The notes below the pieces were generated by a model. The model saw only the letters and a list, made by a program, of their open reading frames with translations. It was not told the origin of the DNA and did not search any database. DNA of 64,000 nt, taken from NCBI GenBank assembly GCA_944342025.1, contig CALVMD010000001.1, positions 62,001 through 126,000 on the forward strand, in the 5' to 3' direction. Position 1 is the first letter of the stretch. Each line of letters starts with the position of its first letter. Position numbers and translations under genes: made by a program. Of the stretch, positions 1-64,000 are shown piece after piece. Source of the stretch: an uncultured Clostridia bacterium. Lineage in GTDB: Bacteria; Bacillota; Clostridia; Christensenellales; Borkfalkiaceae.

Positions 1-1779
1 GAAGCTTTTGATTATTGCACGAATCTTATACAAATTGAAAACAGTGTAAGCTATGTCGATAAATGGGTTATCGCTTGCGATAACTCTGTTGCCGATATCG
101 TTTTACGCGAAGACACTATAGGTATAGCAGAGTCTGCATTTAAGGATTGTACTTCGCTTACAAACATAACTCTCCCGAACAGCGTAACTTCCATAGATGA
201 TGGCACATTCAAAGGCTGTACTAATATTACTGAGGCAACCATACCTGCGCTTGCAATAACCCGAGTGCCGAAAAACCGCCTTACAACTATAGTAATAACA
301 AACGGAGATATCGGCGAACGTGCGTTTTATCAATGCAACTCGATAAAAAACGTGACCATTTTGAATGGTGTGACAAACATCGGTGATTCGGCTTTTGATG
401 GTTGTGCTTCTCTTACAAGTATAACCCTCCCAAACAGCGTGACTTCCATAGGCGATTCTGCATTTTCTAATTGCACTTCCCTTACAAACGCAACTATAGG
501 CGACGGAGTAACTTTTGTAGGCAACTTTGCATTTTCTAATTGCACTTCCCTTACAAACGCAACTATGGGCAACGGGGTAACTTTTGTAGGCCACTCTGCA
601 TTTTTTAATTGCACTTCTCTTACAAATGCAACCATAGGTGACAACACAATTTCCTTAGAATCTAATGCATTCTATCAATGTACATCCCTTACAAGTATAA
701 CTCTCCCTGACAGCGTGACTTCCATAGGCGATTCTGCATTCGAATCTTGCTCATCCCTTACAAGTATAGCTCTCTCTGACAGCGTGACTTCCATAGGTGA
801 TTCTGCGTTCCAATCTTGCTCATCCCTTACAAGTATAGCTCTCCCTGACAGCGTGACTTCCATAGGCGATTCTGCATTCGAATCTTGCTCATCCCTTACA
901 AGTATAGTTCTCCCTGACGGCGTGACTTCCATAGGCGATTCCACGTTCAAAGCTTGCTCATCCCTTACAAGTATAACTCTCCCTGACAGCGTAACTTCCA
1001 TAAATAGGAATGCTTTTCACTCTTGCAGCTCTCTTGCGAATATAATAATCCCTGACAACGTGGCTTCTATCGGCGATGAAGCATTTTATATTTGTAGCTC
1101 ACTCACAAATATAATAATCCCTGACAGTGTATTTTCCATAGGGAACTCTGCATTCGAGTTTTGCTCATCGCTTACAAAAGTAACGATAGGTAAGAGTGTA
1201 ACTTCTATAGGTCGTTCCGCCTTTGCCCTCTGCAGTATACTGATAGAAGTTTATAACCTATCCTCTCTTAATATAAGCGCCGGCAGTTCAGAATATGGTA
1301 ATGTTGCATATTACGCAAAAGTTGTACACACCTCGACAACATCTCCAAGCAATCTATCAACCACTCAAAATGGGTTTATAGTTTATGCGGACGACCTTAA
1401 AGAGGAATATTATCTTATGCGCTATATAGGCAGCGATACCGAAATAATCCTCCCTGACAGTATAAATGGAAATAATTACGAAATTTACGATAATGCATTC
1501 CGTAATTGCGATCAACTTGTAAATGTCACTATCGGCAATAACGTAACAAGTATCGGAGATTATGCATTCGCATATTGCAATGCGCTTGAAAACATTACGA
1601 TCGGCACCGACGTAACGAATATCGGCGAATTTGCATTCAACCGTTGCAATTCGCTTACGAGCATTACCTATAATGGAACAAAAACTGAATGGAATACAAT
1701 AAAAAAAGTCAGCCATTGGAATAACAACACAGGCGATTATACGATCAACTGTGCAGATGGCAATATGGCAAAAAGCTGA
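1..1779 (+). CDS. BspA-like leucine-rich-repeat protein, 5' truncated by window edge
   Basis: The reading frame is open from base 1, so the gene starts outside the window; the GTG at 265 is internal. It encodes about 592 visible residues made of LRR_5 (BspA/TpLRR) repeats with a 23-residue period of the type L-x-x-I-x-[IL]-P-x-S-V-x-x-I-G-x-x-A-F-x-x-C. Near residues 420-470 the repeats are interrupted by a spacer and then resume. The C-terminus has the motif that often closes such proteins (YNGTK-x-x-W-N-x-I then a NW/NC-containing strand). No membrane anchor is visible in the remaining part. BspA-like proteins are surface or secreted adhesins in gut Firmicutes. Codons are clearly AT-richer than in the neighbouring genes, which may point to transfer. 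A strong terminator follows. Confidence 0.9.
   Translation, partial: EAFDYCTNLIQIENSVSYVDKWVIACDNSVADIVLREDTIGIAESAFKDCTSLTNITLPNSVTSIDDGTFKGCTNITEATIPALAITRVPKNRLTTIVITNGDIGERAFYQCNSIKNVTILNGVTNIGDSAFDGCASLTSITLPNSVTSIGDSAFSNCTSLTNATIGDGVTFVGNFAFSNCTSLTNATMGNGVTFVGHSAFFNCTSLTNATIGDNTISLESNAFYQCTSLTSITLPDSVTSIGDSAFESCSSLTSIALSDSVTSIGDSAFQSCSSLTSIALPDSVTSIGDSAFESCSSLTSIVLPDGVTSIGDSTFKACSSLTSITLPDSVTSINRNAFHSCSSLANIIIPDNVASIGDEAFYICSSLTNIIIPDSVFSIGNSAFEFCSSLTKVTIGKSVTSIGRSAFALCSILIEVYNLSSLNISAGSSEYGNVAYYAKVVHTSTTSPSNLSTTQNGFIVYADDLKEEYYLMRYIGSDTEIILPDSINGNNYEIYDNAFRNCDQLVNVTIGNNVTSIGDYAFAYCNALENITIGTDVTNIGEFAFNRCNSLTSITYNGTKTEWNTIKKVSHWNNNTGDYTINCADGNMAKS
691..1001 (+). repeat. Near-identical 69-bp tandem repeats inside the LRR gene
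   Basis: Four units of 69 bp (about 691-759, 760-828, 829-897, 898-966) differ at only a few bases and are followed by a diverging fifth. Each encodes one 23-aa LRR unit. The flanking LRR units are much more diverged in DNA, so this block looks recently expanded. Confidence 0.85.
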
Positions 1780-1813
1780 CTGTCGAAAATTATTATTTTC
1801 TGTTAAACCTTTT

Positions 1814-1848
1814 AAAGCCGCCCCTTTGCGGGGCGGCTTTGTCTGTCC
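1814..1848 (+). terminator. Rho-independent terminator of the LRR gene
   Basis: An 11-bp perfect stem (AAAGCCGCCCC, 5-nt loop, GGGGCGGCTTT at 1814-1840) followed by a T-rich run, 35 bp after the stop codon. Confidence 0.9.
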
Positions 1849-1857
1849 GTTCCGAAA

Positions 1858-1903
1858 AAAAGCCTGAAAAGTACAGCCCCGCGCGGCAATGCCGCGCGGG
1901 GCT
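1858..1903 (-). terminator. Terminator of the leftward asparaginase operon
   Basis: A perfect 13-bp GC-rich stem (1875-1887 with 1891-1903, loop of 3). Read leftward it is followed by GTACTTTTC. It lies 31 bp after the stop of the asparaginase gene. Confidence 0.75.
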
Positions 1904-1934
1904 CAGGTTATAATTTTATATCGGGAATACCTAT

Positions 1935-2924
1935 TCAGAAAATATCTTTTTCGACGGGTGTATAAAACAGTTTTTCCGCCTCTTCTCCCTTGGCGACGGA
2001 AAGCACCCACATGAGTTTTGCGACGGCCGCTTCCAGCGTCATGTTGCGCGTTTCGAGTACCCTGCCGCACGCGCGCAATTTTCTTCCTACGGCGTATTTG
2101 TCAAGCGCGCTCCCCTCATGCTCGACCTGCGTGGAGAGAACGGCCGTTTTTCCCTTTGCCAAAAAGGAGGAAAGTCGGGAAAAAAACGCATCGTTCTGAT
2201 AATTGGGCAGCCCGCCCGCGCCGAACGATTCGATGACCAGCCCGTCGCACCGCGCGTCGAGATAATCGAAGATCCCGGCATTCAGACCCGGAAACATTTT
2301 AAGCACAAAGATCCGCTCGTCCAGAGAGTGATAAAAGACGGGTGCGCCTTTCGGCTTTGCCCCCTCGATATAATAGAAGGGCTCACCGTCGCGCATCACC
2401 GCGACGGCGGGAAAATCGATACTGGAAAATGCGTTGAAACTGCGCGTGCGCGTCTTTTTCGCGCGCGTACCGAGGATGACGCTGCCGTCAAACACGATAC
2501 GCACCCCGTACGCCCTGTCGTCCGCGCAAAAGCAAAACGCGTCGGCAAGATTTCTGCGCGCGTCGGTGTCGCGAGAATACACGGAACGCTGCGAACCCGT
2601 CAGCACGACGGGCTTTGCGCTGTTCTGCACGAGATATGAAAGCGCCGCCGCCGTATACGCCATCGTATCCGTGCCGTGCGTCACGACGAAACCGTCGTAC
2701 AGCGCATAATTTTCTTCTATGATGCGCGCGATCGCAAGCCAGTGCGGCGCATAGACGTTCGTGCTGTCAAGATTAAAGGGCTGCACCGTCTGCACGCTGC
2801 ACACCTTTGCGATCTCGGGAACGCAAGCTAAAAGCTCTTCCGAAGAGATCGCGGGGGCAAGCCCTTCCCCCGTCTCTTTCGAGGCGATCGTCCCGCCCGT
2901 CGCGATCATGAGGATGCGTTTCAT
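1935..2924 (-). CDS. ansA: L-asparaginase, type I (bacterial AnsA family)
   Basis: 329 aa. It hydrolyses L-asparagine to aspartate and ammonia. The N-terminal ATGGTIAS motif supplies the nucleophile Thr12, and the second active-site motif THGTDT lies at residues 82-87. Both are hallmarks of the asparaginase/glutaminase family. There is no signal peptide, which fits a cytoplasmic type I enzyme. The length is normal. It is the last gene of a leftward operon, 65 bp behind an alpha-solenoid protein gene, and is followed by a terminator. The window also holds asnA, the opposite reaction. Confidence 0.93.
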   Translation of the reverse strand: MKRILMIATGGTIASKETGEGLAPAISSEELLACVPEIAKVCSVQTVQPFNLDSTNVYAPHWLAIARIIEENYALYDGFVVTHGTDTMAYTAAALSYLVQNSAKPVVLTGSQRSVYSRDTDARRNLADAFCFCADDRAYGVRIVFDGSVILGTRAKKTRTRSFNAFSSIDFPAVAVMRDGEPFYYIEGAKPKGAPVFYHSLDERIFVLKMFPGLNAGIFDYLDARCDGLVIESFGAGGLPNYQNDAFFSRLSSFLAKGKTAVLSTQVEHEGSALDKYAVGRKLRACGRVLETRNMTLEAAVAKLMWVLSVAKGEEAEKLFYTPVEKDIF

Positions 2925-2989
2925 TTTTTTGTTTTACCTCTCACGGGGGACGCGTTTTGCGCCCTGCGTCACGGTGCAAAAGCGACCAT

Positions 2990-3826
2990 TTACCGTTTGG
3001 TTTTGCCGCCGAATATGTCGGTGCCGCCGCCCGCTTTTTTCACCGCTATGTATTCGGGATCTGCGGAAAAGTCGCGCGATTTTGCATATTCGCCGCCGAG
3101 CGCTTCGATCGCGTATTTGAGTTCCTGGAATGCGATATATCCGATATCCTTTTCGATCTCTTCGTAGAGATACGGGAGCGCCTTGTCGTCACCGTAAGAG
3201 GCGAGATACCCCGCATACAGCGGCATATCCCTTTTATCGCCCTCCAAAAACGCCTGCAAAAGCTTGGAAAAGGCGCGCTCGTCTTTATTTTTGAGTTTGG
3301 AGAGGATCTCCAGCGCATACGGGCTGTTTTCCGTTTCGGTAAGCGGCAGAATCTCTTCCAGGACCGAATCGGCACAGCCTTTCAGAACGTCCGCGACCGC
3401 GTCTTTGATGTGCTCGTCATAATCGTCGGAAGCGAGCATCTCGGCATAGCGCTTGCGTGCGCCCCTGTCGCCGCCGATCAGGTTGATGGCATAATGAACA
3501 AGCTCTTCGTCCGTTTCCTGCAAAAGGGACAAAAGTTCCGGGAATACGCCCCGCCGTTCGATCTCTTCGCACAAAAAATCCGAAACGGGCAGCTCCTGCA
3601 AGAGATACTCTTTGAGCGTCTCTACAAGCCCGCCGTCGCTCATTTCCTCAAAATACTGCCTGGGCGTTTTGCCGATCTTGCGGATCACGGTGTCGCCGAA
3701 TTTTTGGTATTCTTTGGCGATGATGTCTTCCCATTCCTCTTCCGTATGTTCTTCGGCGTGCCGTTCCAGCATATCCGCCATGCGCTTGTTGAAAATCTCG
3801 TCAAAATCGATAAACTGCGTTTTCAT
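2990..3826 (-). CDS. Conserved hypothetical alpha-helical repeat protein
   Basis: 278 aa, acidic, almost entirely predicted helix. Pairs of short helices punctuated by D/G resemble HEAT-like or related solenoid repeats. There is no signal peptide, membrane segment or catalytic motif. Its start codon overlaps the stop of the upstream TPR gene (ATGA at 3823-3826), so the two are probably translationally coupled and may bind each other or a common partner. The function is unknown. I see no reason to assign it beyond a protein-protein interaction scaffold. Confidence 0.75.
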   Translation of the reverse strand: MKTQFIDFDEIFNKRMADMLERHAEEHTEEEWEDIIAKEYQKFGDTVIRKIGKTPRQYFEEMSDGGLVETLKEYLLQELPVSDFLCEEIERRGVFPELLSLLQETDEELVHYAINLIGGDRGARKRYAEMLASDDYDEHIKDAVADVLKGCADSVLEEILPLTETENSPYALEILSKLKNKDERAFSKLLQAFLEGDKRDMPLYAGYLASYGDDKALPYLYEEIEKDIGYIAFQELKYAIEALGGEYAKSRDFSADPEYIAVKKAGGGTDIFGGKTKR

Positions 3827-5589
3827 TTTCTCTCCTCTCCGCCGTGCTGCGGTTCGTTTTCTGTGTTTTTTTCTCTCGCCGAATCGTCCTCATCCGGAGC
3901 GCATGCCGCCGCGATCTCTTTTTGCGTATCCGAATTGACCGCATGCAGGATCTCCGCGACCGCCATGCTGTTTCCGCCCATCGCCTGCAGGATCTCCTGC
4001 GTCCGGTCGGCTATGCTTTTAGACGCGATGAAACAGATTGCACAGGCAAGGCTCTCCGCGTCGGACGCGAGCGTCAGTTTGTCTTCCCGTTCGAGCGCGG
4101 CATAGATGCGTTCCGCCGCCTCTTTGAAATCGGCGCAGCTTTCCCCGCTCAGAAAAGCAAAGCGCGCAAAGCTCAGCGCATACGCCTGCACGAATTTCGA
4201 GCGGCGCACCCTGCCGACGTTGAGTTTGAAAAACTCCGCCCTGCGGTAGACGTCGCCGACAACAACGCCCGCTTCGAACGCGCGATTGCGCGCGGCGAGA
4301 CAGCGCAGGCATTCGATCTTTAAAACATCGTTCAGCGTGCTGTCCAGCAAAATGTCTCGCACAAAATCTTCCATCCCTGCCTTGACCGCGAGGTGAATGC
4401 CTAAAAGCATCAACTCCGCATCTGTCCCGTCGCCCTCATCGAAACACCATTCGATATATTCAGTGATGTCTGCATGTTCCAGAAAGGACGAAAGCTCGTC
4501 TGCGGGAAGTTCGGATAGCGCTGCGAGAAATTTGACGCGCGTTTCTCTCTCTTTGCCCGGCACGCGGTAGAAAAAGAGCGTTTCGGGCGCGTCGCCCCCC
4601 TCTTCGGAATACCGCCGGATCTCCCCGAAATAATAGCGTGCGACCGCCGCGTCGGGGAAAACGTCGACGATCTTGGCAAACCCCGCAAGGCTTTCGCGGA
4701 TTCTGCCGCTCTTAAACGCGGCGACCGATTTGAAATACAGGAGCGTGATGTCGTACGGCACCTGCTTTTCCAATATGCAGAACTTTTCGTACGCCTCGTC
4801 GTAAAGACCGTTTTCGCAGCAGACCGTGGCGATCTTGTACAGCTCGTCCGCGCTGACCGCGGGAAGGGACGCAAGCCGCTTTGCCGCCGCGCGGCTCTCG
4901 TCCCGCTTGCCGAGCTCCGTTAAAACGGCGGCGTACGTCGAAAGGATGGAAACGTCATCCCCCGCAACCGCGAGCCGCTCTCGGCAGATGCGCTCCGCGT
5001 CTTCCGCTTTGCCCTGCATCAGTTTGGAAAGAGCGAGAAAATTGCGCGCAGAACCGTAACAGGCCGCCTCTTCGGGAACGGAAGAAAAGATCTCGTCCGC
5101 TTTGGCGTAATCTCCTCCTCTGAGCGCCTTTACGCCTCCTTCCAGTTCTTCGGTATAGTCTGCTTCTGCGGGAGGATACACGATGCGAAAGGGTTTACGG
5201 GCAGGAGAAGAAAAAAGCTCTCCCATTTCGATATTGTTTTCGGCAGAAACATATTTGTCCTGCAGCATCATATTATAATAAAAGACCGCCGCGCGTTCGT
5301 TGCCCGTATTATAAAAACACGCGGCAAGCCCTTCGTATGCGTCGACCGCTTCGTCTTCAGCACACACGTCTAAATAACGAAACCAGTAATTGACGGCATA
5401 TTCGAACAGCTCCATCTCGTCGTAAATATCGGCAAACAGAGAATATTCGTCCGCCGTGGCGCCGTTCCTCTCCACTGACTTGCGCAGGATGCGCAGTGCG
5501 CCGACATAATCTTTTTCGTCCAGTTTTTTTTCGGCAAGATTGAGAAGCGTTTCCGCACTCAGATCGAACCGGACCACCTTTTCATCCAT
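3823..5589 (-). CDS. TPR-repeat protein
   Basis: 588 aa. Tetratricopeptide-like helix pairs run along the protein. The best are near residues 10-45 (LLNLAEKKL..YVGALRILRKS), 55-110, and 140-270 (repeated A-x-x-I..L-x-x-x-G-K-x-x-E/D-x-A patterns). There is no signal peptide or catalytic domain. TPR proteins are scaffolds. The position, 3 bp after hslO and overlapping the following solenoid gene, suggests a cytoplasmic partner in the same operon. A precise role cannot be given. Confidence 0.8.
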   Translation of the reverse strand: MDEKVVRFDLSAETLLNLAEKKLDEKDYVGALRILRKSVERNGATADEYSLFADIYDEMELFEYAVNYWFRYLDVCAEDEAVDAYEGLAACFYNTGNERAAVFYYNMMLQDKYVSAENNIEMGELFSSPARKPFRIVYPPAEADYTEELEGGVKALRGGDYAKADEIFSSVPEEAACYGSARNFLALSKLMQGKAEDAERICRERLAVAGDDVSILSTYAAVLTELGKRDESRAAAKRLASLPAVSADELYKIATVCCENGLYDEAYEKFCILEKQVPYDITLLYFKSVAAFKSGRIRESLAGFAKIVDVFPDAAVARYYFGEIRRYSEEGGDAPETLFFYRVPGKERETRVKFLAALSELPADELSSFLEHADITEYIEWCFDEGDGTDAELMLLGIHLAVKAGMEDFVRDILLDSTLNDVLKIECLRCLAARNRAFEAGVVVGDVYRRAEFFKLNVGRVRRSKFVQAYALSFARFAFLSGESCADFKEAAERIYAALEREDKLTLASDAESLACAICFIASKSIADRTQEILQAMGGNSMAVAEILHAVNSDTQKEIAAACAPDEDDSAREKNTENEPQHGGEERK

Positions 5590-5592
5590 TCG

Positions 5593-6489
5593 TCATCCTT
5601 CGCGCTCTTCTTTGCGGGAGCGCTCTATGATCTCCTCCGTCTCTCCGGGCGTAAATACATAATCGGTATTGCAATAATGGCAATGCACGCTGATCTTGCC
5701 CTGTTCCCTTATAATAGAGCGCAGTTCTTCCGCTCCCATGGCGGCAAGCACCCCCTCTATATAATTTCTGCTGCAATTGCACTTATATTCGGGGATCTGC
5801 GCGTAAAAATCGACTTTGCCGAAGTATTTTTCTGCCAATTCTTCCGCGCTCATGCTCTCCAAAAGGGAACTGACGGCGGAAAACTGCCCGATCGCCCGTT
5901 CGGCCTTTGCGATGCTCTCTTCGCCCGCGCCGGGCATTGGCTGCAAAAACACGCCGCCCGCGCCCAGGCATTCCCCTTCCTTCGAAATCTTCACCCCAAC
6001 GGCGATCGCGGTCGGAAGCTGCTCGCTGTACGCGAAATATGCCGCAAAATCTTCTCCGATCTCTCCGCTGACCAAGGGAGTCGTCCCGACGAAAGGGATA
6101 TTGTCGCCGTCGTCGCGCACGACGGTCAGTGTCCCGTTTTGCCCGACGCAGCCGCCCACGTCGAGCTTTCCCAGCGCGTTGGGCGGGAGCGAAACGTGCG
6201 GATCGTCGATATATCCGCGCATATGCAGCTCCTTGTCCCCGCTGACATAGATCGGTCCGCCCGCGCCGTCCCCTTTTATGCTGACCGAAAGCGCACTGCC
6301 GTCGGTTTTGAGGGAAGAACACATATACGCTGCCACGGTAAGCGTTCTGCCCAATGCAGCCGCCGCGAGCGGAGACAAATCGTGGATGCGGATCGCCGCG
6401 TTGACGAGTGCCGTCGTATCCGCGACGGAAAGCGAAACCTCTCCGTCATAGATCAGTCCGCGCAGGATCACATCTCGTTTTTCATTCAT
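5593..6489 (-). CDS. hslO: Redox-regulated holdase chaperone Hsp33
   Basis: 298 aa. Hsp33 is a cytoplasmic chaperone activated by oxidation of a C-terminal zinc centre. The four zinc cysteines are present as C237-x-C239 and C270-x-x-C273. The N-terminal core carries the family pattern around the IHDLSPLAAAALGRTL segment (residues 35-50). The start at 6489 gives the conserved opening MNEKRDVILRG; the open frame extends 26 codons upstream but into the preceding methyltransferase gene. The gene sits 2 bp after that methyltransferase, in one operon. Confidence 0.95.
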   Translation of the reverse strand: MNEKRDVILRGLIYDGEVSLSVADTTALVNAAIRIHDLSPLAAAALGRTLTVAAYMCSSLKTDGSALSVSIKGDGAGGPIYVSGDKELHMRGYIDDPHVSLPPNALGKLDVGGCVGQNGTLTVVRDDGDNIPFVGTTPLVSGEIGEDFAAYFAYSEQLPTAIAVGVKISKEGECLGAGGVFLQPMPGAGEESIAKAERAIGQFSAVSSLLESMSAEELAEKYFGKVDFYAQIPEYKCNCSRNYIEGVLAAMGAEELRSIIREQGKISVHCHYCNTDYVFTPGETEEIIERSRKEEREG

Positions 6490-6491
6490 AC

Positions 6492-7214
6492 TCAAAGCCT
6501 CTTTGCGATAAAATTTACGCGCGTTCTGTCTCCGGGCTCGCCGAACGCGCCTTCCGTTTTCAAACATTCAAACCCCGCTTTTTTCAGCTCGGAAACGAGC
6601 GTTTCAGCCGCGTGGATATACTGCACATGCCGCTCGTCGCTGCGAACGAACAACCCGTCGCCCCTGTCGGCAAAAATCGTTACGTCCATTTCCACCCTGT
6701 CTTCCGACAGGCGGTTAAACCACATAAACGCTGCCTTGTCCCTGTCTTCGCAGAAGACGTTGTTCCCGACGATCTCGCGGAGTTTATATTCCGAAGACAC
6801 GTCGAAGAGAAAAACGCCGCCCTTTCTGAGCGCCGCCGCGACGCGGCAAAAAGCCGCAGAGATATCCTGCGGGGGCACATAATTAAAGCAATCGTTGACG
6901 GCGACGGCAAAATCCGCTTTGCCCGCAATCTTCAGCCGGCGCACATCTTCCTGAACATATTGCACGCCGCCGCCGAGAGACTGCGCTTTGGAAAGCATTT
7001 CCGCGCTCACGTCGATCCCCGTCATTTCGTATCCCTGCTTGCGGAAAAATCGGGTAAAATATCCGCTGCCGCAGCCGATGTCCAGTCCCCTGCCGCGCAG
7101 GATGCCCGCCTCTTTCAGCCGCTCATGCAAATACTGCGACCATTTTTCATAGTCGCAGTCTTCGTTCAAATATTCAAACCAATCGGCAAGGCCGGAGTAT
7201 GCCGGCAACGTCAT
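6492..7214 (-). CDS. Class I SAM-dependent methyltransferase
   Basis: 240 aa. A Rossmann-fold methyltransferase of the Methyltransf_11/25 type: motif I is LDIGCGSGYFTRFF (about residues 47-60), followed by the acidic residue of motif II (TGIDVS) and motif IV-like FAVAVNDCFNYV. The substrate cannot be read from the sequence. Its start overlaps the stop of the upstream membrane protein gene (ATGA, 7211-7214), and it ends 2 bp before hslO, so it is co-transcribed with both. Confidence 0.88.
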   Translation of the reverse strand: MTLPAYSGLADWFEYLNEDCDYEKWSQYLHERLKEAGILRGRGLDIGCGSGYFTRFFRKQGYEMTGIDVSAEMLSKAQSLGGGVQYVQEDVRRLKIAGKADFAVAVNDCFNYVPPQDISAAFCRVAAALRKGGVFLFDVSSEYKLREIVGNNVFCEDRDKAAFMWFNRLSEDRVEMDVTIFADRGDGLFVRSDERHVQYIHAAETLVSELKKAGFECLKTEGAFGEPGDRTRVNFIAKRL

Positions 7215-8512
7215 TGATCTTCCCCCGTCGGTTTTTTGCCCTTATTTTTACCTTTACCCTTGCCTTTGGCCTCCTGCTCTTCCTTCGCCTTGCGCTCCTC
7301 TTCCGCCTTTTCGAACTGCGCGTTGTAGGTCACGTACTTTTCGTCGTTTTTATGCTCTTCGGCGTATTGTTGGGTATCCTCCAGGATCGCGTTTTTGGAT
7401 TCGCGCAATTTTTTAAGGTCGTCGCGCGAGAAAGATTCGGGCAGCTCGTACACTTTCAGATCGTCCGTGATCGGCTTGATGGGACGAGAAGAGAGGTCGG
7501 AGCGGATACTCGCCGCCTCTTCGAGATTCTGCTGATACTGCTGCACCGCCTTGCTCTGCGAACCGCCCTTCTTGTCCGTTTTGGAATAGATGCCGCGGTT
7601 GACTTTTCCTCCTTCGCGCCTGGACTCGATGAACTTATCGAATGCCCACTGCGTGTAATCCAGCCAGATCAGAAGCATGAGCGATATGCCGAAAAGGATC
7701 ATGATGATGATCCCTATGATCTGGAAAAAAGATCCAAGCAAGACCAAAATGACCGGGATCGCCATGAGAATGACAAAGAAGACATTCTGAAACACGAGCC
7801 CGAACGTCATGAGGAAAGCGTTTTTGAGAAGCTGATGAAATTTCAGCTTATAGCTCCCGCCCATGGCAAGCATCCACAGGTACATGATCGTGAATATGGC
7901 TATGGCGATATACGCCACGACTTTAGAGATCGTGAACAGAACTTCGTTGCCGGCGCCCGTAGCGATGATAAGATCCGAATAATTGATGGCGATCAGCATC
8001 AGCCCGAGCATGACCACGTAAAAGAGCGTGGAAAGCAGTACGACGCCGATGTTGATTTTTATGCCGCGCCAAAAGTCATTCGCGACGAAGATGCCCTCCG
8101 TCCAGACCATATTGCGGATAACGTACATGCCGCCCGAAACCCCGATGCCGGCAATCAGTGCCGCCACCAAAAAAATGGGGATAAACACGAGCTTAGTCGA
8201 AAGAGACAGCTGCTCGGACAGTCCGACAAGAGACGGAAAACCCGGATAATTGGTGAGCAGCCACTGCGAAAACGGCGCCATGGCTATCTGCGACGAATTG
8301 TACGCGAACATAAGCACGGCAACGATGATCGCAGGAATAAAGAACAAAAGCATGAGGAGATTGACGATGACAAGTTTCGAAAATCTTCCTTTAAATATAT
8401 CCCAAAAGAGCGCCCATCTGTTGGTCGGAAGAGTGCTTCTGGCGTACTCCTCGTCGCGCTCCTTGCCTTCGAGCATTCTGGCTATAAAGCCCTTCTTTTC
8501 ACCTTGTGCCAT
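7211..8512 (-). CDS. Multi-pass membrane protein, YesL/DUF624-like, with charged C-terminal tail
   Basis: 433 aa. Hydrophobic segments lie near residues 45-70, 110-140, 170-200, 215-240, and 255-295, with a soluble stretch between. The N-terminal region (WALFWDIFKGRFSKLVIVNLLMLL) resembles DUF624/YesL proteins. After about residue 300 the chain is soluble and ends in a very charged tail rich in E and K with a GKGKGKNKGKK run. It is the first gene of the leftward operon and has its own sigma-A promoter. The function is unknown; a cytoplasmic tail of this kind could bind RNA or acidic lipids, which is inference only. Confidence 0.8.
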   Translation of the reverse strand: MAQGEKKGFIARMLEGKERDEEYARSTLPTNRWALFWDIFKGRFSKLVIVNLLMLLFFIPAIIVAVLMFAYNSSQIAMAPFSQWLLTNYPGFPSLVGLSEQLSLSTKLVFIPIFLVAALIAGIGVSGGMYVIRNMVWTEGIFVANDFWRGIKINIGVVLLSTLFYVVMLGLMLIAINYSDLIIATGAGNEVLFTISKVVAYIAIAIFTIMYLWMLAMGGSYKLKFHQLLKNAFLMTFGLVFQNVFFVILMAIPVILVLLGSFFQIIGIIIMILFGISLMLLIWLDYTQWAFDKFIESRREGGKVNRGIYSKTDKKGGSQSKAVQQYQQNLEEAASIRSDLSSRPIKPITDDLKVYELPESFSRDDLKKLRESKNAILEDTQQYAEEHKNDEKYVTYNAQFEKAEEERKAKEEQEAKGKGKGKNKGKKPTGEDQ

Positions 8513-8582
8513 AATACCTCCGTATAAACGCGGAAAACGGTCTTTTCAGCCTTTTATATGGAGAAAAACCGCCGCTTTTATC

Positions 8583-8611
8583 ATTTTACTATAAAACGGA
8601 AAATTTTTCAA
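8583..8611 (-). promoter_or_regulatory. Sigma-A promoter of the leftward operon
   Basis: On the minus strand TTGAAA (8606-8611), 17-bp spacer, TAAAAT (8583-8588), about 70 bp before the start of the membrane-protein gene. Confidence 0.7.
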
Positions 8612-8670
8612 TTAAAATACCGCGCCTGCAAAAAAATATTCGGCTTTTCACCCACTTTTCTTTTTTTTCT

Positions 8671-8699
8671 TTGACTTTTGCGGGAAGATATGATAAAAT
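8671..8699 (+). promoter_or_regulatory. Sigma-A promoter of the asd-dapA-dapB operon
   Basis: TTGACT (8671-8676), 17-bp spacer, TAAAAT (8694-8699), just upstream of the lysine riboswitch. Confidence 0.8.
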
Positions 8700-8706
8700 A
8701 TCAAAT

Positions 8707-8885
8707 ACGAAATAGAGGAGCGGACGAGCAAGAGTATCCCCTGCCGCAAGGAAGGCGGCAAACATTTTCCGCAGGGCGAGAAAGGGCATCTCCGCCGAAG
8801 CGCAGCGCGCCGCCGCAGCCGCTGACGCTGGGCGCCGGGGTCAATACCCCCGCGACTGTCACACCGACGTGGAGAACTATTCGGC
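8707..8885 (+). promoter_or_regulatory. Lysine riboswitch (L-box)
   Basis: The stretch has the conserved core blocks of the lysine aptamer in order: ATAGAGGAGCG, AAGAGTAT, AAAGGGCATC..GCCGAAG, GGGGTC, GACTGTCA and GTGGAGAACTATTC. A P1 helix can form between 8708-8715 (CGAAATAG) and 8877-8884 (CTATTCGG). L-boxes bind L-lysine and repress lysine synthesis or uptake. This one precedes asd-dapA-dapB and is followed by an intrinsic terminator, so lysine should cause early termination. Confidence 0.93.
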
Positions 8886-8939
8886 CGAAACCTCCGGGCA
8901 ATCTGAAAACGCCCGGACATATTTCCGGATTTTCTGCAT

Positions 8940-8967
8940 GCGGTGCGTCTTGCGCTCCGCTTTTTTT
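8940..8967 (+). terminator. Riboswitch-controlled intrinsic terminator
   Basis: GCGGTGCG (8940-8947), 5-nt loop, CGCTCCGC (8953-8960), then seven T's, 55 bp after the aptamer and 36 bp before the asd start. A second weaker stem lies at 8894-8916 (CCGGGC/GCCCGG) and could belong to the switching structure. Confidence 0.85.
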
Positions 8968-9003
8968 GTACCTTTTCCGAAAATTTTTGCAGGAGATAAA
9001 AAA

Positions 9004-10083
9004 ATGAAAAAGTACAACGTCGCCGTCATCGGCGCGACGGGCATGGTGGGACAGAGATTCTGCCTTCTGCTCGAAAATCACCCCTGGTTCAACGTGACCG
9101 CGCTCGCGGCATCCCCTTCTTCGGCGGGCAAGCGGTATGAAGATGCGGTCGCGGGGCGCTGGGCAATGACTTCGCCCATTCCCGAAAAGTTCAGGAACAT
9201 GACCGTCCTGAACGCGGAAACGGACGTGGATAAGATCGCCTCTTCGGCAGATTTCGTTTTCTGTGCGGTCAACATGAAAAAAGAGGAGATCCGCGCACTC
9301 GAAGAAACATACGCCAAAGCGGAAGTTCCCGTCATTTCCAACAACTCCGCGCACCGCGGCACGCCGGACGTCCCCATGATCATCCCCGAGATCAATCCCG
9401 AACACGCGGAGATCATCCGCGCACAGAGAAAGCGACTCGGCACCAGACGCGGCTTTATCGCCGTAAAGAGCAACTGCTCTCTGCAAAGCTACGTGCCCGC
9501 CCTGCATCCGCTCATGAAATACGGCGTAAAATGCGCGGCGGTCTGCACCTATCAGGCGATCAGCGGAGCGGGCAAAACGTTCGACCGCATGCCCGAGATC
9601 ATCGACAACGTGATCCCCTATATCGGCGGCGAAGAGGAAAAATCCGAATGCGAACCGCTCAAGATCTGGGGCCACATCGAGGGGGGCCATATCGTAAACG
9701 CCGTCTCGCCCAAGATCACCGCACAGTGTCTGCGCGTGCCCGTCTCCGACGGACATACGGCGGCGGTGTTCGTATCTTTCGACAAAAAGCCCGCAAAGGA
9801 AGAGATCTTAAAAGCCTGGGCAGATTTTTCGGGCGTGCCGCAGGGACTGAACCTTCCCAGCGCACCCAAACAGTTTTTACACTACTTCGAAGAAAATGAC
9901 CGCCCGCAGGCCAAACTCGACCGCATGCTCGAAAACGGCATGGCGGTGTCCGTCGGCAGGCTGCGCGAAGACATCCTCTTCGATTACAAATTCGTCTGCC
10001 TTTCGCACAACACGCTGCGCGGCGCGGCGGGCGGCGCGGTTCTGATGGCGGAACTTTTAGCGGCAAAGGGCTGGCTCGACTGA
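9004..10083 (+). CDS. asd: Aspartate-semialdehyde dehydrogenase, archaeal/fungal-type
   Basis: 359-360 aa. It reduces L-aspartyl-4-phosphate to L-aspartate semialdehyde with NADPH, the branch-point step to lysine, DAP, threonine and methionine. The NADP-binding loop GATGMVG is at residues 10-16 and the catalytic Cys lies in VKSNCSLQSY. The sequence and the NNSAHRGTPDVPMIIPEIN block fit the archaeal-type Asd branch (TIGR00978-like) rather than the E. coli branch. The start at 9004 has an AGGAG ribosome-binding site at 8991-8995; the frame is open further upstream only through the riboswitch. First gene of the lysine operon. Confidence 0.94.
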   Translation: MKKYNVAVIGATGMVGQRFCLLLENHPWFNVTALAASPSSAGKRYEDAVAGRWAMTSPIPEKFRNMTVLNAETDVDKIASSADFVFCAVNMKKEEIRALEETYAKAEVPVISNNSAHRGTPDVPMIIPEINPEHAEIIRAQRKRLGTRRGFIAVKSNCSLQSYVPALHPLMKYGVKCAAVCTYQAISGAGKTFDRMPEIIDNVIPYIGGEEEKSECEPLKIWGHIEGGHIVNAVSPKITAQCLRVPVSDGHTAAVFVSFDKKPAKEEILKAWADFSGVPQGLNLPSAPKQFLHYFEENDRPQAKLDRMLENGMAVSVGRLREDILFDYKFVCLSHNTLRGAAGGAVLMAELLAAKGWLD

Positions 10084-10132
10084 CACAAAAAAACGGTCCG
10101 ATGCGCGAAACCGATTTTAAGGGAGGACATTC

Positions 10133-11026
10133 ATGACAGGTTTTTTTAACGGCACGGCGACGGCCATGATCACCCCTTTTACAAGGGACGGCAGCGTCGA
10201 TTATAAATCGTTCGGCAAAATGATCGACTTCCAGATCGAAAACGGCACGGACGTCCTCGTCATTTTGGGAACGACGGGCGAACCCGCCACCATGACGGAA
10301 GAAGAAAAAGACGAAGTGATGCGCTTTTCCGTACAGAAGATCGCGGGGCGAGCCAAGATCGTATTCGGAAGCGGCTCCAACAGCACTGCCCACGCGGTAG
10401 AAGCGAGCAAAAAGGCGGAAAAGCTCGGCGCGGACGGTCTGCTCGTCGTGACCCCTTATTACAACAAATGCACGCAAAACGGCATTTACGAGTATTATAA
10501 AGCGATCTCCGACGCGGTGAACATCCCCATCATCTGCTACAACGTGCCGCCGCGCACGGGCGTAAACATTCTGCCCGCGACGATGGAAAAGATCGCCTCC
10601 CTTAAAAACATTGCGGGCGTGAAAGAGGCTTGCGGCAACATGGAGCAGATCTGTGAGACGGCGCGCCGCATCCGCGGAAAATGCGACCTGTATTCGGGCG
10701 ACGACAACCTGAATCTTCCCATCCTCGCCATCGGCGGCGCAGGGCTGATTTCAGTTGCCTCCAACATCATCCCGAAAGAGACCAAAATGCTCTACGACTT
10801 TATGCAGGCAGGAGATCTGAAATCGGCAAACGAGATACAGGACAAAATGTTGCCCGTGATCGACGCGATGTTTCTGGAAGTCAATCCCATCCCCGCGAAA
10901 GCCGCGGCGGAAATGGTCGGTCTCGGCGGCGGCATTCCCCGCCCGCCCCTGACGGAGCTCGAACCCGCGCACAAAGAGCAAATGCGCAAGACGCTCGAAA
11001 CGTTCGGGCTGAAACTTGTCAAATAG
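10133..11026 (+). CDS. dapA: 4-hydroxy-tetrahydrodipicolinate synthase
   Basis: 297 aa. It condenses pyruvate with aspartate semialdehyde in the first committed step to DAP/lysine. It is a TIM barrel of the DHDPS family, with the GTTGE loop at residues 46-50, the active-site Tyr136 (CYNVPPRTG) and the Schiff-base Lys164 (AGVKEACGN). The ribosome-binding site is GGGAGG. It lies 49 bp after asd and is controlled by the same riboswitch. Confidence 0.96.
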   Translation: MTGFFNGTATAMITPFTRDGSVDYKSFGKMIDFQIENGTDVLVILGTTGEPATMTEEEKDEVMRFSVQKIAGRAKIVFGSGSNSTAHAVEASKKAEKLGADGLLVVTPYYNKCTQNGIYEYYKAISDAVNIPIICYNVPPRTGVNILPATMEKIASLKNIAGVKEACGNMEQICETARRIRGKCDLYSGDDNLNLPILAIGGAGLISVASNIIPKETKMLYDFMQAGDLKSANEIQDKMLPVIDAMFLEVNPIPAKAAAEMVGLGGGIPRPPLTELEPAHKEQMRKTLETFGLKLVK

Positions 11027-11033
11027 CACGGAC

Positions 11034-11064
11034 AGAGCGTCCCGCGAAAAAGGCGGGACGCTCT
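11034..11064 (+). other. Intra-operon hairpin between dapA and dapB
   Basis: A perfect 12-bp stem (AGAGCGTCCCGC / GCGGGACGCTCT) with a 7-nt loop and no following T-run. It lies 8 bp after the dapA stop. It is not a typical terminator; mRNA stabilisation or processing is possible. Confidence 0.7.
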
Positions 11065-11085
11065 GCGAACCTTAAAGGAGGAGAT

Positions 11086-11838
11086 ATGATAAATATTTTG
11101 ATCAGCGGCATTTTCGGGCACATGGGCAGAAACGTCGCCGAACTTGTCGACGCGGACAAAGATACCAAACTGCTGTGCGGGGTAGACCTGAAAGCGGGCG
11201 AATCGTACGGCGCACCCGTATACGCCTCATTTAAGGACGTGACGGAAAAAGCGGATGCCGTGATCGACTTTTCGAGCGCCGCAAACCTGAAAAACGTGCT
11301 CGGCTATGCAAAGAGGACAGGCTGTTCCGTCGTCCTCGCCGCGACGGACTATACGGACGACGACCTGAAAGCGATCGAACAGGCGAGCCAAGAGATCGCC
11401 GTATTTAAAACGGCAAACCTCTCCGTCGGCGTGAATCTCCTGCAAAAACTGGTCAAAGAAGCTGCGGCTTTTCTCGGAGACGCCTTCGACGTCGAGATCG
11501 TCGAGAGACACCACAACCTGAAAAAGGACGCCCCTTCCGGCACGGCATACATGCTTGCCGAGAGCGTGAACGAGGCATTCGGGCAGCAAAAACATTATGT
11601 TTACGGGCGCAGCGGCATGGTCGGTGCGCGGGATAAAAAGGAAATCGGCATCCACGCCGTGCGCGGCGGCACGATTGTGGGCGAGCACGAAGTGATGTTT
11701 GCGGGAGAAGACGAGATCGTCACCATCTCGCACAGTGCGCGCAGCAAAAAAGTTTTCGCGGCAGGCGCCGTTACGGCAGCAAAATTCGTCGCGGGAAAGC
11801 CTGCGGGCAAATACGATATGCACGACGTGATCGGCTGA
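11086..11838 (+). CDS. dapB: 4-hydroxy-tetrahydrodipicolinate reductase
   Basis: 250 aa. It reduces the DapA product with NAD(P)H. The N-terminal nucleotide-binding motif is GIFGHMGRNV (residues 7-16, with F where G/A is usual), and the catalytic block ERHHNLKKDAPSGTA is intact. The start at 11086 has AAAGGAGG upstream. The open frame extends further 5' only through dapA and the intergenic hairpin. Last gene of the riboswitch-controlled operon; a terminator follows. Confidence 0.95.
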   Translation: MINILISGIFGHMGRNVAELVDADKDTKLLCGVDLKAGESYGAPVYASFKDVTEKADAVIDFSSAANLKNVLGYAKRTGCSVVLAATDYTDDDLKAIEQASQEIAVFKTANLSVGVNLLQKLVKEAAAFLGDAFDVEIVERHHNLKKDAPSGTAYMLAESVNEAFGQQKHYVYGRSGMVGARDKKEIGIHAVRGGTIVGEHEVMFAGEDEIVTISHSARSKKVFAAGAVTAAKFVAGKPAGKYDMHDVIG

Positions 11839-11854
11839 AAACATAAAGACGGCG

Positions 11855-11890
11855 AGCGCCCTCCGCATAACGCGGAGGGCGCTTTTATTT
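11855..11890 (+). terminator. Terminator of the lysine operon
   Basis: A 12-bp stem (11855-11866 with 11872-11883, loop ATAAC) followed by TTTTATTT, 16 bp after dapB. Confidence 0.88.
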
Positions 11891-11899
11891 GCCGCAGAT

Positions 11900-12793
11900 T
11901 CACTGCATTTCTTTATTGAAAAGTTTGAAAAATTCTTTTGTCGCGTAAGAGATCGGCTGGTTTTTGGGAAAGGCGACGCCGATAGACCGCGCGGGCAGCG
12001 CGGGTTCCGTTTTGATCTCGAACAAAGACTTTTCGTTGAGTTCGCGGCGGACATATTCTCTCGGCACACAGGCGATGCCCACGCCGTTTTGCGCGAGACG
12101 GATCATGAGTTCCAAACTGCCGCACTCCACTTCGGGATGCAGATGCACGCCGATCGAATGAGAAAAATTGATGATCGCCTTTCGCGTGACCGTATTCTGG
12201 TCGAGCATCAAAAGCGGATAATCGTGCATGGATTTGAGCGGCTGAACGTCTTCCGCAAGGGCGGCAAAATTCTTGTTGGCGACAAACGTATCGTGCAGCG
12301 GCATGATCGCGCCCGAAAGGTTGATGTCCTTGTCATCGACGGGAAGATTGAGAAACGCAATGTCGCACTTGCTATTTTTCAGAAGGTCGAGCGTCTCTGT
12401 CGTAATGCAATTGATGAGATTCAGCTTGACGGCGGGATATTTTTCGTGATACTCCGCGATCTTATCCAGAACGACGTACGAAAAAATCGTATCGGAAGCG
12501 CTGATGCGGATGGTTCCCGTCGCCGTCGAATTGATCTCTTTGAGCTTGTTTTCCGCCTCGTCCAGTTCCGCAAGAGCGCACGCCACGATATCGAAGATCT
12601 GTTTGCCGCCCTGTTCGGAAAGCTCCATCCCCCTGTGCGTGCGGTTGAACAGCGGAGTGCCGAGCTGTCCTTCAAGCTGTTTGATCGCCTGAGAGACCGC
12701 GGGCTGACTGATGAACAGCTCGTCTGCGGCGCGCGTGAGACTGCCGCACTTTGCAACCGTATAAAAGACCCTGTATAATTCCAGATTGACCAT
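11900..12793 (-). CDS. LysR-family transcriptional regulator
   Basis: 297 aa. The N-terminal winged HTH opens with the classic MVNLELYRVFYTVAKCGSLTRAA and contains the ISQPAVSQAIKQLE recognition helix. The C-terminal part (from about residue 90) is a type 2 periplasmic-binding-like effector domain. The start at 12793 is chosen because it gives the family-standard N-terminus; 16 more codons are open upstream. It lies 44 bp downstream of mnmE on the same strand. The effector and target genes are unknown. Confidence 0.9.
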   Translation of the reverse strand: MVNLELYRVFYTVAKCGSLTRAADELFISQPAVSQAIKQLEGQLGTPLFNRTHRGMELSEQGGKQIFDIVACALAELDEAENKLKEINSTATGTIRISASDTIFSYVVLDKIAEYHEKYPAVKLNLINCITTETLDLLKNSKCDIAFLNLPVDDKDINLSGAIMPLHDTFVANKNFAALAEDVQPLKSMHDYPLLMLDQNTVTRKAIINFSHSIGVHLHPEVECGSLELMIRLAQNGVGIACVPREYVRRELNEKSLFEIKTEPALPARSIGVAFPKNQPISYATKEFFKLFNKEMQ

Positions 12794-12837
12794 GCTTTCC
12801 CTTTCTCCGTAATTGATGTTTGCAGTTCGCTGCGCCG

Positions 12838-14175
12838 TCACTTTCCGACGCAGAATTTTGAAAAGATCTCGTTGATGATCTCTTCCGTAGCCGTTTTACC
12901 GCTGATCTCGCCCAATTTATCCCAAGCTGCTTTCAGATGCACGCCCAGAAGGTCGAGCGGCACGCCGCCGCAGAGAGAGACCGCCTCTTCAAGTTCCCGA
13001 AAAGCCGCCGACAATGCATCGTAATGCCGCTTTTCGATGAGGAATGCCGCGTCCGCGCGATAGCCGCCCATGCTCTTTTCCAGCATCATCTCTTTGAGAG
13101 CGCGGATATTTTCGCCCGTCTTCGCGGAAACGCGGATGTCGCAGACTTCCCCGCTGTCCCCCGCAAGGTCGGTCTTATTGGAAACGACGATCTTTGCCTT
13201 ATCGGCAAGTTTTTCGTAGATCTCCCTGTCCTCGGTGCTCATTTTTTCCGTGCCGTCGAGGACGAACAAAACGAGATCCGCCCCCTCTATGAGTGATTTA
13301 GCACGGGCGATGCCGATATTTTCGATCTCGTTTCCGCTCTCGCGGATGCCCGCCGTATCGAAAAGATTGAACCGCACGCCCGCGATCTCCAAACTCCCTT
13401 CCACCGCGTCGCGCGTAGTTCCGGGAACGGCGGAAACGATCGCCTTTTCGGTATTCAATAACGCGTTTAAGAGAGAACTTTTTCCCGTGTTCGGCCGCCC
13501 CGCAAGGACGACGTTGACCCCCTCCTTGACCTTGCTGCCCGTGCCGTATGTGGCAAGCATTCCGGAAAGTTCGTCTGCGACCGCCTGCATGCGGCTGCCG
13601 ATATCTTTTAAGTCGGTGTGCTCGATATCCTCTTCTGGGAAATCCATGTCCGCGTCGATCCCTGCGAGAAGTTCGGTGATCTCCGCCTGCATGGCATCGG
13701 CGCGCGCGCTGAGCTTTTCGCCGTAGAGCATATACCCCGCACGCACTTCCGCCTCGCTCTCGCCGTTGATCATGTCGATGAGTCCTTCCGCAGAAGATAA
13801 AGACAGTTTGCCGTTGAGGAACGCCCTCTTCGTAAATTCCCCCCTCTCCGCGGCCCTGCACCCGAGGGACAAAGCGCGGGACAAAACGCCGCGCGCGATG
13901 CTCGTGCCGCCGTGACAATGGAACTCCACCACGTCTTCACCCGTAAAAGAGTGCGGTGCGCGGAAAAATACGCACAGGCCGTAATCTTTGAACCCTTCCG
14001 CCACGATCTCGCCGGGGTACATGCGATACGGCTCAAAATCGGCAACTTTTGTCTTGCCGCTCGGCAAAAACATTTTTTCCGCCACGCAAAGGGGCGAATC
14101 GCCGCTCAGGCGGATGACTGCAACGCCGCCCCTGCCCGCCGGAGTCGAAACGGCGGCTATATTTTCGCTCTTCAT
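12838..14175 (-). CDS. mnmE: tRNA-modification GTPase MnmE (TrmE)
   Basis: 445 aa. With MnmG it installs the carboxymethylaminomethyl group on U34 of certain tRNAs. An N-terminal formyl-THF-binding domain (IAAVSTPAGRGGVAVIRLSG) is followed by an embedded G domain with G1 GRPNTGKS, G3 DTAG and G4 NKTD. The C-terminal catalytic motif C-x-G-K is present as CVGK. mnmG is not in the window. A consensus promoter lies directly upstream. Confidence 0.96.
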   Translation of the reverse strand: MKSENIAAVSTPAGRGGVAVIRLSGDSPLCVAEKMFLPSGKTKVADFEPYRMYPGEIVAEGFKDYGLCVFFRAPHSFTGEDVVEFHCHGGTSIARGVLSRALSLGCRAAERGEFTKRAFLNGKLSLSSAEGLIDMINGESEAEVRAGYMLYGEKLSARADAMQAEITELLAGIDADMDFPEEDIEHTDLKDIGSRMQAVADELSGMLATYGTGSKVKEGVNVVLAGRPNTGKSSLLNALLNTEKAIVSAVPGTTRDAVEGSLEIAGVRFNLFDTAGIRESGNEIENIGIARAKSLIEGADLVLFVLDGTEKMSTEDREIYEKLADKAKIVVSNKTDLAGDSGEVCDIRVSAKTGENIRALKEMMLEKSMGGYRADAAFLIEKRHYDALSAAFRELEEAVSLCGGVPLDLLGVHLKAAWDKLGEISGKTATEEIINEIFSKFCVGK

Positions 14176-14196
14176 ACAAACTCCTTCGTATTGTTC

Positions 14197-14225
14197 ATTA
14201 TAGCATACTCATCCCGAAAAGTCAA
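14197..14225 (-). promoter_or_regulatory. Sigma-A promoter of mnmE
   Basis: Minus strand TTGACT (14220-14225), 17-bp spacer, TATAAT (14197-14202), about 20 bp before the mnmE start. Confidence 0.85.
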
Positions 14226-14229
14226 CCTT

Positions 14230-14269
14230 CACAAAAAAGGCTCCCCGCCGACGCGGAAAGCCTTTTTTA
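14230..14269. terminator. Bidirectional terminator
   Basis: Inverted repeat AAAAAAGGCT-CCCCGC / GCGG-AAAGCCTTTTTT at 14232-14268, with A's on one side and T's on the other. It sits 7 bp after the stop of the zinc-ribbon gene. Confidence 0.8.
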
Positions 14270-14275
14270 TCTGCA

Positions 14276-14728
14276 TTAAACGAAATTAAACTGCAAGATG
14301 ATATTAGGAATCATATAGTAATACTCGTTCATCTCTTCGAAAAGCGCCAAGAAAACGACCACCCACAAAATCGCAAAAATGATTTGGACGATCACGCCGA
14401 TGAGTGCACCGATCCCCGCCTTTTTAGAAGAACGAGGCTTGGTGTCGCGCCATATCAAAAACAAGATCAGCCCGACAAGCGGAATAAAAAAGCCCAACAC
14501 GCCCCAGCCCGCGCTGCCGCTGTCATACTGCGGCTGCGGATACGGATACGGCGGCTGTCCGCCATACTGTCCGTTCTGCCCGTTATATTGTCCGGGCGCC
14601 CCTTGTCCGTTCGGTGCCTGACGGTCGGCCCCGCCCTGCGAAGAACTTGCCTGTTCTTTGCCGCAATACGGGCAAAAAGTATCGTTTTCGCCGATCTCTT
14701 TTCCGCAGTATTTGCAATACATTTTCAT
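14276..14728 (-). CDS. Zinc-ribbon membrane protein (paralogue 1)
   Basis: 150 aa. An N-terminal zinc-ribbon (CKYCGKEIGENDTFCPYCGK, two CxxC pairs) is followed by a Gly/Gln/Pro/Tyr-rich linker (residues about 27-75). Two hydrophobic segments then follow (about 77-95 and 105-130), separated by a charged loop with DTKPRSSKK. This architecture is common in Firmicutes and has no assigned function. It is the second of two paralogues 36 bp apart in one transcript. Confidence 0.85.
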   Translation of the reverse strand: MKMYCKYCGKEIGENDTFCPYCGKEQASSSQGGADRQAPNGQGAPGQYNGQNGQYGGQPPYPYPQPQYDSGSAGWGVLGFFIPLVGLILFLIWRDTKPRSSKKAGIGALIGVIVQIIFAILWVVVFLALFEEMNEYYYMIPNIILQFNFV

Positions 14729-14764
14729 ATCCTCCTAAATGATTAACCTTGCCGCCGGGTTTAT

Positions 14765-15235
14765 TCAGAGCGCACTGAAACTGACAAGCCCTAATATAGC
14801 GAACAAAAACACAAACATAAGGATCGCTGCGCCCACTCCCACGATGACGCTGATCAGCGCGCCCTTACCGCACATCCGTGCGCGGTTCGGATACTCGTCG
14901 TGCCAGACGAGGAACATGATCAGCCCGATAAGCGGGAAAAAGAATCCCAAAACGCCCCAACCGATGTTCGGCACATCCGGCGCGGGCTGACGGGCATAAG
15001 GCGGCATACTGCCGTAATTAGGCGGAGTATTGCCGTTGTGCGGGTTCGAATTTCCGTAAGGTGCGCCGCCGCCAAAACCTGAAAACGACGCATCCTCCGG
15101 CCCTTTCGGGCCGAAACCGCCCTCCCTCTCGGGCGGAATGCCGGACGCATTGTCTTCCGCCTGCAACACTTTACCGCAGTGCGGGCAAAACCGAGAATCC
15201 TCGGATATTTCTTTTCCGCAAAATCTACAAAACAT
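14765..15235 (-). CDS. Zinc-ribbon membrane protein (paralogue 2)
   Basis: 156 aa with the same layout as its neighbour: a zinc-ribbon with two CxxC pairs at residues 2-21, a Pro/Gly/Asn-rich linker, then two membrane segments beginning with the shared motif GWGVLGFFFPLIGLIMFLVW. The strong similarity of the membrane part to the adjacent gene shows a tandem duplication. First gene after a perfect consensus promoter. Confidence 0.85.
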   Translation of the reverse strand: MFCRFCGKEISEDSRFCPHCGKVLQAEDNASGIPPEREGGFGPKGPEDASFSGFGGGAPYGNSNPHNGNTPPNYGSMPPYARQPAPDVPNIGWGVLGFFFPLIGLIMFLVWHDEYPNRARMCGKGALISVIVGVGAAILMFVFLFAILGLVSFSAL

Positions 15236-15327
15236 ATTCTCTCCGCCTTGCCGGAAAAACGATTCTCTTCTTGCAAAGCAAAAAAAGAAGGGGGCCTTCT
15301 TTCGGCGTACAGCTCTATTACGTATTT

Positions 15328-15356
15328 ATTATAATATATATGCGTAAATGTGTCAA
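15328..15356 (-). promoter_or_regulatory. Perfect consensus sigma-A promoter
   Basis: Minus strand TTGACA (15351-15356), 17-bp spacer, TATAAT (15328-15333), driving the zinc-ribbon pair. Confidence 0.9.
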
Positions 15357-15436
15357 GTTATTTTTAAAATCCCGCGGTCGGGAACGAGCTTCGGATATTT
15401 CCCATACGCCCTTCCCGCCGCGGAGATCGCAATGTT

Positions 15437-17038
15437 TCAGTCTTTTTCTTCTTCCAGTTTTTTCCTGTCGATCTTGCCGATCAGATTGACGGGCAGCTTT
15501 TCGCGCAGAACAATCTTCTTCGGCACGGCGTAAGCGATCAGCTTTTCGCGGCACGCCCTTTCGATCTGCCCGATCAGCGCCGCACCGTCCGCGCCTTCGG
15601 CAGGCTCCACGTACAGTTTGACGACCTGTCCGCGCACGGGATCGTCCATACCGACGGCGCACGACTTTTTCACGCCCGCGACCGACTGCACCGCCGCCTC
15701 GATTTCCGAAGGATACACGGGCACGCCGCTTACCTTGATCATATTTTTGATCCGCTGTTTGAAAAAGAGGAACCCGTCCTCGTTCAGCCAACCGTAATCG
15801 CCCGTTTTCAGCCATTTGAGCCCGTCCACAGTTTCGAACGGAACGCTCTCTTCACCGAGATAGCCGAGCATGAACTGGTCGGTATGCAGCCAGATTTCCC
15901 CCACTTCTCCCGCCGACAGAATTTTCCCGTCTTTTACGATGCGCACCTGCGTTGCGGAGAGAGGATAACCGATGGAAGAAGGGCAATGACGGCGAATGGT
16001 ATTTACGAGGCACACGGTGACCGTTTCCGTCAGCCCGTAGCCGATATACATCTTCGCGCGGCTGCCGCCTTTTTCCAGCGCGGCGTCAAAATCGCGGACA
16101 AGGCTGTCCGGCACGCTGTCGCCGCCGACGTACACGTCTTTGAGCGCGGAGAGATCCCCTTCCGTAAAGTTCTTTTCGCCGAGCAGTTTCAAAAACATCG
16201 TGGGAACGCCCGTCAGGATATTCGCGCGTTCGCCGACGATCTGTTTTGCACTCCTTTTTGCGTCGAATTTGATGCACATGATGTTCGTCGCACGCATCAT
16301 CATGCACATATGCATGTTGATACACAGTCCGAACCCGTGAAAGATAGGCAGAACGTTATACAGCGCCGTATAGTTTTCGAGCGGTTCGCTCAAAAACTCC
16401 TCTGCCTTGGCGCAGAGGTTGTTGAACACAAAATTGTTGTGCGCGATGATCTTCGGCTCGCCCGTCGTGCCGCCGCTGGCGAGATAGACCGCAGGTTCGT
16501 CCCAGGCAAAGCGCACCGGCCGCGATTCCGCAGCGCCTCGGTCCTTGAGGTATTTTTCAAAGGGAATCCCGCCCCGCATCGTTCGCTTATTGGTCAATTT
16601 ATAATACAGTTTTGCCGCCGCCCCCATAAAATATCCGCAGCCGCTGACAAGAACGGGGACTGAAAACGCGGACGCGTCTCCCTTGTACAGATCGTACACA
16701 AAGAGAAGTTTGCTGTCCGTACGGTCGATGCTTTCGGAAAGTTTTTCGGGCGGGATGTACGGATGCACGAGATTGACGGCAACGCCCAGTTTGTTCGCGG
16801 CGTAAAAGGCGATGAGGGCCTGCGGAGAATTGGGGGCGCAGAGCGTGACCGTATCACCCTGTTTCAGGCCGTATTCCTCCGCAAGATTGTCCGCAAGTCG
16901 GTCGATGAGCGCGAAGATCTCGTCGAAGGTATACCTCTTTCCGTAAAAGGAAACGGCGGTCTGCACTTTTCTGTCCGCGATATTGGCTTTCGCCGCCTCG
17001 TACATGGAAAATTCGGGAAGAAGCTTTTCGTATTTCAT
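15437..17038 (-). CDS. AMP-dependent acyl-CoA synthetase/ligase (ANL superfamily)
   Basis: 533 aa. Members activate a carboxylic acid to an acyl-AMP and transfer it to CoA or a carrier. The phosphate-binding loop YLASGGTTGEPK, the GYGLTET motif, the TGDYGWLNEDG motif and the C-terminal catalytic Lys region (NLIGKIDRKK) are all present. The acid substrate cannot be determined. It begins 8 bp after a membrane acyltransferase gene, so the pair could make and use an activated acyl group. Confidence 0.88.
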   Translation of the reverse strand: MKYEKLLPEFSMYEAAKANIADRKVQTAVSFYGKRYTFDEIFALIDRLADNLAEEYGLKQGDTVTLCAPNSPQALIAFYAANKLGVAVNLVHPYIPPEKLSESIDRTDSKLLFVYDLYKGDASAFSVPVLVSGCGYFMGAAAKLYYKLTNKRTMRGGIPFEKYLKDRGAAESRPVRFAWDEPAVYLASGGTTGEPKIIAHNNFVFNNLCAKAEEFLSEPLENYTALYNVLPIFHGFGLCINMHMCMMMRATNIMCIKFDAKRSAKQIVGERANILTGVPTMFLKLLGEKNFTEGDLSALKDVYVGGDSVPDSLVRDFDAALEKGGSRAKMYIGYGLTETVTVCLVNTIRRHCPSSIGYPLSATQVRIVKDGKILSAGEVGEIWLHTDQFMLGYLGEESVPFETVDGLKWLKTGDYGWLNEDGFLFFKQRIKNMIKVSGVPVYPSEIEAAVQSVAGVKKSCAVGMDDPVRGQVVKLYVEPAEGADGAALIGQIERACREKLIAYAVPKKIVLREKLPVNLIGKIDRKKLEEEKD

Positions 17039-17046
17039 AAAATTCC

Positions 17047-18018
17047 TCAGAAGATCGAAGTCATGAGCGCAAAAAGCCCCATCAGGACGGGAATGACGAC
17101 CATATGCGCGACGAAGATGACGGCGGAATGCCGCCCGAGAAAACAGAAACCCTTATTCCAAGCCCCGTCCAAAGGCATGAGCGTATATTTCGCTGCCGTA
17201 TGATAATACGCCCTGCCGATGATGCCGCCGGCCAGGATCGCCGCGGCATACGGCAAAAGAGGAAAATAATCGGCGGAATAGCGTTCGAACTCGAAGCCGT
17301 TCAGATCGTTCAGATAGACAAAGACAGCGCGGAACAGATTTTCCGACAGGTCTCCGTCCGCAGCGATGTGCGATACAAAATGCGCCCCGCCTTCAAAGCT
17401 CAGATCGGCGCAGTAAACGAAGAAAAAGATGAGAAATCCGACCCCGACGGCGCCCGGAAAATAGCGCAGGATATTTTCCGCTTTTCGCGCGCGTCTGCCC
17501 TTTCCGAACAGCGGGACGACGGCTGAGACGGCGTTGTCCAAAAGCGCGTACATGAACACGCCGCAGGCGATCATATGGATAACGCCGAACAGGATGTGGG
17601 CGCCGTCGATGAAATTGTCATCGATCACGCCCGTCACTTCCGTGATCCCCCACGCGACGAGCGCCAGCGGGATGCACCGTCTGAAATTGCCGCGCGTGAG
17701 CGTACAGCTGATGCCGCTGAGGATAAAAAACGTAAAGATGACGACCATGCGCACCGTCACCCGAACTTCCCAAGACCAGTAACGCATCGCCGTGCGCCGC
17801 CATTCGGAAAACAGGCTCGTCCCCAGCATATTGTTGATGTCGGGCATCACGTCCCACAAGCAATACATAAAATGATCGAACACCATCAGAAGGACGCAAA
17901 CGCCCCTCAGAAAATCGATCTCCCAAAACCTGTCTCTCTTACGGCGGGAATAGCGCCCCACCATTGTCCTGAATCCCGCCGAACCCGCACGCTCGGCGTT
18001 GATACCGTCGATATACAT
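17047..18018 (-). CDS. HGSNAT/DUF1624-type membrane acyltransferase
   Basis: 323 aa. The segment FWEIDFLRGVCVLLMVFDH is the signature of the heparan-alpha-glucosaminide N-acetyltransferase catalytic family (DUF1624). About seven hydrophobic segments follow, with conserved loop residues. Members move acyl groups across or at the membrane. The start is uncertain. The promoter -10 lies only about 7 bp before the ATG at 18018, so that ATG would be leaderless; the ATG at 17964 (residue 19) is an alternative that still includes the whole domain. It is followed at 8 bp by an acyl-CoA synthetase. Confidence 0.8.
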   Translation of the reverse strand: MYIDGINAERAGSAGFRTMVGRYSRRKRDRFWEIDFLRGVCVLLMVFDHFMYCLWDVMPDINNMLGTSLFSEWRRTAMRYWSWEVRVTVRMVVIFTFFILSGISCTLTRGNFRRCIPLALVAWGITEVTGVIDDNFIDGAHILFGVIHMIACGVFMYALLDNAVSAVVPLFGKGRRARKAENILRYFPGAVGVGFLIFFFVYCADLSFEGGAHFVSHIAADGDLSENLFRAVFVYLNDLNGFEFERYSADYFPLLPYAAAILAGGIIGRAYYHTAAKYTLMPLDGAWNKGFCFLGRHSAVIFVAHMVVIPVLMGLFALMTSIF

Positions 18019-18025
18019 CCCTTTC

Positions 18026-18055
18026 AGTTTACCATTTTTCGGGTCGTTTTGTCAA
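18026..18055 (-). promoter_or_regulatory. Sigma-A promoter of the acyltransferase/synthetase pair
   Basis: Minus strand TTGACA (18050-18055), 18-bp spacer, TAAACT (18026-18031). Confidence 0.65.
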
Positions 18056-18067
18056 TGAACGCACAGT

Positions 18068-18094
18068 GAAAAAAGGACGCATCAGGCGTCCTTT
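18068..18094 (-). terminator. Terminator overlapping the end of the dus gene
   Basis: AAAGGACGC / GCGTCCTTT stem (18072-18080 with 18086-18094) followed, read leftward, by T's. It includes the last codons and stop of the dus gene. Confidence 0.75.
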
Positions 18095-19032
18095 GCAAAA
18101 ATTTCATCGATCAGCGCGTACAGCGCCGCCAAAGAATCGGCCGCAAACAGGCGCTTTCTGTACTCCGCGCCGCCGCGCCGCCCTTTGATATAAAACGCCG
18201 TCATCTTCCGCATCTGCACGAGCGTAAATTTTTCTCCGTATACGGGAAGCATATCTGCAATCTGAGACAGGATATCGGCGCGGACATCCTTTTGCTTTCC
18301 GCTCCCCGTTATTTCGGAAAATACCCACGGCCCGTACAGCGCCGCCCGCGCGAGCATCACCCCGTCCGCACCCGTCTCCTCGCACATTTTATCCGCGTCC
18401 TTTTCGGTAAAGATGCCGCCGTTGGCGATCACGGGAATGCGTACCGCCGCCTTTGCGGCCGCAATCTGCGCATAATCGGGTTCGCCGGCGTAATATTTGT
18501 CGCGTGTCCTTCCGTGCACGGTGATGAGATCCGCGCCCGAATCCTCGCACATCTTTGCGAACTCGGCGGCGATCTTTTTCTCCTCGGAAAGCCCGATGCG
18601 GAATTTGACCGTGACCGCCTTGCCGCTCTTTTTGCATTCGGATATGATCTTCGACGCAAGCGGAAAATCGTTCAGAAGTGCGCTCCCCTCTCCGTTTTTG
18701 TAGACTTTCGGCACGGGACAGCCCATGTTCAGATCGACGACGGCATAATCTGCGAGGCATTCGCTCTCGCACGCCGCCCGCAAAATTTCCGGGTCACTTC
18801 CGAAAAGCTGGGCAGCCGTCTGCGGTTCGGACGGATCTTTATAGAGGAGAAGGCGGGTCGCCTCGCTGTTATATTTCAGCCCCTTGGCGCTGACCATTTC
18901 GGTAAAACACAGTCCCGCACCGTACGCATAGCAAAGCTTGCGGAAAGCGAAATCCGTGTACCCCGCAAGCGGAGCGCAGAACACGTTGTTTTGCGTTTCG
19001 AAATTCCCGATCTTAATTCTTTTGATCTTCAT
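18082..19032 (-). CDS. dus: tRNA-dihydrouridine synthase (Dus family)
   Basis: 316 aa. An FMN-dependent enzyme that reduces uridine to dihydrouridine in tRNA. A TIM barrel with APLAGYTDFAFRKLC near the N-terminus, the catalytic-Cys motif LNMGCPVPKVYKNGEGSAL, and ITVHGRTRDKYYAG followed by IANGGI. The start at 19032 gives the standard N-terminus (MKIKRIKIGNF) and overlaps the end of mazG by 20 bp. The longer open frame upstream is inside mazG. Confidence 0.93.
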   Translation of the reverse strand: MKIKRIKIGNFETQNNVFCAPLAGYTDFAFRKLCYAYGAGLCFTEMVSAKGLKYNSEATRLLLYKDPSEPQTAAQLFGSDPEILRAACESECLADYAVVDLNMGCPVPKVYKNGEGSALLNDFPLASKIISECKKSGKAVTVKFRIGLSEEKKIAAEFAKMCEDSGADLITVHGRTRDKYYAGEPDYAQIAAAKAAVRIPVIANGGIFTEKDADKMCEETGADGVMLARAALYGPWVFSEITGSGKQKDVRADILSQIADMLPVYGEKFTLVQMRKMTAFYIKGRRGGAEYRKRLFAADSLAALYALIDEIFAKDA

Positions 19033-20437
19033 GCGCCCTCTTCGCCCGCTCGTAATACGACCACAGTTCTTCGGGGGAAAGATCTTCCATCTTTTTGCCC
19101 TCTTGCAGGATGAGCGCCTCGGTCGCAAGGAACCGCCCGACAAACTTATCCGTGCTTTCCCTGAGCGCCGTTTCGCAGTCTGCGCCCGCAAGCCGCCCCA
19201 CGTTGACCGCGGAAAAGAGCAGATCGCCCGCTTCTTCGCAAATATGCGCTTTGTCGCCTTCGCCGATCGCCGCCAAAAGTTCGGAAAGCTCTTCTTTTAC
19301 CTTTTCCGCCGCCTCTTGCGCATCTTTGAAATCGTAGCCCCATTTCGAAGCGCGTTTGCCGACCTTCTGCGCGCGCATCGCCGCGGGGAAAGACTTCGGC
19401 ACGTCGCTGACCGAATCGCCCGCCGTCTTTTGTCCCTTTTCCTCCCTCTTGTTTTTCTCCCAGACGGAGAGCGCACCGCTCTCGTCGGACGCCTTATCTT
19501 CCCCGAAAATGTGCGAATGGCGGAAAATGAGTTTCCCGCACACCTCGCTCAGGACGTCCGCACAGGTAAACGCGCCGCGTTCCTCCCCGAGAACAGAATG
19601 AAACGCCCCCTGCATGAGAACATCACCCGTCTCCTCGCAGATCTTCGCGTCGTCTTGCAGGTCGATCGCGTCGACCAGTTCGTACGCCTCTTCGATCATG
19701 TTGGCGCGAATGCTCTCGTGCGTCTGCACCCTGTCCCAAGGGCAGCCGTCCGGCGCGCGCAGAAGGCGCAGAACTTCCAGAAGATCTTCGTAATCGAATC
19801 GCTTTTTCTTCAGCAGCGGAATGCGATCGATCACGAGCGCGGCGAAAGGCCCGTATCCTTTCTGCCTGTCCGCCTCGTACAATTTGACAGGCCGCACGCC
19901 TTCCTCCGAGACGAAGACCGCGTCCGCCTCGTCTCCGAACATCTCGCACAGTTTCAATTTGACGTCGCCCGCGATGAGGTCGCAGTCCAAATCGTACACG
20001 GCAAGGGGCAGAACGGCGCGGTCAAAGCTGTCGATGTCGTATGCGGATACGGATGCGCCACCGCCGAATACTTTTGCCGCCGAAAAGGCATGCGCCGATT
20101 TCGACACGCCCCCGATGATGCGCACATTCCGGCATTTTTTTGCAACGATCTCTGCGGAAGCATCCTCTCCCGCGCTCCCGTCCACGCAGTACGCCACGCT
20201 GCCGCCCTTTGCCGCTCCGATCACTTCTGCGGCGAGGTTTTTATTGAGGGTGTCAAAATTGCGGCTCTTTTCATATATGAAATCGAGCGTTTCAAACGGC
20301 ACGCCCAGCGCGCGCACGCTCCCGGCAGGCGGCGTTTCGCCCGTCCGCAAAATAACTTTATCTGCCGACAGGATCGCGTCCTTTGCGGCAGCCGTGAGAT
20401 CTTCGGGGCAGCACCCCAGCCCGATTACGGTGATCAT
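19013..20437 (-). CDS. mazG: MazG-family NTP pyrophosphohydrolase with N-terminal tetrapyrrole-methylase-like domain (YabN type)
   Basis: 474 aa. The N-terminal half opens MITVIGLGCCPEDLTAAAKDAI, typical of the SAM-dependent tetrapyrrole methylase fold found fused to MazG in YabN. The C-terminal half (from about residue 210) is MazG, with RLRAPDGCPWDRVQTHESI, the EEAYE helix and EETGDVLMQ metal-binding acidic residues. A second MazG-like region follows (EEAGDLLFSAVN). MazG removes aberrant NTPs. The ribosome-binding site GGGAGG lies inside the 3' end of the preceding flippase gene, with which it overlaps by 80 bp. Confidence 0.92.
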   Translation of the reverse strand: MITVIGLGCCPEDLTAAAKDAILSADKVILRTGETPPAGSVRALGVPFETLDFIYEKSRNFDTLNKNLAAEVIGAAKGGSVAYCVDGSAGEDASAEIVAKKCRNVRIIGGVSKSAHAFSAAKVFGGGASVSAYDIDSFDRAVLPLAVYDLDCDLIAGDVKLKLCEMFGDEADAVFVSEEGVRPVKLYEADRQKGYGPFAALVIDRIPLLKKKRFDYEDLLEVLRLLRAPDGCPWDRVQTHESIRANMIEEAYELVDAIDLQDDAKICEETGDVLMQGAFHSVLGEERGAFTCADVLSEVCGKLIFRHSHIFGEDKASDESGALSVWEKNKREEKGQKTAGDSVSDVPKSFPAAMRAQKVGKRASKWGYDFKDAQEAAEKVKEELSELLAAIGEGDKAHICEEAGDLLFSAVNVGRLAGADCETALRESTDKFVGRFLATEALILQEGKKMEDLSPEELWSYYERAKRAHEDQKN

Positions 20438-21956
20438 TGTTTTTCAGCCTCCCGAACAAACCGAGTTCCTCGCGCGAAAAACATTTTGTAACTATGCACA
20501 GCGCAAGGTAAGCCGCGCCCGTGACGGCGAGCGGCAAAATTGCGCCCGCAAAACGAAGCGGATACGCCGCCCCGACCGACACGGCGGCAGCCGCCGCAAA
20601 CTGCAGAAAATCGATGCCCGTACGCGCAAGGAGTTTTTTATCCCTTACACTATACAACAAATCGCCGATCAAAGCAACAAAATAACAGCAGATCGTCGCG
20701 ATCGCCGCGCCGGATATAGAAATTTCGGGAATACGGAGGAGAATCAGTTCCAAAATGATTTTCACAGCGACGGCGGCAGACATACAAGCCGCCGCGATTT
20801 TGGGTTTTCCCCGCCCGGTAAGACAAGCTGAAAGCGTCTGCACCGCAGACAGCAGAACGGCGCCGACCGACATGATTCGGATCAGCCGGACCAGCCACAC
20901 TCCCTCTTCTCCCTGCACGGAACGGAAAAGAAGGGCCGCCGTCTCCGACGGGAATGCAAACAGAAACGCCGCAGACGGCACCGAGACGAAGAGTGTACAT
21001 TTGAGCGCAAAGGCGATCTTTTTTTCCGCCTCCGCCGCCCTTCCCTTTGCGTACAACGACGCCGCAAGCGGCACGATCGCCGCGGCAAGGCCGTAACAGA
21101 CGGAAACGGGCAGATTGACGAGCGTTGCCGCCCCGCCCGCAAAGACACCGTAAAGCGCCGTCGCGTTCGGAGAATATTTCCCGATCAGGCGGACGATCAG
21201 GATGCTGTCCAGCAAATTGGAAAGGGGCAGAATGCCCGCAGACACGGCGACGGGCAGGATGAAACGCAGGATCGGCGCCGCGCCGATCTCCCCTTTCGTC
21301 CGCTCTCGATACAGCGGTTTTACATCGCCTGCGCGGGAAAAATAACCGCACGCCAGCATGAAAACAGCCGCGGCAGTTTCGCTTGCGGTCACAGCAAGAA
21401 GGGTATACGCGACGGCGCGCGGCGCATCGCCGCGGTAAGTATAGGCGAAAAACAGCCCCAGCCCGACCTTGACGATCTGTTCGAAGATCTCCGATAGCGC
21501 GGTAGGAAGAAAGTTTCCCCTTCCCTGAAAATAACCGCGGAAACAGGAAACGGCCGCCACCGCGAAAACACTCGGCGCAAGCATCCTGTACGCGGCCGCG
21601 GCCGAGGGCTCATTTTGGAGGGCGCTCATCAACGGCGCCGCGGCAAACATGATCAGACTGCCGCCAAGCCCGACCGCACAGAATAAAAAAAGCGCTTTTT
21701 TCAGCGCCGTGCGCGATGCGGCGGCGCCGCCCTCCGTTTCCAGCCGCGCGACGATGCGGGCAAGCCCCGACGGAATCCCCGTTGCGGACAGCGTGAGAAG
21801 CAGACAGTAAAAGGGATAGACCATCTGATAAATGCCCATCCCTTCACCTCCGAGCAGATTGGAAAGAGGTATGCGATACAGCGCCCCAAAAAGTTTTGCG
21901 GCAATGCCGCCGACTGAAACGATGAGCGCACCCGCAATAAAACTTTGTTTTTTCAT
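20358..21956 (-). CDS. SpoVB-like polysaccharide/lipid flippase (MVF/PST superfamily)
   Basis: 532 aa, about 14 hydrophobic segments. The N-terminus (FIAGALIVSVGGIAAKLFGALYRIPLSNLLGGEGMGIYQMVYPFYCLLL) is typical of stage V sporulation protein B and related oligosaccharide flippases of Clostridia. The start at 21956 gives this N-terminus; the open frame runs 55 codons further 5' through a divergent promoter region. The last 26 or so residues, basic and without family likeness, come from the 80-bp overlap with mazG. It may act in spore cortex or envelope glycan export. Confidence 0.85.
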   Translation of the reverse strand: MKKQSFIAGALIVSVGGIAAKLFGALYRIPLSNLLGGEGMGIYQMVYPFYCLLLTLSATGIPSGLARIVARLETEGGAAASRTALKKALFLFCAVGLGGSLIMFAAAPLMSALQNEPSAAAAYRMLAPSVFAVAAVSCFRGYFQGRGNFLPTALSEIFEQIVKVGLGLFFAYTYRGDAPRAVAYTLLAVTASETAAAVFMLACGYFSRAGDVKPLYRERTKGEIGAAPILRFILPVAVSAGILPLSNLLDSILIVRLIGKYSPNATALYGVFAGGAATLVNLPVSVCYGLAAAIVPLAASLYAKGRAAEAEKKIAFALKCTLFVSVPSAAFLFAFPSETAALLFRSVQGEEGVWLVRLIRIMSVGAVLLSAVQTLSACLTGRGKPKIAAACMSAAVAVKIILELILLRIPEISISGAAIATICCYFVALIGDLLYSVRDKKLLARTGIDFLQFAAAAAVSVGAAYPLRFAGAILPLAVTGAAYLALCIVTKCFSREELGLFGRLKNNDHRNRAGVLPRRSHGCRKGRDPVGR

Positions 21957-21983
21957 ATGTAGCGCATTATATGCGCCGCACGC

Positions 21984-22012
21984 TTGCAAATACAGCTTCC
22001 ATCTGTTATAAT
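21984..22012 (+). promoter_or_regulatory. Sigma-A promoter of the YwaF-like gene
   Basis: TTGCAA (21984-21989), 17-bp spacer, TATAAT (22007-22012), 31 bp before the start codon. Confidence 0.75.
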
Positions 22013-22043
22013 GGAGACAGCTAATCGAAAAAAGGCATACATT

Positions 22044-22886
22044 ATGCAGGAATTTTTGGAAGATCTGATCCGTATCATGAATACGACGATCACCCCGCCG
22101 CGCGTGTGGGGCGTTTTCCACGCCTGCTTTTTTGCCGCGATGCTCGCGGCGGCGGCCGTCATTCTTGCCTTTTCGGGAAAACTCCGCAAAAGGCCTCGGC
22201 TCGTTTACGCGCTCACGATCGCGTTCGGCGTCTTTTTATTGTTGATAGAGGGCGCCAAACAGATCTATTACAGCCTGCATATCGGCGAAAACGGTCTTTA
22301 CTGGGATTACCAATGGCACGCGTTCCCCTTCCAGTTCTGTTCCACTCCGCTCTATGCCTGTATTGCCCTGTGCTTTTTCCGGAGAGGACGCATCCACGAC
22401 GCGCTGTGCGCTTTCCTCGGCACCTTCGGCGCCTTTGCGGGCGCGGGCGTCATGACGACTCCCGGCGCCGTACTCATCGACAGCCTGTTCATCGACCTGC
22501 ACACCATGTTTTGGCACTCGTCGCTCTTCCTCGTCGGCGTGTTGCAGTGGGCGGGCAAAACATTTGAAAGGACGTCCCGCCCGTTTTTTGGCGCGGCGGT
22601 AATTTTCCTGATCTTTGCGGCGATCGCGCTGGCGCTCGACTTCGCCCTTCCGCAGCTTGCGGACGAAAATTTCAATCTCTTCTATATCAGCCCTTACCTG
22701 CCCTGCACCATCAATATTTTGGACGAAATATGGAAGGTCGTGCCCTATCCCGTATTCCTCGCGATCTACCTTCTCGGTTTCATCGGCATTGCCGCCGCCA
22801 TCTTTTTTGCCGTGCGCACCGTGTTTACGTTCATCGAAAAGGCGATCGCCCGCAAAAAGGCGGGCGAAAGTTCTCACTCGAATTGA
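22044..22886 (+). CDS. YwaF/TIGR02206-family integral membrane protein
   Basis: 280 aa, about seven membrane segments. It resembles the YwaF/TIGR02206 family, related to TMEM164: the loop HIGENGLYWDYQWHAFPFQFCSTPLY with conserved Trp, His, Phe and Cys, and a later TMFWHSS motif. TMEM164 relatives have acyltransferase roles in animals; the bacterial function is unknown. The start at 22044 follows the promoter. The ORF ends in a 13-bp convergent overlap with spoVT. Confidence 0.75.
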   Translation: MQEFLEDLIRIMNTTITPPRVWGVFHACFFAAMLAAAAVILAFSGKLRKRPRLVYALTIAFGVFLLLIEGAKQIYYSLHIGENGLYWDYQWHAFPFQFCSTPLYACIALCFFRRGRIHDALCAFLGTFGAFAGAGVMTTPGAVLIDSLFIDLHTMFWHSSLFLVGVLQWAGKTFERTSRPFFGAAVIFLIFAAIALALDFALPQLADENFNLFYISPYLPCTINILDEIWKVVPYPVFLAIYLLGFIGIAAAIFFAVRTVFTFIEKAIARKKAGESSHSN

Positions 22887-23419
22887 TTTGCCAGGATGTC
22901 CGCCGTCAGACGACAAAGTTTGACGGCGGCATTTTCCATCTTTGCTCCCTCTTCCCCGCTCAGAAGCGAAACCGCCCCGAGACAATCGCCGCCCGCAACG
23001 ATAGGAACGATGATCTGCGCCGTCGCTTTAAAATCGGCCCCATCTGTCAGCGGCACGATGTCGCCCCCCTCGGCGAGGTTGGCGATATAACTGCGCCTGC
23101 CCTGCATGATCTTTTCCAATTGCTCGGAAATATGCTTTTTGCTGAATTCTTTGCGCCCGTCGCCCGATGCATACAGAATTTCGTCCGTGTCGCAGATGAC
23201 TGCAAGGCATCCGCTCAGATCGCTCAGCGATTTGGTCGTACCCTCCGAAAATTTTTCAAGGGTCGCGATCGGCGAATATTTTTTCAGCATCAGTTCGTCT
23301 CTGTCCGTAAAGATCTCCAGCGGGTCGCCGTCTTTGATGCGCAATGTGCGGCGGATCTCTTTGGGGATGACCACACGTCCGAGTTCGTCGATACGCCTCA
23401 CGATGCCCGTTGCTTTCAT
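22874..23419 (-). CDS. spoVT: Stage V sporulation protein T (AbrB-type forespore regulator)
   Basis: 181 aa. The N-terminal AbrB swapped-hairpin DNA-binding domain (MKATGIVRRIDELGRVVIPK, then EIRRTLRIKDGDPLEIF) is followed by a GAF-like domain from about residue 56. This is the SpoVT layout and normal length. SpoVT tunes sigma-G gene expression in the forespore. The ribosome-binding site GGGAGGG precedes the start. Its first 33 codons and upstream region are duplicated at 34988-35199. Confidence 0.94.
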   Translation of the reverse strand: MKATGIVRRIDELGRVVIPKEIRRTLRIKDGDPLEIFTDRDELMLKKYSPIATLEKFSEGTTKSLSDLSGCLAVICDTDEILYASGDGRKEFSKKHISEQLEKIMQGRRSYIANLAEGGDIVPLTDGADFKATAQIIVPIVAGGDCLGAVSLLSGEEGAKMENAAVKLCRLTADILANQFE

Positions 23420-23434
23420 TTTTCCCTCCCTTCG

Positions 23435-23460
23435 GCCGCGCGCTCATGCGCGGCTTTTTT
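23435..23460 (+). terminator. Hairpin in the spoVT leader; plus-strand terminator shape
   Basis: GCCGCGC / GCGCGGC stem (23435-23441 with 23448-23454) followed on the plus strand by TTTTTT. On the plus strand it could end antisense transcripts read through from the YwaF-like gene; on the minus strand it is a spoVT 5'-UTR hairpin. Confidence 0.6.
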
Positions 23461-23469
23461 GTCGAAAAT

Positions 23470-23498
23470 GAGTATGCGTAACTTTTTTCCGTTTATTC
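23470..23498 (-). promoter_or_regulatory. Putative sigma-G/F promoter of spoVT
   Basis: Minus strand GAATA (23494-23498), 17-bp spacer, CATACTC (23470-23476), close to the sigma-G consensus (G-x-ATR, then CATxxTA). spoVT is a known sigma-G target in Bacillus. No good sigma-A promoter is seen there. Confidence 0.6.
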
Positions 23499-23539
23499 CG
23501 TTTTTATCCGATTTCATGAAAAATGCCGCCCCAGGCTAT

Positions 23540-23584
23540 TTACCTTGTGCTAAACTGAATGTGTCGTTTTCTTGGTTTTTTCAT
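23540..23584 (-). CDS. 14-codon mini-ORF with textbook ribosome-binding site
   Basis: MKKPRKRHIQFSTR then stop. AAGGAGG (23593-23599) lies 8 nt before the ATG. It sits upstream of spoVT inside the inverted-repeat element. It could be a leader peptide or the remnant 5' end of a lost gene. No homologue is recognised. Confidence 0.35.
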   Translation of the reverse strand: MKKPRKRHIQFSTR

Positions 23585-23658
23585 TAAAACGTCCTCCTTT
23601 GCGCTGTCTTCTGTGCACTTGCGAGACCACATTCAGTTTAGCGCAAAGGAGCTTTTTT
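23543..23658. repeat. Nested inverted-repeat element with competing hairpins
   Basis: Arm A (23543-23563) pairs with A' (23628-23649) over about 21 bp with one wobble and one bulge. Inner arm B (CTCCTTTGCGCT, 23594-23605) pairs perfectly with B' (23640-23651), which overlaps A'. B' is followed by six T's, so on the plus strand B:B' is a terminator and A:A' would exclude it. No target-site duplication was found. It may be a miniature mobile element or an attenuator. Confidence 0.7.
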
Positions 23659-23707
23659 GTTTACCTTCGATTGCTGCTGCTAAAGCCTTTTTCCTATCCC
23701 ACTACCA

Positions 23708-23736
23708 CCACCGGCATAGCCGGTGGGTTTCTTTTT
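23708..23736 (+). terminator. Plus-strand intrinsic terminator
   Basis: CCACCGGC / GCCGGTGG with a 3-nt loop, then GTTTCTTTTT. No plus-strand protein gene ends just upstream, so a short transcript from the inverted-repeat element may end here. Confidence 0.75.
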
Positions 23737-23738
23737 AG

Positions 23739-23775
23739 AGCAAAAAAGGATACCGCTCGTTTGCGGTATCCTTCC
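23739..23775 (-). terminator. Terminator of the ubiquitin-like conjugation operon
   Basis: AAGGATACCGC / GCGGTATCCTT perfect 11-bp stem (23746-23756 with 23763-23773), followed leftward by TTTTTTG, 26 bp after the last gene of the operon. Confidence 0.88.
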
Positions 23776-23800
23776 TTTTTTGTGCGGGTCAAGCGCAACA

Positions 23801-24463
23801 TCAGACATCACCGTCTTCGTCCTCATTTTCTCCGTCTTCGTCTGTGCGTTGCAGGCGTTCAAAGAACGCGCTGCTCCCACCTTCATCGTCGTTTATATCT
23901 TCGCCATCCTCGCCGGCACGGTACAGGCGCTCGAAAAGTTCGCGACGGCGGTCAAGGAGCTGCTGCAGGCGCGTGTGCGCATTTCTCCGCCAGCGATCGT
24001 CCGCACTATCTCCCCCGTCAACCTTTCCTTCGGGCGGGAGGCCGTGGGTAACGCGCTCGAGCGACTCGGCGCGGTCAAACAGAAGTCCCAGCCCGATCCG
24101 CTCAATGTGCTTGAACATCGCTGCGGACACCTCCTGCTTCTTCATGGGAGCCTCCAGGTGAACGATGAGCGTGCCGCTCTCCTCCATTCGAATGCCGCCC
24201 GCCTTGAAAGAATTGGAAATGCTCGCCAGATATTCGCCGAACGCAACGCGATGTTCCTCCGCGCAGGTGATGTTTGGATAGAGCGAAAATAAAAGGTATT
24301 CGACGTCGCGATCGATGCGCACAAATTCCAGAATCGTCCTGCTGCGGAAATAGAAGAGGCAGAAAAATCCCTCCGCTCCGCCCTGCAAGCGACCCCAGAA
24401 ACGGCCGTCCTGCCTTTGATAATAGTGTTCTATATTTCGGAACGTCTTTTCAAAATGATCCAT
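23801..24463 (-). CDS. Unknown protein with acidic repeated C-terminal tail (last gene of Ubl operon)
   Basis: 220 aa from the ATG at 24463, which follows a GGAGGAGG site; a TTG 5 codons earlier lies within that site and is rejected. The first 130 residues look like a compact alpha/beta domain (FEKTFRNIEHYYQRQDGRFW..FFCLFYFRSRTILEFV..YLASISNSFK..GTLIVHLEAP), somewhat like YbjN or secretion-chaperone folds, but I do not recognise a family. The tail contains two copies of FERL-x-R-x-x-EDGE and ends in a run of D, E and G. It is co-directional with the E1/E2-like genes and may be an adaptor or substrate; this is inference. Confidence 0.7.
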   Translation of the reverse strand: MDHFEKTFRNIEHYYQRQDGRFWGRLQGGAEGFFCLFYFRSRTILEFVRIDRDVEYLLFSLYPNITCAEEHRVAFGEYLASISNSFKAGGIRMEESGTLIVHLEAPMKKQEVSAAMFKHIERIGLGLLFDRAESLERVTHGLPPEGKVDGGDSADDRWRRNAHTRLQQLLDRRRELFERLYRAGEDGEDINDDEGGSSAFFERLQRTDEDGENEDEDGDV

Positions 24464-24539
24464 AAGTTCCTCCTCCAATGATGCTTTTCAGCCGCGAGCC
24501 ATCCTATAGCGGCGCGCGGTGCCCTTGCAGGGTCTTCCT

Positions 24540-25061
24540 TCAAGGCTTGCGGTACCTTCCGTCGCTGCCGACGATCAGCTTGCCCGTATAACCGCGGAGA
24601 TCGTACGGGTCATCCCTGCGGGAACGTGCGGAATGGGCGTGTTTTTTGGATACCTTACGCACGGCAAAGGCGATCATCCAAACGAATCCGGCCGCCGCTG
24701 CAGCGCAGACCGCTGTCAGGACGATGTCCGCAAGAAGTTCCGCGAACGAGACGTTCCAAGCGGGGAATGCCCCAAACAATGCACACCAAAGCTCCTGTCC
24801 TTCCCCGGTAAGGGCCGCAGAAAGGGCCTCCTTTTCCGAAAGCTGGATCGTCCATGCGGTGTCTCCGGCGACCGCCTCCGCGAGGCGGGAAGACAGCCCG
24901 AGAGCTGGAGCGCAGCACACCGCCGCGGCGCCCGCGGCCAGCGCACAGGCACAAACGGTATGCACGGGAGCGTGGCGCAGCCCCGCCGCGACAGCCCAAA
25001 CGAAGGCGGCAGACAAGGCAAAAACGCCTAGATACAGACATGACAAGATGAAAAGCTGCAT
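24540..25061 (-). CDS. Small membrane protein of the Ubl operon
   Basis: 173 aa. There is an N-terminal hydrophobic segment (residues 2-25), a second Ala/Cys-rich one (about 33-52), an extracytoplasmic loop of about 55 residues, and a third at about 108-132. It ends in a basic, soluble tail with DDPYDLRGYTGKLIVGSDG. The start has AGGAGG 7 nt upstream. No family is recognised. It suggests that some step of the pathway takes place at the membrane. Confidence 0.7.
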   Translation of the reverse strand: MQLFILSCLYLGVFALSAAFVWAVAAGLRHAPVHTVCACALAAGAAAVCCAPALGLSSRLAEAVAGDTAWTIQLSEKEALSAALTGEGQELWCALFGAFPAWNVSFAELLADIVLTAVCAAAAAGFVWMIAFAVRKVSKKHAHSARSRRDDPYDLRGYTGKLIVGSDGRYRKP

Positions 25062-25133
25062 AAAAAACCTCCTGAAATTTGTATTAGACGCGAACGAAGA
25101 GGAGCTCTCCCCGCCCGCACGGACCGAATACCT

Positions 25134-25814
25134 TCATCCTTTCTCCCAAGCGTCCAGTTCAATGTCCGCTTCGGGATACCCTGCCCCGCAGATGCCCGCG
25201 TATTCGTTAAAGCGATAATAGCGCGGAAGCAGCGTGTTCGGCAGGAAAATATGTGTCTTCTCCGCCTCGCGGTCAGAGACGAGAAAGAACCTGCCGCGCG
25301 CGGGGACGCAGGACGAGACGGGAACCGCCGCCGTCATGTCGACATTGAACCATCCCTCCCCCTGCGGAAGAGAGAGGCGGACTTTGTTCCACGCATGAAG
25401 GGAGCCGCCGCCCCGCCGCCACCTGCCGATGACGATCACCGAAGGGATCAGGACAAGAGCGCACAGCAGACCGAACAGTTTTGCGCTGCCCGCGCAAACG
25501 CACTTGTTTTCGAGCAGCGGAGCGACGAAATCATAGCTGAGCGGGTACGCCCCGGCGTCATGCGCGGCGGCATAGTCGTAGCGCACGGTCGTCGCAAAAT
25601 AGTTGTTGATGCGGCGAACATATTCATATCCGCTCACTCCCTCCCCGTACAGCCTGCCGCCGAGGGCAAGGAGCTTTTCGTACAGCATGCCGACGGATCT
25701 CCCCCCGTAAATGCGCGGGCGGAAACCGCGCATTAAGCAGGCATACAGATCCTCCTCGTTGGCGACCAGCACCTCCGCCCCGCGCCGCTCAATGGGGAGT
25801 ACGGCGCGATTCAT
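25134..25814 (-). CDS. Transglutaminase-like cysteine protease/acyltransferase
   Basis: 226 aa. The core of the transglutaminase-like fold is visible: nucleophile Cys107 in NKCVCAGSAKLFGLL (compare the usual GxCxGxA), His140 in SLHAWNKV and Asp159 in FNVDMT, in the right order and spacing. The region from residue 60 (YEYVRRINNYFATTVRYD) matches the helix before the Cys. A stretch LLCALVLIPSVIVI follows the nucleophile. In a ubiquitin-like operon such an enzyme could cleave or transfer amide bonds. Its start overlaps the preceding stop (ATGA, 25811-25814). Confidence 0.75.
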   Translation of the reverse strand: MNRAVLPIERRGAEVLVANEEDLYACLMRGFRPRIYGGRSVGMLYEKLLALGGRLYGEGVSGYEYVRRINNYFATTVRYDYAAAHDAGAYPLSYDFVAPLLENKCVCAGSAKLFGLLCALVLIPSVIVIGRWRRGGGSLHAWNKVRLSLPQGEGWFNVDMTAAVPVSSCVPARGRFFLVSDREAEKTHIFLPNTLLPRYYRFNEYAGICGAGYPEADIELDAWEKG

Positions 25815-26296
25815 CCCCTTTTCACCCGAACGATGATCTCGTCCTTTTCGTCGAAAAAACCGGCAGGAAGGCGCAGTTCGGCGATACCGTTTTCGTCAAA
25901 CCGTGCGTCGATCCGGCTGTCCGGCGCGGGGGCAGCGTCGATGGCGGCGCGCCGTTCCCCCGCTGACGGGCACGGAGCGGAATCCTGCAAAACACCAACC
26001 GATTTGATGGGCTTGCCCCGCAGAGCCTTCGCCCACGCCCATTCGTCAGGGCGGGGCGGCTCGTAAGTCTGCGCCTTTTCGGTAAAGAGAACGTCCGCGG
26101 GGAGCGGTGCGCCGAGCGTCTCCCCGACAACCGGGTACGCATCCGTACACGCCGCGTAACAGGTGCGGCAGAGTATACTCGAAACCCCCCTGCCCAAATC
26201 TACCGTCTCATACGTTTCGCGGCTCATCGTGCCGCACTGCTTACAGGTCTGCCCGACAGATCCGGGTGAAACGATCTTTCTTGCAAATTTTTCCAT
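25811..26296 (-). CDS. Zinc-binding treble-clef-like small protein of the Ubl operon
   Basis: 161 aa. Two cysteine pairs, C18-x-x-C21 and C43-x-x-C46, form a likely zinc site with a spacing seen in treble clefs and ribbons. The rest is a proline-rich linker and a C-terminal beta-rich piece (IAELRLPAGFFDEKDEIIVRVKRG). A RING-like E3 role is conceivable but unproven: only four ligands are seen, while RING needs eight. AAAGGAGG precedes the start. It lies 12 bp downstream of the JAMM-E1 gene. Confidence 0.65.
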   Translation of the reverse strand: MEKFARKIVSPGSVGQTCKQCGTMSRETYETVDLGRGVSSILCRTCYAACTDAYPVVGETLGAPLPADVLFTEKAQTYEPPRPDEWAWAKALRGKPIKSVGVLQDSAPCPSAGERRAAIDAAPAPDSRIDARFDENGIAELRLPAGFFDEKDEIIVRVKRG

Positions 26297-26308
26297 TGTG
26301 ACCTCCTT

Positions 26309-27934
26309 TTATCCTTCGATATGTATGCGAAGATACCGGTGCTGCTGCATGTCGCCCGTACAGACGACGTAATAATGGTCGCGGGGCAGCGGATAATCGC
26401 CTAAATGCAAGGCTCCGAGCGTCACTGTACCGCCCCTGCCGACGATCTCCTCGCTCATGATCTTGCTGCGGACGGGACCAGGCGCGCCGCGCACGATATA
26501 CAGGGTCAAAAAAGAGCGGGGGCGAAAGGCGATGCCCGTGAGCAAAGACGCGACCATGTCGATGCAGACAAATCCCTCCTCTTCCCTTGAGAAACAGGTG
26601 CTCAGCTTGTCATACCAAGCCCCTTCGGGTTCGTCCAGATGCAGAAACAATTCGGGGATCTGCCCCTCGGTATGCAGTAGGCTGTGCGCACAGCTGCCCG
26701 TTACGGCTATTTTCTCCCGGCGCAGGACAGGCCCTGCACCCAAGAGCTCCCCGAACGTCCAGACAGATGTGTCGGCGGGATACGTTCCGCGGAGCAGATC
26801 CAGGATGCGCTCCGCCGCAAAATGCCCAACGATTGAAGAGGACGTCATCACCTGCGGCTGCACCTCTTTCGGGACGGCGCCGCCCGCGCAGGAAGTGCGC
26901 TCGAGCAGCTTTTCCGCAGACCGATTGAAAGTTAGGTGTTCGCAGTCGTAGCAAGCGCAGCCCCGTGAAGGCGGTTCTACGCAGACGGTGCCCGAAAATT
27001 TCGGCTCGCCGAAGACGCCCTTGTAGGACGTGCCCGCATTGACGAACCATGCTCCGGCAAGTTTTGCATTGACGGAGGCGAACTGGCGAACTTCACTGTT
27101 GTCGGCGGGGCAATACACGATATCGAAATACCTCATAAACCCGCCGCCGAGCAGCATCGCGTCCGCCCTGAGCCCGACGAAGCGGTACTCCCCGCGGCAG
27201 AGTTTCGCCGCGGCGCGGGCGGTCTCCTCCGCCTTGGGTTTCCCCGCTGCACCGACCGCGTCTACAATGGCGGAGCGCGGCGCGTTTTCAATGCCGAACA
27301 GATCGGAATCGACTAACAGGATGTCGAGCGGCTCCCCCGAGGCGAGCAGATCGCGCAAGGTCGCCGAACCCAGCGTCCCGCAACCGATCCAGAGGATCTT
27401 TTTCGCTCTCCCGGGAATAAATCCGTCGCTCCGGTACAGGACCGCGGGCAACGGACTGCGCGCGCCATACACCTCGACGGGGCTGGGTTTGCGCTCGGGA
27501 AGGACGCGGAACACGGTCACCTTTTCATATTTGCCGTCCACGGTATAGCGGCGGCAGAGGATACGGCGCGTGGAGGGGGAAACGACCATGATATAATCGG
27601 GAAATAAGCGCATCATGTGTTCGTCCACCCCCGATATAAAGGCGTCAAACGCGGCATGCGAATGGACGGTAAAGACATGTACGTCCTGCAGGCGCAGCCC
27701 GTGTTCCTTTGCATAGCGCATACGGTAAAGGGAGACCTTGTCCCGCTCCTGCGCCGAAAAGGTGAATTCCGCGCCGCTTCCCACCCCCGCACAGGGGAAA
27801 TACTCGACGGCGACGGCCGTCTGTTCATCGATACATACAGCGAGCAGAAACCCGCCGCATTCGTGCCGGCTGTCCTCATTGATGTGTTGAAAAATCGCTT
27901 GTTCAATGCCATACGACATGATAAGCCTCTGCAT
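26309..27934 (-). CDS. Fused JAMM/MPN peptidase and E1-like (ThiF) adenylating enzyme
   Basis: 541 aa. Residues 1-145 are a JAB/MPN domain with a complete JAMM site: Glu25 (ECGGFLL), H91-S-H93, seven residues, S101-x-x-D104. Residues 170-400 are an E1/ThiF Rossmann domain: IGCGTLGS (184-190), acidic VDSD (208-211), ENAPRS and the Lys232 region, then a zinc knuckle C326-x-C328-x-x-C331 and a candidate catalytic Cys349. Residues 400-541 are an additional domain I do not recognise. JAMM enzymes trim or remove Ubl tails and E1s adenylate the exposed C-terminal Gly. Start chosen at AGGAGG plus 8 nt; two upstream ATGs lack sites. Confidence 0.9.
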   Translation of the reverse strand: MQRLIMSYGIEQAIFQHINEDSRHECGGFLLAVCIDEQTAVAVEYFPCAGVGSGAEFTFSAQERDKVSLYRMRYAKEHGLRLQDVHVFTVHSHAAFDAFISGVDEHMMRLFPDYIMVVSPSTRRILCRRYTVDGKYEKVTVFRVLPERKPSPVEVYGARSPLPAVLYRSDGFIPGRAKKILWIGCGTLGSATLRDLLASGEPLDILLVDSDLFGIENAPRSAIVDAVGAAGKPKAEETARAAAKLCRGEYRFVGLRADAMLLGGGFMRYFDIVYCPADNSEVRQFASVNAKLAGAWFVNAGTSYKGVFGEPKFSGTVCVEPPSRGCACYDCEHLTFNRSAEKLLERTSCAGGAVPKEVQPQVMTSSSIVGHFAAERILDLLRGTYPADTSVWTFGELLGAGPVLRREKIAVTGSCAHSLLHTEGQIPELFLHLDEPEGAWYDKLSTCFSREEEGFVCIDMVASLLTGIAFRPRSFLTLYIVRGAPGPVRSKIMSEEIVGRGGTVTLGALHLGDYPLPRDHYYVVCTGDMQQHRYLRIHIEG

Positions 27935-27972
27935 ATGCGATACCTCCTGCATGATTTGCGGCAATGCGCCGC

Positions 27973-28206
27973 TCAACGGAAATGCAACAAGCGGGAAAGG
28001 AGCGAGCGCTTCTTTTCGGCGCGTTCGCCCGGCGGAAGGACGCGTTTTTCCCAGATAAGCCGGTCGGCGCATTCACTGCACAGGCGGCGCCAAAGGCCGT
28101 CCTCTCCCTGCACCTCGATCCCTTTCGGCGTGTAGACGCAACGGCAGCATGTACAAAGTTTGAGTGCACCGCCTTCGGGGATCCTTGACAACAACGCTTT
28201 TTTCAT
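27973..28206 (-). CDS. Small cysteine-rich protein of the Ubl operon
   Basis: 77 aa with C18-x-C20-C21-x-C23 and C43-x-x-C46, a possible zinc finger, followed by a basic tail (RAEKKRSLLSRLLHFR). The start at 28206 has GGGAGG upstream; the open frame runs further 5' only as a shadow of the E1-like gene. No family recognised. Like the 161-aa protein, it could be a binding partner of the E1 or E2. Confidence 0.65.
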   Translation of the reverse strand: MKKALLSRIPEGGALKLCTCCRCVYTPKGIEVQGEDGLWRRLCSECADRLIWEKRVLPPGERAEKKRSLLSRLLHFR

Positions 28207-28217
28207 GGGGTACCTCC

Positions 28218-28949
28218 CTACAGCCGAATGCGACGGATGCCGCCCGCACCGACGCGGAAGAGAAGGCCTCCGAGCAAAGGATTTCCGCGGATGAGAACCT
28301 GCAATGCGAGTTCGGACGCGATATCCGCCAAAAAGACTGATCCTTCGCACGGCGCACGCTCGTCGCGGAAGCAACGTCTGCGGGCTTCCAGGCTTTCGGG
28401 AAAGAGCAGGTAGACGGCGCCCTCTCCCTCTCTGCCTTTGAGAACGACGGCAGGCTTACCGCAATAGGCCGCGGCGCGCAGACTGCTGCGCGGCAGCGGG
28501 CCGACGGCGACGAGAAAATCGTAGCTTCTGATCATGCGCTCCGGCGGCTTTTTGCTGTGCAGCGCCGCGAATACGCCCGAAAACGGGGTACTCCCGGACA
28601 GCCGCTCCGCCACGGTGCGGGCGGCAGACCGACCGTCCGGCAGGACCGCCGAGGAGCAAAGGCCGATGCGGCCCACCCCGGACAAGGCACAGTTTTCCGC
28701 CACCCGCTCCATCGCCGCGGCATCGTTCCCGGCGATGAGGATGCCCTTCCCCTGCACAGCGCACAGGGAATGCGCGAATCTCTTATCGATATCGCCGCGC
28801 TTGCTTTTAGGAACACGATCACGGGAAACGTATTCAGCGTATTCCGCACCCAGCTTTCCGCTAGGCGCTCGCAGGGCGTCGGAAAAATATTCCGCGCACT
28901 CCAGGCAGCAGTGTTCCAATGAGGCAGCGATCTCTTGCAAATTATTCAT
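28218..28949 (-). CDS. Degenerate E1-like (ThiF-fold) protein
   Basis: 243 aa. From residue 60 it shows the E1 Rossmann pattern with a changed nucleotide loop (GILIAGNDAAAMERVAENCALSGVGRIGLCSS in place of GxGxxG..G). Near the end there is the E1-typical closing block (FLADIASELALQVLIRGNPLLGGLLFRVGAGGIRRIRL compared with helix-LLLG-PL-G-LL-FD). The acidic and Arg/Lys adenylation residues are not evident, so it is probably catalytically dead and may pair with the active JAMM-E1 as in heterodimeric E1s. The N-terminus has a C14-C15-x-x-C18 cluster. Start has AAAGGAGG. Confidence 0.7.
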   Translation of the reverse strand: MNNLQEIAASLEHCCLECAEYFSDALRAPSGKLGAEYAEYVSRDRVPKSKRGDIDKRFAHSLCAVQGKGILIAGNDAAAMERVAENCALSGVGRIGLCSSAVLPDGRSAARTVAERLSGSTPFSGVFAALHSKKPPERMIRSYDFLVAVGPLPRSSLRAAAYCGKPAVVLKGREGEGAVYLLFPESLEARRRCFRDERAPCEGSVFLADIASELALQVLIRGNPLLGGLLFRVGAGGIRRIRL

Positions 28950-28962
28950 GACATGCCTCCTT

Positions 28963-29529
28963 TTAACCGCCGAAATAATGGGCAAACTTCTTCCGAAGAC
29001 CGACGGTATCCAGCGAAAAGGTGCTCGGAAGGGTTTTGCGCGCCTCCTTTTGCAAGGCCGCTTTGGTGCGCATGATCTCAGAAATACTCGTCCCCATGCT
29101 GTTGGAGGCGCGGTCTGCCGCCGCCTTGTCCGTGACATTCGTACGGAGAACGGTTTCCACCATCCATAGGGCGAGTTCTGTGATATTCGCGGAACGGTTG
29201 ACCCCGCCCCAGCAGGGACTGCCCGCGGGAAAGATATTACAGTGACGGAACGCCTTGTGCGCTGCCAACTCGCCCACATATATCTTAAATTCGCCCTGCT
29301 GGAAGGGTCGGACACGGATATCCCCGTTGGGCAAAGGGGTGAGCCAGGTCATCGGAAGAAGACAGAATATACAGCCGACCTGCCCTTTGTCATACGGGAT
29401 GCCCTGAAATGTCAGGACCGCCTTCGTCGGATCGGTGCTAAAACGGCTGACTCCGCCGAAAGGCACGCCGAGCGTCATCGCGATAGCAAACCCGATCTTC
29501 CGATACATTTCGAGTGTAGTAGTTGCCAT
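28963..29529 (-). CDS. E2-like ubiquitin-conjugating-fold protein (Prok-E2/PRTRC-B-like) ending in Gly-Gly
   Basis: 188 aa. It contains H96-C97-N98, seven residues, C106 (GSPCWGG), which has the spacing of the eukaryotic E2 signature HPN..G-x-x-C, so Cys106 is the candidate thioester cysteine. The preceding strands (GQVGCIFCLLPMTWLTPLP..IRVRPFQQGEFKIYVGELAAHKAF) fit the prokaryotic E2 family that includes PRTRC protein B. After the Cys there is the usual helix (ITELALWMVETVLRT). The last residues are HYFGG, a Gly-Gly end unusual for an E2. Start with GGAGG at 29529. Second gene of the operon. Confidence 0.78.
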   Translation of the reverse strand: MATTTLEMYRKIGFAIAMTLGVPFGGVSRFSTDPTKAVLTFQGIPYDKGQVGCIFCLLPMTWLTPLPNGDIRVRPFQQGEFKIYVGELAAHKAFRHCNIFPAGSPCWGGVNRSANITELALWMVETVLRTNVTDKAAADRASNSMGTSISEIMRTKAALQKEARKTLPSTFSLDTVGLRKKFAHYFGG

Positions 29530-29614
29530 GACAGACCTCCTTTTCCCCGCAGACCGCCCGAACGGCCCTTGCGTCCGGCGGGCGGTCTGCCTGCGGGACA
29601 TTTATTTTTTGGGC

Positions 29615-29947
29615 TCAGCCGACCTTGGCTTCGACAGAGACGGTGACGGAAAGGTCTTCCCCGTCTGCCGCCTCGATGATCTCAATTGCCTCGCGCTGGG
29701 CGGACAGCGGACTGTTCCAGTCAAGCGCGACGCTGCGGGAAAAATCATGTGAGGCGAGGCGGGCACAGAACGTTCCGCCGTTACGGTAGGCACCGCTCTC
29801 TATCAGACTTTTCAACTCGGGGCTGATCTCGCCCTCGCCGAGGCGGGCAACGCTTTCCTGAATGATGCCGGAAATCGGTTGCTCGACGGATGCAGTGGTG
29901 CGAAAGATGCACGAGTCGTTAAGTGAAATTATAAGATTTGCGTTCAT
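29615..29947 (-). CDS. Candidate ubiquitin-like modifier (first gene of the operon)
   Basis: 110 aa. Predicted layout is strand-strand (NLIISLND, CIFRTTASV), helix (SGIIQESVARLG), helix (SPELKSLIESG), strands (GTFCARLAS, SRSVALDW), helix (REAIEIIEAA) and a last strand LSVTVSVEAKVG ending in a terminal Gly. A beta-hairpin start, central helix and C-terminal Gly fit a beta-grasp Ubl such as PRTRC protein C, but the protein is longer than usual and I see no sequence match. It is the best Ubl candidate because it is first in an operon with E1, E2 and JAMM genes. It may instead be an accessory protein. Confidence 0.5.
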   Translation of the reverse strand: MNANLIISLNDSCIFRTTASVEQPISGIIQESVARLGEGEISPELKSLIESGAYRNGGTFCARLASHDFSRSVALDWNSPLSAQREAIEIIEAADGEDLSVTVSVEAKVG

Positions 29948-30054
29948 AATAAGATAAAACCTCCAATTTTTTTCATCTATCTGCTCGCCAATGTCCGCGT
30001 CCGGCCATCGGCGTTTTTTGCGGAGGCGCTCGCCTCTTTTTTGTTTGTAACTAC

Positions 30055-30083
30055 ATCATAGCACGGGACAATGACAAAAGCAA
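30055..30083 (-). promoter_or_regulatory. Sigma-A promoter of the Ubl operon
   Basis: Minus strand TTGCTT (30078-30083), 17-bp spacer, TATGAT (30055-30060), about 108 bp before the first gene. Confidence 0.7.
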
Positions 30084-30130
30084 TAGCGAAAGTCGTCATA
30101 TTTTTTGACAAAAATTTTATAAAATGTCAT
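30071..30130. promoter_or_regulatory. Cluster of TGACA/TGTCA half-sites with a 12-bp palindrome
   Basis: ATGACA (30071-30076), CGTCAT (30094-30099), TTGACA (30105-30110) and ATGTCAT (30124-30130). The last two flank the perfect palindrome ATTTTATAAAAT (30114-30125). The cluster covers the -35 and upstream region of the Ubl-operon promoter and faces the divergent cassette. It is a plausible operator region. Confidence 0.5.
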
Positions 30131-30228
30131 TTTTTAAAAGAAAAACCCGGGAAGAAAAATAAAAATATTTTTTTCCGTGAAAAAACTTTTTTGAAAAAAT
30201 GTTTACACTAAAAAAGAAAGCTACACTA

Positions 30229-30257
30229 TTGACTTTTAACCCTGCCATTGGTATAAT
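30229..30257 (+). promoter_or_regulatory. Sigma-A promoter of the divergent radical-SAM cassette
   Basis: TTGACT (30229-30234), 17-bp spacer, TATAAT (30252-30257), 62 bp before the first gene. Between the two divergent promoters the DNA (30131-30228) is A/T-rich and holds no gene. Confidence 0.85.
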
Positions 30258-30319
30258 ACAATTACGGATAAGGACAAAAATTTTTTCGACGATTTTAACA
30301 AAGGGCAGGTGTACCGCCT

Positions 30320-30943
30320 ATGGAGAAAAACGAAAGCATTGACCTGTTCGCGCATGCCAAGGCGCTTGCCGACAGCACGGAAACAGACCCGAGAAGATTG
30401 GACCCGGAATACAGGGATGTGATCATCGAATTGCACTGGAATTTTGCCTGCCCGGATATCGGACTGGTCGACAGCAATAACCGACAGGTTATCGACCTGC
30501 GCGAGACCGGAAAAGTTTTATATGCGCTGCGGAACGACCCCGTTGTAAGGAAAAAAATCTGCCGTCACTCCCGCGTGTATAAAGAAGGCCTCTATCTCGG
30601 TGTTTTCATCGAACCGGGCGTTACACGCACCAATATCCGCCGCGACCCCTGCAAAAGAAATTATAACTGCGAGGGTTGTGAAGAATATTATACAGACTGC
30701 GTGAGCACACGATCCCTCGCGCGCTACTTTGCTCCCGCGATGACCGAAAATCAGATCAAGGAGATAGAAACCTATACCAAGAACAACGGAGAAGAGCATG
30801 TCGCGCAGAATATCACTCTGCCCAAACTTCTTCTCTACGCTCGCCTCAGCGAACGACCTCTGCGTGATTTACTCATCCTCAGAGACGGCTACTACCTGGC
30901 AGAGGACGGCTATATCTATAAAGAAGAAATTAAAGACGATTAA
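30320..30943 (+). CDS. Unknown cytoplasmic protein of the radical-SAM cassette
   Basis: 207 aa. No signal peptide or membrane segment. A middle region holds several cysteines (RRDPCKRNYNCEGCEEYYTDC), which could bind a metal or an iron-sulfur cluster. The rest is mixed helix and strand, ending with an acidic tail. No family is recognised. It is the first gene after a strong promoter and lies 17 bp before the peptide gene, so it is probably needed for making, sensing or exporting the peptide. Confidence 0.7.
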   Translation: MEKNESIDLFAHAKALADSTETDPRRLDPEYRDVIIELHWNFACPDIGLVDSNNRQVIDLRETGKVLYALRNDPVVRKKICRHSRVYKEGLYLGVFIEPGVTRTNIRRDPCKRNYNCEGCEEYYTDCVSTRSLARYFAPAMTENQIKEIETYTKNNGEEHVAQNITLPKLLLYARLSERPLRDLLILRDGYYLAEDGYIYKEEIKDD

Positions 30944-30960
30944 TCGAAACAGGAGAAACA

Positions 30961-31107
30961 ATGAATACAGAAAATAAACAGCAGCCCACGCTGACGGACG
31001 TCAGCGCTACAAACGGGCAATACAGTTCCATGAGCTGTGAACCTTCTGACGAATACGAATCCCCCGCTTCATCCTGCTCTCCGGATTCAGGATGCTGGCC
31101 CGACTAA
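30961..31107 (+). CDS. Putative RiPP precursor peptide, 48 aa
   Basis: Starts MNTENKQQPT and ends CSPDSGCWPD, with CAGGAG 6 nt before the ATG. The N-terminal half is polar, leader-like and Cys-free (residues 1-22). The C-terminal half has three cysteines (26, 39, 45) among Ser, Pro, Asp and Glu. It ends 5 bp before the radical-SAM/SPASM gene, whose ribosome-binding site overlaps its stop. This is the usual place and form of a thioether or other radical-SAM-modified peptide precursor. It is too short for routine ORF calling. Confidence 0.7.
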   Translation: MNTENKQQPTLTDVSATNGQYSSMSCEPSDEYESPASSCSPDSGCWPD

Positions 31108-31112
31108 GAAGG

Positions 31113-32321
31113 ATGTTTGAGATCAACGGCGGCGTCTTTTTCGTCGAAGGTGCGGCGGGCGGCGCGATCTACTTTCCCAAGCGGGAAAAGATCTATTCCG
31201 TCAACAGAGAGGGAGTCCGCATCCTGCGCAGTTATGTACGGGGCGAACCTCTTACCAAAGAGACAGACCGCACCTATCTGGAAACACTGCGAGAGGAAGG
31301 GCTGATTTCGGACGGGTTTATACCGCGCCCCTTCGATCCCCCCAAAGACGAGACGCTCACGCTGCACTTTGCCTGGCTGGAACTGACGGAGGGGTGCAAC
31401 CTGAAATGTCTGCACTGCTATGAGGGGAACGACCACCGCAAACGGGAGAGTGAGCTCGGTTTGCAGCGCTGGAAAGAGATCTTGCGGGAGCTACGCGGCG
31501 CCGGGTGCGAGCGCATCCAGCTGACGGGAGGAGAGATCTGCACCGTCCCCTTCGCCCGCGAGCTGCTCGTGGACGCGGCGGGGCTCGGGTTCCGCGAGAT
31601 CACCGTCTTCACTAACGCGACGCTGCTCGACAGAGAATGGATCGACCTCTTCAGGAGGTGCGGCGTCTGCGTCCGCTTTTCCCTCTACGGAGCGAGCCCA
31701 GAAGTCCACGACCGCGTGACTGCGACGGAGGGAAGCTTTGAAAAGACGACCGCAAACGTCAAATCTATGCTGGCACAGGGCATTTGCGTCAGCCCTGCAA
31801 TCGTGATCTTGCGAGAAAACCAAGAGGACGCGGAAAATATCCGGAAATTCGTCCTCTCTCTCGGCATGCGCTATGATGGCTTTGACGTCATCCGCTGCGT
31901 GAAGGGCGGAACGCAGCCTGTGCATCTCCCGACGGACAAGGCCGCCCTGCATTCGCAGTACCGCTCCCGTCCCCTCTTCCGCGTCACCAAAGAGAGGTTT
32001 TCCGATGCCCTGCACCGCAACACCTGTTGGTACGGGAAGTTTGTCGTCATGCCGACGGGAAAAGTTGCCCCCTGCATCTTCGAGCGCGGACTGCTGCTGG
32101 GAGACCTGTCGCGCCAGTCTGTTGGCGAGATCTTACAGTCGGACGCTCTGAAAAAATGCTGGCTGTTGGACTTTTCTCAGATTGAGGAATGCCGAGAGTG
32201 CGAATACCGCTTCGCCTGTAAAGACTGCAGGCCCCTCGCCCGTGCCTGCGGCACCCCCCTTGCAAAAAACCCGCGCTGTCTCTACGACCCCGCAGAGGGG
32301 ATCTGGAAAAAGCCCGTATAA
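31113..32321 (+). CDS. Radical SAM/SPASM peptide maturase
   Basis: 402 aa. The radical SAM cluster motif is C95-x3-C99-x2-C102 (TEGCNLKCLHCYEGN). QLTGGEIC is the SAM-binding GGE motif, with E in place of the common GGEP. Residues 1-80 may hold a peptide-recognition winged helix (GGAIYFPKREKIYSVNREGVRILRSYV). The C-terminal SPASM region has CWYGKFVVMPTGKVAPC and then C-x2-C-x5-C-x2-C (CRECEYRFACKDC), ligands for auxiliary 4Fe-4S clusters. Such enzymes form thioether or C-C links in peptides. The start at 31113 is preferred over 31092, which lies inside the peptide gene, because AAGAAGG precedes it. Confidence 0.9.
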   Translation: MFEINGGVFFVEGAAGGAIYFPKREKIYSVNREGVRILRSYVRGEPLTKETDRTYLETLREEGLISDGFIPRPFDPPKDETLTLHFAWLELTEGCNLKCLHCYEGNDHRKRESELGLQRWKEILRELRGAGCERIQLTGGEICTVPFARELLVDAAGLGFREITVFTNATLLDREWIDLFRRCGVCVRFSLYGASPEVHDRVTATEGSFEKTTANVKSMLAQGICVSPAIVILRENQEDAENIRKFVLSLGMRYDGFDVIRCVKGGTQPVHLPTDKAALHSQYRSRPLFRVTKERFSDALHRNTCWYGKFVVMPTGKVAPCIFERGLLLGDLSRQSVGEILQSDALKKCWLLDFSQIEECRECEYRFACKDCRPLARACGTPLAKNPRCLYDPAEGIWKKPV

Positions 32322-32328
32322 ACAACGC

Positions 32329-32363
32329 GCCCTGCTTCGGAGAACTCCCCGCGGCAGGGCTTT
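32329..32363 (+). terminator. Weak terminator after the radical-SAM gene
   Basis: GCCCTGC / GCAGGGC stem (32329-32335 with 32354-32360), then only TTT. Read-through into 32364-32489, which shows no gene on the plus strand, is possible. Confidence 0.45.
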
Positions 32364-32489
32364 AAAAAAGCCTGCACCGTGCGCTTTTTCCCTTGCGGAC
32401 GGCACGCACGATGATGCAGGCACCCCACATACGGCGACCGTAGAGTCCTTCGTCTGCGTCAGGTTCAGATCGCTTCCCGCGAGGACCAT

Positions 32490-32848
32490 CTAATCCGCAT
32501 TCATGTAGTCCTGCAGATTATAGTCGCTCATCACAACGCCGCCGCCCGTAAGGCTGATCAAAGCATACCCGAATACGGAGACTCTGGCAGCATTCGTACC
32601 GGAGCCCGCAGGAATGGTAAGTGCAGCGTTCTCGTTTTTTACGAGAATATGCCTTCCGAAACGATCTCTTTATTGAGCCGGGCGCCCGCCTCCTTTGCCT
32701 CCTGCTTACTCGCATACTCTGAAGTATACCCATCCGCCGATGCGGCGTTTGCGTTCACACCGAAACCCGGCAACACAAGCACGCCCGCTATCAAAGCGAG
32801 GGCCAGTGCTATAACGAGAATCTGTGTCAACAGTTTGTTTTTGGTCAT
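32490..32848 (-). pseudogene. Decayed small secreted-protein gene
   Basis: The intact start encodes a signal peptide (MTKNKLLTQILVIALALALIAGV..NANA) and about 25 mature residues, then meets a stop at about 32640. In another frame the downstream DNA continues sensibly (KNENAALTIPAGSGTNAARVSVFGYALISLTGGG, ending YMNAD at the stop at 32490). After that stop the same frame continues again (MVLAGSDLNLTQTKDSTVAVCG). So there is one frameshift and one further in-frame stop. The signal peptide suggests it was exported; the function is unknown. Confidence 0.65.
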
Positions 32849-33025
32849 ATTTTACCTCCCTTTATTTTTTGGATAGCTGTATTATAAATTTCTTTTTGAC
32901 AACCTTCGATCAATTGGCTTATTTTGTATCAAATTTGGCGCATTTGCAAAACAAGGCCTTTTCTCTATCACTGAATTCAAATCAAATAGTATCTGCCGGC
33001 TATGTCGATCAGTTTTTTACTGATA

Positions 33026-33070
33026 TAAAAAAAGCCATGAAAAACGTTCTGTTTTTCATGGCCTTTTTTT
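33026..33070. terminator. Bidirectional terminator
   Basis: AAAAAAAGCCATGAAAAAC / GTTTTTCATGGCCTTTTTTT inverted repeat with a 5-nt loop, 40 bp after the stop of the leftward AlbA/HATPase gene. The rest of 32849-33109 holds no gene. Confidence 0.85.
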
Positions 33071-33109
33071 GCCCGCTATATTCCGCCGCAGAACACAGGG
33101 CGGTTGCAT

Positions 33110-34585
33110 TTATCGTTTCAGCATATATCGACGGTTGCGGTTTGCGCCCTCTGTAATGAGAATATCCTCGGATGCAAGCTCCTTCAGATAATCGCGCGTT
33201 CTCGACTCTTTCAGCCCGATTGCCGCCGCGATTTCCGCGCACGAAGCCGACGCGTGGTCGGTCAGATATTCGATGATCGAGCGCCTTGCGTTTACGCTTA
33301 TCGCCGAGTTTTTATCGCCGATTTTTATCGCCGATTTTTTATCGCCGATTTTTTTCTCCTTTGCGGACAACGAAAGGATCAGCGCAGTCCTTTCCGGCTC
33401 AAACGTCTCCCGGATAACCGGCTCTGCCCAGCCCTGTTTTGACCAAACGGAAAATATGTTCGGGATTCCGCTGCCCGCCCTTTCCCCGATGTTGATCAGG
33501 TTAAACATCTTCAGCAGCGCGCTGTTGCGCGGGTCGGATATACCCCCGCTCTTCGCCGCATCGATCTCGATCCGAAACCCGCCCGGGTTGGAAAAAGTGA
33601 TCCGGTCTTTTCTCTTGATGATGACGACACCCTGCCGCCCGTAATAATCGGCGTTTACAAGGCAGTTTGCCAGAGCCTCCCGCAGTGCCTGATGAACGGG
33701 CGTATCGTCCACCCGCACGCCGCCTTCCATGGTAAACGGAACCTTAATATCCTGCGTCAGCCGCCGGTAAACGCGGAAATAAAAATCGTATACGTTCCCG
33801 CTCCAATCCCCCGAGGAAGAAACGATGCGGTCTGTCCAACGAAGGGATTCGTCGTACTGTTCCTGATAATCCAAAAAATATGCAGGGAATTCCCGCGTGA
33901 TGCAATACTCGTTCCCGAACATCAAAAGCCCCGCCGTCGTGGGGTGCTTCTTTCCGCCCCCGCCGATGCCGACCGCACCGAGCCGCAAGAGAAAATCCTC
34001 GTCGTTCAGCGTTTCCCAGACATGGTTCGGGCGCGACAGGTGCATGCGCTTGCGGTAGCCGTCGATGCTTTCGGCGTTGAAGACCGATAAATCCATCTCC
34101 TCCAAAACGAGCATATCCGCCGTTCGGACGGACGCATCGCGCACCATCGTGCGGTACTCTTCCTGCGTGCAGCGATAATCCCCCTCGCCGTTGCGGCGGT
34201 ATGTTCCCGTAACGGGATTCCCGTCTATGTACACAGGGCGGTAGCTTCTGGCGGCGCGGGGAATATCGATGACGATGATATTCTTTCCGTCGACGGTCTG
34301 AACGTACACGTCCTTGTCCGACAAAATATTGACGCTGACTTTTTTCGGATTGTTGATGATATTCCAGAACTCTTTGATCAGCGCCGCAGGATCGGGCAGC
34401 CCTCCGTCGGCCACGCGGAGACTCTTGTCCGCCCCCTCTTCGACGCCGAGCAAAATAATTCCGCCCAAAGTGTTTGCAAACGCGGAATATGTTTCCCAGA
34501 TGCTCTTCGGCAATCCGCCGAGCGACCTCTTCGCTTCGATGCGGTTATTCTCTCTGTATTCTTCCAGGCGGGAAAAATCAATCAT
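33110..34585 (-). CDS. Schlafen-AlbA_2 / HATPase_c_4 ATP-binding regulator with C-terminal winged helix
   Basis: 491 aa. The N-terminal AlbA_2 domain (ENNRIEAKRSLGGLPKSIWETYSAFANTLGGIILLGVEE) is followed by the HATPase_c_4 pattern (HQALREALANCLVNADYYGRQGVVIIKRKDRITFSNPGGF..RNSALLKMFNLINIGERAGSGI). Then come a Lys/Ile/Gly/Asp repeat (KIGDKKSAI, KIGDKNSAI) and a winged-helix DNA-binding end. This family is annotated as putative transcriptional regulators. Start at 34585 because a promoter occupies the DNA before it; the longer frame is upstream of the start of transcription. Confidence 0.88.
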   Translation of the reverse strand: MIDFSRLEEYRENNRIEAKRSLGGLPKSIWETYSAFANTLGGIILLGVEEGADKSLRVADGGLPDPAALIKEFWNIINNPKKVSVNILSDKDVYVQTVDGKNIIVIDIPRAARSYRPVYIDGNPVTGTYRRNGEGDYRCTQEEYRTMVRDASVRTADMLVLEEMDLSVFNAESIDGYRKRMHLSRPNHVWETLNDEDFLLRLGAVGIGGGGKKHPTTAGLLMFGNEYCITREFPAYFLDYQEQYDESLRWTDRIVSSSGDWSGNVYDFYFRVYRRLTQDIKVPFTMEGGVRVDDTPVHQALREALANCLVNADYYGRQGVVIIKRKDRITFSNPGGFRIEIDAAKSGGISDPRNSALLKMFNLINIGERAGSGIPNIFSVWSKQGWAEPVIRETFEPERTALILSLSAKEKKIGDKKSAIKIGDKNSAISVNARRSIIEYLTDHASASCAEIAAAIGLKESRTRDYLKELASEDILITEGANRNRRYMLKR

Positions 34586-34618
34586 GCTTTCAGGCACCTC
34601 CGCTCCTATTTCCCCTTT

Positions 34619-34648
34619 ATTATAACATCTTCTTTCAACCGTTATCAA
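34619..34648 (-). promoter_or_regulatory. Sigma-A promoter of the AlbA/HATPase gene
   Basis: Minus strand TTGATA (34643-34648), 18-bp spacer, TATAAT (34619-34624). Confidence 0.75.
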
Positions 34649-34689
34649 TTATTTTTTCGATTTTTTTATAATTCGTCGTCGAAAGGGGT

Positions 34690-34726
34690 GCGCCCTCACG
34701 AAGCGAGGCGCTTTCGCTTACATCGT
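34690..34726. repeat. Imperfect inverted repeat
   Basis: CCTCACGAAGCGA and TCGCTT..TCGTGAGG can pair with one 3-nt interruption. It lies 46 bp beyond the stop of the chimeric AbrB ORF and could be its transcript end, though no T-run follows. Confidence 0.5.
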
Positions 34727-34771
34727 GAGGCACCGACAGCATGCAATGGCCTTTTGCCCGATTTCCGCAAA

Positions 34772-35086
34772 TTATTTTCTGCTCTTTATGTATCCCCTGT
34801 CTGCGAGCGAACGAAGGGCAAGCATAAACACATCCTCCGCGGAAAAATCGGCGAACTCCCCGGGTTTCGCTGCCGAGTTCCCCTTCGCCTGCAAATATTC
34901 GAGGAGGGCGGTGTTCGGGCGCAGCTTTGCGTAATTTTGCGAATTTTCGCTCTTTTTGTCGGACATTCCTTTCAAGGTTATCAATGACGGGTCGCCGTCT
35001 TTGATGCGCAGCGTGCGGCGGATCTCTTTGGGAATGACCACACGTCCGAGTTCGTCGATACGCCTTACGATGCCCGTTGCTTTCAT
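34772..35086 (-). CDS. Chimeric ORF: SpoVT N-terminal AbrB domain joined to an unrelated small protein
   Basis: 104 aa. Residues 1-33 equal SpoVT 1-33 (AbrB DNA-binding hairpin) because this DNA is the second copy of the 212-bp repeat. From residue 34 (SLITLKG) the sequence is unrelated. The fused part contains its own start (MSDKKSENSQ, ATG at 34966) with GAAAGGA directly before it, so a native 64-aa gene may have been trapped in frame. The chimera keeps the spoVT ribosome-binding site and putative sigma-G promoter and could be an expressed AbrB-like protein, or a by-product of the duplication. Confidence 0.65.
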   Translation of the reverse strand: MKATGIVRRIDELGRVVIPKEIRRTLRIKDGDPSLITLKGMSDKKSENSQNYAKLRPNTALLEYLQAKGNSAAKPGEFADFSAEDVFMLALRSLADRGYIKSRK

Positions 35087-35199
35087 TTTTCCCTCCCTTC
35101 GGCCGCGCGCTCATGCGCGGCTTTTTTGTCGAAAATGAGTATGCGTAACTTTTTTCCGTTTATTCCGTTTTTATCCGATTTCATGAAAAATGCCGCCCC
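34988..35199 (-). repeat. 212-bp direct repeat, copy 2
   Basis: Second copy of 23321-23532, same orientation, 4 mismatches. Its outer end forms one arm of the terminator of the LRR lipoprotein gene. In copy 1 that arm has no partner, which suggests copy 2 lies in the ancestral context upstream of spoVT. Confidence 0.95.
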
Positions 35200-35227
35200 G
35201 CGCCTGTCAAAACAGGCGCGGGGCGGC
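35186..35227 (-). terminator. Terminator of the LRR lipoprotein gene
   Basis: Perfect 16-bp stem (35192-35207 with 35212-35227, loop of 4), followed leftward by ATTTTT, 26 bp after the stop. Confidence 0.92.
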
Positions 35228-35253
35228 CGAAACCGTCCAGGTTTTCATCTGTT

Positions 35254-37736
35254 TTACGATTCGCGCTTTATAAGCCAAATGCTTTGCGCAAGAGAAGCGC
35301 CGGGGCCCTCTTCCCCGTTGACCGTAACATATCTGTTGCCGTCATAAGTAGACCATCCGCTCTTCTCGGCAAAGATAACCTCGGTGACTCCGCTTGAACG
35401 GAATGCGCCGCACGCGCCCTTGGGGACTCTTCGGCTGTATGAATCTCCGTAGGTCAAATAATAATCGCTCTGCAGATAACCGCCGAGATTGGTGACCCCA
35501 GCGGGGATATAGACCGATTTCAGCTCGCTGCAGCAAGCAAAGGCAAGTTCCCCGATATTTTCGAGGCGGCTCGTTTCGCTGATCGTAAACGTCGTCAAAG
35601 CGATACAGTCTTCAAACGCGTGCGCCCCGACCGACGTCACCCTGTCCGGAAGGACGATTTCCGTCAGCAATACAAGCCCTCCGAAAGAAGAATTTCCGAT
35701 GGTGAGATCTTCCGATCCTTCTCCAAAAGTGACCGAGGCGATCGTATCGGTTTCGTCAAACGCCCGCGCGTCAATCGCCTGCACGCTCCCCGGAATATGC
35801 ACGGACGTCAGCGCCGTCCCGGAAAAAGCTAACGTCCCGATGACCTGCAGCCCTTCCGATAAAGTTACCGACTCCAGCGCGTCGCAATAGTAAAACGCCT
35901 CTACGCCGATCGTTTTGACCGAGGCGGGGATCACGACAGATTTGAGCGCGCTGCACCCGTAAAACATGGTTTCCCCGATCTTTTGCGGACCGTTTTCGCT
36001 GAAATCCACTTCCGCAAGCAAATCGCAACTGACGAAGACGCCGCCTCCGATCTCCGCCAAAGCTGTTGCGTCCGTAAAGCTTGCGGAGACGAGGTCTGCG
36101 CAGGCGTAAAACGCTCCGTTCCCCAAAGAGACGAGACTCGACGGCAAAGTCACGGATCTGAGCCCGACGGTGCCGGTAAACGCAAAGTCGCTGACAGACG
36201 TGACCCCCTCCGGAATGACGAGATCGGTTACGGGCTCCCCGTTGAGATAGAGCGACGCGCCATCCACCGGATTGTTATTCAAATAACCGCGGTCGCCGAA
36301 AAAGCCTGCGCTTACCGTCTCTGTCTCGAATTCGACCGCGCACCACTTCGCGACATCGGTAATATATAATTTTTCCACATAAGCGTTGAAGGCACTTTTA
36401 CTGACATAATTCAGGCTTTTATTGTCGATGACAAGCTCTTTCACCTCCGCGCTGTAAAAGGCTTCTTCTCCGACATTTTCGACGGATGCGGGGATCTCGA
36501 TCCTGTCCGCCACAATATCATAAAATCCGCGCCTTGCGATCGCCGTGACGGGTTTTCCCAGATGCGTCGACGGAATCACGATCTCGGCCGCGCCCTCTGC
36601 ACTGCCGATCGCAACGGAGTAGCCGCCGCTGCGTGCAGTGAACGAAAGTCCTTCGGTATACGGTATATCCATCTCGCAAACCGTGCATTTGCCGTCCGAC
36701 CAAGTATGCGTCGCTTTGTCTGTCTGCTCGTCGCAGCGGGTGCAGGCATGCCAATGATAGTCGTCGTCCGTCAGCCACTCGCTCTCATCGGGAATATGCC
36801 CGGCGCGAATGGTCTGTTCATACGTAAACGTCTGTCCGTCGATCGTATAAGTAAATTCACGCAGACCGTTTTCGGTGCATGTGGCCTCCTCGACGATCTC
36901 AGTGGAATCCGGATAATTTTCTTCCTGCAATGCCGGCACCGTCTGCGTCTGCACCGCATCGCAGGTGACGTCGGGGCCGTTCCAGTTGTCGATCACCTGA
37001 ATGCACTCGCGCCTGAGCTGTCCCGCGTCGGCCGCTGTGGGCTCGACCGTCTCTTCCCACTCCGACCATTTATGGCCGGGCGATTCGAGGGTGAACCGCC
37101 AGGAAAAAGTTCGGTCCGTGCCGTCCGCATTCTCTACCGTAAGAGAAAACCGCTCCCAACCGTCGCTCGTACAGGACGGAGCCACAGCCTGCCAGCTATA
37201 ATCATGCCTGTCGTATTCGTCGAGGACAGGAAGCTGCATTTCGTCTTCATCGGAACAATTCGCGCAGGTACGCACAAGCGTTCCCGCAGACTCTTTTGTC
37301 GGCGCGACGTCCTCTGTCCAGACGCCCCAGCTGTGACCCGTCGCAGGAATGACGGTCTCGTCCGCGCCGATCGTTTCGGAACCTTCCGCGTCCGCAAAAT
37401 ACAGACCGCAGCGCCCGCACTCGTAATGCGCCGTTACGCCGTCTTCCGTACACGTCGCCGCGCGATAGGATATTGTCACCATATTGTGCCGAGCGCAGGG
37501 ATCGGCGAAACGACGGAAAGCTCTTCCGTGCATTCCGCATCGGAAAACGCCTTACCGCATTCCGAACAAGACCAATATTCGGGCATCCCGTCTTCGGTAC
37601 AAGTTGCCGCGATCGCCTCGTGATGCGACGCAATGTGCGTATGCCCGCCGCCTTCCTCTTTGCAGGCGGAGAATCCCGCCGCGCATGCGATCATCGCAAT
37701 CGCGGCCAAACAGCCAATCACAACCTTCTTTTTCAT
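35254..37736 (-). pseudogene. BspA-like LRR lipoprotein with one frameshift
   Basis: The start at 37736 encodes a lipoprotein signal (MKKKVVIGCLAAIAMIACAA, lipobox GFSAC, Cys about residue 26). Next come Cys-pair modules of the form ATCTEDG..Y/HxxCxxCG..F, then LRR_5 repeats and a C-terminal unit ending WLIKRES. Near 37490 the frame breaks: ...PALG-TIW-stop against ...HNMVTISYRAATCTEDG. Adding one C to the GGCAC there restores an unbroken protein of about 827 residues. It is either a real mutation or a sequencing error. LRR lipoproteins of this kind are exposed on the surface. Confidence 0.85.
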
Positions 37737-37801
37737 ATCGTCCACACCTCTTTTTTCGGATATGCCAATCCAACCGCATTGCATACCCCTGTCACATATT
37801 C

Positions 37802-37830
37802 ATTATAGCGGACATTCCCCGAAAATGCAA
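37802..37830 (-). promoter_or_regulatory. Sigma-A promoter of the LRR lipoprotein gene
   Basis: Minus strand TTGCAT (37825-37830), 17-bp spacer, TATAAT (37802-37807). Confidence 0.75.
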
Positions 37831-37932
37831 CGAAAAGATAAATAAAAATATTTCGACCATTTACAGTTATCCCGCAGATCCCCCTGTCGGAAAAACGGCT
37901 AAACTTATTCACCCTGCTTTTCGGCCCGTTAT

Positions 37933-37968
37933 AAAAAGCGTGTGCCCGATCAGAGACCGCGCACACTC
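37933..37968 (-). terminator. Terminator after the ATP-grasp gene
   Basis: GTGTGC / GCACAC stem with imperfect extension (37940-37945 with 37961-37966), followed leftward by TTTTTAT. Confidence 0.6.
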
Positions 37969-37978
37969 AAAAATTTAT

Positions 37979-38854
37979 TCAACGGACGCCCAGCACTTCG
38001 GCGATGCGCTGGGCGTAAGCCCCCGCAATATTGACGCCCGTCACCCGCTCGGCCTCGTTGAAAAAGGCGTTGGAATTGACTTCGCACACGACGGGCGTTC
38101 CGTTGTCGTCCAGAATATCGACTCCGCAATAATCCAGCCCGAGGATCTCCGCACAGCGCTCCGCCTGTTCCGTAAAAGAATCCGGCACCTTTGCGGGAAA
38201 CCCTTTGCCGCCGCACTCGATATTAGAGCGGAAATCATGTGGATTAGACCTCTTCATGACCGCGACCGTTCTGCCGCCCACGACAATGACGCGGTAATCC
38301 TCTCCCCTGTGCGCCGAAATGTATTTCTGATAGAGGTGCGGACTCATGCGGCAGCGTTCGGCAGCGTCTTTCAGCTGCTCCTCGTTTTCCGCCAATTCGA
38401 TATCCATGCCCCAGCTGCCGAAACTTTTTTTGACGATGACGGGATACCCCAAACGCGCCCCGATCGTTTCGGCATACCCTTCGTGCAGCTTTGCGTCGGC
38501 ATAGTAGCAAAGAGGCGCGGCAAGCGTATCGGGCATATTCACACCCTTCCCCGCAAGGGCGATATAGGTGAGCATTTTATCGTCGCACAGCTCCACGGCC
38601 TCTGCGGTGTTGAACAGGCGTACGCCGCGCTTTTCGAGCATGCGCGGCAGGTATTTATCCTTATCGAGATATACGCAGAAATCGATCGGCTCCGAAAGAC
38701 AGATCCCGCCCCTTTGCACAGAACACAGAAAATTCCCGTTCTTTTCGACGCGCGCCGCAAGGCCCAAGGAGGCAAGTTCTTCCCGCATGCGCTCCGCCTG
38801 GCGGAAGGCGCCCTCCGAACGGATATACGCGTTGACTAAAATAATGCCGTTCAT
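37979..38854 (-). CDS. RimK/LysX-like ATP-grasp ligase
   Basis: 291 aa. The ATP-grasp core is clear: PVIVKKSFGSWGMDIELAENEEQL (glycine-rich loop), LYQKYI (adenine-binding segment), and DYCGVDILDDNGTPVVCEVNSNAFF with the metal-binding D, E and N residues. RimK-family enzymes join glutamate or other amino acids to a carboxylate on a protein or small molecule. The substrate here is unknown. It lies 61 bp downstream of hom on the same strand, which may point to an aspartate-family or amino-acid substrate. Confidence 0.85.
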   Translation of the reverse strand: MNGIILVNAYIRSEGAFRQAERMREELASLGLAARVEKNGNFLCSVQRGGICLSEPIDFCVYLDKDKYLPRMLEKRGVRLFNTAEAVELCDDKMLTYIALAGKGVNMPDTLAAPLCYYADAKLHEGYAETIGARLGYPVIVKKSFGSWGMDIELAENEEQLKDAAERCRMSPHLYQKYISAHRGEDYRVIVVGGRTVAVMKRSNPHDFRSNIECGGKGFPAKVPDSFTEQAERCAEILGLDYCGVDILDDNGTPVVCEVNSNAFFNEAERVTGVNIAGAYAQRIAEVLGVR

Positions 38855-38915
38855 GATAAACTCCCCTGCAAAAACGGCCTTTCCGCCGCGCGGAAAGGCC
38901 GTGACCTTGCTCTCT

Positions 38916-40199
38916 TTACGCCTCCACGCGAACCAGGCTGTCCACGGAAAGCACGTCGTCCAACTCTCCGATCTTGACGATCGCGCGGCGGACGGAATAT
39001 TCGTTCGTCTCATGCGTGACCAAAATGATGGGGATGTTTTCGCATCCGTCGTCCCCCTTCTGAATGAGGTCGATGATGCTGATATTGTATTTGGCAAAGA
39101 TCCCCGCCACCTTTGCAAGGACGCCCGCCTTGTCTTTGGCGGTGAACCGGATATAATAGCGGCTCCTGAAATCGGTGATGAATTTCACGCCCGATTCCGC
39201 CTGCGCACCGTTTTTGAAAGTCGCGTATTTGACGTCGTTGTGCGTCGCGGCGTAAATGACGTCGGAGACGATGGCGCTGCCCGTAGGCATGTCACCCGCG
39301 CCTCTGCCGTAAAGCATGATGTCGCCCACGCTGTCGCCTTTCAGATAGACCGCATTGAAACTGTCGTTGACGGACGCGAGCGGATGATTTTTACGGATGA
39401 AGGCGGGATGTACGCGCACCTCGATCCCCTTGTCCGTATTTTTACCGATGGCAAGAAGTTTCAGGACATACCCGAGCTCTTCGCCGTACGCAATGTCCTG
39501 CGCCTTGATGCCCGTGATCCCTTCGCGGTACACCTTGTCCAGAGGGACTTTCGTATGGAAAGCGAGGCTGGACAAAATGGAGAGCTTGTACGCCGCGTCG
39601 TATCCTTCCACGTCGGCGGAAGGATTCGCCTCGGCATAACCGAGCGCCTGCGCGTCCTTCAGGACTTCTTCATACCCTAGCCCCTCGCGCGCCATGCGCG
39701 TAAGGATATAATTGGTCGTGCCGTTGATGATGCCCGTAAGGTCTGTCACGACGTTCGCCTGCATCCCGTCGAGGAGGGTGCGGATGATGGGCACGCCGCC
39801 CACGCAGCTCGCCTCGAAATACAGGCCCGCGTTGGTGCGCTTCGCCGCTTTTTCCAATTCGTGCCAGTATTTGCAGAACAGCTCTTTATTGGAAGTCACG
39901 ACGCTCTTGCCGCTGTGCAGCGCCGCAAGGACAAAGCTTTTCGCCGGCTCAACGCCGCCGATCACCTCCACGACGATGTCCACGTTCGGATTTGAAACGA
40001 CTTCCGCGATATTGTCGGAGATCTTGCTCTCTTCGACGCCGAGGGCGAGCGTCTTCTCCTTGTTGATCTCTAAAACGCTTTCGACGGTGATGTCGACGCC
40101 CTGCGTCTGCTTATAAAATTCCCTGTGATCGCGCAGGATCTTATATGTGCCGCCGCCGACGACGCCAAGCCCCAGAATCGCTACTCCGACGCTCTTCAT
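38916..40199 (-). CDS. hom: Homoserine dehydrogenase with ACT domain
   Basis: 427 aa. It reduces aspartate semialdehyde to homoserine on the way to threonine and methionine. NAD(P)-binding loop GLGVVGGGTY (about residues 11-20), the conserved block GYAEANPSADVEGYDAAYKLSIL, and a C-terminal ACT domain (from about residue 345: RFTAKDKAGVLAKVAGIFAKYNISI) for feedback control by an amino acid. Its start overlaps the stop of coaX (ATGA, 40196-40199). Confidence 0.95.
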   Translation of the reverse strand: MKSVGVAILGLGVVGGGTYKILRDHREFYKQTQGVDITVESVLEINKEKTLALGVEESKISDNIAEVVSNPNVDIVVEVIGGVEPAKSFVLAALHSGKSVVTSNKELFCKYWHELEKAAKRTNAGLYFEASCVGGVPIIRTLLDGMQANVVTDLTGIINGTTNYILTRMAREGLGYEEVLKDAQALGYAEANPSADVEGYDAAYKLSILSSLAFHTKVPLDKVYREGITGIKAQDIAYGEELGYVLKLLAIGKNTDKGIEVRVHPAFIRKNHPLASVNDSFNAVYLKGDSVGDIMLYGRGAGDMPTGSAIVSDVIYAATHNDVKYATFKNGAQAESGVKFITDFRSRYYIRFTAKDKAGVLAKVAGIFAKYNISIIDLIQKGDDGCENIPIILVTHETNEYSVRRAIVKIGELDDVLSVDSLVRVEA

Positions 40200-40978
40200 T
40201 TTTTGCCCTCCGTTTGATTCAAATCGTACAATATCTTCAGCCCCTGCAAGGTAAGGAGCTTATCCACATGATCGATGCAGGAGATCTCTCCCGCGATGAT
40301 CTCGCTGAACCCGCCCGTCGCCACGACGGGTATGTCGGGATCTTTCATTTCCTTTTTGATCTTCTTGACGATATAGCCGACCAGCCCCGCAAAGCCGAAC
40401 ACGATCCCCGCCTGCATATTCGTCGTCGTGTTTTTGCCGATGACGCTGTCGGGTTTTTCGATCTCGACGCGCGGCAGTTTCGCCGTGCCCGAGACGAGCG
40501 AATCCATAGACCCGCGGATCCCCGGGGCGACGGCGCCGCCGATAAACTCTTTTTTTTCGTTGACGACGTTGAAGGTCGTCGCCGTGCCGAAATCAATGAC
40601 GATCAAGGGCGCTCCGTACTTTTTGATGGCCGCGACGTCATTTACGATCCTGTCGGCGCCCACTTCGCGCGCGTCGTCCACGCGCAGATTATGCCCCGTT
40701 TTCAGCCCGGCGCCCACGATAAGCGGTTCCACGCCGAGATAATAAGCGCACATGTGCGAAATGGTGTAATTCAGGGAAGGCACGACGGACGAGATGATCG
40801 CCCCCTTTATATCGGATGGCGCGATCCCCTTGACCGCGAGCATATCGATGATCGCCGTGCCGTATTGATCGCTCGTCCTTTTCAGTTCCGTAGCGACCCG
40901 AAAGCTGACGACCAACTCGTCCCCTCTGAAGATGCCGTACTTGATATTGGTGTTGCCGACGTCGATGCAGATGACCAT
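40196..40978 (-). CDS. coaX: Type III pantothenate kinase
   Basis: 260 aa. It phosphorylates pantothenate in the first step of coenzyme A synthesis. ASKHA-fold motifs are present: DVGNTNIKYGIFRGDEL (phosphate 1), GADRIVNDVAA, VIDFGTATTFNVV, and GGAVAPGIRGSMDSLV. Length and order are typical of CoaX. The next gene upstream is an ECF transporter S component, so uptake and phosphorylation of pantothenate may be linked. Confidence 0.95.
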   Translation of the reverse strand: MVICIDVGNTNIKYGIFRGDELVVSFRVATELKRTSDQYGTAIIDMLAVKGIAPSDIKGAIISSVVPSLNYTISHMCAYYLGVEPLIVGAGLKTGHNLRVDDAREVGADRIVNDVAAIKKYGAPLIVIDFGTATTFNVVNEKKEFIGGAVAPGIRGSMDSLVSGTAKLPRVEIEKPDSVIGKNTTTNMQAGIVFGFAGLVGYIVKKIKKEMKDPDIPVVATGGFSEIIAGEISCIDHVDKLLTLQGLKILYDLNQTEGKK

Positions 40979-40997
40979 ATTTTCTCCCCCGCGTCCG

Positions 40998-41681
40998 TCA
41001 GATTTTTGTGTTTTGCGGCTCCTGACGTTCGCCCGCGCTCTCTGTCTTTTCCGCTTTGCTCACGGCAGCGCTTCCGCGCCTGCCGCGTATCGCGCGTTCA
41101 ACTACCCGCTCGACCGTGTAAAGGGCGGGGGAAGCGACCGCGTTGACAAAAAATTCTATGATAAAATTGATGCCCGCGCAGACGATTACAAGATAATAGA
41201 TGACCGACATACCGTCCTCAACGAAGTTTGCGCCGAGCGTATCGCTCATAAGGAGCGCCCCGAGGATAAACAGCCCCGTGTTGACGACGGGAGCAACGAG
41301 AGCTGACGTGACAGCCGCCGCATACTCATCCTTTTTTCTGACGAGCCTGTATATCCATCCCGCGGCCAAACCTGCCGCAGCGCCTTTAACAAGACAGAGC
41401 GCGACCGTCAAAACGGGATGATCCCCCAAAAGCACCGCCGTAAACGGGTCGCCGCCGCTGAGCGCGACCACGAGAACCACGACCCCGAACGCGGCGCCCA
41501 AAAACGCACCCGCGAGCGGACCCAGCAGCATCGCGCCGAGCACGATTGGAATGAGCGTGAGGCTGATCCTCGTCGCGCCGATCGGGATCGCGCTGGCAAA
41601 CACCTGCAACACGATCACAAGTGCGAGAAGGACCGCCAAAAAGGCGATGTTGCGGGAAGTGAAGAATCTCTTCTTTTCCAT
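40998..41681 (-). CDS. ECF-transporter substrate-binding (S) component, probably for pantothenate
   Basis: 227 aa, about six membrane segments. The N-terminal IAFLAVLLALVIVLQVFASAIPIGATRISLTLIPIVLGAMLLGP is typical of ECF S components, as is the GP-x-AG-x-x-xG-A-x-x-G loop. The C-terminal 30 residues are soluble and charged. The start at 41681 has GGAGG 5 nt upstream; the longer frame runs through the leader. Neighbourhood with coaX suggests pantothenate as substrate. The shared energising module is not in the window. Confidence 0.85.
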   Translation of the reverse strand: MEKKRFFTSRNIAFLAVLLALVIVLQVFASAIPIGATRISLTLIPIVLGAMLLGPLAGAFLGAAFGVVVLVVALSGGDPFTAVLLGDHPVLTVALCLVKGAAAGLAAGWIYRLVRKKDEYAAAVTSALVAPVVNTGLFILGALLMSDTLGANFVEDGMSVIYYLVIVCAGINFIIEFFVNAVASPALYTVERVVERAIRGRRGSAAVSKAEKTESAGERQEPQNTKI

Positions 41682-41699
41682 AAAAACCTCCATCGGATC

Positions 41700-41833
41700 T
41701 CTTCCGAGTATCCGTGAAAAAAATGTATTTATGCGCACGATCGGGTCCGGCCGCAATGCGTACCGGCCCGCGCATATCGTATCTGAAAGCGCGTCATCCG
41801 CGCCGCCGAAAATCGTTTCCTGTTTTCGGCGCA
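41700..41833 (-). promoter_or_regulatory. Structured leader upstream of the ECF S gene
   Basis: The transcript expected from the promoter would have about 150 nt of leader with three stems read leftward: CCGAAAA..TTTTCGG, GCGCG-GATGA-CGCGC, and a larger one with outer arms ATGCGC/GCGCAT and inner GGGCCGG..CCGGACCC. Seven T's follow the last stem. It fits no known riboswitch that I recognise (TPP, FMN, cobalamin, THF and preQ1 checked by eye). Confidence 0.5.
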
Positions 41834-41837
41834 TATA

Positions 41838-41866
41838 ATTATAACAAAAAAGGACGACATTAGCAA
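41838..41866 (-). promoter_or_regulatory. Sigma-A promoter of the ECF-coaX-hom operon
   Basis: Minus strand TTGCTA (41861-41866), 17-bp spacer, TATAAT (41838-41843). From 41867 to 42109 I see no further gene. Confidence 0.75.
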
Positions 41867-42109
41867 GCAAATGGCGGCAAAAAGTGCAACGCACGCCCCT
41901 TTCTCGGCACATCCGCGCCTTTTTTGTTTACAGTTTACGCGCACGCAGACAGTTTTATGACGGGACGGAACATTTTCCGCGCGGCAAGCGTACATATGAG
42001 TATAGGCAACGGCCGCCGACGCCAGACGGCGGCGGCTGCCGGGAAAAAAGCTGCGGCGCACCTATTTTTTACATAATTGCCGCAGCGAAGAATACAGGAG
42101 GAATCATCA

Positions 42110-42310
42110 ATGAACTGTTTCGGAACTTTCGGCAACAACACGTGCCTTTGGCTTCTCATCATATTGCTCATCCTCTGTTTCTGCGGAAACGGGGTGCTCG
42201 ACGGCATTCTGAACAACTGCTATACGCCTCTCATCCTTGCCGCAGCGTACTGCGTCATCAAAAAGGGCGGACTGTGCAATATTTTCGGTTCGGGCTGCGG
42301 CTGTAAATAG
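42110..42310 (+). CDS. Small cysteine-containing hydrophobic protein
   Basis: 66 aa. One or two membrane-type segments (CLWLLIILLILCFC, then TPLILAAAYCVI) and a C-terminal GLCNIFGSGCGCK. The ribosome-binding site is AGGAGG before the ATG at 42110. Small hydrophobic Cys-rich proteins of this type are common in Clostridia, often near spore or envelope genes, without known function. Confidence 0.7.
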   Translation: MNCFGTFGNNTCLWLLIILLILCFCGNGVLDGILNNCYTPLILAAAYCVIKKGGLCNIFGSGCGCK

Positions 42311-42330
42311 ACCGTCTCTCCGCCCACTTC

Positions 42331-42369
42331 AAAGCGGACCGCGCATACGCGCGGTCCGCTTTCTCTTTT
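42331..42369 (+). terminator. Intrinsic terminator between convergent genes
   Basis: Perfect 14-bp stem AAAGCGGACCGCGC / GCGCGGTCCGCTTT with loop ATAC, then CTCTTTT. Confidence 0.85.
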
Positions 42370-42372
42370 CCG

Positions 42373-42912
42373 TCATTTATTTTGCGCCCTTTCCAAAAGC
42401 AGCCGCTGCACCGCTACGATCGTTTTGGCGTCTCTGATCTCCCCTCGTTCGATCATTTCCCCTATTTTGCCGAGAGGAAAAAAGGCGGACGTCAGATACT
42501 CCCCGTCATCCAAATGGACATGCCCCTCGCGCACGCCGACAGCGCGGTAAATATAGATTTTTTCGTTCGTATAGCCGGGCGTCGGATAAATTATGTAAAG
42601 AAGTTCGGTTTTTTCGGGAATGAACCCCGCCTCTTCTTCCAGCTCGCGCGCGGCAGTCACGGCGGGATCCTCTCCCTTTTCCAGTTTGCCCGCGGGGATC
42701 TCCCACAGCTCTTCGCCGTAAGCATAGCGGAACTGCCGAACGAGAAGGACCTGTCCGTCCCGTTCATACAGGACGCTCGCGCCGCCGCCATGTTCGACGA
42801 CTTCGCGTTTACACGGCCTTCCGTCGGGCAAAAGCGCGTCGTCGCAGCGGAGATTTACGATCTTTCCCGTATAAATATAATTTTTTCTGACCGTCTTTTC
42901 TTCCAGATTCAT
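42373..42912 (-). CDS. Nudix hydrolase, ADP-ribose pyrophosphatase type
   Basis: 179 aa. Complete Nudix box GKLEKGEDPAVTAARELEEEAGF. The preceding VLYERDGQVLLVRQFRYAYGEELWEIPAG is typical of NudF/ADP-ribose pyrophosphatases, which cut ADP-ribose to AMP and ribose-5-phosphate. The start at 42912 overlaps the stop of the upstream gene by 4 bp; the longer frame upstream is a shadow. Confidence 0.9.
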   Translation of the reverse strand: MNLEEKTVRKNYIYTGKIVNLRCDDALLPDGRPCKREVVEHGGGASVLYERDGQVLLVRQFRYAYGEELWEIPAGKLEKGEDPAVTAARELEEEAGFIPEKTELLYIIYPTPGYTNEKIYIYRAVGVREGHVHLDDGEYLTSAFFPLGKIGEMIERGEIRDAKTIVAVQRLLLERAQNK

Positions 42913-43625
42913 GCCAGCGCCTCCGGATCTCCGTATTTTTTCATGACGACTTTCAGGTCGGCGCACTGCCAGTGCGCCGACTCGCAAAAACAGCGGTAAC
43001 CGCAAAGAAGGGCCGCCACCACTCTGCCGTCGCCGCTTTCCGCAAGATCGGACAACGCATTGAGCAAGACGAGCGCATCCACTTTCCGCGCATCGGGAAG
43101 GCGGGAGGAATAAACGCGTTTGCGCTCGGCGGAGACAAAGGCGGACAGTTCCTCCCTGCCGCTCCGCACCCGCGGACGGGGCGAAATCAGCTTGCCGTCC
43201 CGAAACATTGTGCGCACCGCATTGCGGAACGGTTTGATGACCTGATTGGTAAAAGCATAAAAGCTGCCGTAAACGCTGCCGTCTTCGTAAAAATACTCCT
43301 GCAAAAACGCGCCGAGATCGATGCGTCCCGAATCGAAATCGATCAGCAGGCAAAACACGAACGCGAGCCGCTCTCCGACGTCTTCGGGGAACAGCAGCTT
43401 GCGCTTGTTCGACGTACCCTCCGGCCGGTAATTCATGTATTTTTCGCATGCGGCGGGATAATCGAAATTCTTCGTCAGTTCGCGGAAAAATGCATAAAGA
43501 AGGTCGCTCGTGGCGATCGATTTGAGAAGGTCGCTGATCTTCGTATCGGCAATGATGAACTTAGACTGCATTACTTCATCGCATTTTTCCAGGAAAAGAT
43601 CGATCTGTCGTCTGTCCGTATCCAT
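42909..43625 (-). CDS. Conserved hypothetical protein
   Basis: 238 aa, soluble. The opening is acidic and helical, followed by SDLLYAFFRELTKNFDYPAACEKYMNYRP. The middle is DVGERLAFVFCLLIDFDSGRIDLGAFLQEYFY, and the C-terminal half has leucine-rich helices (DALVLLNALSDLAESGDGRVVAALL) and three cysteines. I do not recognise a named family. It is translationally coupled to the Nudix gene (ATGA overlap at 42909-42912). Confidence 0.75.
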   Translation of the reverse strand: MDTDRRQIDLFLEKCDEVMQSKFIIADTKISDLLKSIATSDLLYAFFRELTKNFDYPAACEKYMNYRPEGTSNKRKLLFPEDVGERLAFVFCLLIDFDSGRIDLGAFLQEYFYEDGSVYGSFYAFTNQVIKPFRNAVRTMFRDGKLISPRPRVRSGREELSAFVSAERKRVYSSRLPDARKVDALVLLNALSDLAESGDGRVVAALLCGYRCFCESAHWQCADLKVVMKKYGDPEALA

Positions 43626-43675
43626 TTGCGGTCTCCTTTCTGTGCATTTTTGATAACTTTTTCTTTTCGCGTATC

Positions 43676-43704
43676 ATTATAGCACAAATTTGTTTTTTTA
43701 TTAA
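43676..43704 (-). promoter_or_regulatory. Promoter of the hypothetical/Nudix pair
   Basis: Minus strand TATAAT (43676-43681) with a weak -35 TTAATA (43699-43704) at 17 bp; TG-rich spacer end. Confidence 0.55.
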
Positions 43705-43723
43705 CTTATTTTCGGGAAATATC

Positions 43724-43752
43724 TTGATTTTCGGATTTTTTTTATGTATAAT
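43724..43752 (+). promoter_or_regulatory. Sigma-A promoter of the HPr-like gene
   Basis: TTGATT (43724-43729), 17-bp spacer, TATAAT (43747-43752), 31 bp before the start. Confidence 0.8.
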
Positions 43753-43783
43753 ATAGAAAACTAAACTTGGAGGTTTATTTTTT

Positions 43784-44008
43784 ATGAAATCCGTTAAAAT
43801 TTCTCTTCAGATGGCGCAGAACGTAAAAGACTTCGTCAAAGTCGTTCAGGACTATCCTTATGAGATCGACCTCAAGAGCGACAAATACGTCGTCGACGCG
43901 AAATCCATTCTCGGTATTTTCAGCCTCGATCTTTCCAAGCCGTTGGTCGTAGAAATTCATTCGGACAACTGCGACGATCTTCTCGAAGCGCTCAAAAAAT
44001 TCGCATAA
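43784..44008 (+). CDS. HPr-family protein lacking the phosphorylatable histidine
   Basis: 74 aa, HPr fold and length. The Ser46 region is conserved (VVDAKSILGIFSLDLSKP, Ser41 here), but the His15 site (normally GLHARPA) reads QMAQNVKDF, with no His. So it cannot act in PTS phosphotransfer, though HPr-kinase-type serine phosphorylation is possible, as in Crh. TTGGAGG precedes the ATG. Confidence 0.85.
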   Translation: MKSVKISLQMAQNVKDFVKVVQDYPYEIDLKSDKYVVDAKSILGIFSLDLSKPLVVEIHSDNCDDLLEALKKFA

Positions 44009-44118
44009 CGCGATCTTTACACCACTGACACATGACCGGGCAAACGATCCGCTTTTGCACAAAAGCGGATTTTTTGTCCGTACGGAACATTCACACGCGA
44101 GCAGACGAGGGGCCGCCC

Positions 44119-44643
44119 ATGCAGATCCAAGGAGAAACGTTCGTCAACAAATTAATATTGCTCTTTGTCTTCGACAAAATGGAGAGCGCTCTGTCCGAAC
44201 GCACGTTGGTCGACATGTGTTCGACCAGCAACGACTGGATCAATTACATGGACTGCGTAATGATCATCGGTCAATTGCTGGAAGACGGATTTATCTGCAC
44301 GGTGGAGACGAACGACGACACCCTCTATACCATCACGCCCGACGGGCGAAGCTGTCTCGCAAATTTTTATATCAATATCCCGAAAAGCACGAGAGAAGAA
44401 ATTTCGGTATTCGTAAAAAACAACAGCGCCCGCTACCGCAATCGGCAGGAATGCAAATCGGATTATTATCAGAATAAAGACGGCACCTATACCGTTTTTC
44501 TGCGCATCCTCGCCCCCGCGCAGCCGATGCTGGAACTGAAATTCGTCGTCCCCGACAGAAAGACGGCGCAGAACATTTATAAAAAATGGGAGCTGAAGGC
44601 CGCCGACGTGTATGCGGTCATTTACGAAAATCTGGTAGATTAA
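44119..44643 (+). CDS. DUF4364 family protein
   Basis: 174 aa. The N-terminal half looks like a winged helix (NKLILLFVFDKMESALSERTLVDMCSTSNDWINYMDCVMIIGQLLEDGFI..YTITPDGR), followed by a mixed domain with DGTYTVFLRI. This is the layout of the Clostridia-specific DUF4364. Some members are thought to be transcription-related, but the function is not established. Start at 44119 behind GAGGGG. Confidence 0.85.
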   Translation: MQIQGETFVNKLILLFVFDKMESALSERTLVDMCSTSNDWINYMDCVMIIGQLLEDGFICTVETNDDTLYTITPDGRSCLANFYINIPKSTREEISVFVKNNSARYRNRQECKSDYYQNKDGTYTVFLRILAPAQPMLELKFVVPDRKTAQNIYKKWELKAADVYAVIYENLVD

Positions 44644-44667
44644 CTATATTGAGGTGATCGGAAAAAT

Positions 44668-44934
44668 ATGTTTACTTACAACACGAAAGGAACTTGTTCG
44701 CGCCAGATCATATTTGACGTGGACGAAGAAAATAAGGTGCACAACGTGAAATTTATCGGCGGCTGCGGCGGCAACCTGCAGGGCATTTCGCGCTTGGTCG
44801 AAGGCAAGACCTTGGACGAGATCGAAAGCACGCTGAAAGGCATCAAATGCAGGAACAATACTTCCTGCCCCGACCAGCTGGCAAGCGCGGTGAGAGCATA
44901 CCGCGACCGCGAAGCAAAGGCGCCGAAAAACTGA
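44668..44934 (+). CDS. TSCPD-domain protein (TIGR03905 family)
   Basis: 88 aa. Matches the small TSCPD proteins of Firmicutes: YNTKGTCSRQIIFDVDEENKVHNVKFIGGCGGNLQGISRLVEGK..IKCRNNTSCPDQLASAV. The same domain ends class II ribonucleotide reductases. The three conserved Cys (CS, GGCGG, TSCPDQL) are present. Role unknown. Follows DUF4364 by 24 bp. Confidence 0.92.
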   Translation: MFTYNTKGTCSRQIIFDVDEENKVHNVKFIGGCGGNLQGISRLVEGKTLDEIESTLKGIKCRNNTSCPDQLASAVRAYRDREAKAPKN

Positions 44935-44959
44935 ATCTGCAAAATTAAGTCCCGAAAGA

Positions 44960-44985
44960 GGCGAGCCGTCGGCTCGCCCCTTTTT
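44960..44985 (+). terminator. Terminator after the TSCPD gene
   Basis: GGCGAGCC-GTC-GGCTCGCC stem followed by CCTTTTTC. Confidence 0.88.
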
Positions 44986-45004
44986 CATTTGCGCACCGCC
45001 CCCC

Positions 45005-45054
45005 GAAAAAGAGCCGCGCCCCGAACGGTAAACTTTTCGGGATGCGGCTCTTTA
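45005..45054 (-). terminator. Terminator of the DUF5677-like gene
   Basis: AAAGAGCCGC / GCGGCTCTTT outer stem (45008-45017 with 45044-45053) with inner CCCCGAA/TTCGGG pairing, then T's leftward. Confidence 0.8.
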
Positions 45055-45082
45055 TAAACGCAGTTGTTTTTCGCCCGTGCGG

Positions 45083-46219
45083 TCATTGAATGCCGGGCGC
45101 TCTTCTCTCGACGTACTTGACCGCCACGACGCGGTTATTCCGGTCGATCATTTTGAGATACCCGTCGATATTGGCCGCATAACCGTCGCACTCTCCGGGT
45201 TTTAGCGAACTTGCCCTGTACCGCGACACGTAGTTTTTGATCTCCCCGACAAGATTGACGAGCGACTTATACAATTCAAACACGGTGAATTTATAAAACT
45301 TGTCGTCCCGTATGGCGACGACCCATGCGGACGGGTGCAGGATCTTGCTCGCGCTCGCGTACGCCGCGTGGCGCGCCGTAAGCCCCGCCGCCTTCTGTAA
45401 ACCGTCCTTAAAATTGAGGCGATACTCCTTACCCATCCCCTCGCGGAACCCGGGCACATGCAGAAGCCAGCCGTAATTGACGAAGGCGTTGCGCTCTTTC
45501 ACGCCGAACGTCTTGCACTCCTCCGCGAGCCTTTCCTGCAATTTGTCGGCGTTGGGGTTCCCTTCCATGTTAAGGTATTCCATATGCTTGACATAGTGGA
45601 AAAAAAGTTCGTCGTCTCCCTTCCCCAATACGGTAAGCACGCACTCCAATTCGTGCAGGTGGCGCCATAAAATGACCGCGTCGCAGCTGTTTCCCGCGGC
45701 GAGAAGGCTGACGACGCTCTTGATGGTCACGAGCGCCTTTTTGAACAGGTTGTTCATCCCGTTCATGCGCGGATCGCCGCCCTTGATGCTGCCGAGGACG
45801 TACAGCGAAAAACTGCACGCCATGTTGTATGCGGCGATCTCGGGAGAATATTCGGATGTGTTGGACTTCTTTTCTACATTCAGATGCTCGTTGATGACGA
45901 TGTAGACGGCGACGTCGCGCACGAGGCACTCCCTGTACGCCGCGTCCGCTTCCAGTTTCCGCACGACTTCCGGCGGAAGATGAGACGTATGAAAAATATG
46001 GTAATAGAAGATGTAGCTCACGATCTCGTCGAGGCGCGCCCCGTCCAGCTCGCGCAATCGGATCTTGCGCTTTTTCAGCTCTTCGAGATACCGCTCTTTG
46101 ACCTTGGCGTACATCTCGGATATAAATTCGGGAACAACGACGCTCCCCGTCACGCGCGTCAAACGCGACAACTGCGCTTTGAAAATGCGCGACTCCATTT
46201 CGTCGATAAAATTTGGCAT
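45083..46219 (-). CDS. DUF5677-like protein
   Basis: 378 aa, mostly helical, no membrane segments. The block ALVTIKSVVSLLAAGNSCDAVILWRHLHELECVLTVL..DELFFHYVKHMEY resembles DUF5677 proteins (R-x-LHE and YxxH patterns). A later YASASKILHPSAWVV adds the typical conserved His. The function of the family is not known. Single gene with its own terminator. Confidence 0.65.
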   Translation of the reverse strand: MPNFIDEMESRIFKAQLSRLTRVTGSVVVPEFISEMYAKVKERYLEELKKRKIRLRELDGARLDEIVSYIFYYHIFHTSHLPPEVVRKLEADAAYRECLVRDVAVYIVINEHLNVEKKSNTSEYSPEIAAYNMACSFSLYVLGSIKGGDPRMNGMNNLFKKALVTIKSVVSLLAAGNSCDAVILWRHLHELECVLTVLGKGDDELFFHYVKHMEYLNMEGNPNADKLQERLAEECKTFGVKERNAFVNYGWLLHVPGFREGMGKEYRLNFKDGLQKAAGLTARHAAYASASKILHPSAWVVAIRDDKFYKFTVFELYKSLVNLVGEIKNYVSRYRASSLKPGECDGYAANIDGYLKMIDRNNRVVAVKYVERRAPGIQ

Positions 46220-46305
46220 AACCGCTCCTTTTTCCTCCCTATTATACTACCGGCGGCGGAAAAAAGCAAGAAAGTGGACCGCGGACCGAAATTTTTCAGC
46301 AAACG

Positions 46306-46334
46306 TTGACAATGCGGCGCTCCCGTTGTATAAT
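46306..46334 (+). promoter_or_regulatory. Perfect consensus sigma-A promoter
   Basis: TTGACA (46306-46311), 17-bp spacer, TATAAT (46329-46334), for the aldo/keto reductase gene. Confidence 0.9.
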
Positions 46335-46362
46335 GAAAGAAAAACGAAGGAGTATTATTTTT

Positions 46363-47337
46363 ATGCAATATCGCAATCTCGGCAAATGGGGACTGAAAGT
46401 CAGCGAGATCGCCCTGGGGAGCTGGATGACCGACCTTTCGGGATCGGCCGCCTCCGACACGGCAAGGCAGACGATCCGCGCCGCTTATGACGCGGGAGTC
46501 AACTTTTTCGACTGCGCCGACGCTTACAGCGGCGGCGAAGCAGAAAAATTTTTGGGCAAGGCGCTCCGCGAATATCCGCGCAGCTCTTACGTGGTCTCGT
46601 CCAAAGTCTTTTTCCCCATGGGGCCGGGCGCAAACGACTGGGGCCTTTCCAGAAAACATATCGTAGAACAGCTGGACAGATCGCTCAAAAACATGGGGCT
46701 GGACTACCTGGACATGTATTTCTGCCACCGCCCCGACCCGACCACGCCGATCGAAGAGACCATGCAGACGCTCTCGGACATGGTTGCCGCGGGCAAGATC
46801 CTCTATTACGGCGTCAGCGAATGGACGCCCGTGCAGATCACGGAGGCGGTCGCCGTGACGAAAGAATTGCATCTTCGCCCCATGAACGTCATTCAGCCGC
46901 AATACAATATGGCGGACAGGTATATCGAAGACGAGATCGTCGGGATCTGCGAACGCAACGGCATCGGGATCGTGCCCTTCTCACCCCTCGCGCAGGGTCT
47001 TCTGACGGGCAAATATCGCAAGGGCGTGCCGCTGCCCGCGGGTTCCCGCGCGACCCATCAGGCGGACAAACAGATCAACAATCTCCTGACCGACGAAAAT
47101 CTGGACAAGGTGGAAAAGCTGTCGGCGATCGCCGAACGCCTGGGCGTGAGCATGTCCGTACTCGCCCTCGCATGGATCCTGCGGCTGAAGCAGATCTCTT
47201 CCGTCATCACGGGCGCATCCCGCCCCGAGCAGCTGGAAGCGAACGTTGCCGCAAGCGGACTGAAACTGGACGACGCGACTTTGAAAGAAATAGACGGAAT
47301 TTTAGCTTACAAACCTTTCGTCCGCAGGATCGGCTGA
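46363..47337 (+). CDS. Aldo/keto reductase, Kv-beta/YghZ-like
   Basis: 324 aa. NADPH-dependent oxidoreductase with a TIM barrel. Catalytic residues appear in FFDCADAYSGGEAEKFLG (Asp, Tyr), SSKVFF (Lys) and YFCHRPD (His). The closeness to voltage-gated K-channel beta subunits shows in LSRKHIVEQLDRSLKNMGLDYLDMYFCHRPD and FSPLAQGLLTGKY. The start at 46363 has AAGGAG upstream. Substrate unknown. Confidence 0.92.
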   Translation: MQYRNLGKWGLKVSEIALGSWMTDLSGSAASDTARQTIRAAYDAGVNFFDCADAYSGGEAEKFLGKALREYPRSSYVVSSKVFFPMGPGANDWGLSRKHIVEQLDRSLKNMGLDYLDMYFCHRPDPTTPIEETMQTLSDMVAAGKILYYGVSEWTPVQITEAVAVTKELHLRPMNVIQPQYNMADRYIEDEIVGICERNGIGIVPFSPLAQGLLTGKYRKGVPLPAGSRATHQADKQINNLLTDENLDKVEKLSAIAERLGVSMSVLALAWILRLKQISSVITGASRPEQLEANVAASGLKLDDATLKEIDGILAYKPFVRRIG

Positions 47338-47358
47338 CCGGACACATCCGAAAAACCG

Positions 47359-47398
47359 ACGCGCCCTTTCCCACAAATTCGGGGAAGGGCGCGTTTTT
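47359..47398. terminator. Bidirectional terminator between convergent genes
   Basis: GACGCGCCCTTTCCC / GGGGAAGGGCGCGT stem followed by TTTTTCC on the plus strand. It also serves asnA, whose stop is at 47416. Confidence 0.85.
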
Positions 47399-47415
47399 CC
47401 GTATTGGCACTGTTA

Positions 47416-48399
47416 TCACATGAGCGTTATGTTGTTTTCGCGGCAATATTTTTCCGTCTTCTCATCCCAAACGGAGACCTGCACTTCTCCGATGTGCATC
47501 TTGTTGAGAAGAAACATGGAAAGGCGGGACTGGCCGATGCCGCCCCCCATCGTGAGCGGCATTTCTCCCGCCGCAAGCGCACTGTGGAAGGGACTTTTCA
47601 GCCTCTGTGTGCAATTTTCCGCCTCAAGCTGAGAGACAAGCGACTTTTCGTCCACGCGTATGCCCATAGACGAAACTTCGAACGCGCAGCCCAAAACGGG
47701 ATAATACAGCACGATGTCGCCGTTCAGGGACCAATCGTCGTAGTCGGGTGCGCGGCCGTCGTGCTTGTTTCCCGAACGCAGCCTGCCGCCGATCTGCATG
47801 ATGAACGCAGAGCCGTGTTGCTTCGTGTAGGCGGTCTCGCGCTCTTTCGGCGATTTTTCCGGATACATGTCCTCCAACTCCTGCGTGGTGACAAAAGATA
47901 TGTCTTCGCCGAGATATCTTTCCAAAGCGGGATAAGCGGCACAAAGGGCGTCTTCGGTGCGTCTGAGCGCGCCGTAGATCTTTTTTACCGATTCTTTGAG
48001 GAACTGAATGTTCCTGTCTTCCCTGCCGATGACGACTTCCCAGTCCCATTGATCGACGTAGATCGAATGAAGGTTGTCGGGGATCTCGTCGCGGCGGATG
48101 GCGTTCATGTCGGTATACAGCCCGCTGTATTTTTGGAAACCGTATTTTTTCAGCGCATAGCGTTTCCATTTTGCGAGACTGTGTACGACCTCGACCGTCT
48201 TGCCCGTCGCCTTCATGTCGAAGGACACGGGGCGCTCGACACCGTTCAGATCGTCGTTCAGTCCGCTCTCGCGCGTGACGAAGAGCGGTGCGCTGATGCG
48301 CGTGAGGTTGAGCGCTTCGGAAAGCTCCTTTTCAAACACCGTTTTGAGGTATTTGACCGCTTTTTCCGTCTCGATCAGATCCAATTTCGAACGATACAT
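47416..48399 (-). CDS. asnA: Aspartate-ammonia ligase (asparagine synthetase A)
   Basis: 327 aa. ATP-dependent amidation of aspartate by ammonia. Class II aminoacyl-tRNA-synthetase-like fold: LNLTRISAPLFVTRESGLNDDLNGVERPVSFD near the N-terminus, SIYVDQWDWEVVI, and MTMGGGIGQSRLSMFLL (motif 3 type) near the C-terminus. Full length. It follows a HAD phosphatase gene by 23 bp. Confidence 0.96.
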   Translation of the reverse strand: MYRSKLDLIETEKAVKYLKTVFEKELSEALNLTRISAPLFVTRESGLNDDLNGVERPVSFDMKATGKTVEVVHSLAKWKRYALKKYGFQKYSGLYTDMNAIRRDEIPDNLHSIYVDQWDWEVVIGREDRNIQFLKESVKKIYGALRRTEDALCAAYPALERYLGEDISFVTTQELEDMYPEKSPKERETAYTKQHGSAFIMQIGGRLRSGNKHDGRAPDYDDWSLNGDIVLYYPVLGCAFEVSSMGIRVDEKSLVSQLEAENCTQRLKSPFHSALAAGEMPLTMGGGIGQSRLSMFLLNKMHIGEVQVSVWDEKTEKYCRENNITLM

Positions 48400-48422
48400 A
48401 AAATTATCCCCTTTCGTATAAT

Positions 48423-49100
48423 TTATTGCAGTCCTTCGTTCAGCTCCTGAAAGCCGAAAACGAAAGCGTCCGCCTCCTCTCTGAGGCGTCCGATATTTTT
48501 CTCGGAAGACGGGTCGTACACGGCGATCGTGCGCATACCCGCGCGCTTTGCCGCAAGAAGCGCCGTCAGGCTGTCTTCGAACGCGACGCAGCCTTGCGGC
48601 GGCACGCCCAGGCGCTCTGCAGCCAACAAAAAAATATCGGGATGGCTCTTGTTGCGCTTTACGTCGTCAACCGTAAAAAAACCTTCGAACAGGTCGCAAA
48701 GCCCGCCCGACTTCAAAGCGGGAACAAACAGCTCGGGCGAAGACGCCGTGGCAACGCACATCTTTACGCCCCGCGCATAAAGCGCACGCACAAACTCCGT
48801 CGCTCCCGGTTTGAAGTATTTTCCGCTGCCCTTGGCGGTATATTTCGCAAGGCACATCGCATTCCACTCGGCAATGACATCCTCTTCACGCTCGGCAGGC
48901 AGGTAATTTCCGACCGTAAAAGCGGCAACGTCGCGAAACCCCAGGTGCGCGATGTTTTCCTGATAATTTTCGGGAACGCGCATGCCTCGCTTCGCAAAGA
49001 ACTCTTCATCGATCTCCCGCCAGATCTCCATGCTGTCGATCAGCGTACCGTCCAGATCGAAAACGGCGGCTTCGGCGCATATCCCCTTCCACTCGAACAT
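48423..49100 (-). CDS. HAD-superfamily hydrolase, beta-phosphoglucomutase-like
   Basis: 225 aa. Motif I VFDLDGTLIDS, motif II region CVATASS, Lys of motif III (KRNKSHPDIF), motif IV CVAFEDSLTALLAAKRAGM. The cap is the helical subclass IA type of phosphoglycolate phosphatases and beta-phosphoglucomutases. Substrate unknown. Co-directional with asnA. Confidence 0.9.
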   Translation of the reverse strand: MFEWKGICAEAAVFDLDGTLIDSMEIWREIDEEFFAKRGMRVPENYQENIAHLGFRDVAAFTVGNYLPAEREEDVIAEWNAMCLAKYTAKGSGKYFKPGATEFVRALYARGVKMCVATASSPELFVPALKSGGLCDLFEGFFTVDDVKRNKSHPDIFLLAAERLGVPPQGCVAFEDSLTALLAAKRAGMRTIAVYDPSSEKNIGRLREEADAFVFGFQELNEGLQ

Positions 49101-49166
49101 AGACTATATTTTACCATATTCCCCCCGAAAATGCAACTTTGTTGCGAGCAAAAGACGGCGCGGGAC

Positions 49167-49195
49167 TTGAATTTTCGGCTGATTTGTGGTATGAT
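49167..49195 (+). promoter_or_regulatory. Sigma-A promoter
   Basis: TTGAAT (49167-49172), 17-bp spacer, TATGAT (49190-49195), 30 bp before the next gene. Confidence 0.75.
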
Positions 49196-49225
49196 ATACC
49201 GGAAATAAAGACAAGGATACCGACC

Positions 49226-50131
49226 ATGGCGTTTTTCCGCAAAAAAAGATCTGCGGCCGAAGAAACACCCGCAGAAAACGAACCGCACGAGATCCCTTTG
49301 ACGATCGACTTCGAAACGGAGCCGGGAGAAACGGGCTCGCTTTCTTCTCTTTTTCCCGTTTTGCCGGAATATTCGGAGATCGTCCTGCACGGATGCAAAG
49401 ATCTTCCGCGCGATCTCCCCGTCCCCGATACGGTTTCTCTCCGCACCGCGGAAGAGTCGATCCCCGGCGGCGGCGCCTATACCGTGCGCACATCACGGAA
49501 AGAGAAATTAGACGGTACGCGCGCAGCGGAGCTGTTCGGATACCTTTCCGAAGCGAGAGAGGACGTCCTCTTTTACGGCGCGTCCGAAAAGAAAACTTCG
49601 GGCGGCGGCGCAGATCCTCTGCCCTTAGTCATCAAGGGAGAGCGGGGCGTCCCTTCCCGCATCGCGTATTCAAAAAAACTTGCGCAATTGGGAACGAACA
49701 GCGGCCTTTGCCCGAGATACCGCGAATTGTTCATCCCCCTGCTGTTTGCCGAAAGCGCGGCCTCTCTGCCGCTCGGACTGTGTTCGGACGAAAAAAACGC
49801 CCCGGAAAACGACACGCCGACCGCCGACGGAGTGATTGCTTTGGCAAAGTATTTTGACCGGATCAAACCTTCTTTGGATGCCTCGAAATATCGCTTCGCT
49901 TTTCAATTCGTCTGCGGAGAATTCATTTCCGCCATGGCGCAGGGTGCCTTGACCGGCGACCGTAAACGCATCCGCGAACTCGATGCGCAAATCAAAGAAG
50001 AAAACATGGCGCTGTGGGTAGCTGTCGGCGAAAAATCGCCGTTTCGCTTTATCAAAACGCTGCGCAAAAAAAATTATTCTCTCCCTTTTTACCTGAAAGC
50101 GGCATTGAAAGGGCTGTTCGCCTTTAAATAA
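49226..50131 (+). CDS. Unknown soluble protein
   Basis: 301 aa. The basic start (MAFFRKKRSAAEE) is followed by an acidic, low-complexity stretch to about residue 40, then a mixed fold with EIVLHGCKDLPRDLPVPDTVSLRT. The C-terminal helical half (VIALAKYFDRIKPSLDASKYRFAFQFVCGEFISAMAQG..IRELDAQIKEENM) ends in a basic hydrophobic stretch. No catalytic motif or known domain is visible. Start chosen at 49226 behind AAGGA and the promoter; the frame upstream overlaps the promoter. Confidence 0.7.
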   Translation: MAFFRKKRSAAEETPAENEPHEIPLTIDFETEPGETGSLSSLFPVLPEYSEIVLHGCKDLPRDLPVPDTVSLRTAEESIPGGGAYTVRTSRKEKLDGTRAAELFGYLSEAREDVLFYGASEKKTSGGGADPLPLVIKGERGVPSRIAYSKKLAQLGTNSGLCPRYRELFIPLLFAESAASLPLGLCSDEKNAPENDTPTADGVIALAKYFDRIKPSLDASKYRFAFQFVCGEFISAMAQGALTGDRKRIRELDAQIKEENMALWVAVGEKSPFRFIKTLRKKNYSLPFYLKAALKGLFAFK

Positions 50132-50246
50132 AACAGAAAACGCACCTATTCTCTTCAGGAAAGAACGAAAATACCGCCAAAAACGTTTCTAAACCACGAA
50201 ATATGTAAAAAATTTGCAAAACGGTTTAAAAAATTGGCGGGAACTA

Positions 50247-50275
50247 TTGACATTTGGTCCAAAATAGTTTATTCT
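50247..50275 (+). promoter_or_regulatory. Sigma-A promoter
   Basis: TTGACA (50247-50252), 17-bp spacer, TATTCT (50270-50275), before the Nudix gene. Confidence 0.7.
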
Positions 50276-50328
50276 TAAAAGAAAAGTCAAATTGGCCGCG
50301 CGGGGGCGCGGGCGCAGGGAGAAAGATT

Positions 50329-50823
50329 ATGCATTGCGAAGACTGCGGAAACAAACTCATCTTAAAATTCTGTGAAAACGAAGGGTTGGTACCTTACTGC
50401 GAAAATTGCGGGAAATTTGTGTTCCCGCCCTTCAAAACGGCCGTAAGCATGGCCGTCGTCAACCGGAAACAGGATAAATTTCTCATCGCCAGACACACCA
50501 ACGGCGAATATCTTCTGCTGGCGGGTTATGTAAAAAAAGGCGAATCTGCCGAAAAAACGATCGTCCGAGAGATCAAAGAAGAGACAGGCCTGAACGCGGT
50601 AAAATACAAATATATGAGTTCGCGCTATCACGAACCGCGCAACGTGCTGATGCTTGGGTTTATCGTCGTTGTTTCCGACGGAGAGATCAAGCCGAATACG
50701 GACGAAATAGAAGAGATCGGCTGGTATTCTTACGACGAAGCGCTCGAGCGCATCAGCCACGACTCTACCGCGGAATATTTCCTCAAAAGTGCCGTCGCCG
50801 AGCTCAAACGCAGCAAACTCTGA
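50329..50823 (+). CDS. Zinc-ribbon Nudix hydrolase
   Basis: 164 aa. An N-terminal zinc ribbon (C3-x-x-C6 and C24-x-x-C27) as in NudC-type enzymes, then the Nudix box GYVKKGESAEKTIVREIKEETGL. NudC-like enzymes cut NADH or NAD-capped RNA, but the C-terminal NudC features are not clear, so the substrate remains open. The start at 50329 is set by GGGAGA and the promoter. Confidence 0.88.
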   Translation: MHCEDCGNKLILKFCENEGLVPYCENCGKFVFPPFKTAVSMAVVNRKQDKFLIARHTNGEYLLLAGYVKKGESAEKTIVREIKEETGLNAVKYKYMSSRYHEPRNVLMLGFIVVVSDGEIKPNTDEIEEIGWYSYDEALERISHDSTAEYFLKSAVAELKRSKL

Positions 50824-50833
50824 CCGAACGAAA

Positions 50834-50869
50834 AGCCGCGCGCCCTTTCGGGCGCGCGGCCGTTTCTTT
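50834..50869 (+). terminator. Terminator after the Nudix gene
   Basis: GCCGCGCGCCC / GGGCGCGCGGC stem with loop TTTC, followed by CGTTTCTTT. Confidence 0.85.
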
Positions 50870-51023
50870 ATCTGCTCTTATAATTTTCACAGCAGGTGCA
50901 GCTTTCCGCATCGCAGTTACAATCATTGCCGACCGTGATCTTGTCGAGCGTACAATTTTTTCCGTCGCAGTTATACATACATTCGGTCACTTCGCAGCCG
51001 ATCGCGTTGTTGATCTTGTTCAT
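50868..51023 (-). CDS. DUF1540 cysteine-rich small protein
   Basis: 51 aa. MNKINNAIGCEVTECMYNC is followed by DGKNCTLDKITVGNDCNCDA and a C-terminal CTCCENYKSR. It has nine cysteines in the DUF1540 arrangement (C-x4-C-x3-C-x4-C..C-x-C..C-x-C-C). AAAGGAGG precedes the start. DUF1540 proteins are small metal-binding-type proteins of Firmicutes with no settled role. It is too short for routine ORF calling. Confidence 0.9.
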   Translation of the reverse strand: MNKINNAIGCEVTECMYNCDGKNCTLDKITVGNDCNCDAESCTCCENYKSR

Positions 51024-51077
51024 AACAACCTCCTTTCGCTATTATGCGCGAAGGCGGGGAAAATATTCCGATTAGAG

Positions 51078-51106
51078 TTGACATTTTCCCCTTTTCTATG
51101 TAAAAT
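51078..51106 (+). promoter_or_regulatory. Sigma-A promoter of rplI
   Basis: TTGACA (51078-51083), 17-bp spacer, TAAAAT (51101-51106). Confidence 0.85.
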
Positions 51107-51139
51107 AAAAGAAATACGAAACCGCGAGGTCTATACAAT

Positions 51140-51583
51140 ATGAAAGTCATTCTCAAACAAGACGTAAAAGGTTCGGGCAAAAAGGGAGACATCATCGACG
51201 TGAGCGACGGATACGCCAAAAACTTTTTACTTAAAAAGGGACTCGCCGAAGTCGCGTCTTCGGTTGCGGTCAACAGCCTGAAACTGCAAAAAGAGGCGGA
51301 AGAACGCCGCCGCGCGGAAGAAATCAAAGCAATCAAAGAGACGGCTGCAAAAATCGACAAAACTGCCGTAGACGTGACCATCAAGTGCGGTGAAAACGGC
51401 AAAGTGTTCGGCAGCGTCACTTCGAAAGAGATCGCATCGAAACTTGCGGAAATGGGTTACGACATCGACAAAAAGAAGATCGTTCTCAAAGACGCGCTGA
51501 AAACGCCGGGAGACTACCCCGTTGAGATCCGTTTTATGGAAGGCGTTTCCGCAAAGATCGTCGTATCCGTAAAACCCGAATAA
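51140..51583 (+). CDS. rplI: Large-subunit ribosomal protein bL9
   Basis: 147 aa, full length. N-terminal domain MKVILKQDVKGSGKKGDIIDVSDGYAKNFLLKKGLA with the L9 signature, a long connecting helix rich in K, E and R, and the C-terminal domain (GENGKVFGSVTSKEIASKL..KKKIVLKDALKTPGDYPVEIRF). Usually linked to dnaB and dnaC; here it is a single gene with its own promoter and terminator. Confidence 0.97.
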   Translation: MKVILKQDVKGSGKKGDIIDVSDGYAKNFLLKKGLAEVASSVAVNSLKLQKEAEERRRAEEIKAIKETAAKIDKTAVDVTIKCGENGKVFGSVTSKEIASKLAEMGYDIDKKKIVLKDALKTPGDYPVEIRFMEGVSAKIVVSVKPE

Positions 51584-51613
51584 AGCGCAGCATCACAATA
51601 ACGGAATTGAATA

Positions 51614-51649
51614 AAAGGCGGCAAAAATTTGCCGCCTTTCCTTTTTAAT
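51614..51649 (+). terminator. Terminator of rplI
   Basis: AAAGGCGGCAAA / TTTGCCGCCTTT perfect 12-bp stem with a 2-nt loop, then CCTTTTT. It slightly overlaps the end of the convergent Cys-rich gene. Confidence 0.88.
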
Positions 51650-51962
51650 CGCAGCAGCGAGCACTGCAATTGCAGCACAGCGCATACTGACGGTCGTAAT
51701 ATTCAGCATCGCAGCAGACGCTTACGCCGCCGTGACGCCCGTACCCAGAACAGTTGCGGCAGCAGCAGAGCGAACGGCTTGAACCGCAGCCGCCAGAACG
51801 ATTCGAGCCGCAGCCGCCGGAGCGGGCCGAGCCGCAGCAACCCGAACGGCATGAACAGCCGTTCAGAGAAGCGGTGCAAGAGTCATAGCACGCATTGCCG
51901 CCGCGCTCTCCGGAACAGCAACAGCCGAACAGCAAAAGATAAATCAAACACATGATCTTCAT
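51645..51962 (-). CDS. Cysteine- and glycine-rich small protein
   Basis: 105 aa with 23 cysteines by count, many as CC or CCC (GCCC, SGCCG, LCCC, VCC, LCCNC, RCC). It starts with a short hydrophobic segment (MCLIYLLLFG). Repeats of R-S-G-G-C-G-S fill the middle. The first ATG (51962) directly adjoins AAAGGGG; the ATG at 51953 has better spacing. The pattern suggests metal binding or a cross-linked coat-type protein, by composition only. Confidence 0.6.
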   Translation of the reverse strand: MKIMCLIYLLLFGCCCSGERGGNACYDSCTASLNGCSCRSGCCGSARSGGCGSNRSGGCGSSRSLCCCRNCSGYGRHGGVSVCCDAEYYDRQYALCCNCSARCCD

Positions 51963-52039
51963 CCCCTTTTGTATGTTTCGAGATCTCTCTCTTCTATCAT
52001 CATACGAAGAAAACGAAAAATCTGTGCGCCGCCGAAAAA

Positions 52040-53239
52040 TTATTCCGTTTGGCCGATACTCTTCTTTACGCGATACATCGCCGCGACAACAAACATGACG
52101 ACGGGCACGATCATCCCGAACGCGAGCCCGACATGCAAATCGCCGCCGAAAACATCTGCGATCGCGCCGACGGCGGTAGGTCCCGCCATACAGCCGACAT
52201 CGCCCGCCAAAGCGAGCAGCGCAAAGAGCGCCGTGCCGCCCTTCGGGATCCCGGCGGAAGCGAAAGAGAAAGTTCCCGGCCACATGATCCCGACAGAGAA
52301 GCCGACCACGCCGCACCCGGCGAGTCCCAGCCACGCCGCATCCTGCGGCGCAAACGCGCACAGAGCATAGCCCGCCGTACAGACGGCGGCCGCGATCATC
52401 AGTGCGGGGCGGATGTGCAGTTTTGCCCCGAATTTGGCAAACAGAACGCGAGCCAGCCCCATGCAGACGGCAAACAGGCACGGGCCCAGAAGATCTCCCA
52501 GCGTTTTGGAAACTTTCAATCCCGATTCCGCAAAAGCGGACGCCCACTGGCTGACTGCCAATTCCGCACTGCCCGCACACAGCATCAGAACGACAAAGAC
52601 CCAAAAAACGCGCGTTTTCAAGAGAGATGAGACCTTCATCCCCTGTCCTTCTTCCACGGGTTTCGGCACCGGAACAAATAAAAAATAGAGCGCGTTAAAA
52701 AGCGGCAGCACCGCCCAGATACACGCCAAAAGCGCCCAATGATCGATCCCCGCCGTCACAAAAAAGAGAGTAGACAGCGCCACGACCGCGACCTGCCCCC
52801 AACAGTAAAACGAATGCAGCAGACTCATCGCCGATTTTTTATCGTCCGAAGGGCATGCCTCCACCACGGGACTGACCAAAACTTCGATCAGCCCACCGCC
52901 CACCGCGTATACGGCAGACGCGATGAACAGTCCCGCCGCGGGCGACGGCAGCAGATCGGGCAAAAACGCCAAAAGGATCAGGCCTGCCCCCGCAAAAATA
53001 TGTGCGGCGATCATGCAAGGACGATAACCGATTTTATCCACGAACTTGGCGGAAAGCAGATCGATCAAAAGCTGCATACCGAAATTCACCGTGATCATCG
53101 TGCCGATGAGCGTGAGCGAAACCCCGTACTCCGTATTAAACGTTACAAAGAGCAGCGGAGCGAAATTATTGATGATCGCCTGCGTAACGTAACCGACATA
53201 ACAGGCTATAAAAGTATGTCTGACGCCTAGTCTTCTCAT
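52040..53239 (-). CDS. Major facilitator superfamily transporter
   Basis: 399 aa, about 12 membrane segments. The first loop contains the MFS-A-like DLLSAKFVDKIGYRP between helices 2 and 3. FVPVPKPVEEGQG forms the central loop. Short N- and C-termini. Substrate unknown; drug or sugar efflux/uptake are both possible. Downstream of it lies a Cys-rich gene on the same strand. Confidence 0.88.
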   Translation of the reverse strand: MRRLGVRHTFIACYVGYVTQAIINNFAPLLFVTFNTEYGVSLTLIGTMITVNFGMQLLIDLLSAKFVDKIGYRPCMIAAHIFAGAGLILLAFLPDLLPSPAAGLFIASAVYAVGGGLIEVLVSPVVEACPSDDKKSAMSLLHSFYCWGQVAVVALSTLFFVTAGIDHWALLACIWAVLPLFNALYFLFVPVPKPVEEGQGMKVSSLLKTRVFWVFVVLMLCAGSAELAVSQWASAFAESGLKVSKTLGDLLGPCLFAVCMGLARVLFAKFGAKLHIRPALMIAAAVCTAGYALCAFAPQDAAWLGLAGCGVVGFSVGIMWPGTFSFASAGIPKGGTALFALLALAGDVGCMAGPTAVGAIADVFGGDLHVGLAFGMIVPVVMFVVAAMYRVKKSIGQTE

Positions 53240-53271
53240 AAAATCATACCGCGCACAGCAATTTTCACGCC

Positions 53272-53721
53272 TTATCTTCCGAGTTCTTTGAACATTTGCA
53301 AATAACTGAGCGGGACGTAACCGAGCCTTCCGTAAAGCGATACGGCGCGCGAGTTGTCTTCCTCAACTTCCAAGCGAATGCGCACATATCCCTCTCTTTC
53401 CGCCTCACGTTCGACGAAAGCAAAATATTCCCGTCCCAGCCCGCGGCTGCGGTAATCGGGCAGAATATAGAGCTCTTCCAGCCATAAGACCATTCCGCCC
53501 GCCTCTCTCGAATACGTCTTCGCGGTGATGCCGTACCCGACGCATCTGTCGTCCGCCTCCAGCATATACCCGTCCGCATAGGGAGACCCCTTCATCAATT
53601 CTTCGAACATCGCTTCGTGCCGAGAGGCGGGAATATCGTGCAATACTGCCGGAGATGCATAAAATTCGGACGACATCCGAAGAAAATCGGCCCTGTCTCT
53701 GTATTCGATCCTGCGTATCAT
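53272..53721 (-). CDS. GNAT-family N-acetyltransferase
   Basis: 149 aa. The acetyl-CoA-binding motif A is DYRSRGLGREYFAFVEREAEREG (R/Q-x-x-G-x-G/A type). It is preceded by WLEELYILP and followed by IRLEVEEDNSRAVSLYGRLGYVP, the usual C-terminal GNAT block. Substrate unknown. It lies 32 bp upstream of the MFS gene. Confidence 0.9.
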   Translation of the reverse strand: MIRRIEYRDRADFLRMSSEFYASPAVLHDIPASRHEAMFEELMKGSPYADGYMLEADDRCVGYGITAKTYSREAGGMVLWLEELYILPDYRSRGLGREYFAFVEREAEREGYVRIRLEVEEDNSRAVSLYGRLGYVPLSYLQMFKELGR

Positions 53722-53837
53722 TGTCTCTCCTTACCGGCTTTTCCTTCGGCCACGCCGAAAGAAAAGCCGAAAATCCGTTTGAGCGTTATTATACATGAGA
53801 GAATGAGGATTGTCAACGCGGCAAAAGAAGAAAAAAC

Positions 53838-53887
53838 ATTAAAGTGCGCAAAAAGAAACAAATTTGTTTCTTTTTGCGCACTTTAAT
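53838..53887. repeat. 50-bp perfect palindrome
   Basis: Bases 53838-53862 are the exact reverse complement of 53863-53887, with no loop bases; the centre is AAATTT. It lies 64 bp after the ferritin stop and 116 bp before the GNAT start. It may be a terminator for ferritin or a cruciform-forming site. Confidence 0.9.
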
Positions 53888-53951
53888 AAAAAAGAAATCT
53901 TTATGGTCGAAGAATTAACAAAATATTTATATTTCAGCCGTATAATGTAAA

Positions 53952-54461
53952 TCACAGGATCAGCGACGGCGCCGCGTAAACGCGCGTTTTCAACTCAGCG
54001 TCGAGAAGGTACAGCGAACGAACGTCTCCTCCGAACAATTCCATCTTTCGGATGAGATCGGATGCATTTTTTTCTTCTTCCCCCTGTTCTTTCACGAACC
54101 AATCGAGAAACTGCATGGTTCTAAAATCCTTGGCGGTATTCGCAGCCGCATAGATCTCATTGATCTCGCCCGTAATATATTTCTCGTGCGCAAGCGCCGC
54201 TTTTAAAGGCTGTAAGTTATCGCCGGCGGGCGTTTCGGGTTTACCGATCGCCTCGAAAACGACTTTTTCTCCGTTATTTTGGAGATACTTGACCATAAGC
54301 AGAGCGTGATCCATCTCTTCCTGCGCCTGCACATAAAACCAATTGTAAAACCCGTCAAGCCCGCACTCCTGGTAAAAGTTAGCAAATTCAAAATACAAAT
54401 ACGCAGAATAAAACTCTTTATTGACCTGACTGTTGATAAGACCGCTGACTTTTTTGTCCAT
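53952..54461 (-). CDS. ftn: Ferritin (iron storage, non-haem)
   Basis: 169 aa. Four-helix bundle with diiron ligands: Glu in NKEFYSAYLYFEFANF, E-x-x-H in AQEEMDHALLM, and the second pair in FVKEQGEEEKNASDL. Length and order match bacterial FtnA. It stores iron and protects from oxidative damage in the cytoplasm. Own promoter; a GGTATGGGGTCACTCCCATA inverted repeat lies in the leader and may be regulatory. Confidence 0.94.
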   Translation of the reverse strand: MDKKVSGLINSQVNKEFYSAYLYFEFANFYQECGLDGFYNWFYVQAQEEMDHALLMVKYLQNNGEKVVFEAIGKPETPAGDNLQPLKAALAHEKYITGEINEIYAAANTAKDFRTMQFLDWFVKEQGEEEKNASDLIRKMELFGGDVRSLYLLDAELKTRVYAAPSLIL

Positions 54462-54511
54462 AAGAAAACCTCCCGGTACCGGTATGGGGTCACTCCCATA
54501 TTCTGCCTTAT

Positions 54512-54540
54512 ATTATAACCGATCCCTGCCGTCAATGCAA
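54512..54540 (-). promoter_or_regulatory. Sigma-A promoter of ferritin
   Basis: Minus strand TTGCAT (54535-54540), 17-bp spacer, TATAAT (54512-54517). Confidence 0.75.
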
Positions 54541-54577
54541 CCATACGGCAATCATTAAATGATTTTATAGACAAGTG

Positions 54578-54619
54578 TTGACAAATTTTCCTTTATGCCT
54601 TATAATGGACCTATAAAGG
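54578..54619 (+). promoter_or_regulatory. Consensus promoter with operator-like repeat for the TetR gene
   Basis: TTGACA (54578-54583), 17-bp spacer, TATAAT (54601-54606). CCTTTAT (54590-54596) and ATAAAGG (54613-54619) form an inverted repeat across the -10, fitting autorepression by the TetR protein. Confidence 0.75.
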
Positions 54620-54629
54620 AGATTGTAAT

Positions 54630-55202
54630 ATGAAAAAAGCCGACAAAAGAAGCAGAAAGACCGTAAAAGCCATACAAGACGCATTACTGCAGATGCTGTC
54701 AGAAAAAAATCTCTCAGACATCAAGATTATCGAATTATGCCGGCGCGCAGACATCAATCGCACAACTTTTTACCTGCATTTCGACAACACGGACGACGTA
54801 CTGAGATCTATCCGCGAAGAAATCGTCGAACGTATCTTCACGCAGTACCAAGGAGAATCCTTCCTCTATACGATGGAGCATCCCATGAATTTTTTGATGA
54901 CTTGCACGCAGGTAATTGCATCTTACGAAGGATTCGAACGGTTTGTGCGACTGTCGAGAGAAGCCGTATATTTTCTGGAAGAACTGAAAAAATGTTTTGC
55001 CTCCAAAGTTTACGACGATTTCAAATCGGAATACCCGCACTGCAACGGTGCATCCTTTTATATCATCAATTTCATAACTGCGGGCACGTTTGACATGTTC
55101 ATCGTATGGCTCCGCTCTGACCAATCCTATCCTTTAGAACAGCTCTTCGACCGTTGCTCTAAGATTTTTGCGACAGGACACGAAAGCCTTTCCGAAAGCT
55201 GA
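54630..55202 (+). CDS. TetR/AcrR-family transcriptional regulator
   Basis: 190 aa. The N-terminal HTH is KAIQDALLQMLSEKNLSDIKIIELCRRADINRTTFYLHFDNTDDVLRSI, with the NRTTFYLHF recognition helix. The C-terminal ligand domain resembles the TetR_C_8-type group (many helices, FEELKKCF). GGAG lies before the ATG. Target and ligand unknown; divergent from ferritin, so a link to it is possible but not shown. Confidence 0.9.
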   Translation: MKKADKRSRKTVKAIQDALLQMLSEKNLSDIKIIELCRRADINRTTFYLHFDNTDDVLRSIREEIVERIFTQYQGESFLYTMEHPMNFLMTCTQVIASYEGFERFVRLSREAVYFLEELKKCFASKVYDDFKSEYPHCNGASFYIINFITAGTFDMFIVWLRSDQSYPLEQLFDRCSKIFATGHESLSES

Positions 55203-55216
55203 TTCCTCTTGTGCGC

Positions 55217-55269
55217 TTGACAAAATCGTGCGCATATTGTAATATAATGTCATGCAAAAATATGACATT
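55217..55269 (+). promoter_or_regulatory. Promoter and inverted repeat before the glycosyltransferase
   Basis: TTGACA (55217-55222), 17-bp spacer, TAATAT (55240-55245; a TATAAT at 55243-55248 would give 20 bp). AATGTCAT / ATGACATT arms (55246-55253 with 55262-55269) form a hairpin or operator at the transcript start. Confidence 0.65.
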
Positions 55270-55289
55270 TGTAACGGAGTAATTTATAT

Positions 55290-56438
55290 ATGAAAATAGC
55301 AATCATTGCCGACGTGCTCGGCGAAGAAAATAACGGCACGACCATCACTGTCAAGCGGCTCATCAACCACCTGAAAGCGCGCGGACATCAGGTCGAAGTC
55401 GTTTCCCCGAGCGCAGCGAATGAAACCGGATTTCATCAAGTTAAAAAAATCGATTTCAAGATCTTCAACAATTACGTAAAGAAAAACGGAGTCGAACTTG
55501 CCAAACCGGACAAAGATCTTTTGAAACAAGTTATCGGCGAATGCGACGTCGTGCACATTCTCATGCCGTTTGCAATGGGTCGGGCGGCGATGCGCGTCGC
55601 AAACGAACTGAACAAGCCCGTAACGACCGCATTCCACGTACAGCCGGAAAACGTGAGCAGCCACTTCGGACTGCAAAAGAGCAAACCGATCAACAAATAT
55701 ATCTATAAAAATTTTTACGAACATTTTTACAGCCACGCGGAATACATCCACTGCCCCACGCAGTTTATCGCGGATAAACTTGCCGAACACGGATATGCGG
55801 CAGATTTTCGAGTCATATCCAACGGCGTAGATCACGTATTTCATGCAGAAAAAGTCGAAAAACCCAAAGAATATGCCGATAAATTCTGCATCCTGACGAC
55901 CGGGCGGCTCAGCAAAGAAAAGTGCCAGAAAGACCTGATCGACGCCGTAAAAAAATCAAAATATGCAGACAGGATACAGATTTTCATCGCGGGAGACGGG
56001 CCGCTCAAAAACAAGCTCATGCGGCGCGGCAAAAAGCTGAAAAATCCTCCCGTCATCATGTTCAGACCCAAAGAAGAACTTGTAAAAGTCATCAATTTCT
56101 GCGATCTGTACGTTCATCCTTCCTATGCCGAGATCGAATCGATCGCATGCGTGGAAGCGATCACATGCGGGCTCGTCCCCGTTATCGCAGACAGCAAAAT
56201 GAGCGCCGCAAAACACTTTGCTTTGACGGAACACAATCTTTATCGATCGGGCGATACCGATTCGCTCGCACGGCAAATCGATTTCATGATCGAAAATCCG
56301 CAACTCAGAAACGACTTGCGCCTGCGCTATATTGAATATGCCGAACGGTTCCGCATTGAAAAATGCATCGACAAAATGGAGGAAATGTTTGAGGATGCGA
56401 TCGCCCACCGACATCCGGGCGGAGAAACGCGAACGTGA
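55290..56438 (+). CDS. Family 4 glycosyltransferase (GT-B)
   Basis: 382 aa. The N-terminal half binds the acceptor (MKIAIIADVLGEENNGTTITVKRLINHL with the glycine-rich loop). The C-terminal half has TTGRLSKEKCQKDLIDAV and the E-x7-E motif (SYAEIESIACVEAITCGLVPV). Similar Clostridia genes next to a CmpB-like gene are annotated as glycolipid or diglucosyl-diacylglycerol synthases. The exact sugar and acceptor are not known. Confidence 0.88.
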   Translation: MKIAIIADVLGEENNGTTITVKRLINHLKARGHQVEVVSPSAANETGFHQVKKIDFKIFNNYVKKNGVELAKPDKDLLKQVIGECDVVHILMPFAMGRAAMRVANELNKPVTTAFHVQPENVSSHFGLQKSKPINKYIYKNFYEHFYSHAEYIHCPTQFIADKLAEHGYAADFRVISNGVDHVFHAEKVEKPKEYADKFCILTTGRLSKEKCQKDLIDAVKKSKYADRIQIFIAGDGPLKNKLMRRGKKLKNPPVIMFRPKEELVKVINFCDLYVHPSYAEIESIACVEAITCGLVPVIADSKMSAAKHFALTEHNLYRSGDTDSLARQIDFMIENPQLRNDLRLRYIEYAERFRIEKCIDKMEEMFEDAIAHRHPGGETRT

Positions 56439-57153
56439 ATATCGCGCATCCGTTCTGGAAAGCAGAAAAAAACGGGCTTTTGCGGATGATCTGCATCCGC
56501 ATGAGCACGGCCCGACAAACTTTTCGCATCAAAAATACCGCCTCGGTTTTTGCAGCGCGGTATTCGTCTATGCGCTCGGCGGATTGGTCGGCACCTTGTG
56601 GGAAACCATTCTGAATTTCGTGCGCGGGCGGGGATTCGTCTTCTGCAACGGAAGTCTTTTGACGCCTTTTAACTTTGTATACGGCACCGGGGCTCTCGTA
56701 ATCATTTTTTTGCTCGGCAATAAAAAACAGGGTTGGAAAGTTTTTCTGTACGGCGCTCTCGGCGGCGGTGCGATCGAATATCTTTTGAGCTTTCTCGAAG
56801 AAACGATCCTCGGAACGCGCTCGTGGGATTATTCGAATCAACCTCTCGACATAAACGGCCGAGTGACGATCCCCTATATGATTTTTTGGGGATTTCTCTG
56901 CCTCGTCGTGGTGTTCGCAGCCTATCGCCCGCTCGACAAGATGCTTTGCTCGCTGCCGAAAAAAGCATGCGCCTGGGTCGCTTCGATCATATTCACATGG
57001 ATCATCGCCGATTTTATCGTCACCGTGCCCGCCCTTTTCCGCTATGCGGCGCGCGCCAAAAACAAAGCTGCCCGCACCGCCGTCGGGGCTTGGATCGATC
57101 GGATCTTCCACGACGCGCTCATGAAAACGCGCTTTCCTGCCATGAAATTCTGA
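56395..57153 (+). CDS. CmpB-like putative ABC-transporter permease membrane protein (PF06541-type)
   Basis: 252 aa. Soluble charged N-terminus (about 50 residues), then six or so membrane segments: RLGFCSAVFVYALGGLVGTLWETIL, LTPFNFVYGTGALVIIFLL and VFLYGALGGGAIEYLLSFLEE. GTRSWDYSNQPLDINGRV is the hallmark of the family. It overlaps the glycosyltransferase gene by 44 bp, so it is co-translated. Function of the family is not settled. Confidence 0.82.
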   Translation: MRSPTDIRAEKREREYRASVLESRKKRAFADDLHPHEHGPTNFSHQKYRLGFCSAVFVYALGGLVGTLWETILNFVRGRGFVFCNGSLLTPFNFVYGTGALVIIFLLGNKKQGWKVFLYGALGGGAIEYLLSFLEETILGTRSWDYSNQPLDINGRVTIPYMIFWGFLCLVVVFAAYRPLDKMLCSLPKKACAWVASIIFTWIIADFIVTVPALFRYAARAKNKAARTAVGAWIDRIFHDALMKTRFPAMKF

Positions 57154-57169
57154 ATACGCACAGCAAAGC

Positions 57170-57201
57170 GCCTCCGCCCTTTAAGAGCGGAGGCACTTTT
57201 T
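57170..57201 (+). terminator. Terminator after the CmpB-like gene
   Basis: GCCTCCGC / GCGGAGGC stem (57170-57177 with 57187-57194), then ACTTTTT. Confidence 0.85.
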
Positions 57202-57244
57202 CGTCTTCTTTCCGTCCGCGCGAAAATGTCTTTTCGCGCATTTT

Positions 57245-57676
57245 TCACTGCGGCCCGCCCGCCTGCGAACGCAATTCGTCGCGCTTTTTCGTAAGCGCGG
57301 CGACTGCCGACGCGGGATCGCAGATACATTCGACCGTTTTTTCCATCGGGCAGGCGCCGTCCCCCTTCCGATTGACGATGTTCTGCACGAGCGTATCGTA
57401 AGAATAGGGAATGCCGTGCGCCTCGAGCGCGCGGGCACCGCCCACCGAAAGCACTTTTGCATAGACCTCAGAGATCCCCGCAAAAGCAAACAACAGAGCC
57501 GCCGCCTTTCCGACGATGATATCGGCGGCAGACCAGCCTTTCAGGTCCACGCTCTCCTGAATCCAGTCGAGCATGGGCGAAATGCCGCGCTTATCGCTCG
57601 TCAGCACCCGATCGCCCCTGCAAAGCGCGATGGAGTGCCCTGCAAGATTTTCTTTTGCGCGTTGCAGATCAATCAT
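57245..57676 (-). CDS. DUF1893 family protein
   Basis: 143 aa. It matches DUF1893: LAGHSIALCRGDRVLTSDKRGISPMLDW, then AADIIVGKAAALLFAFAGISEVYAKVLSVGGARALE and a late NRKGDGACPMEKTV. The family is related to the cytidine-deaminase fold, but the catalytic function is unproven. It overlaps the upstream ECF S gene by 8 bp. Confidence 0.9.
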   Translation of the reverse strand: MIDLQRAKENLAGHSIALCRGDRVLTSDKRGISPMLDWIQESVDLKGWSAADIIVGKAAALLFAFAGISEVYAKVLSVGGARALEAHGIPYSYDTLVQNIVNRKGDGACPMEKTVECICDPASAVAALTKKRDELRSQAGGPQ

Positions 57677-58253
57677 GTCTCTTTTCCCGATCGATCAGTG
57701 CCTTGACGCCCATTACGATAAACGGCACGAGAACCGCCTGCAAAACCATACCCAAAAGCCCCGTCCGGATCTGCGACCAGACGAGCGCGGGCGTAAAGGG
57801 CGCCACATTTTGAAAAATTACCGCGAGCAGAAGGAAAAACGCCCTGCCCGCGACCTGCGCGAGCAAAACGGCAGGGAAAGCCATCCAGCCGTTTTCGGCG
57901 ATCTTTTTCGAAAACAGCCCGGAAACCGCCGCAAAGACCGCGAGTTCCGCCATCATGAACGGCAGTCTTGCCGCCGCAGGCATCGCACTGCCCATCGCCG
58001 ACGTGATTGCAAAACTGACGAGCGGAGACGCAAGCCCCACGCCCAGCCCCCACCACGTGCCGAGCAGACAACCGCCCAACAGGACGGGCAGATACATGGG
58101 CAGCCATTCGACGCCGCCTGCCTGCCCCAATGCGAGATGCACGAGCTGAGGCAGCAGGACCGCGAGCGCCACGACGCCGATGGCGACGGCGCCCTTTACT
58201 GTCAGCCTGACTTTCAGAGAGATCCCTTTGCGGGAAAGTATGCTTTCCAACAT
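57669..58253 (-). CDS. ECF-transporter S component
   Basis: 194 aa, five to six membrane segments. LPMYLPVLLGGCLLGTWWGLGVGLASPLVSF is typical of S components of the ECF (energy-coupling-factor) group, followed by MMAELAVFAAVSGLFSK. Substrate unknown; the linked Fe-S aldo/keto reductase and DUF1893 give no vitamin clue. A family-1 cofactor or precursor is likely. Confidence 0.82.
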   Translation of the reverse strand: MLESILSRKGISLKVRLTVKGAVAIGVVALAVLLPQLVHLALGQAGGVEWLPMYLPVLLGGCLLGTWWGLGVGLASPLVSFAITSAMGSAMPAAARLPFMMAELAVFAAVSGLFSKKIAENGWMAFPAVLLAQVAGRAFFLLLAVIFQNVAPFTPALVWSQIRTGLLGMVLQAVLVPFIVMGVKALIDREKRHD

Positions 58254-58279
58254 TTGTCTGTAACTCCTTCGATCAAAAT

Positions 58280-59374
58280 TTATTTACCGAAATACGCCGC
58301 GATCTCCTTCATGCGTCCGACCTGATCGGCATGAAAAGGGCACCTGCGGTTGCAATGTCCGCAGCCGATGCAGTCGGATGCGGTTTTGCTCAGATTTTTA
58401 TAATGATCGGCGGCCAGTTCGTCGCCGATTCGCGCAAGATCGTAGTATTTGTTCACAGCTCCCACATCGATCCCCGCGGGACAGGGCTGGCAGTGATTGC
58501 AATACACGCACTTGCCCGCCGCGTCTGCGGGCGTTAAAGAAGAGATGACCGAATAGTCCTTTTCCTCCTCCGCCGCGCCGAAATACCCCAAAAGCCCGCG
58601 CGCGTCCTCGCGGTTGCGGATACCGGGCAAAACAGTGAGGACGCCCGGTTTATCCAGCGCATAGCGGATGCACTGCCGGGGCGTGAGCGCTTTTCCGAAA
58701 GGAGATGTCTTTTCGTTCAGAAGCTGCCCGCCCGAAAACGCCTTCATGACGGAAATGCCGATGCCGTCGCGCTCACAGCGGCGGTACAGGCGCATCCGCT
58801 CTTCCGCGCTGCCGTTCGCATAATCGCCGTGGCTGTAATCGTAACCCGGATTGATGCTGAACATGAGCATGTCGACGAGCCCCGTATCCAAAACCGCCTG
58901 CGCGGTGGCAGGATCGTGCGAAGAGAGCCCGATGTGCCGCGCGACGCCCGCTTTTTTCATTTCCAAAAGATAATCGAGTGCGCCGCCCGTGCGGTATTTC
59001 CCCCAATCCGAAAGCTCGTCGATACAGTGGATAAACGCGTAATCTATGTAATCGGTTTTCAGGTTTTTCAGCTGCCACTCGACGGAACGTCTGATCTCGT
59101 CCGCCTTCGTCGTCCAGCCGTATTCGCCGCGGGAATAATCCGCGCCGAAATGGATCTGATAAAAAACCTTATCTCTGACGCCCGCAAATGCGCTGCCGAA
59201 CGCGGGAAACGAACAGCCGTCCGCCGTCGCCAGGTCATAATAATTGACGCCCTGCTCAAAAACGTATTCGAGCGTGGCGGCAAACTCTTTTTCGTCCGCC
59301 TCGGGGATATAAGCCGTCCCCATGCCGATCACACCGATCTTGTCGCCCGTGCGCCGGTTGATCCGATATTCCAT
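58280..59374 (-). CDS. Aldo/keto reductase fused to a 2x[4Fe-4S] ferredoxin domain
   Basis: 364 aa. The N-terminal 280 residues are an AKR barrel (VNYYDLATADGCSFPAF; FIHCIDEL). The C-terminal 80 residues carry two 4Fe-4S motifs, C-x2-C-x2-C-x3-CP (CVYCNHCQPCP and CIGCGHCNRRCP). Enzymes of this layout in anaerobes probably use ferredoxin. Substrate unknown. First gene of a three-gene operon. Confidence 0.9.
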   Translation of the reverse strand: MEYRINRRTGDKIGVIGMGTAYIPEADEKEFAATLEYVFEQGVNYYDLATADGCSFPAFGSAFAGVRDKVFYQIHFGADYSRGEYGWTTKADEIRRSVEWQLKNLKTDYIDYAFIHCIDELSDWGKYRTGGALDYLLEMKKAGVARHIGLSSHDPATAQAVLDTGLVDMLMFSINPGYDYSHGDYANGSAEERMRLYRRCERDGIGISVMKAFSGGQLLNEKTSPFGKALTPRQCIRYALDKPGVLTVLPGIRNREDARGLLGYFGAAEEEKDYSVISSLTPADAAGKCVYCNHCQPCPAGIDVGAVNKYYDLARIGDELAADHYKNLSKTASDCIGCGHCNRRCPFHADQVGRMKEIAAYFGK

Positions 59375-59419
59375 GCATTCTCTCCGTGCGCATCATCCGA
59401 TAACGCCGATTTTTTCTAT

Positions 59420-59448
59420 ATTATAACACGCGGCGCCTATAATGTCTA
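59420..59448 (-). promoter_or_regulatory. Sigma-A promoter of the AKR/ECF/DUF1893 operon
   Basis: Minus strand TAGACA (59443-59448), 17-bp spacer, TATAAT (59420-59425). Confidence 0.75.
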
Positions 59449-59489
59449 ATACTTATTTTTTATCGGAAACCATACACGGAAACTATAAA

Positions 59490-59525
59490 CAGAAAAGTTC
59501 GGCGCCCCTCTGCCGGGGCGCCGAA
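59490..59525 (-). terminator. Terminator of the GH51 gene
   Basis: TTCGGCGCCCC / GGGGCGCCGAA perfect 11-bp stem (59498-59508 with 59515-59525), then CTTTTCTG leftward. Confidence 0.88.
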
Positions 59526-59541
59526 ACGCATTCCTTTTCGG

Positions 59542-62133
59542 TCATTCGATCACAAACACGGTAAGGCTGTTTTTGTCGAGCGTATACTCCAGCTTGTTGC
59601 CCGCGATTTTGATGTTTTTCTCCCGCGGGACGATGTTGTGTTTCGCGCCGTAATTTGTGCCGATCTCGTTGATGATATTGATATCTTCGTCGGAAAGGGT
59701 AACGACGTGCGCTTTCTTTTTATCCCCGAAGTTTTTGATGTCCGCCGTCATCTTTTGCTCTTCGCCGCTCACGTTGACGACTTTCAGGAAGATCTTGTCG
59801 CCGTCGAAAGTCGCGCTCTGGAACACCCGTTCGTTTACACGCCAGACGTTTTTATCGAAGAGGAAGTGCCATTCGCCGTCTTTGAAGAAATAAGCGGTCA
59901 GCTTGTTTTTGGTATACACGAGGCGCATGGTGTTGCCCTCGGGGCTGTATCCGAGGAATTTGTCCTTGCCCATCAGCTCGCACACCGTGCGCATGAAATC
60001 GACGCGCTTGTCGAAAGAAACGTCATAGCCCTTGTGGTTTTTCCCGTATTGACAGCTCATGGAGAAACCGTTGCAGTCCATCGTGCCGCGGTCGGCTACG
60101 TCCTTTACGCCGACGCCCGCGATAAAGCTCTGCTTGCCGCCGACCCTGCGGAAATCCACTTCGACTTCGCATTCTGAGAAATCGCCGTCGAGATAATAAC
60201 CGTTGAAGGCATCCGCCTCGTCGATGAAGAGCTCTCCGTTTTCCAGCCTTCCGCCGATGCAGCGAGGGTACAGTTTCCAATCCCCCATCCCGTCGGCAAA
60301 ATTATGCCTGTAAAGCTCGGTGCCGTCCGCAATGCTCTTGACGCGCACTTCCTTTACGGCGACGGCCGTCGCGTGCGCACCGATCAGAAGGCCGCCCGAA
60401 TTGTCGTCGTCTACCTCGCTCACGCCGTCGATCAGCATTTTACCCGTATTTGCGGCAAACATCTGCTGCACATAATAGTTGGGCGTGTACATGATGTCGC
60501 GCGGGTTGAACCAGATCAGGTTGGGCGTCCATTTGTAGTTGGCGGTAGAGGCAAACAGCGGAGCGTAGCAGGTCATTTTGACGACATCGCTGTTGCGCTC
60601 GCAGCCTGTGAGGAACGCCGCCTCGGCGAGGGCGGAGCGCAGGTTATTTTCCCCGTTCAGCCGACCCCTGCCGTCGCTCATCGTGTGCATCGCGTATTCG
60701 CCCATGAACACTTTCGCGCCGTCGCGGTCATAACAATCGTAACGCTTGGTATTGTCGATAAACCACTGATAGGAGTTGTAGACGTGTTCGTCCACGATCA
60801 TGTTGCGGTATTTTTTATTGATCAGTTTCCAGTTGTCGTTGGAATCCTGCGGGCGGATGTCGACGCCTGCCGTCGTGACGACGGTGACATCAAACTTTTT
60901 GATGAGGTCGACCTGCGTGCCCGCATACGCATACTGTTCGAGCCCCAGAAGGCAGGCGGCAAAATTCTCAAAATAAGCGTCGCCCCAGTTTTCGTTGCCG
61001 ATCCCCACATATTCGAGATCGAAAGGCGCGGGGTGTCCCATATCGGCGCGGACTTTTGCCCAGTGCGCCTCGACCGGGTCTTCCGAATCGACGCTGCCCT
61101 TTGCAAAATACAGGAGGTGGGCGACGTTGTCGATGACCTCGCGTTTAAACATCCCCGTGCCGGGCATGATGCGGCGGTACCCTTCGCCGCGCTGGGTACC
61201 GACGCGGATCTGACAGAGCAGGCCGACATGCAGAACGGGCAACGGCGCCATGTTCAGATCTTCGCAGAGGCAGAAATATTCGTAGAAACCGATCCCGTAA
61301 GACTGCATATAGCCCCACGTGTTGGCGATCTGCTTTCTCGTTTCCAGCGGGCCGACCGTATTGCGCCAGCGGTACTGATTTTCGAACACGTCGTCCCCTT
61401 CCACGACGCAGCCGCCGGGGAAACGGAAGAAAGAAGGATGGCAGTCTTTGAGCGCCTTTACGATGCGCGGGGAAAGCTTGCCGTTCCTGTATTTGTCGGG
61501 ATCGCCCCAGACGGTGCTCGGAAGGAGGGATACGTAATCGATGCCGATATGCCCGTTACCCTTGAAGATCATGACGAGCCTGCCCATTTCCGTCGAGAGC
61601 GCTTTGAACGAGCAATTCACCTTTTCCCACGAGCCGTCGTTTCCGGACAGCGGGATCTCGGCGACGGTGGTGAGCACCGAGCGTGCGCCGCGCACATAGA
61701 CCTCGACTTTGCCTTCAAAGCCGAGTTTTTTGAAAAACATGCTGAAATTATACGTCTCGCCCTTGTCGAGCGCCATGCCGTAATAGTTCCAAGCCCCCAC
61801 GGCGAACCCGGGGTTTTCCAGGCGGTAAATGCCGCCCACGCACATGACAAGATACGAAGGATTGCCGGGCGCGATGCCGCCTTCCTCCGCTATGTAATGA
61901 GGGCCGGCGCCGGAAATATCCCAATAAGCCGCTTTCTGCTTGCGCAGTTCCACCGGCGAGGAGGCGTTGAAATTGTCGTACGCGAAATATTCGAATTCAA
62001 ACGAATTGTTGATGACCATTTCCGCGTTCAGGCCGCCGTCCGCCGCCTGATTGATGTCTTCGAAGAACAGCCCGTAAAGATGCTTGCTGACTTCGATACC
62101 CTTGTTGTTCTTGTCGAGCGTAAAATTGACCAT
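59542..62133 (-). CDS. Alpha-L-arabinofuranosidase, glycoside hydrolase family 51
   Basis: 863 aa. Hydrolyses terminal alpha-L-arabinofuranosyl residues of arabinan or arabinoxylan. SKHLYGLFFEDINQAADGGLNAEMVINNSFEF opens the catalytic region. FRFPGGCVVEGD, the acid/base Glu in YVGIGNENWG and the nucleophile Glu in VFMGEYAMH are all present. A carbohydrate-binding-like module lies near residues 100-210 and a beta-rich C-terminal region follows. There is no signal peptide, so it probably works inside the cell. Start at 62133 behind GGGAGA. Confidence 0.94.
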   Translation of the reverse strand: MVNFTLDKNNKGIEVSKHLYGLFFEDINQAADGGLNAEMVINNSFEFEYFAYDNFNASSPVELRKQKAAYWDISGAGPHYIAEEGGIAPGNPSYLVMCVGGIYRLENPGFAVGAWNYYGMALDKGETYNFSMFFKKLGFEGKVEVYVRGARSVLTTVAEIPLSGNDGSWEKVNCSFKALSTEMGRLVMIFKGNGHIGIDYVSLLPSTVWGDPDKYRNGKLSPRIVKALKDCHPSFFRFPGGCVVEGDDVFENQYRWRNTVGPLETRKQIANTWGYMQSYGIGFYEYFCLCEDLNMAPLPVLHVGLLCQIRVGTQRGEGYRRIMPGTGMFKREVIDNVAHLLYFAKGSVDSEDPVEAHWAKVRADMGHPAPFDLEYVGIGNENWGDAYFENFAACLLGLEQYAYAGTQVDLIKKFDVTVVTTAGVDIRPQDSNDNWKLINKKYRNMIVDEHVYNSYQWFIDNTKRYDCYDRDGAKVFMGEYAMHTMSDGRGRLNGENNLRSALAEAAFLTGCERNSDVVKMTCYAPLFASTANYKWTPNLIWFNPRDIMYTPNYYVQQMFAANTGKMLIDGVSEVDDDNSGGLLIGAHATAVAVKEVRVKSIADGTELYRHNFADGMGDWKLYPRCIGGRLENGELFIDEADAFNGYYLDGDFSECEVEVDFRRVGGKQSFIAGVGVKDVADRGTMDCNGFSMSCQYGKNHKGYDVSFDKRVDFMRTVCELMGKDKFLGYSPEGNTMRLVYTKNKLTAYFFKDGEWHFLFDKNVWRVNERVFQSATFDGDKIFLKVVNVSGEEQKMTADIKNFGDKKKAHVVTLSDEDINIINEIGTNYGAKHNIVPREKNIKIAGNKLEYTLDKNSLTVFVIE

Positions 62134-62167
62134 AAAAAAGTCTCCCGAAACAGTTTTCTTTTGTCTC

Positions 62168-62196
62168 ATTGTAACATAACAAAAATCGATAGTCAA
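62168..62196 (-). promoter_or_regulatory. Sigma-A promoter of the GH51 gene
   Basis: Minus strand TTGACT (62191-62196), 17-bp spacer, TACAAT (62168-62173). Confidence 0.75.
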
Positions 62197-62271
62197 TGGC
62201 TGCACCGAAAAATATCCGGCGTTTTTACCTCTTTTTTTTTCATATTTTTAAGGTGAACGTTTCCTTCACGA

Positions 62272-62313
62272 CAAAGAAATCTCTCCGCCGTCCGCAAAGG
62301 CGAAGGCGGAGAG
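62272..62313 (-). terminator. Terminator of the spoVA genes
   Basis: CTCTCCGCC / GGCGGAGAG stem (62281-62289 with 62305-62313), followed leftward by ATTTCTTTG, 5 bp after the stop of spoVAE. Confidence 0.8.
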
Positions 62314-62318
62314 GCCGC

Positions 62319-62699
62319 TCAGTTTTTTTTACTCTTCGGGCGGAAGATCAGAGCAAACAGAAAGGAGAACACGATCGCCGCGGTGACGCCCGCGCTGGCG
62401 GCGGCAAGCGGCCCCGTGAGCGCATAAAACAGCCCCTTTTCCGCGCCGCGGATGCCGCCGCGGGCGAGCAGGTACCCGAACCCCGAAATGGGGACCGTCG
62501 CGCCGGCGCCGGCAAATTCAACGATGTAATCGTACAGTCCGAACGCTTCGAGCGCGACGCCCGCGAGCATAAAGATGACGAGGATGCGCCCCGCGGTCAG
62601 TTTGGTCTTGTTGATGACGACCTGCGCGAGCGTACAGATCGCACCGCCGACGGCGAACGCCTTGACGAACATGAGCAGGATGTCTGTATATTTATCCAT
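62319..62699 (-). CDS. spoVAE: Stage V sporulation protein AE
   Basis: 126 aa, four hydrophobic segments. FVKAFAVGGAICTLAQVVINKTKLTAGRILVIFMLAGVALEAFGLYDYIVEFAGAGATVPISGFGYLLARG is the conserved SpoVAE sequence. It is part of the spore membrane channel that moves dipicolinic acid. It overlaps spoVAD by 8 bp. Confidence 0.95.
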   Translation of the reverse strand: MDKYTDILLMFVKAFAVGGAICTLAQVVINKTKLTAGRILVIFMLAGVALEAFGLYDYIVEFAGAGATVPISGFGYLLARGGIRGAEKGLFYALTGPLAAASAGVTAAIVFSFLFALIFRPKSKKN

Positions 62700-63705
62700 T
62701 TTCCGCCTCTCCGTTTTCGATCGCGACCGCGTGCGCGACGCACGGGATCGTATCCCCCTGCCCCGACGAAACGGTGGACAGGAGAGCGCCCGTCGCCGCG
62801 AACAGGACCTTCCGGATCCCGCTGCCGCCCGTCAGTTTGTCATAGATATACGAATTCATGACGACCGCACTGCACCCCGCGCCGCTGCCGCCCTGAAATT
62901 CATCCTCTATGACCTTGTATATGATCTCGCCGCAGTCGACGTGGTTTGCGGAAATATCCGTCCCCTTTTCCCACACGAGATCTTTTACGATGCGGCTGCC
63001 GAGCGCACCGAGATCGCCCGTGAGGATGAGATCGTAATACGACGGATCCCGCCCCGTATCCCTGAAATGCGCCAAAAGCGTGTCCGCGGCGGCAGGAGCC
63101 ATCGCCGCGCCCATGTTATTCACGTCCGAAACGCCGTAATCGATGACTTTTCCGATCGTCGCCGAAGTCAAGCAGGGTCCCCGCCCGTCTTTCGCGATCA
63201 GCGCCGCGCCCGCGCCCGTGACCGTCCACTGCGACTGCGGCGGGCGGGTCGTGCCCTGTTCGAGCGGATAGCGATACTGCCGCTCCGCCGAAGAAAAGTG
63301 GCTGCCCGTGACGGCGAGCGCGTTTTCGGCAAAACCTCCGTCGACCAGCGCCGCGCCGAGAAGGTATCCCTCGCTCATCGTCGAACACGCGCCGTAGATC
63401 CCCAAAAACGGGATCCCGATCTCGCGGGCGGTAAAACTTGCCGATATGATCTGGTTGAGAAGATCCCCCGATAAAAAGACATCCACGCCGCGGGGGCGGA
63501 GCCCCGCCTTTTCCACGCACTTTTCCGCCGCCCACAGCAGCATTTTGCGCTCGGCCCGCTCGAACGTCTTTTCCCCGAAAGTGTCGTCCGTCAGGGCGCA
63601 GTCTACATACTGCCCCACCACGCCCGCACATTCCTTCGGCCCCGCGATCGCAGACGCCGAAACGATCCTCGGCCGATTTTCAAAAAATATCGTCTGACCC
63701 TGCAT
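62692..63705 (-). CDS. spoVAD: Stage V sporulation protein AD
   Basis: 337 aa. Thiolase-like fold that binds dipicolinic acid. ENRPRIVSASAIAGPKECAGVVGQYVD near the start, IPFLGIYGACSTMSEGYLLGA around the Cys, and GTTRPPQSQWTVTGAGAALI. Full length. The usual partner spoVAC is not directly upstream: the next gene, 131 bp away, runs the other way. DPA comes from the DapA product made by the lysine operon in this window. Confidence 0.95.
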   Translation of the reverse strand: MQGQTIFFENRPRIVSASAIAGPKECAGVVGQYVDCALTDDTFGEKTFERAERKMLLWAAEKCVEKAGLRPRGVDVFLSGDLLNQIISASFTAREIGIPFLGIYGACSTMSEGYLLGAALVDGGFAENALAVTGSHFSSAERQYRYPLEQGTTRPPQSQWTVTGAGAALIAKDGRGPCLTSATIGKVIDYGVSDVNNMGAAMAPAAADTLLAHFRDTGRDPSYYDLILTGDLGALGSRIVKDLVWEKGTDISANHVDCGEIIYKVIEDEFQGGSGAGCSAVVMNSYIYDKLTGGSGIRKVLFAATGALLSTVSSGQGDTIPCVAHAVAIENGEAENG

Positions 63706-63835
63706 AACAAACCTTCCGTCGCTTGCAGTTTGTCCCGTTCCGCTCTTTTTATTCGGAGAAAATTTTGCAACGTATCGGTATAGCCCGAGCGCAAAGGGGG
63801 CATATTACGTTTAACCCAACGCAAGGAGGCTATAT

Positions 63836-63967
63836 ATGTCCAAACGCAAAAAAGCAAAAGTAAGATCGCTGACGGACGAACAGTACAACGATTATCTGAT
63901 GGCGCTCAAAGACGAACGCCCGACCATGCTGATCGATAAGGACGGAAAGAGAAAGCCTCAAAAATAA
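63836..63967 (+). CDS. Small basic hypothetical protein
   Basis: 43 aa (MSKRKKAKVRSLTDEQYNDY, ending KDGKRKPQK). A perfect AAGGAGG lies 6 nt before the ATG. Basic start, acidic amphipathic middle, basic end. Too short for routine ORF calling; no family recognised. Confidence 0.65.
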   Translation: MSKRKKAKVRSLTDEQYNDYLMALKDERPTMLIDKDGKRKPQK

Positions 63968-64000
63968 AAACGGCCGTTAACGGGAAATAAAAAATGCGGC

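Follow-up and report, generated by a model that had tools for sequence, protein, structure and literature searches.

Nine co-directional open reading frames (ORFs) were confirmed on the minus strand between positions 23801 and 29947 of the window, the 64-kb stretch of DNA analyzed here, in agreement with the nine-gene set claimed in an earlier note. The host is a spore-forming bacterium. From gene 1 to gene 9, the intergenic gaps are 85, 13, 11, 38, 12, −4, 72, and 76 bases, with starts adjusted for the E2 (29529), gene 3 (28949), gene 4 (28206), the JAMM-E1 fusion (27934), and gene 9 (24463). The features, each with its basis in brackets, are as follows; the relative is a genome from another family of the same taxonomic order (G168) that carries a similar operon at locus L005:

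29615–29947, minus strand: gene 1, probable ubiquitin-like modifier (Ubl), 110 aa, ending ...KVG (ORF, relative's counterpart, AF2, Foldseek)
29530–29614, minus strand: Ubl-E2 intergenic hairpin, without a T-run (RNA folding)
28963–29529, minus strand: gene 2, probable E2 conjugating enzyme, 188 aa, H96/N98/G103/C106 (motif, relative, model, Foldseek)
28218–28949, minus strand: gene 3, 243 aa, no assigned function (ORF, positional counterpart in the relative)
27973–28206, minus strand: gene 4, 77-aa Cys-rich protein with CxxC pairs, possible Zn finger (ORF)
26309–27934, minus strand: gene 5, predicted JAMM peptidase-E1 (ThiF) fusion, 541 aa (Pfam, PDB profile, profile-profile, residues)
25811–26296, minus strand: gene 6, 161-aa CxxC...CxxC protein, probable Zn finger (counterpart at L005 10525–11037)
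25134–25814, minus strand: gene 7, predicted transglutaminase-fold protein, 226 aa, C107/H140/D159 (Pfam PF01841, 5e-10)
24540–25061, minus strand: gene 8, 173-aa membrane protein (ORF, family scan)
23801–24463, minus strand: gene 9, 220-aa protein with an acidic tail (ORF, family scan)
about 23745–23775, minus strand: terminator-like hairpin downstream of gene 9, with T-runs (scan and folding)

The earlier note had also claimed a terminator and a promoter, and the terminator was borne out. The scan placed the 23745–23775 hairpin on the plus strand, and folding of the operon strand also supported it (z −5.07; none of 200 shuffles equal). For the promoter, a sigma-70 scan of the minus strand upstream of the operon found none, and an extended −10 (TGCTATGAT, 30063–30055, minus strand) was seen by eye only. 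In both operons, the gap between the Ubl and E2 genes is the only core gap longer than 40 bases, and a strong hairpin lies within it. This hairpin folded at −38 kcal/mol here (z −2.36; 3/200 shuffles equal) and at −27.6 in the relative (z −3.27; 1/200), while three other gaps folded for comparison gave z values of −1.26, 0.06, and −0.47. A radical SAM-SPASM gene and a 48-aa Cys-containing ORF adjoin the operon divergently. No clear defense hotspot upstream of spoVT was seen by eye in the ORF lists of six same-genus loci.

The relative's operon comprises seven genes in the same order, with 25–33% identity for the E2, JAMM-E1, Zn protein, transglutaminase, and Ubl. This colinearity in another family at such identity means that the gene set is a conserved unit, of which two members are known; the conserved synteny that the earlier note proposed looking for thus exists in one relative. 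The set is rare among the sampled genomes, and no other sampled member of its genus carries it. No further full-length match to the JAMM-E1 protein was found in the samples searched. A search of genome contigs returned nothing at first and then one locus, taken as the one in G168. No relatives were found in viral contigs using E2, JAMM-E1, and transglutaminase alignments, in plasmids and phages using JAMM-E1, or in plasmids using the E2.

By its sequence, gene 5 certainly encodes a JAMM peptidase-E1 fusion, as had been claimed. Pfam matched ThiF at residues 177–384 (45.1 bits, cut-off 28.1) and Prok-JAB at residues 11–119 (21.2 bits, below the cut-off of 25); the relative's protein scored 79.1 and 47.3 bits, respectively. 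PDB profile matches included the NEDD8 E1 (9.5e-9) and Rpn11 (6.8e-4), and profile-profile comparison gave 98.6% for clostridial E1s, 92.0% for the PRTRC E1, and 77.3% for a clostridial JAB. Every JAMM and adenylation residue is present and invariant across the pair of operons. The E1 residues lie at 184–189, 209, 211, 217, 220, 234, and 278, plus C349, which is a candidate thioester Cys. The idea of a C-terminal domain in common with clostridial E1s found no support.

Gene 2 probably encodes an E2. The relative retains its active-site pattern, H-x-N-x4-G-x2-C, at 31% identity, with a His-Asn-Cys spacing like that of eukaryotic E2s. Searches of Pfam, NCBIfam, PADLOC, and PHROGs returned no family above noise, and the gene 2 profile scored near noise against known bacterial E2s (2/60 and 3/60 column shuffles equally high). 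The structure model was of low confidence (pLDDT 54.3); by title, E2 entries made up 47 of the best 50 Foldseek PDB rows, poorly superposed (TM-scores 0.2–0.3; best E 0.14). Gene 1 is plausibly a Ubl, judging by the beta-grasp strand order of a poor AF2 model (EEHHEEHE, pLDDT 47.1) and its C-terminal VG, found here in place of GG. The best 50 Foldseek rows for this model were mostly beta-grasp proteins, 20 of them SUMO, ISG15, or ubiquitin by title, with a best E of 0.011 and none below 0.001. Its colinear counterpart in the relative (L005 6270–6599) ends in TVGD. Between the two proteins, global alignment exceeded 1000/1000 shuffles and end-free alignment 998/1000; local alignment was not significant (p 0.18). 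At 110 aa, gene 1 has room for a single Ubl domain. Five library scans and sequence searches of the PDB yielded no sequence family for either gene 1 or gene 2. For the E2-like and Ubl proteins claimed earlier, then, the conserved active-site pattern of the E2 stands, while the UBC and beta-grasp folds are favored rather than proven because both models are poor.

Gene 7 is, from its sequence, certainly assignable to the transglutaminase fold, with an intact Cys-His-Asp triad that is invariant in both operons; the Cys protein originally described as transglutaminase-like thus has a real core. No signal peptide was seen by eye. The family was too common to serve as a marker for related operons, as homologues, mostly in larger open frames, occurred in 57 of the 200 genomes examined from this order. 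Gene 4 had no Pfam-type family match and was not supported as a paralogue of gene 6; its slot in the relative holds an unrelated-looking 220-aa protein. The ORF list of the relative's operon showed no counterparts of genes 8 and 9.

Gene 3 had been described as a second, degenerate E1, a claim that family, profile, and pairwise searches did not support. Pfam, NCBIfam, and PDB searches offered nothing for it, its E1-profile score fell within the range of 4000 shuffled controls, and the best profile-profile matches, to clostridial E1s, reached E 0.06. Two results counted in its favor. Comparisons with four clostridial E1s gave p 0.047–0.067, centered on the first Rossmann unit, and the relative's positional counterpart (L005 7266–8249), whose similarity to gene 3 is weak (p 0.05–0.10), matched NAD_binding_7 weakly (E 0.12). 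Pairwise alignment using the relative's protein showed nothing, and although gene 3 and gene 5 aligned with a score of 59 (23/5000 shuffles equal), the regions paired do not correspond.

The gene set resembles the 6d (PRTRC), 6e (polyUbl), and Bil systems but lacks a defining feature of each. In the portions of Iyer et al. (2006, PMC1779556) used here, type 6d likewise combines a stand-alone Ubl, a stand-alone E2, a JAMM, and an E1. Its JAB is separate with its own N-terminal domain, whereas here the JAMM begins at residue ~11 of a protein that also carries the E1, and the transglutaminase and Zn proteins set the present operon apart. The suggested likeness to PRTRC was upheld in the E2 motif N-[IV]-x3-G-x-x-C-x-G, common to gene 2 and PRTRC_B of two plasmids (weak motif-centered profile alignment; 3/60 column shuffles equal). 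It failed in that 6d E2s are described as lacking the upstream His, while gene 2 has the classical one, H96, conserved in the relative. Gene 2 did not match Prok-E2_D (PF14460) at E ≤ 1, in a search validated on two plasmids that carry the family; across the phylum PF14460 was found in 0/149, a search without a positive control, and in 0/1 plasmid.

The same portions of that survey describe type 6e as having a JAB fused N-terminally to E1 and a Cys-rich putative Zn-finger protein, as here. The 6e operons encode tandem Ubls and an E2/RWD-like protein that lacks the Cys; the present operon has one probable Ubl, and its E2 has a conserved C106. The 6e Zn signature C-x3-C-x35-38-H-x2-C differs from the C-x2-C...C-x2-C of gene 6. 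BilABCD, as outlined in the parts of a review consulted (PMC11354881), also places Ubl, E1, E2, and JAMM in a single operon; however, BilA has two Ubl domains rather than one tag domain, BilB has a CEHH active site where gene 2 has its His upstream of the Cys, BilC and BilD are separate proteins, and those parts describe no transglutaminase. The gene 5 E1 domain weakly matched models of CBASS type II Cap2/Cap3 and 6A-MBL (NF058523, 27.2 bits, cut-off 320; PADLOC E1-E2, 1.1e-5), but here the E2 is separate from E1 and the nine genes include no nucleotidyltransferase or metallo-beta-lactamase. No E3 was identified. In the literature searched, where Bub and Bil were covered through other papers, no description of this combination was found.

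Given the gene content, active-site residues, and synteny observed, we assign a probability of roughly 70% to a reversible Ubl-conjugation pathway, and the core of the original claim holds: a Ubl-conjugation operon that combines an E2, a JAMM-E1, and a transglutaminase-like enzyme. In this reading, the E1 domain of gene 5 would adenylate the 110-aa Ubl at its C-terminal Gly, take it as a thioester, with C349 as candidate, and hand it to C106 of the E2, where H96 and N98 would occupy the positions of the eukaryotic HPN His and Asn. The E2 would then form an isopeptide bond on the target. The JAMM half may trim the tag precursor where needed, as the relative's tag ends VG-D, and remove tags, with the transglutaminase-fold protein acting as a putative second Cys hydrolase on the tag or on targets that carry it. 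Target recruitment may fall to the Zn-finger protein(s) as adaptors, and the hairpin after gene 1 could lead to the tag being produced in excess. The role would most likely be phage defense or another conflict function. Rather unlikely, in our estimate, is that the operon represents a distinct class joining a stand-alone tag, a stand-alone eukaryote-type His-Asn-Cys E2, a JAMM-E1, Zn-finger proteins serving as E3-like adaptors, and a Cys protease of the transglutaminase fold that acts as an effector or a second deconjugase; in its boldest form, gene 3 would be a far-diverged, inactive E1 partner and the E1 asymmetric as in eukaryotes.

ThiF-type E1s and JAMM proteins are also known from sulfur-transfer and RiPP-type pathways (Iyer et al. 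2006, PMC1779556, in rows 4a–4e of the portions used), so the pair could serve sulfur transfer or a small-molecule or peptide pathway with the first protein as carrier and no protein tagging. The adjoining radical SAM-SPASM gene with its small ORF would suit such a role, but these pathways have no E2-like protein, a rhodanese domain is absent, and no radical SAM gene was seen by eye in the 20 kb examined at the relative's operon; we consider this unlikely. It is quite unlikely that the transglutaminase-fold protein is instead a transamidase making the covalent link, with the E2-like protein a carrier or inactive. The full triad kept in both operons would fit, but the E2-like proteins of the two operons likewise retain their Cys, His, and Asn, many bacterial proteins with this fold act as hydrolases, and the frequency and larger frames of homologues across the order also argue against it. 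That a degenerate or decaying set has been kept by chance is highly improbable: its rarity and patchiness, including its absence elsewhere in the genus, point that way, but all frames are open, catalytic residues are intact, and a genome of another family preserves the gene order at about 31% identity.

The bacterial ubiquitin-like pathways tested so far are few, and each new architecture reveals exchangeable parts. If the Ubl-conjugation reading is true, this operon, with its stand-alone E2, JAMM-E1 fusion, and transglutaminase-fold Cys enzyme, would provide a compact, separately expressible cascade for the study of the origins of both E2 chemistry and double deconjugation. Comparison of its two members already defines a conserved core and the residues for replacement.

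We identified a nine-gene operon in the window that was read, with a probability of about 0.7, as a putative ubiquitin-like conjugation pathway, and a syntenic operon in G168, a genome from another family of the same order. The two were located as follows.

29947 down to 23801, minus strand: window operon of nine genes (ORF calls)
L005 (operon-bearing locus of G168) 6270-11735: G168 operon (ORF listing)

The gaps between the window genes were, in gene order, 85, 13, 11, 38, 12, −4, 72, and 76 bases. A terminator-like hairpin followed the last gene (folding against shuffles, z −5.07). A simple promoter scan of the operon strand upstream found no site; an extended −10 could be read by eye at 30063-30055.

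Judged by sequence, gene 5 certainly encodes a JAMM peptidase fused to an E1. It matched the Pfam family ThiF at 45.1 bits (cut-off 28.1) and Prok-JAB at 21.2, under the cut-off of 25, while the G168 protein scored 79.1 and 47.3, respectively. A profile of these two sequences matched the NEDD8-activating E1 (9.5e-9) and Rpn11 (6.8e-4) in the PDB. The JAMM residues (E25, H91, H93, S101, and D104) and the E1 residues (G184, G186, G189, D209, D211, N217, R220, K234, and D278) were present in gene 5 and invariant in the pair, and the spacings of the adenylation residues match those of MoeB. By eye, C349 occupies the position that the R-K-S-C cysteine has in clostridial E1s, and it is the candidate thioester cysteine. 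Gene 7 certainly holds a transglutaminase core (Pfam, 5e-10) with C107, H140, and D159.

Gene 2 is a probable E2. Its motif, H96-x-N98-x4-G103-x2-C106, has the spacing of eukaryotic E2s, and was retained in the G168 protein at 31% identity. The pattern arose in 31 of 200,000 shuffles of the protein, having been picked only after it was sighted. The structural model, built from two sequences, was poor (pLDDT 54.3); its elements ran helix, strands, motif-bearing loop, and helices, the order of UBC proteins. By title, 47 of the best 50 of 620 Foldseek matches were E2 entries, but the best E-value was 0.14, none of the 620 fell below 0.001, and TM-scores were 0.2–0.3, which counted against an E2 fold.

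Gene 1 is a probable Ubl, ending in VG (VGD in its G168 counterpart). Its model was poorer than that of gene 2 (pLDDT 47.1), with the element order of a beta-grasp. Going by titles, 20 of the best 50 of 956 Foldseek matches were entries for SUMO, ISG15, or ubiquitin, and most of the others were PB1 domains and superantigens, which also have the beta-grasp fold; the best E-value was 0.011, with none of the 956 below 0.001. In both operons, the Ubl-E2 interval was the sole gap of >40 bases within the core. It folded strongly, to −38 kcal/mol in the window (z −2.36, 3 of 200 shuffles equally good) and to −27.6 kcal/mol in G168 (z −3.27, 1 of 200), while three other window gaps were unremarkable (z −1.26, 0.06, and −0.47). 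Such a hairpin might terminate or shield a short transcript, allowing the tag to be produced in excess.

Gene order in G168 was that of the window: Ubl, E2, gene 3, a 220-aa protein, JAMM-E1, Zn protein, and transglutaminase. MAFFT identities were 29% for the Ubl, 31% for the E2, 23% for gene 3, 31% for the JAMM-E1, 25% for the Zn protein, and 33% for the transglutaminase. For the pairs of E2, Zn, transglutaminase, and JAMM-E1 proteins, none of 1000 shuffles reached the alignment score in either global test. The same held for the Ubl pair in the global test; in the end-free one it exceeded 998 of 1000, and locally it was non-significant (p 0.18). Gene 3 was scarcely similar to its G168 counterpart (p 0.05–0.10), and its description in the earlier note as a dead E1 found no support, though a few weak signals favoured it. 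The 220-aa protein (L005 8253-8915) is a paralogue of G168's own Zn protein (z 11.1), with a similar N-terminus that by eye has lost Cys residues; a repetitive stretch, beta-helical-looking by eye, follows. It had no demonstrable relationship to the 77-aa gene 4 protein in the same slot. Counterparts of genes 8 and 9 were absent from the G168 ORF list.

Known sets were compared through their descriptions (PMC1779556, Iyer et al. 2006; PMC11354881; PMC12687455; PMC13373217). Gene 2 shares N-[IV]-x3-G-x-x-C-x-G with PRTRC_B proteins from two plasmids (type 6d, PRTRC), with a profile alignment close to the noise level (column shuffles did equally well in 3 of 60 cases); however, it retains the classical His, a residue that PMC1779556 describes as missing from 6d E2s. 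The JAMM-E1 fusion of gene 5 is common to type 6e (polyUbl), for which the same paper describes tandem Ubls alongside an E2 that lacks the Cys. In Bil, as described in PMC11354881, the E2 is of the CEHH type, and the JAMM and the E1 are separate proteins, unlike the fused gene 5. Given these shared and differing features, the operon is predicted to work like these systems while fitting the definition of none. A separate, conserved Ubl cluster was seen in five other Clostridia genomes (loci L021-L025), with a 90-aa Ubl ending ...LQPEITAG, a 395-aa E1, an HPN-containing E2 fused to membrane and FHA-like (by eye) parts and, in most listings, trypsin-like and JAB proteins. Genome G126 held a small E1/E2-like/JAB set (locus L006 7337-9680, minus strand; E2 and JAB by eye) adjoining a wider unknown cluster.

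Full-length JAMM-E1 matches were found in 2/201, 2/396, 1/391, 1/148, and 1/169 genomes in five overlapping sets, the only carriers being the window's genome and G168. Additional matches in 2, 6, 5, 0, and 1 genomes, respectively, were all partial, mostly across the E1 and in one case (G195) across the JAMM. The 39 other same-genus genomes (G001-G039), in the 201-genome set by handle number, gave no JAMM-E1 match. Viral contigs searched with the E2, JAMM-E1, and transglutaminase alignments, plasmids and phages searched with JAMM-E1, and plasmids searched with the E2 likewise yielded no match. Of 299 genomes searched with the E2 alignment, one matched, namely that of the window.

The window derives from a 1.57 Mb draft genome (completeness 77.9%) and contains spoVT (Pfam SpoVT_C) together with genes that resemble spoVAD and spoVAE by eye; the host is therefore of a spore-former type. 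A 212-base direct repeat, 98% identical (23321-23532 and 34988-35199), contains the 5' end of spoVT and its upstream side. Besides the operon, the 11.7 kb between the copies contain one radical SAM and one SLFN_AlbA_2 gene. All eight fetched same-genus loci shared spoVT and downstream sequence with the window, and similarity ended within ~100 bases upstream of the spoVT start, where one locus (L089) is cut by its contig end; another (L096) also matched window 33051-33397. The repeat and this divergence are consistent with a segment having arrived at spoVT; no recombinase was noticed. Divergent from the operon, at 30320-32321 (plus strand), lies what looks like a small RiPP cluster: a gene for a 207-aa Cys-rich protein lacking a Pfam match, an ORF of 48 aa that contains Cys, and a radical SAM-SPASM gene. 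Elsewhere in the window, a perfect 50-base palindrome (53838-53887) lies near a gene ferritin-like by eye (53952-54461).

Some 5–7.5 kb downstream of the G168 operon are genes for a restriction endonuclease of the AlwI type and for a D12 methyltransferase, which lend weak support to a role in defence. If the operon is a conjugation pathway, analogy and its patchy distribution would give such a role roughly an even chance.
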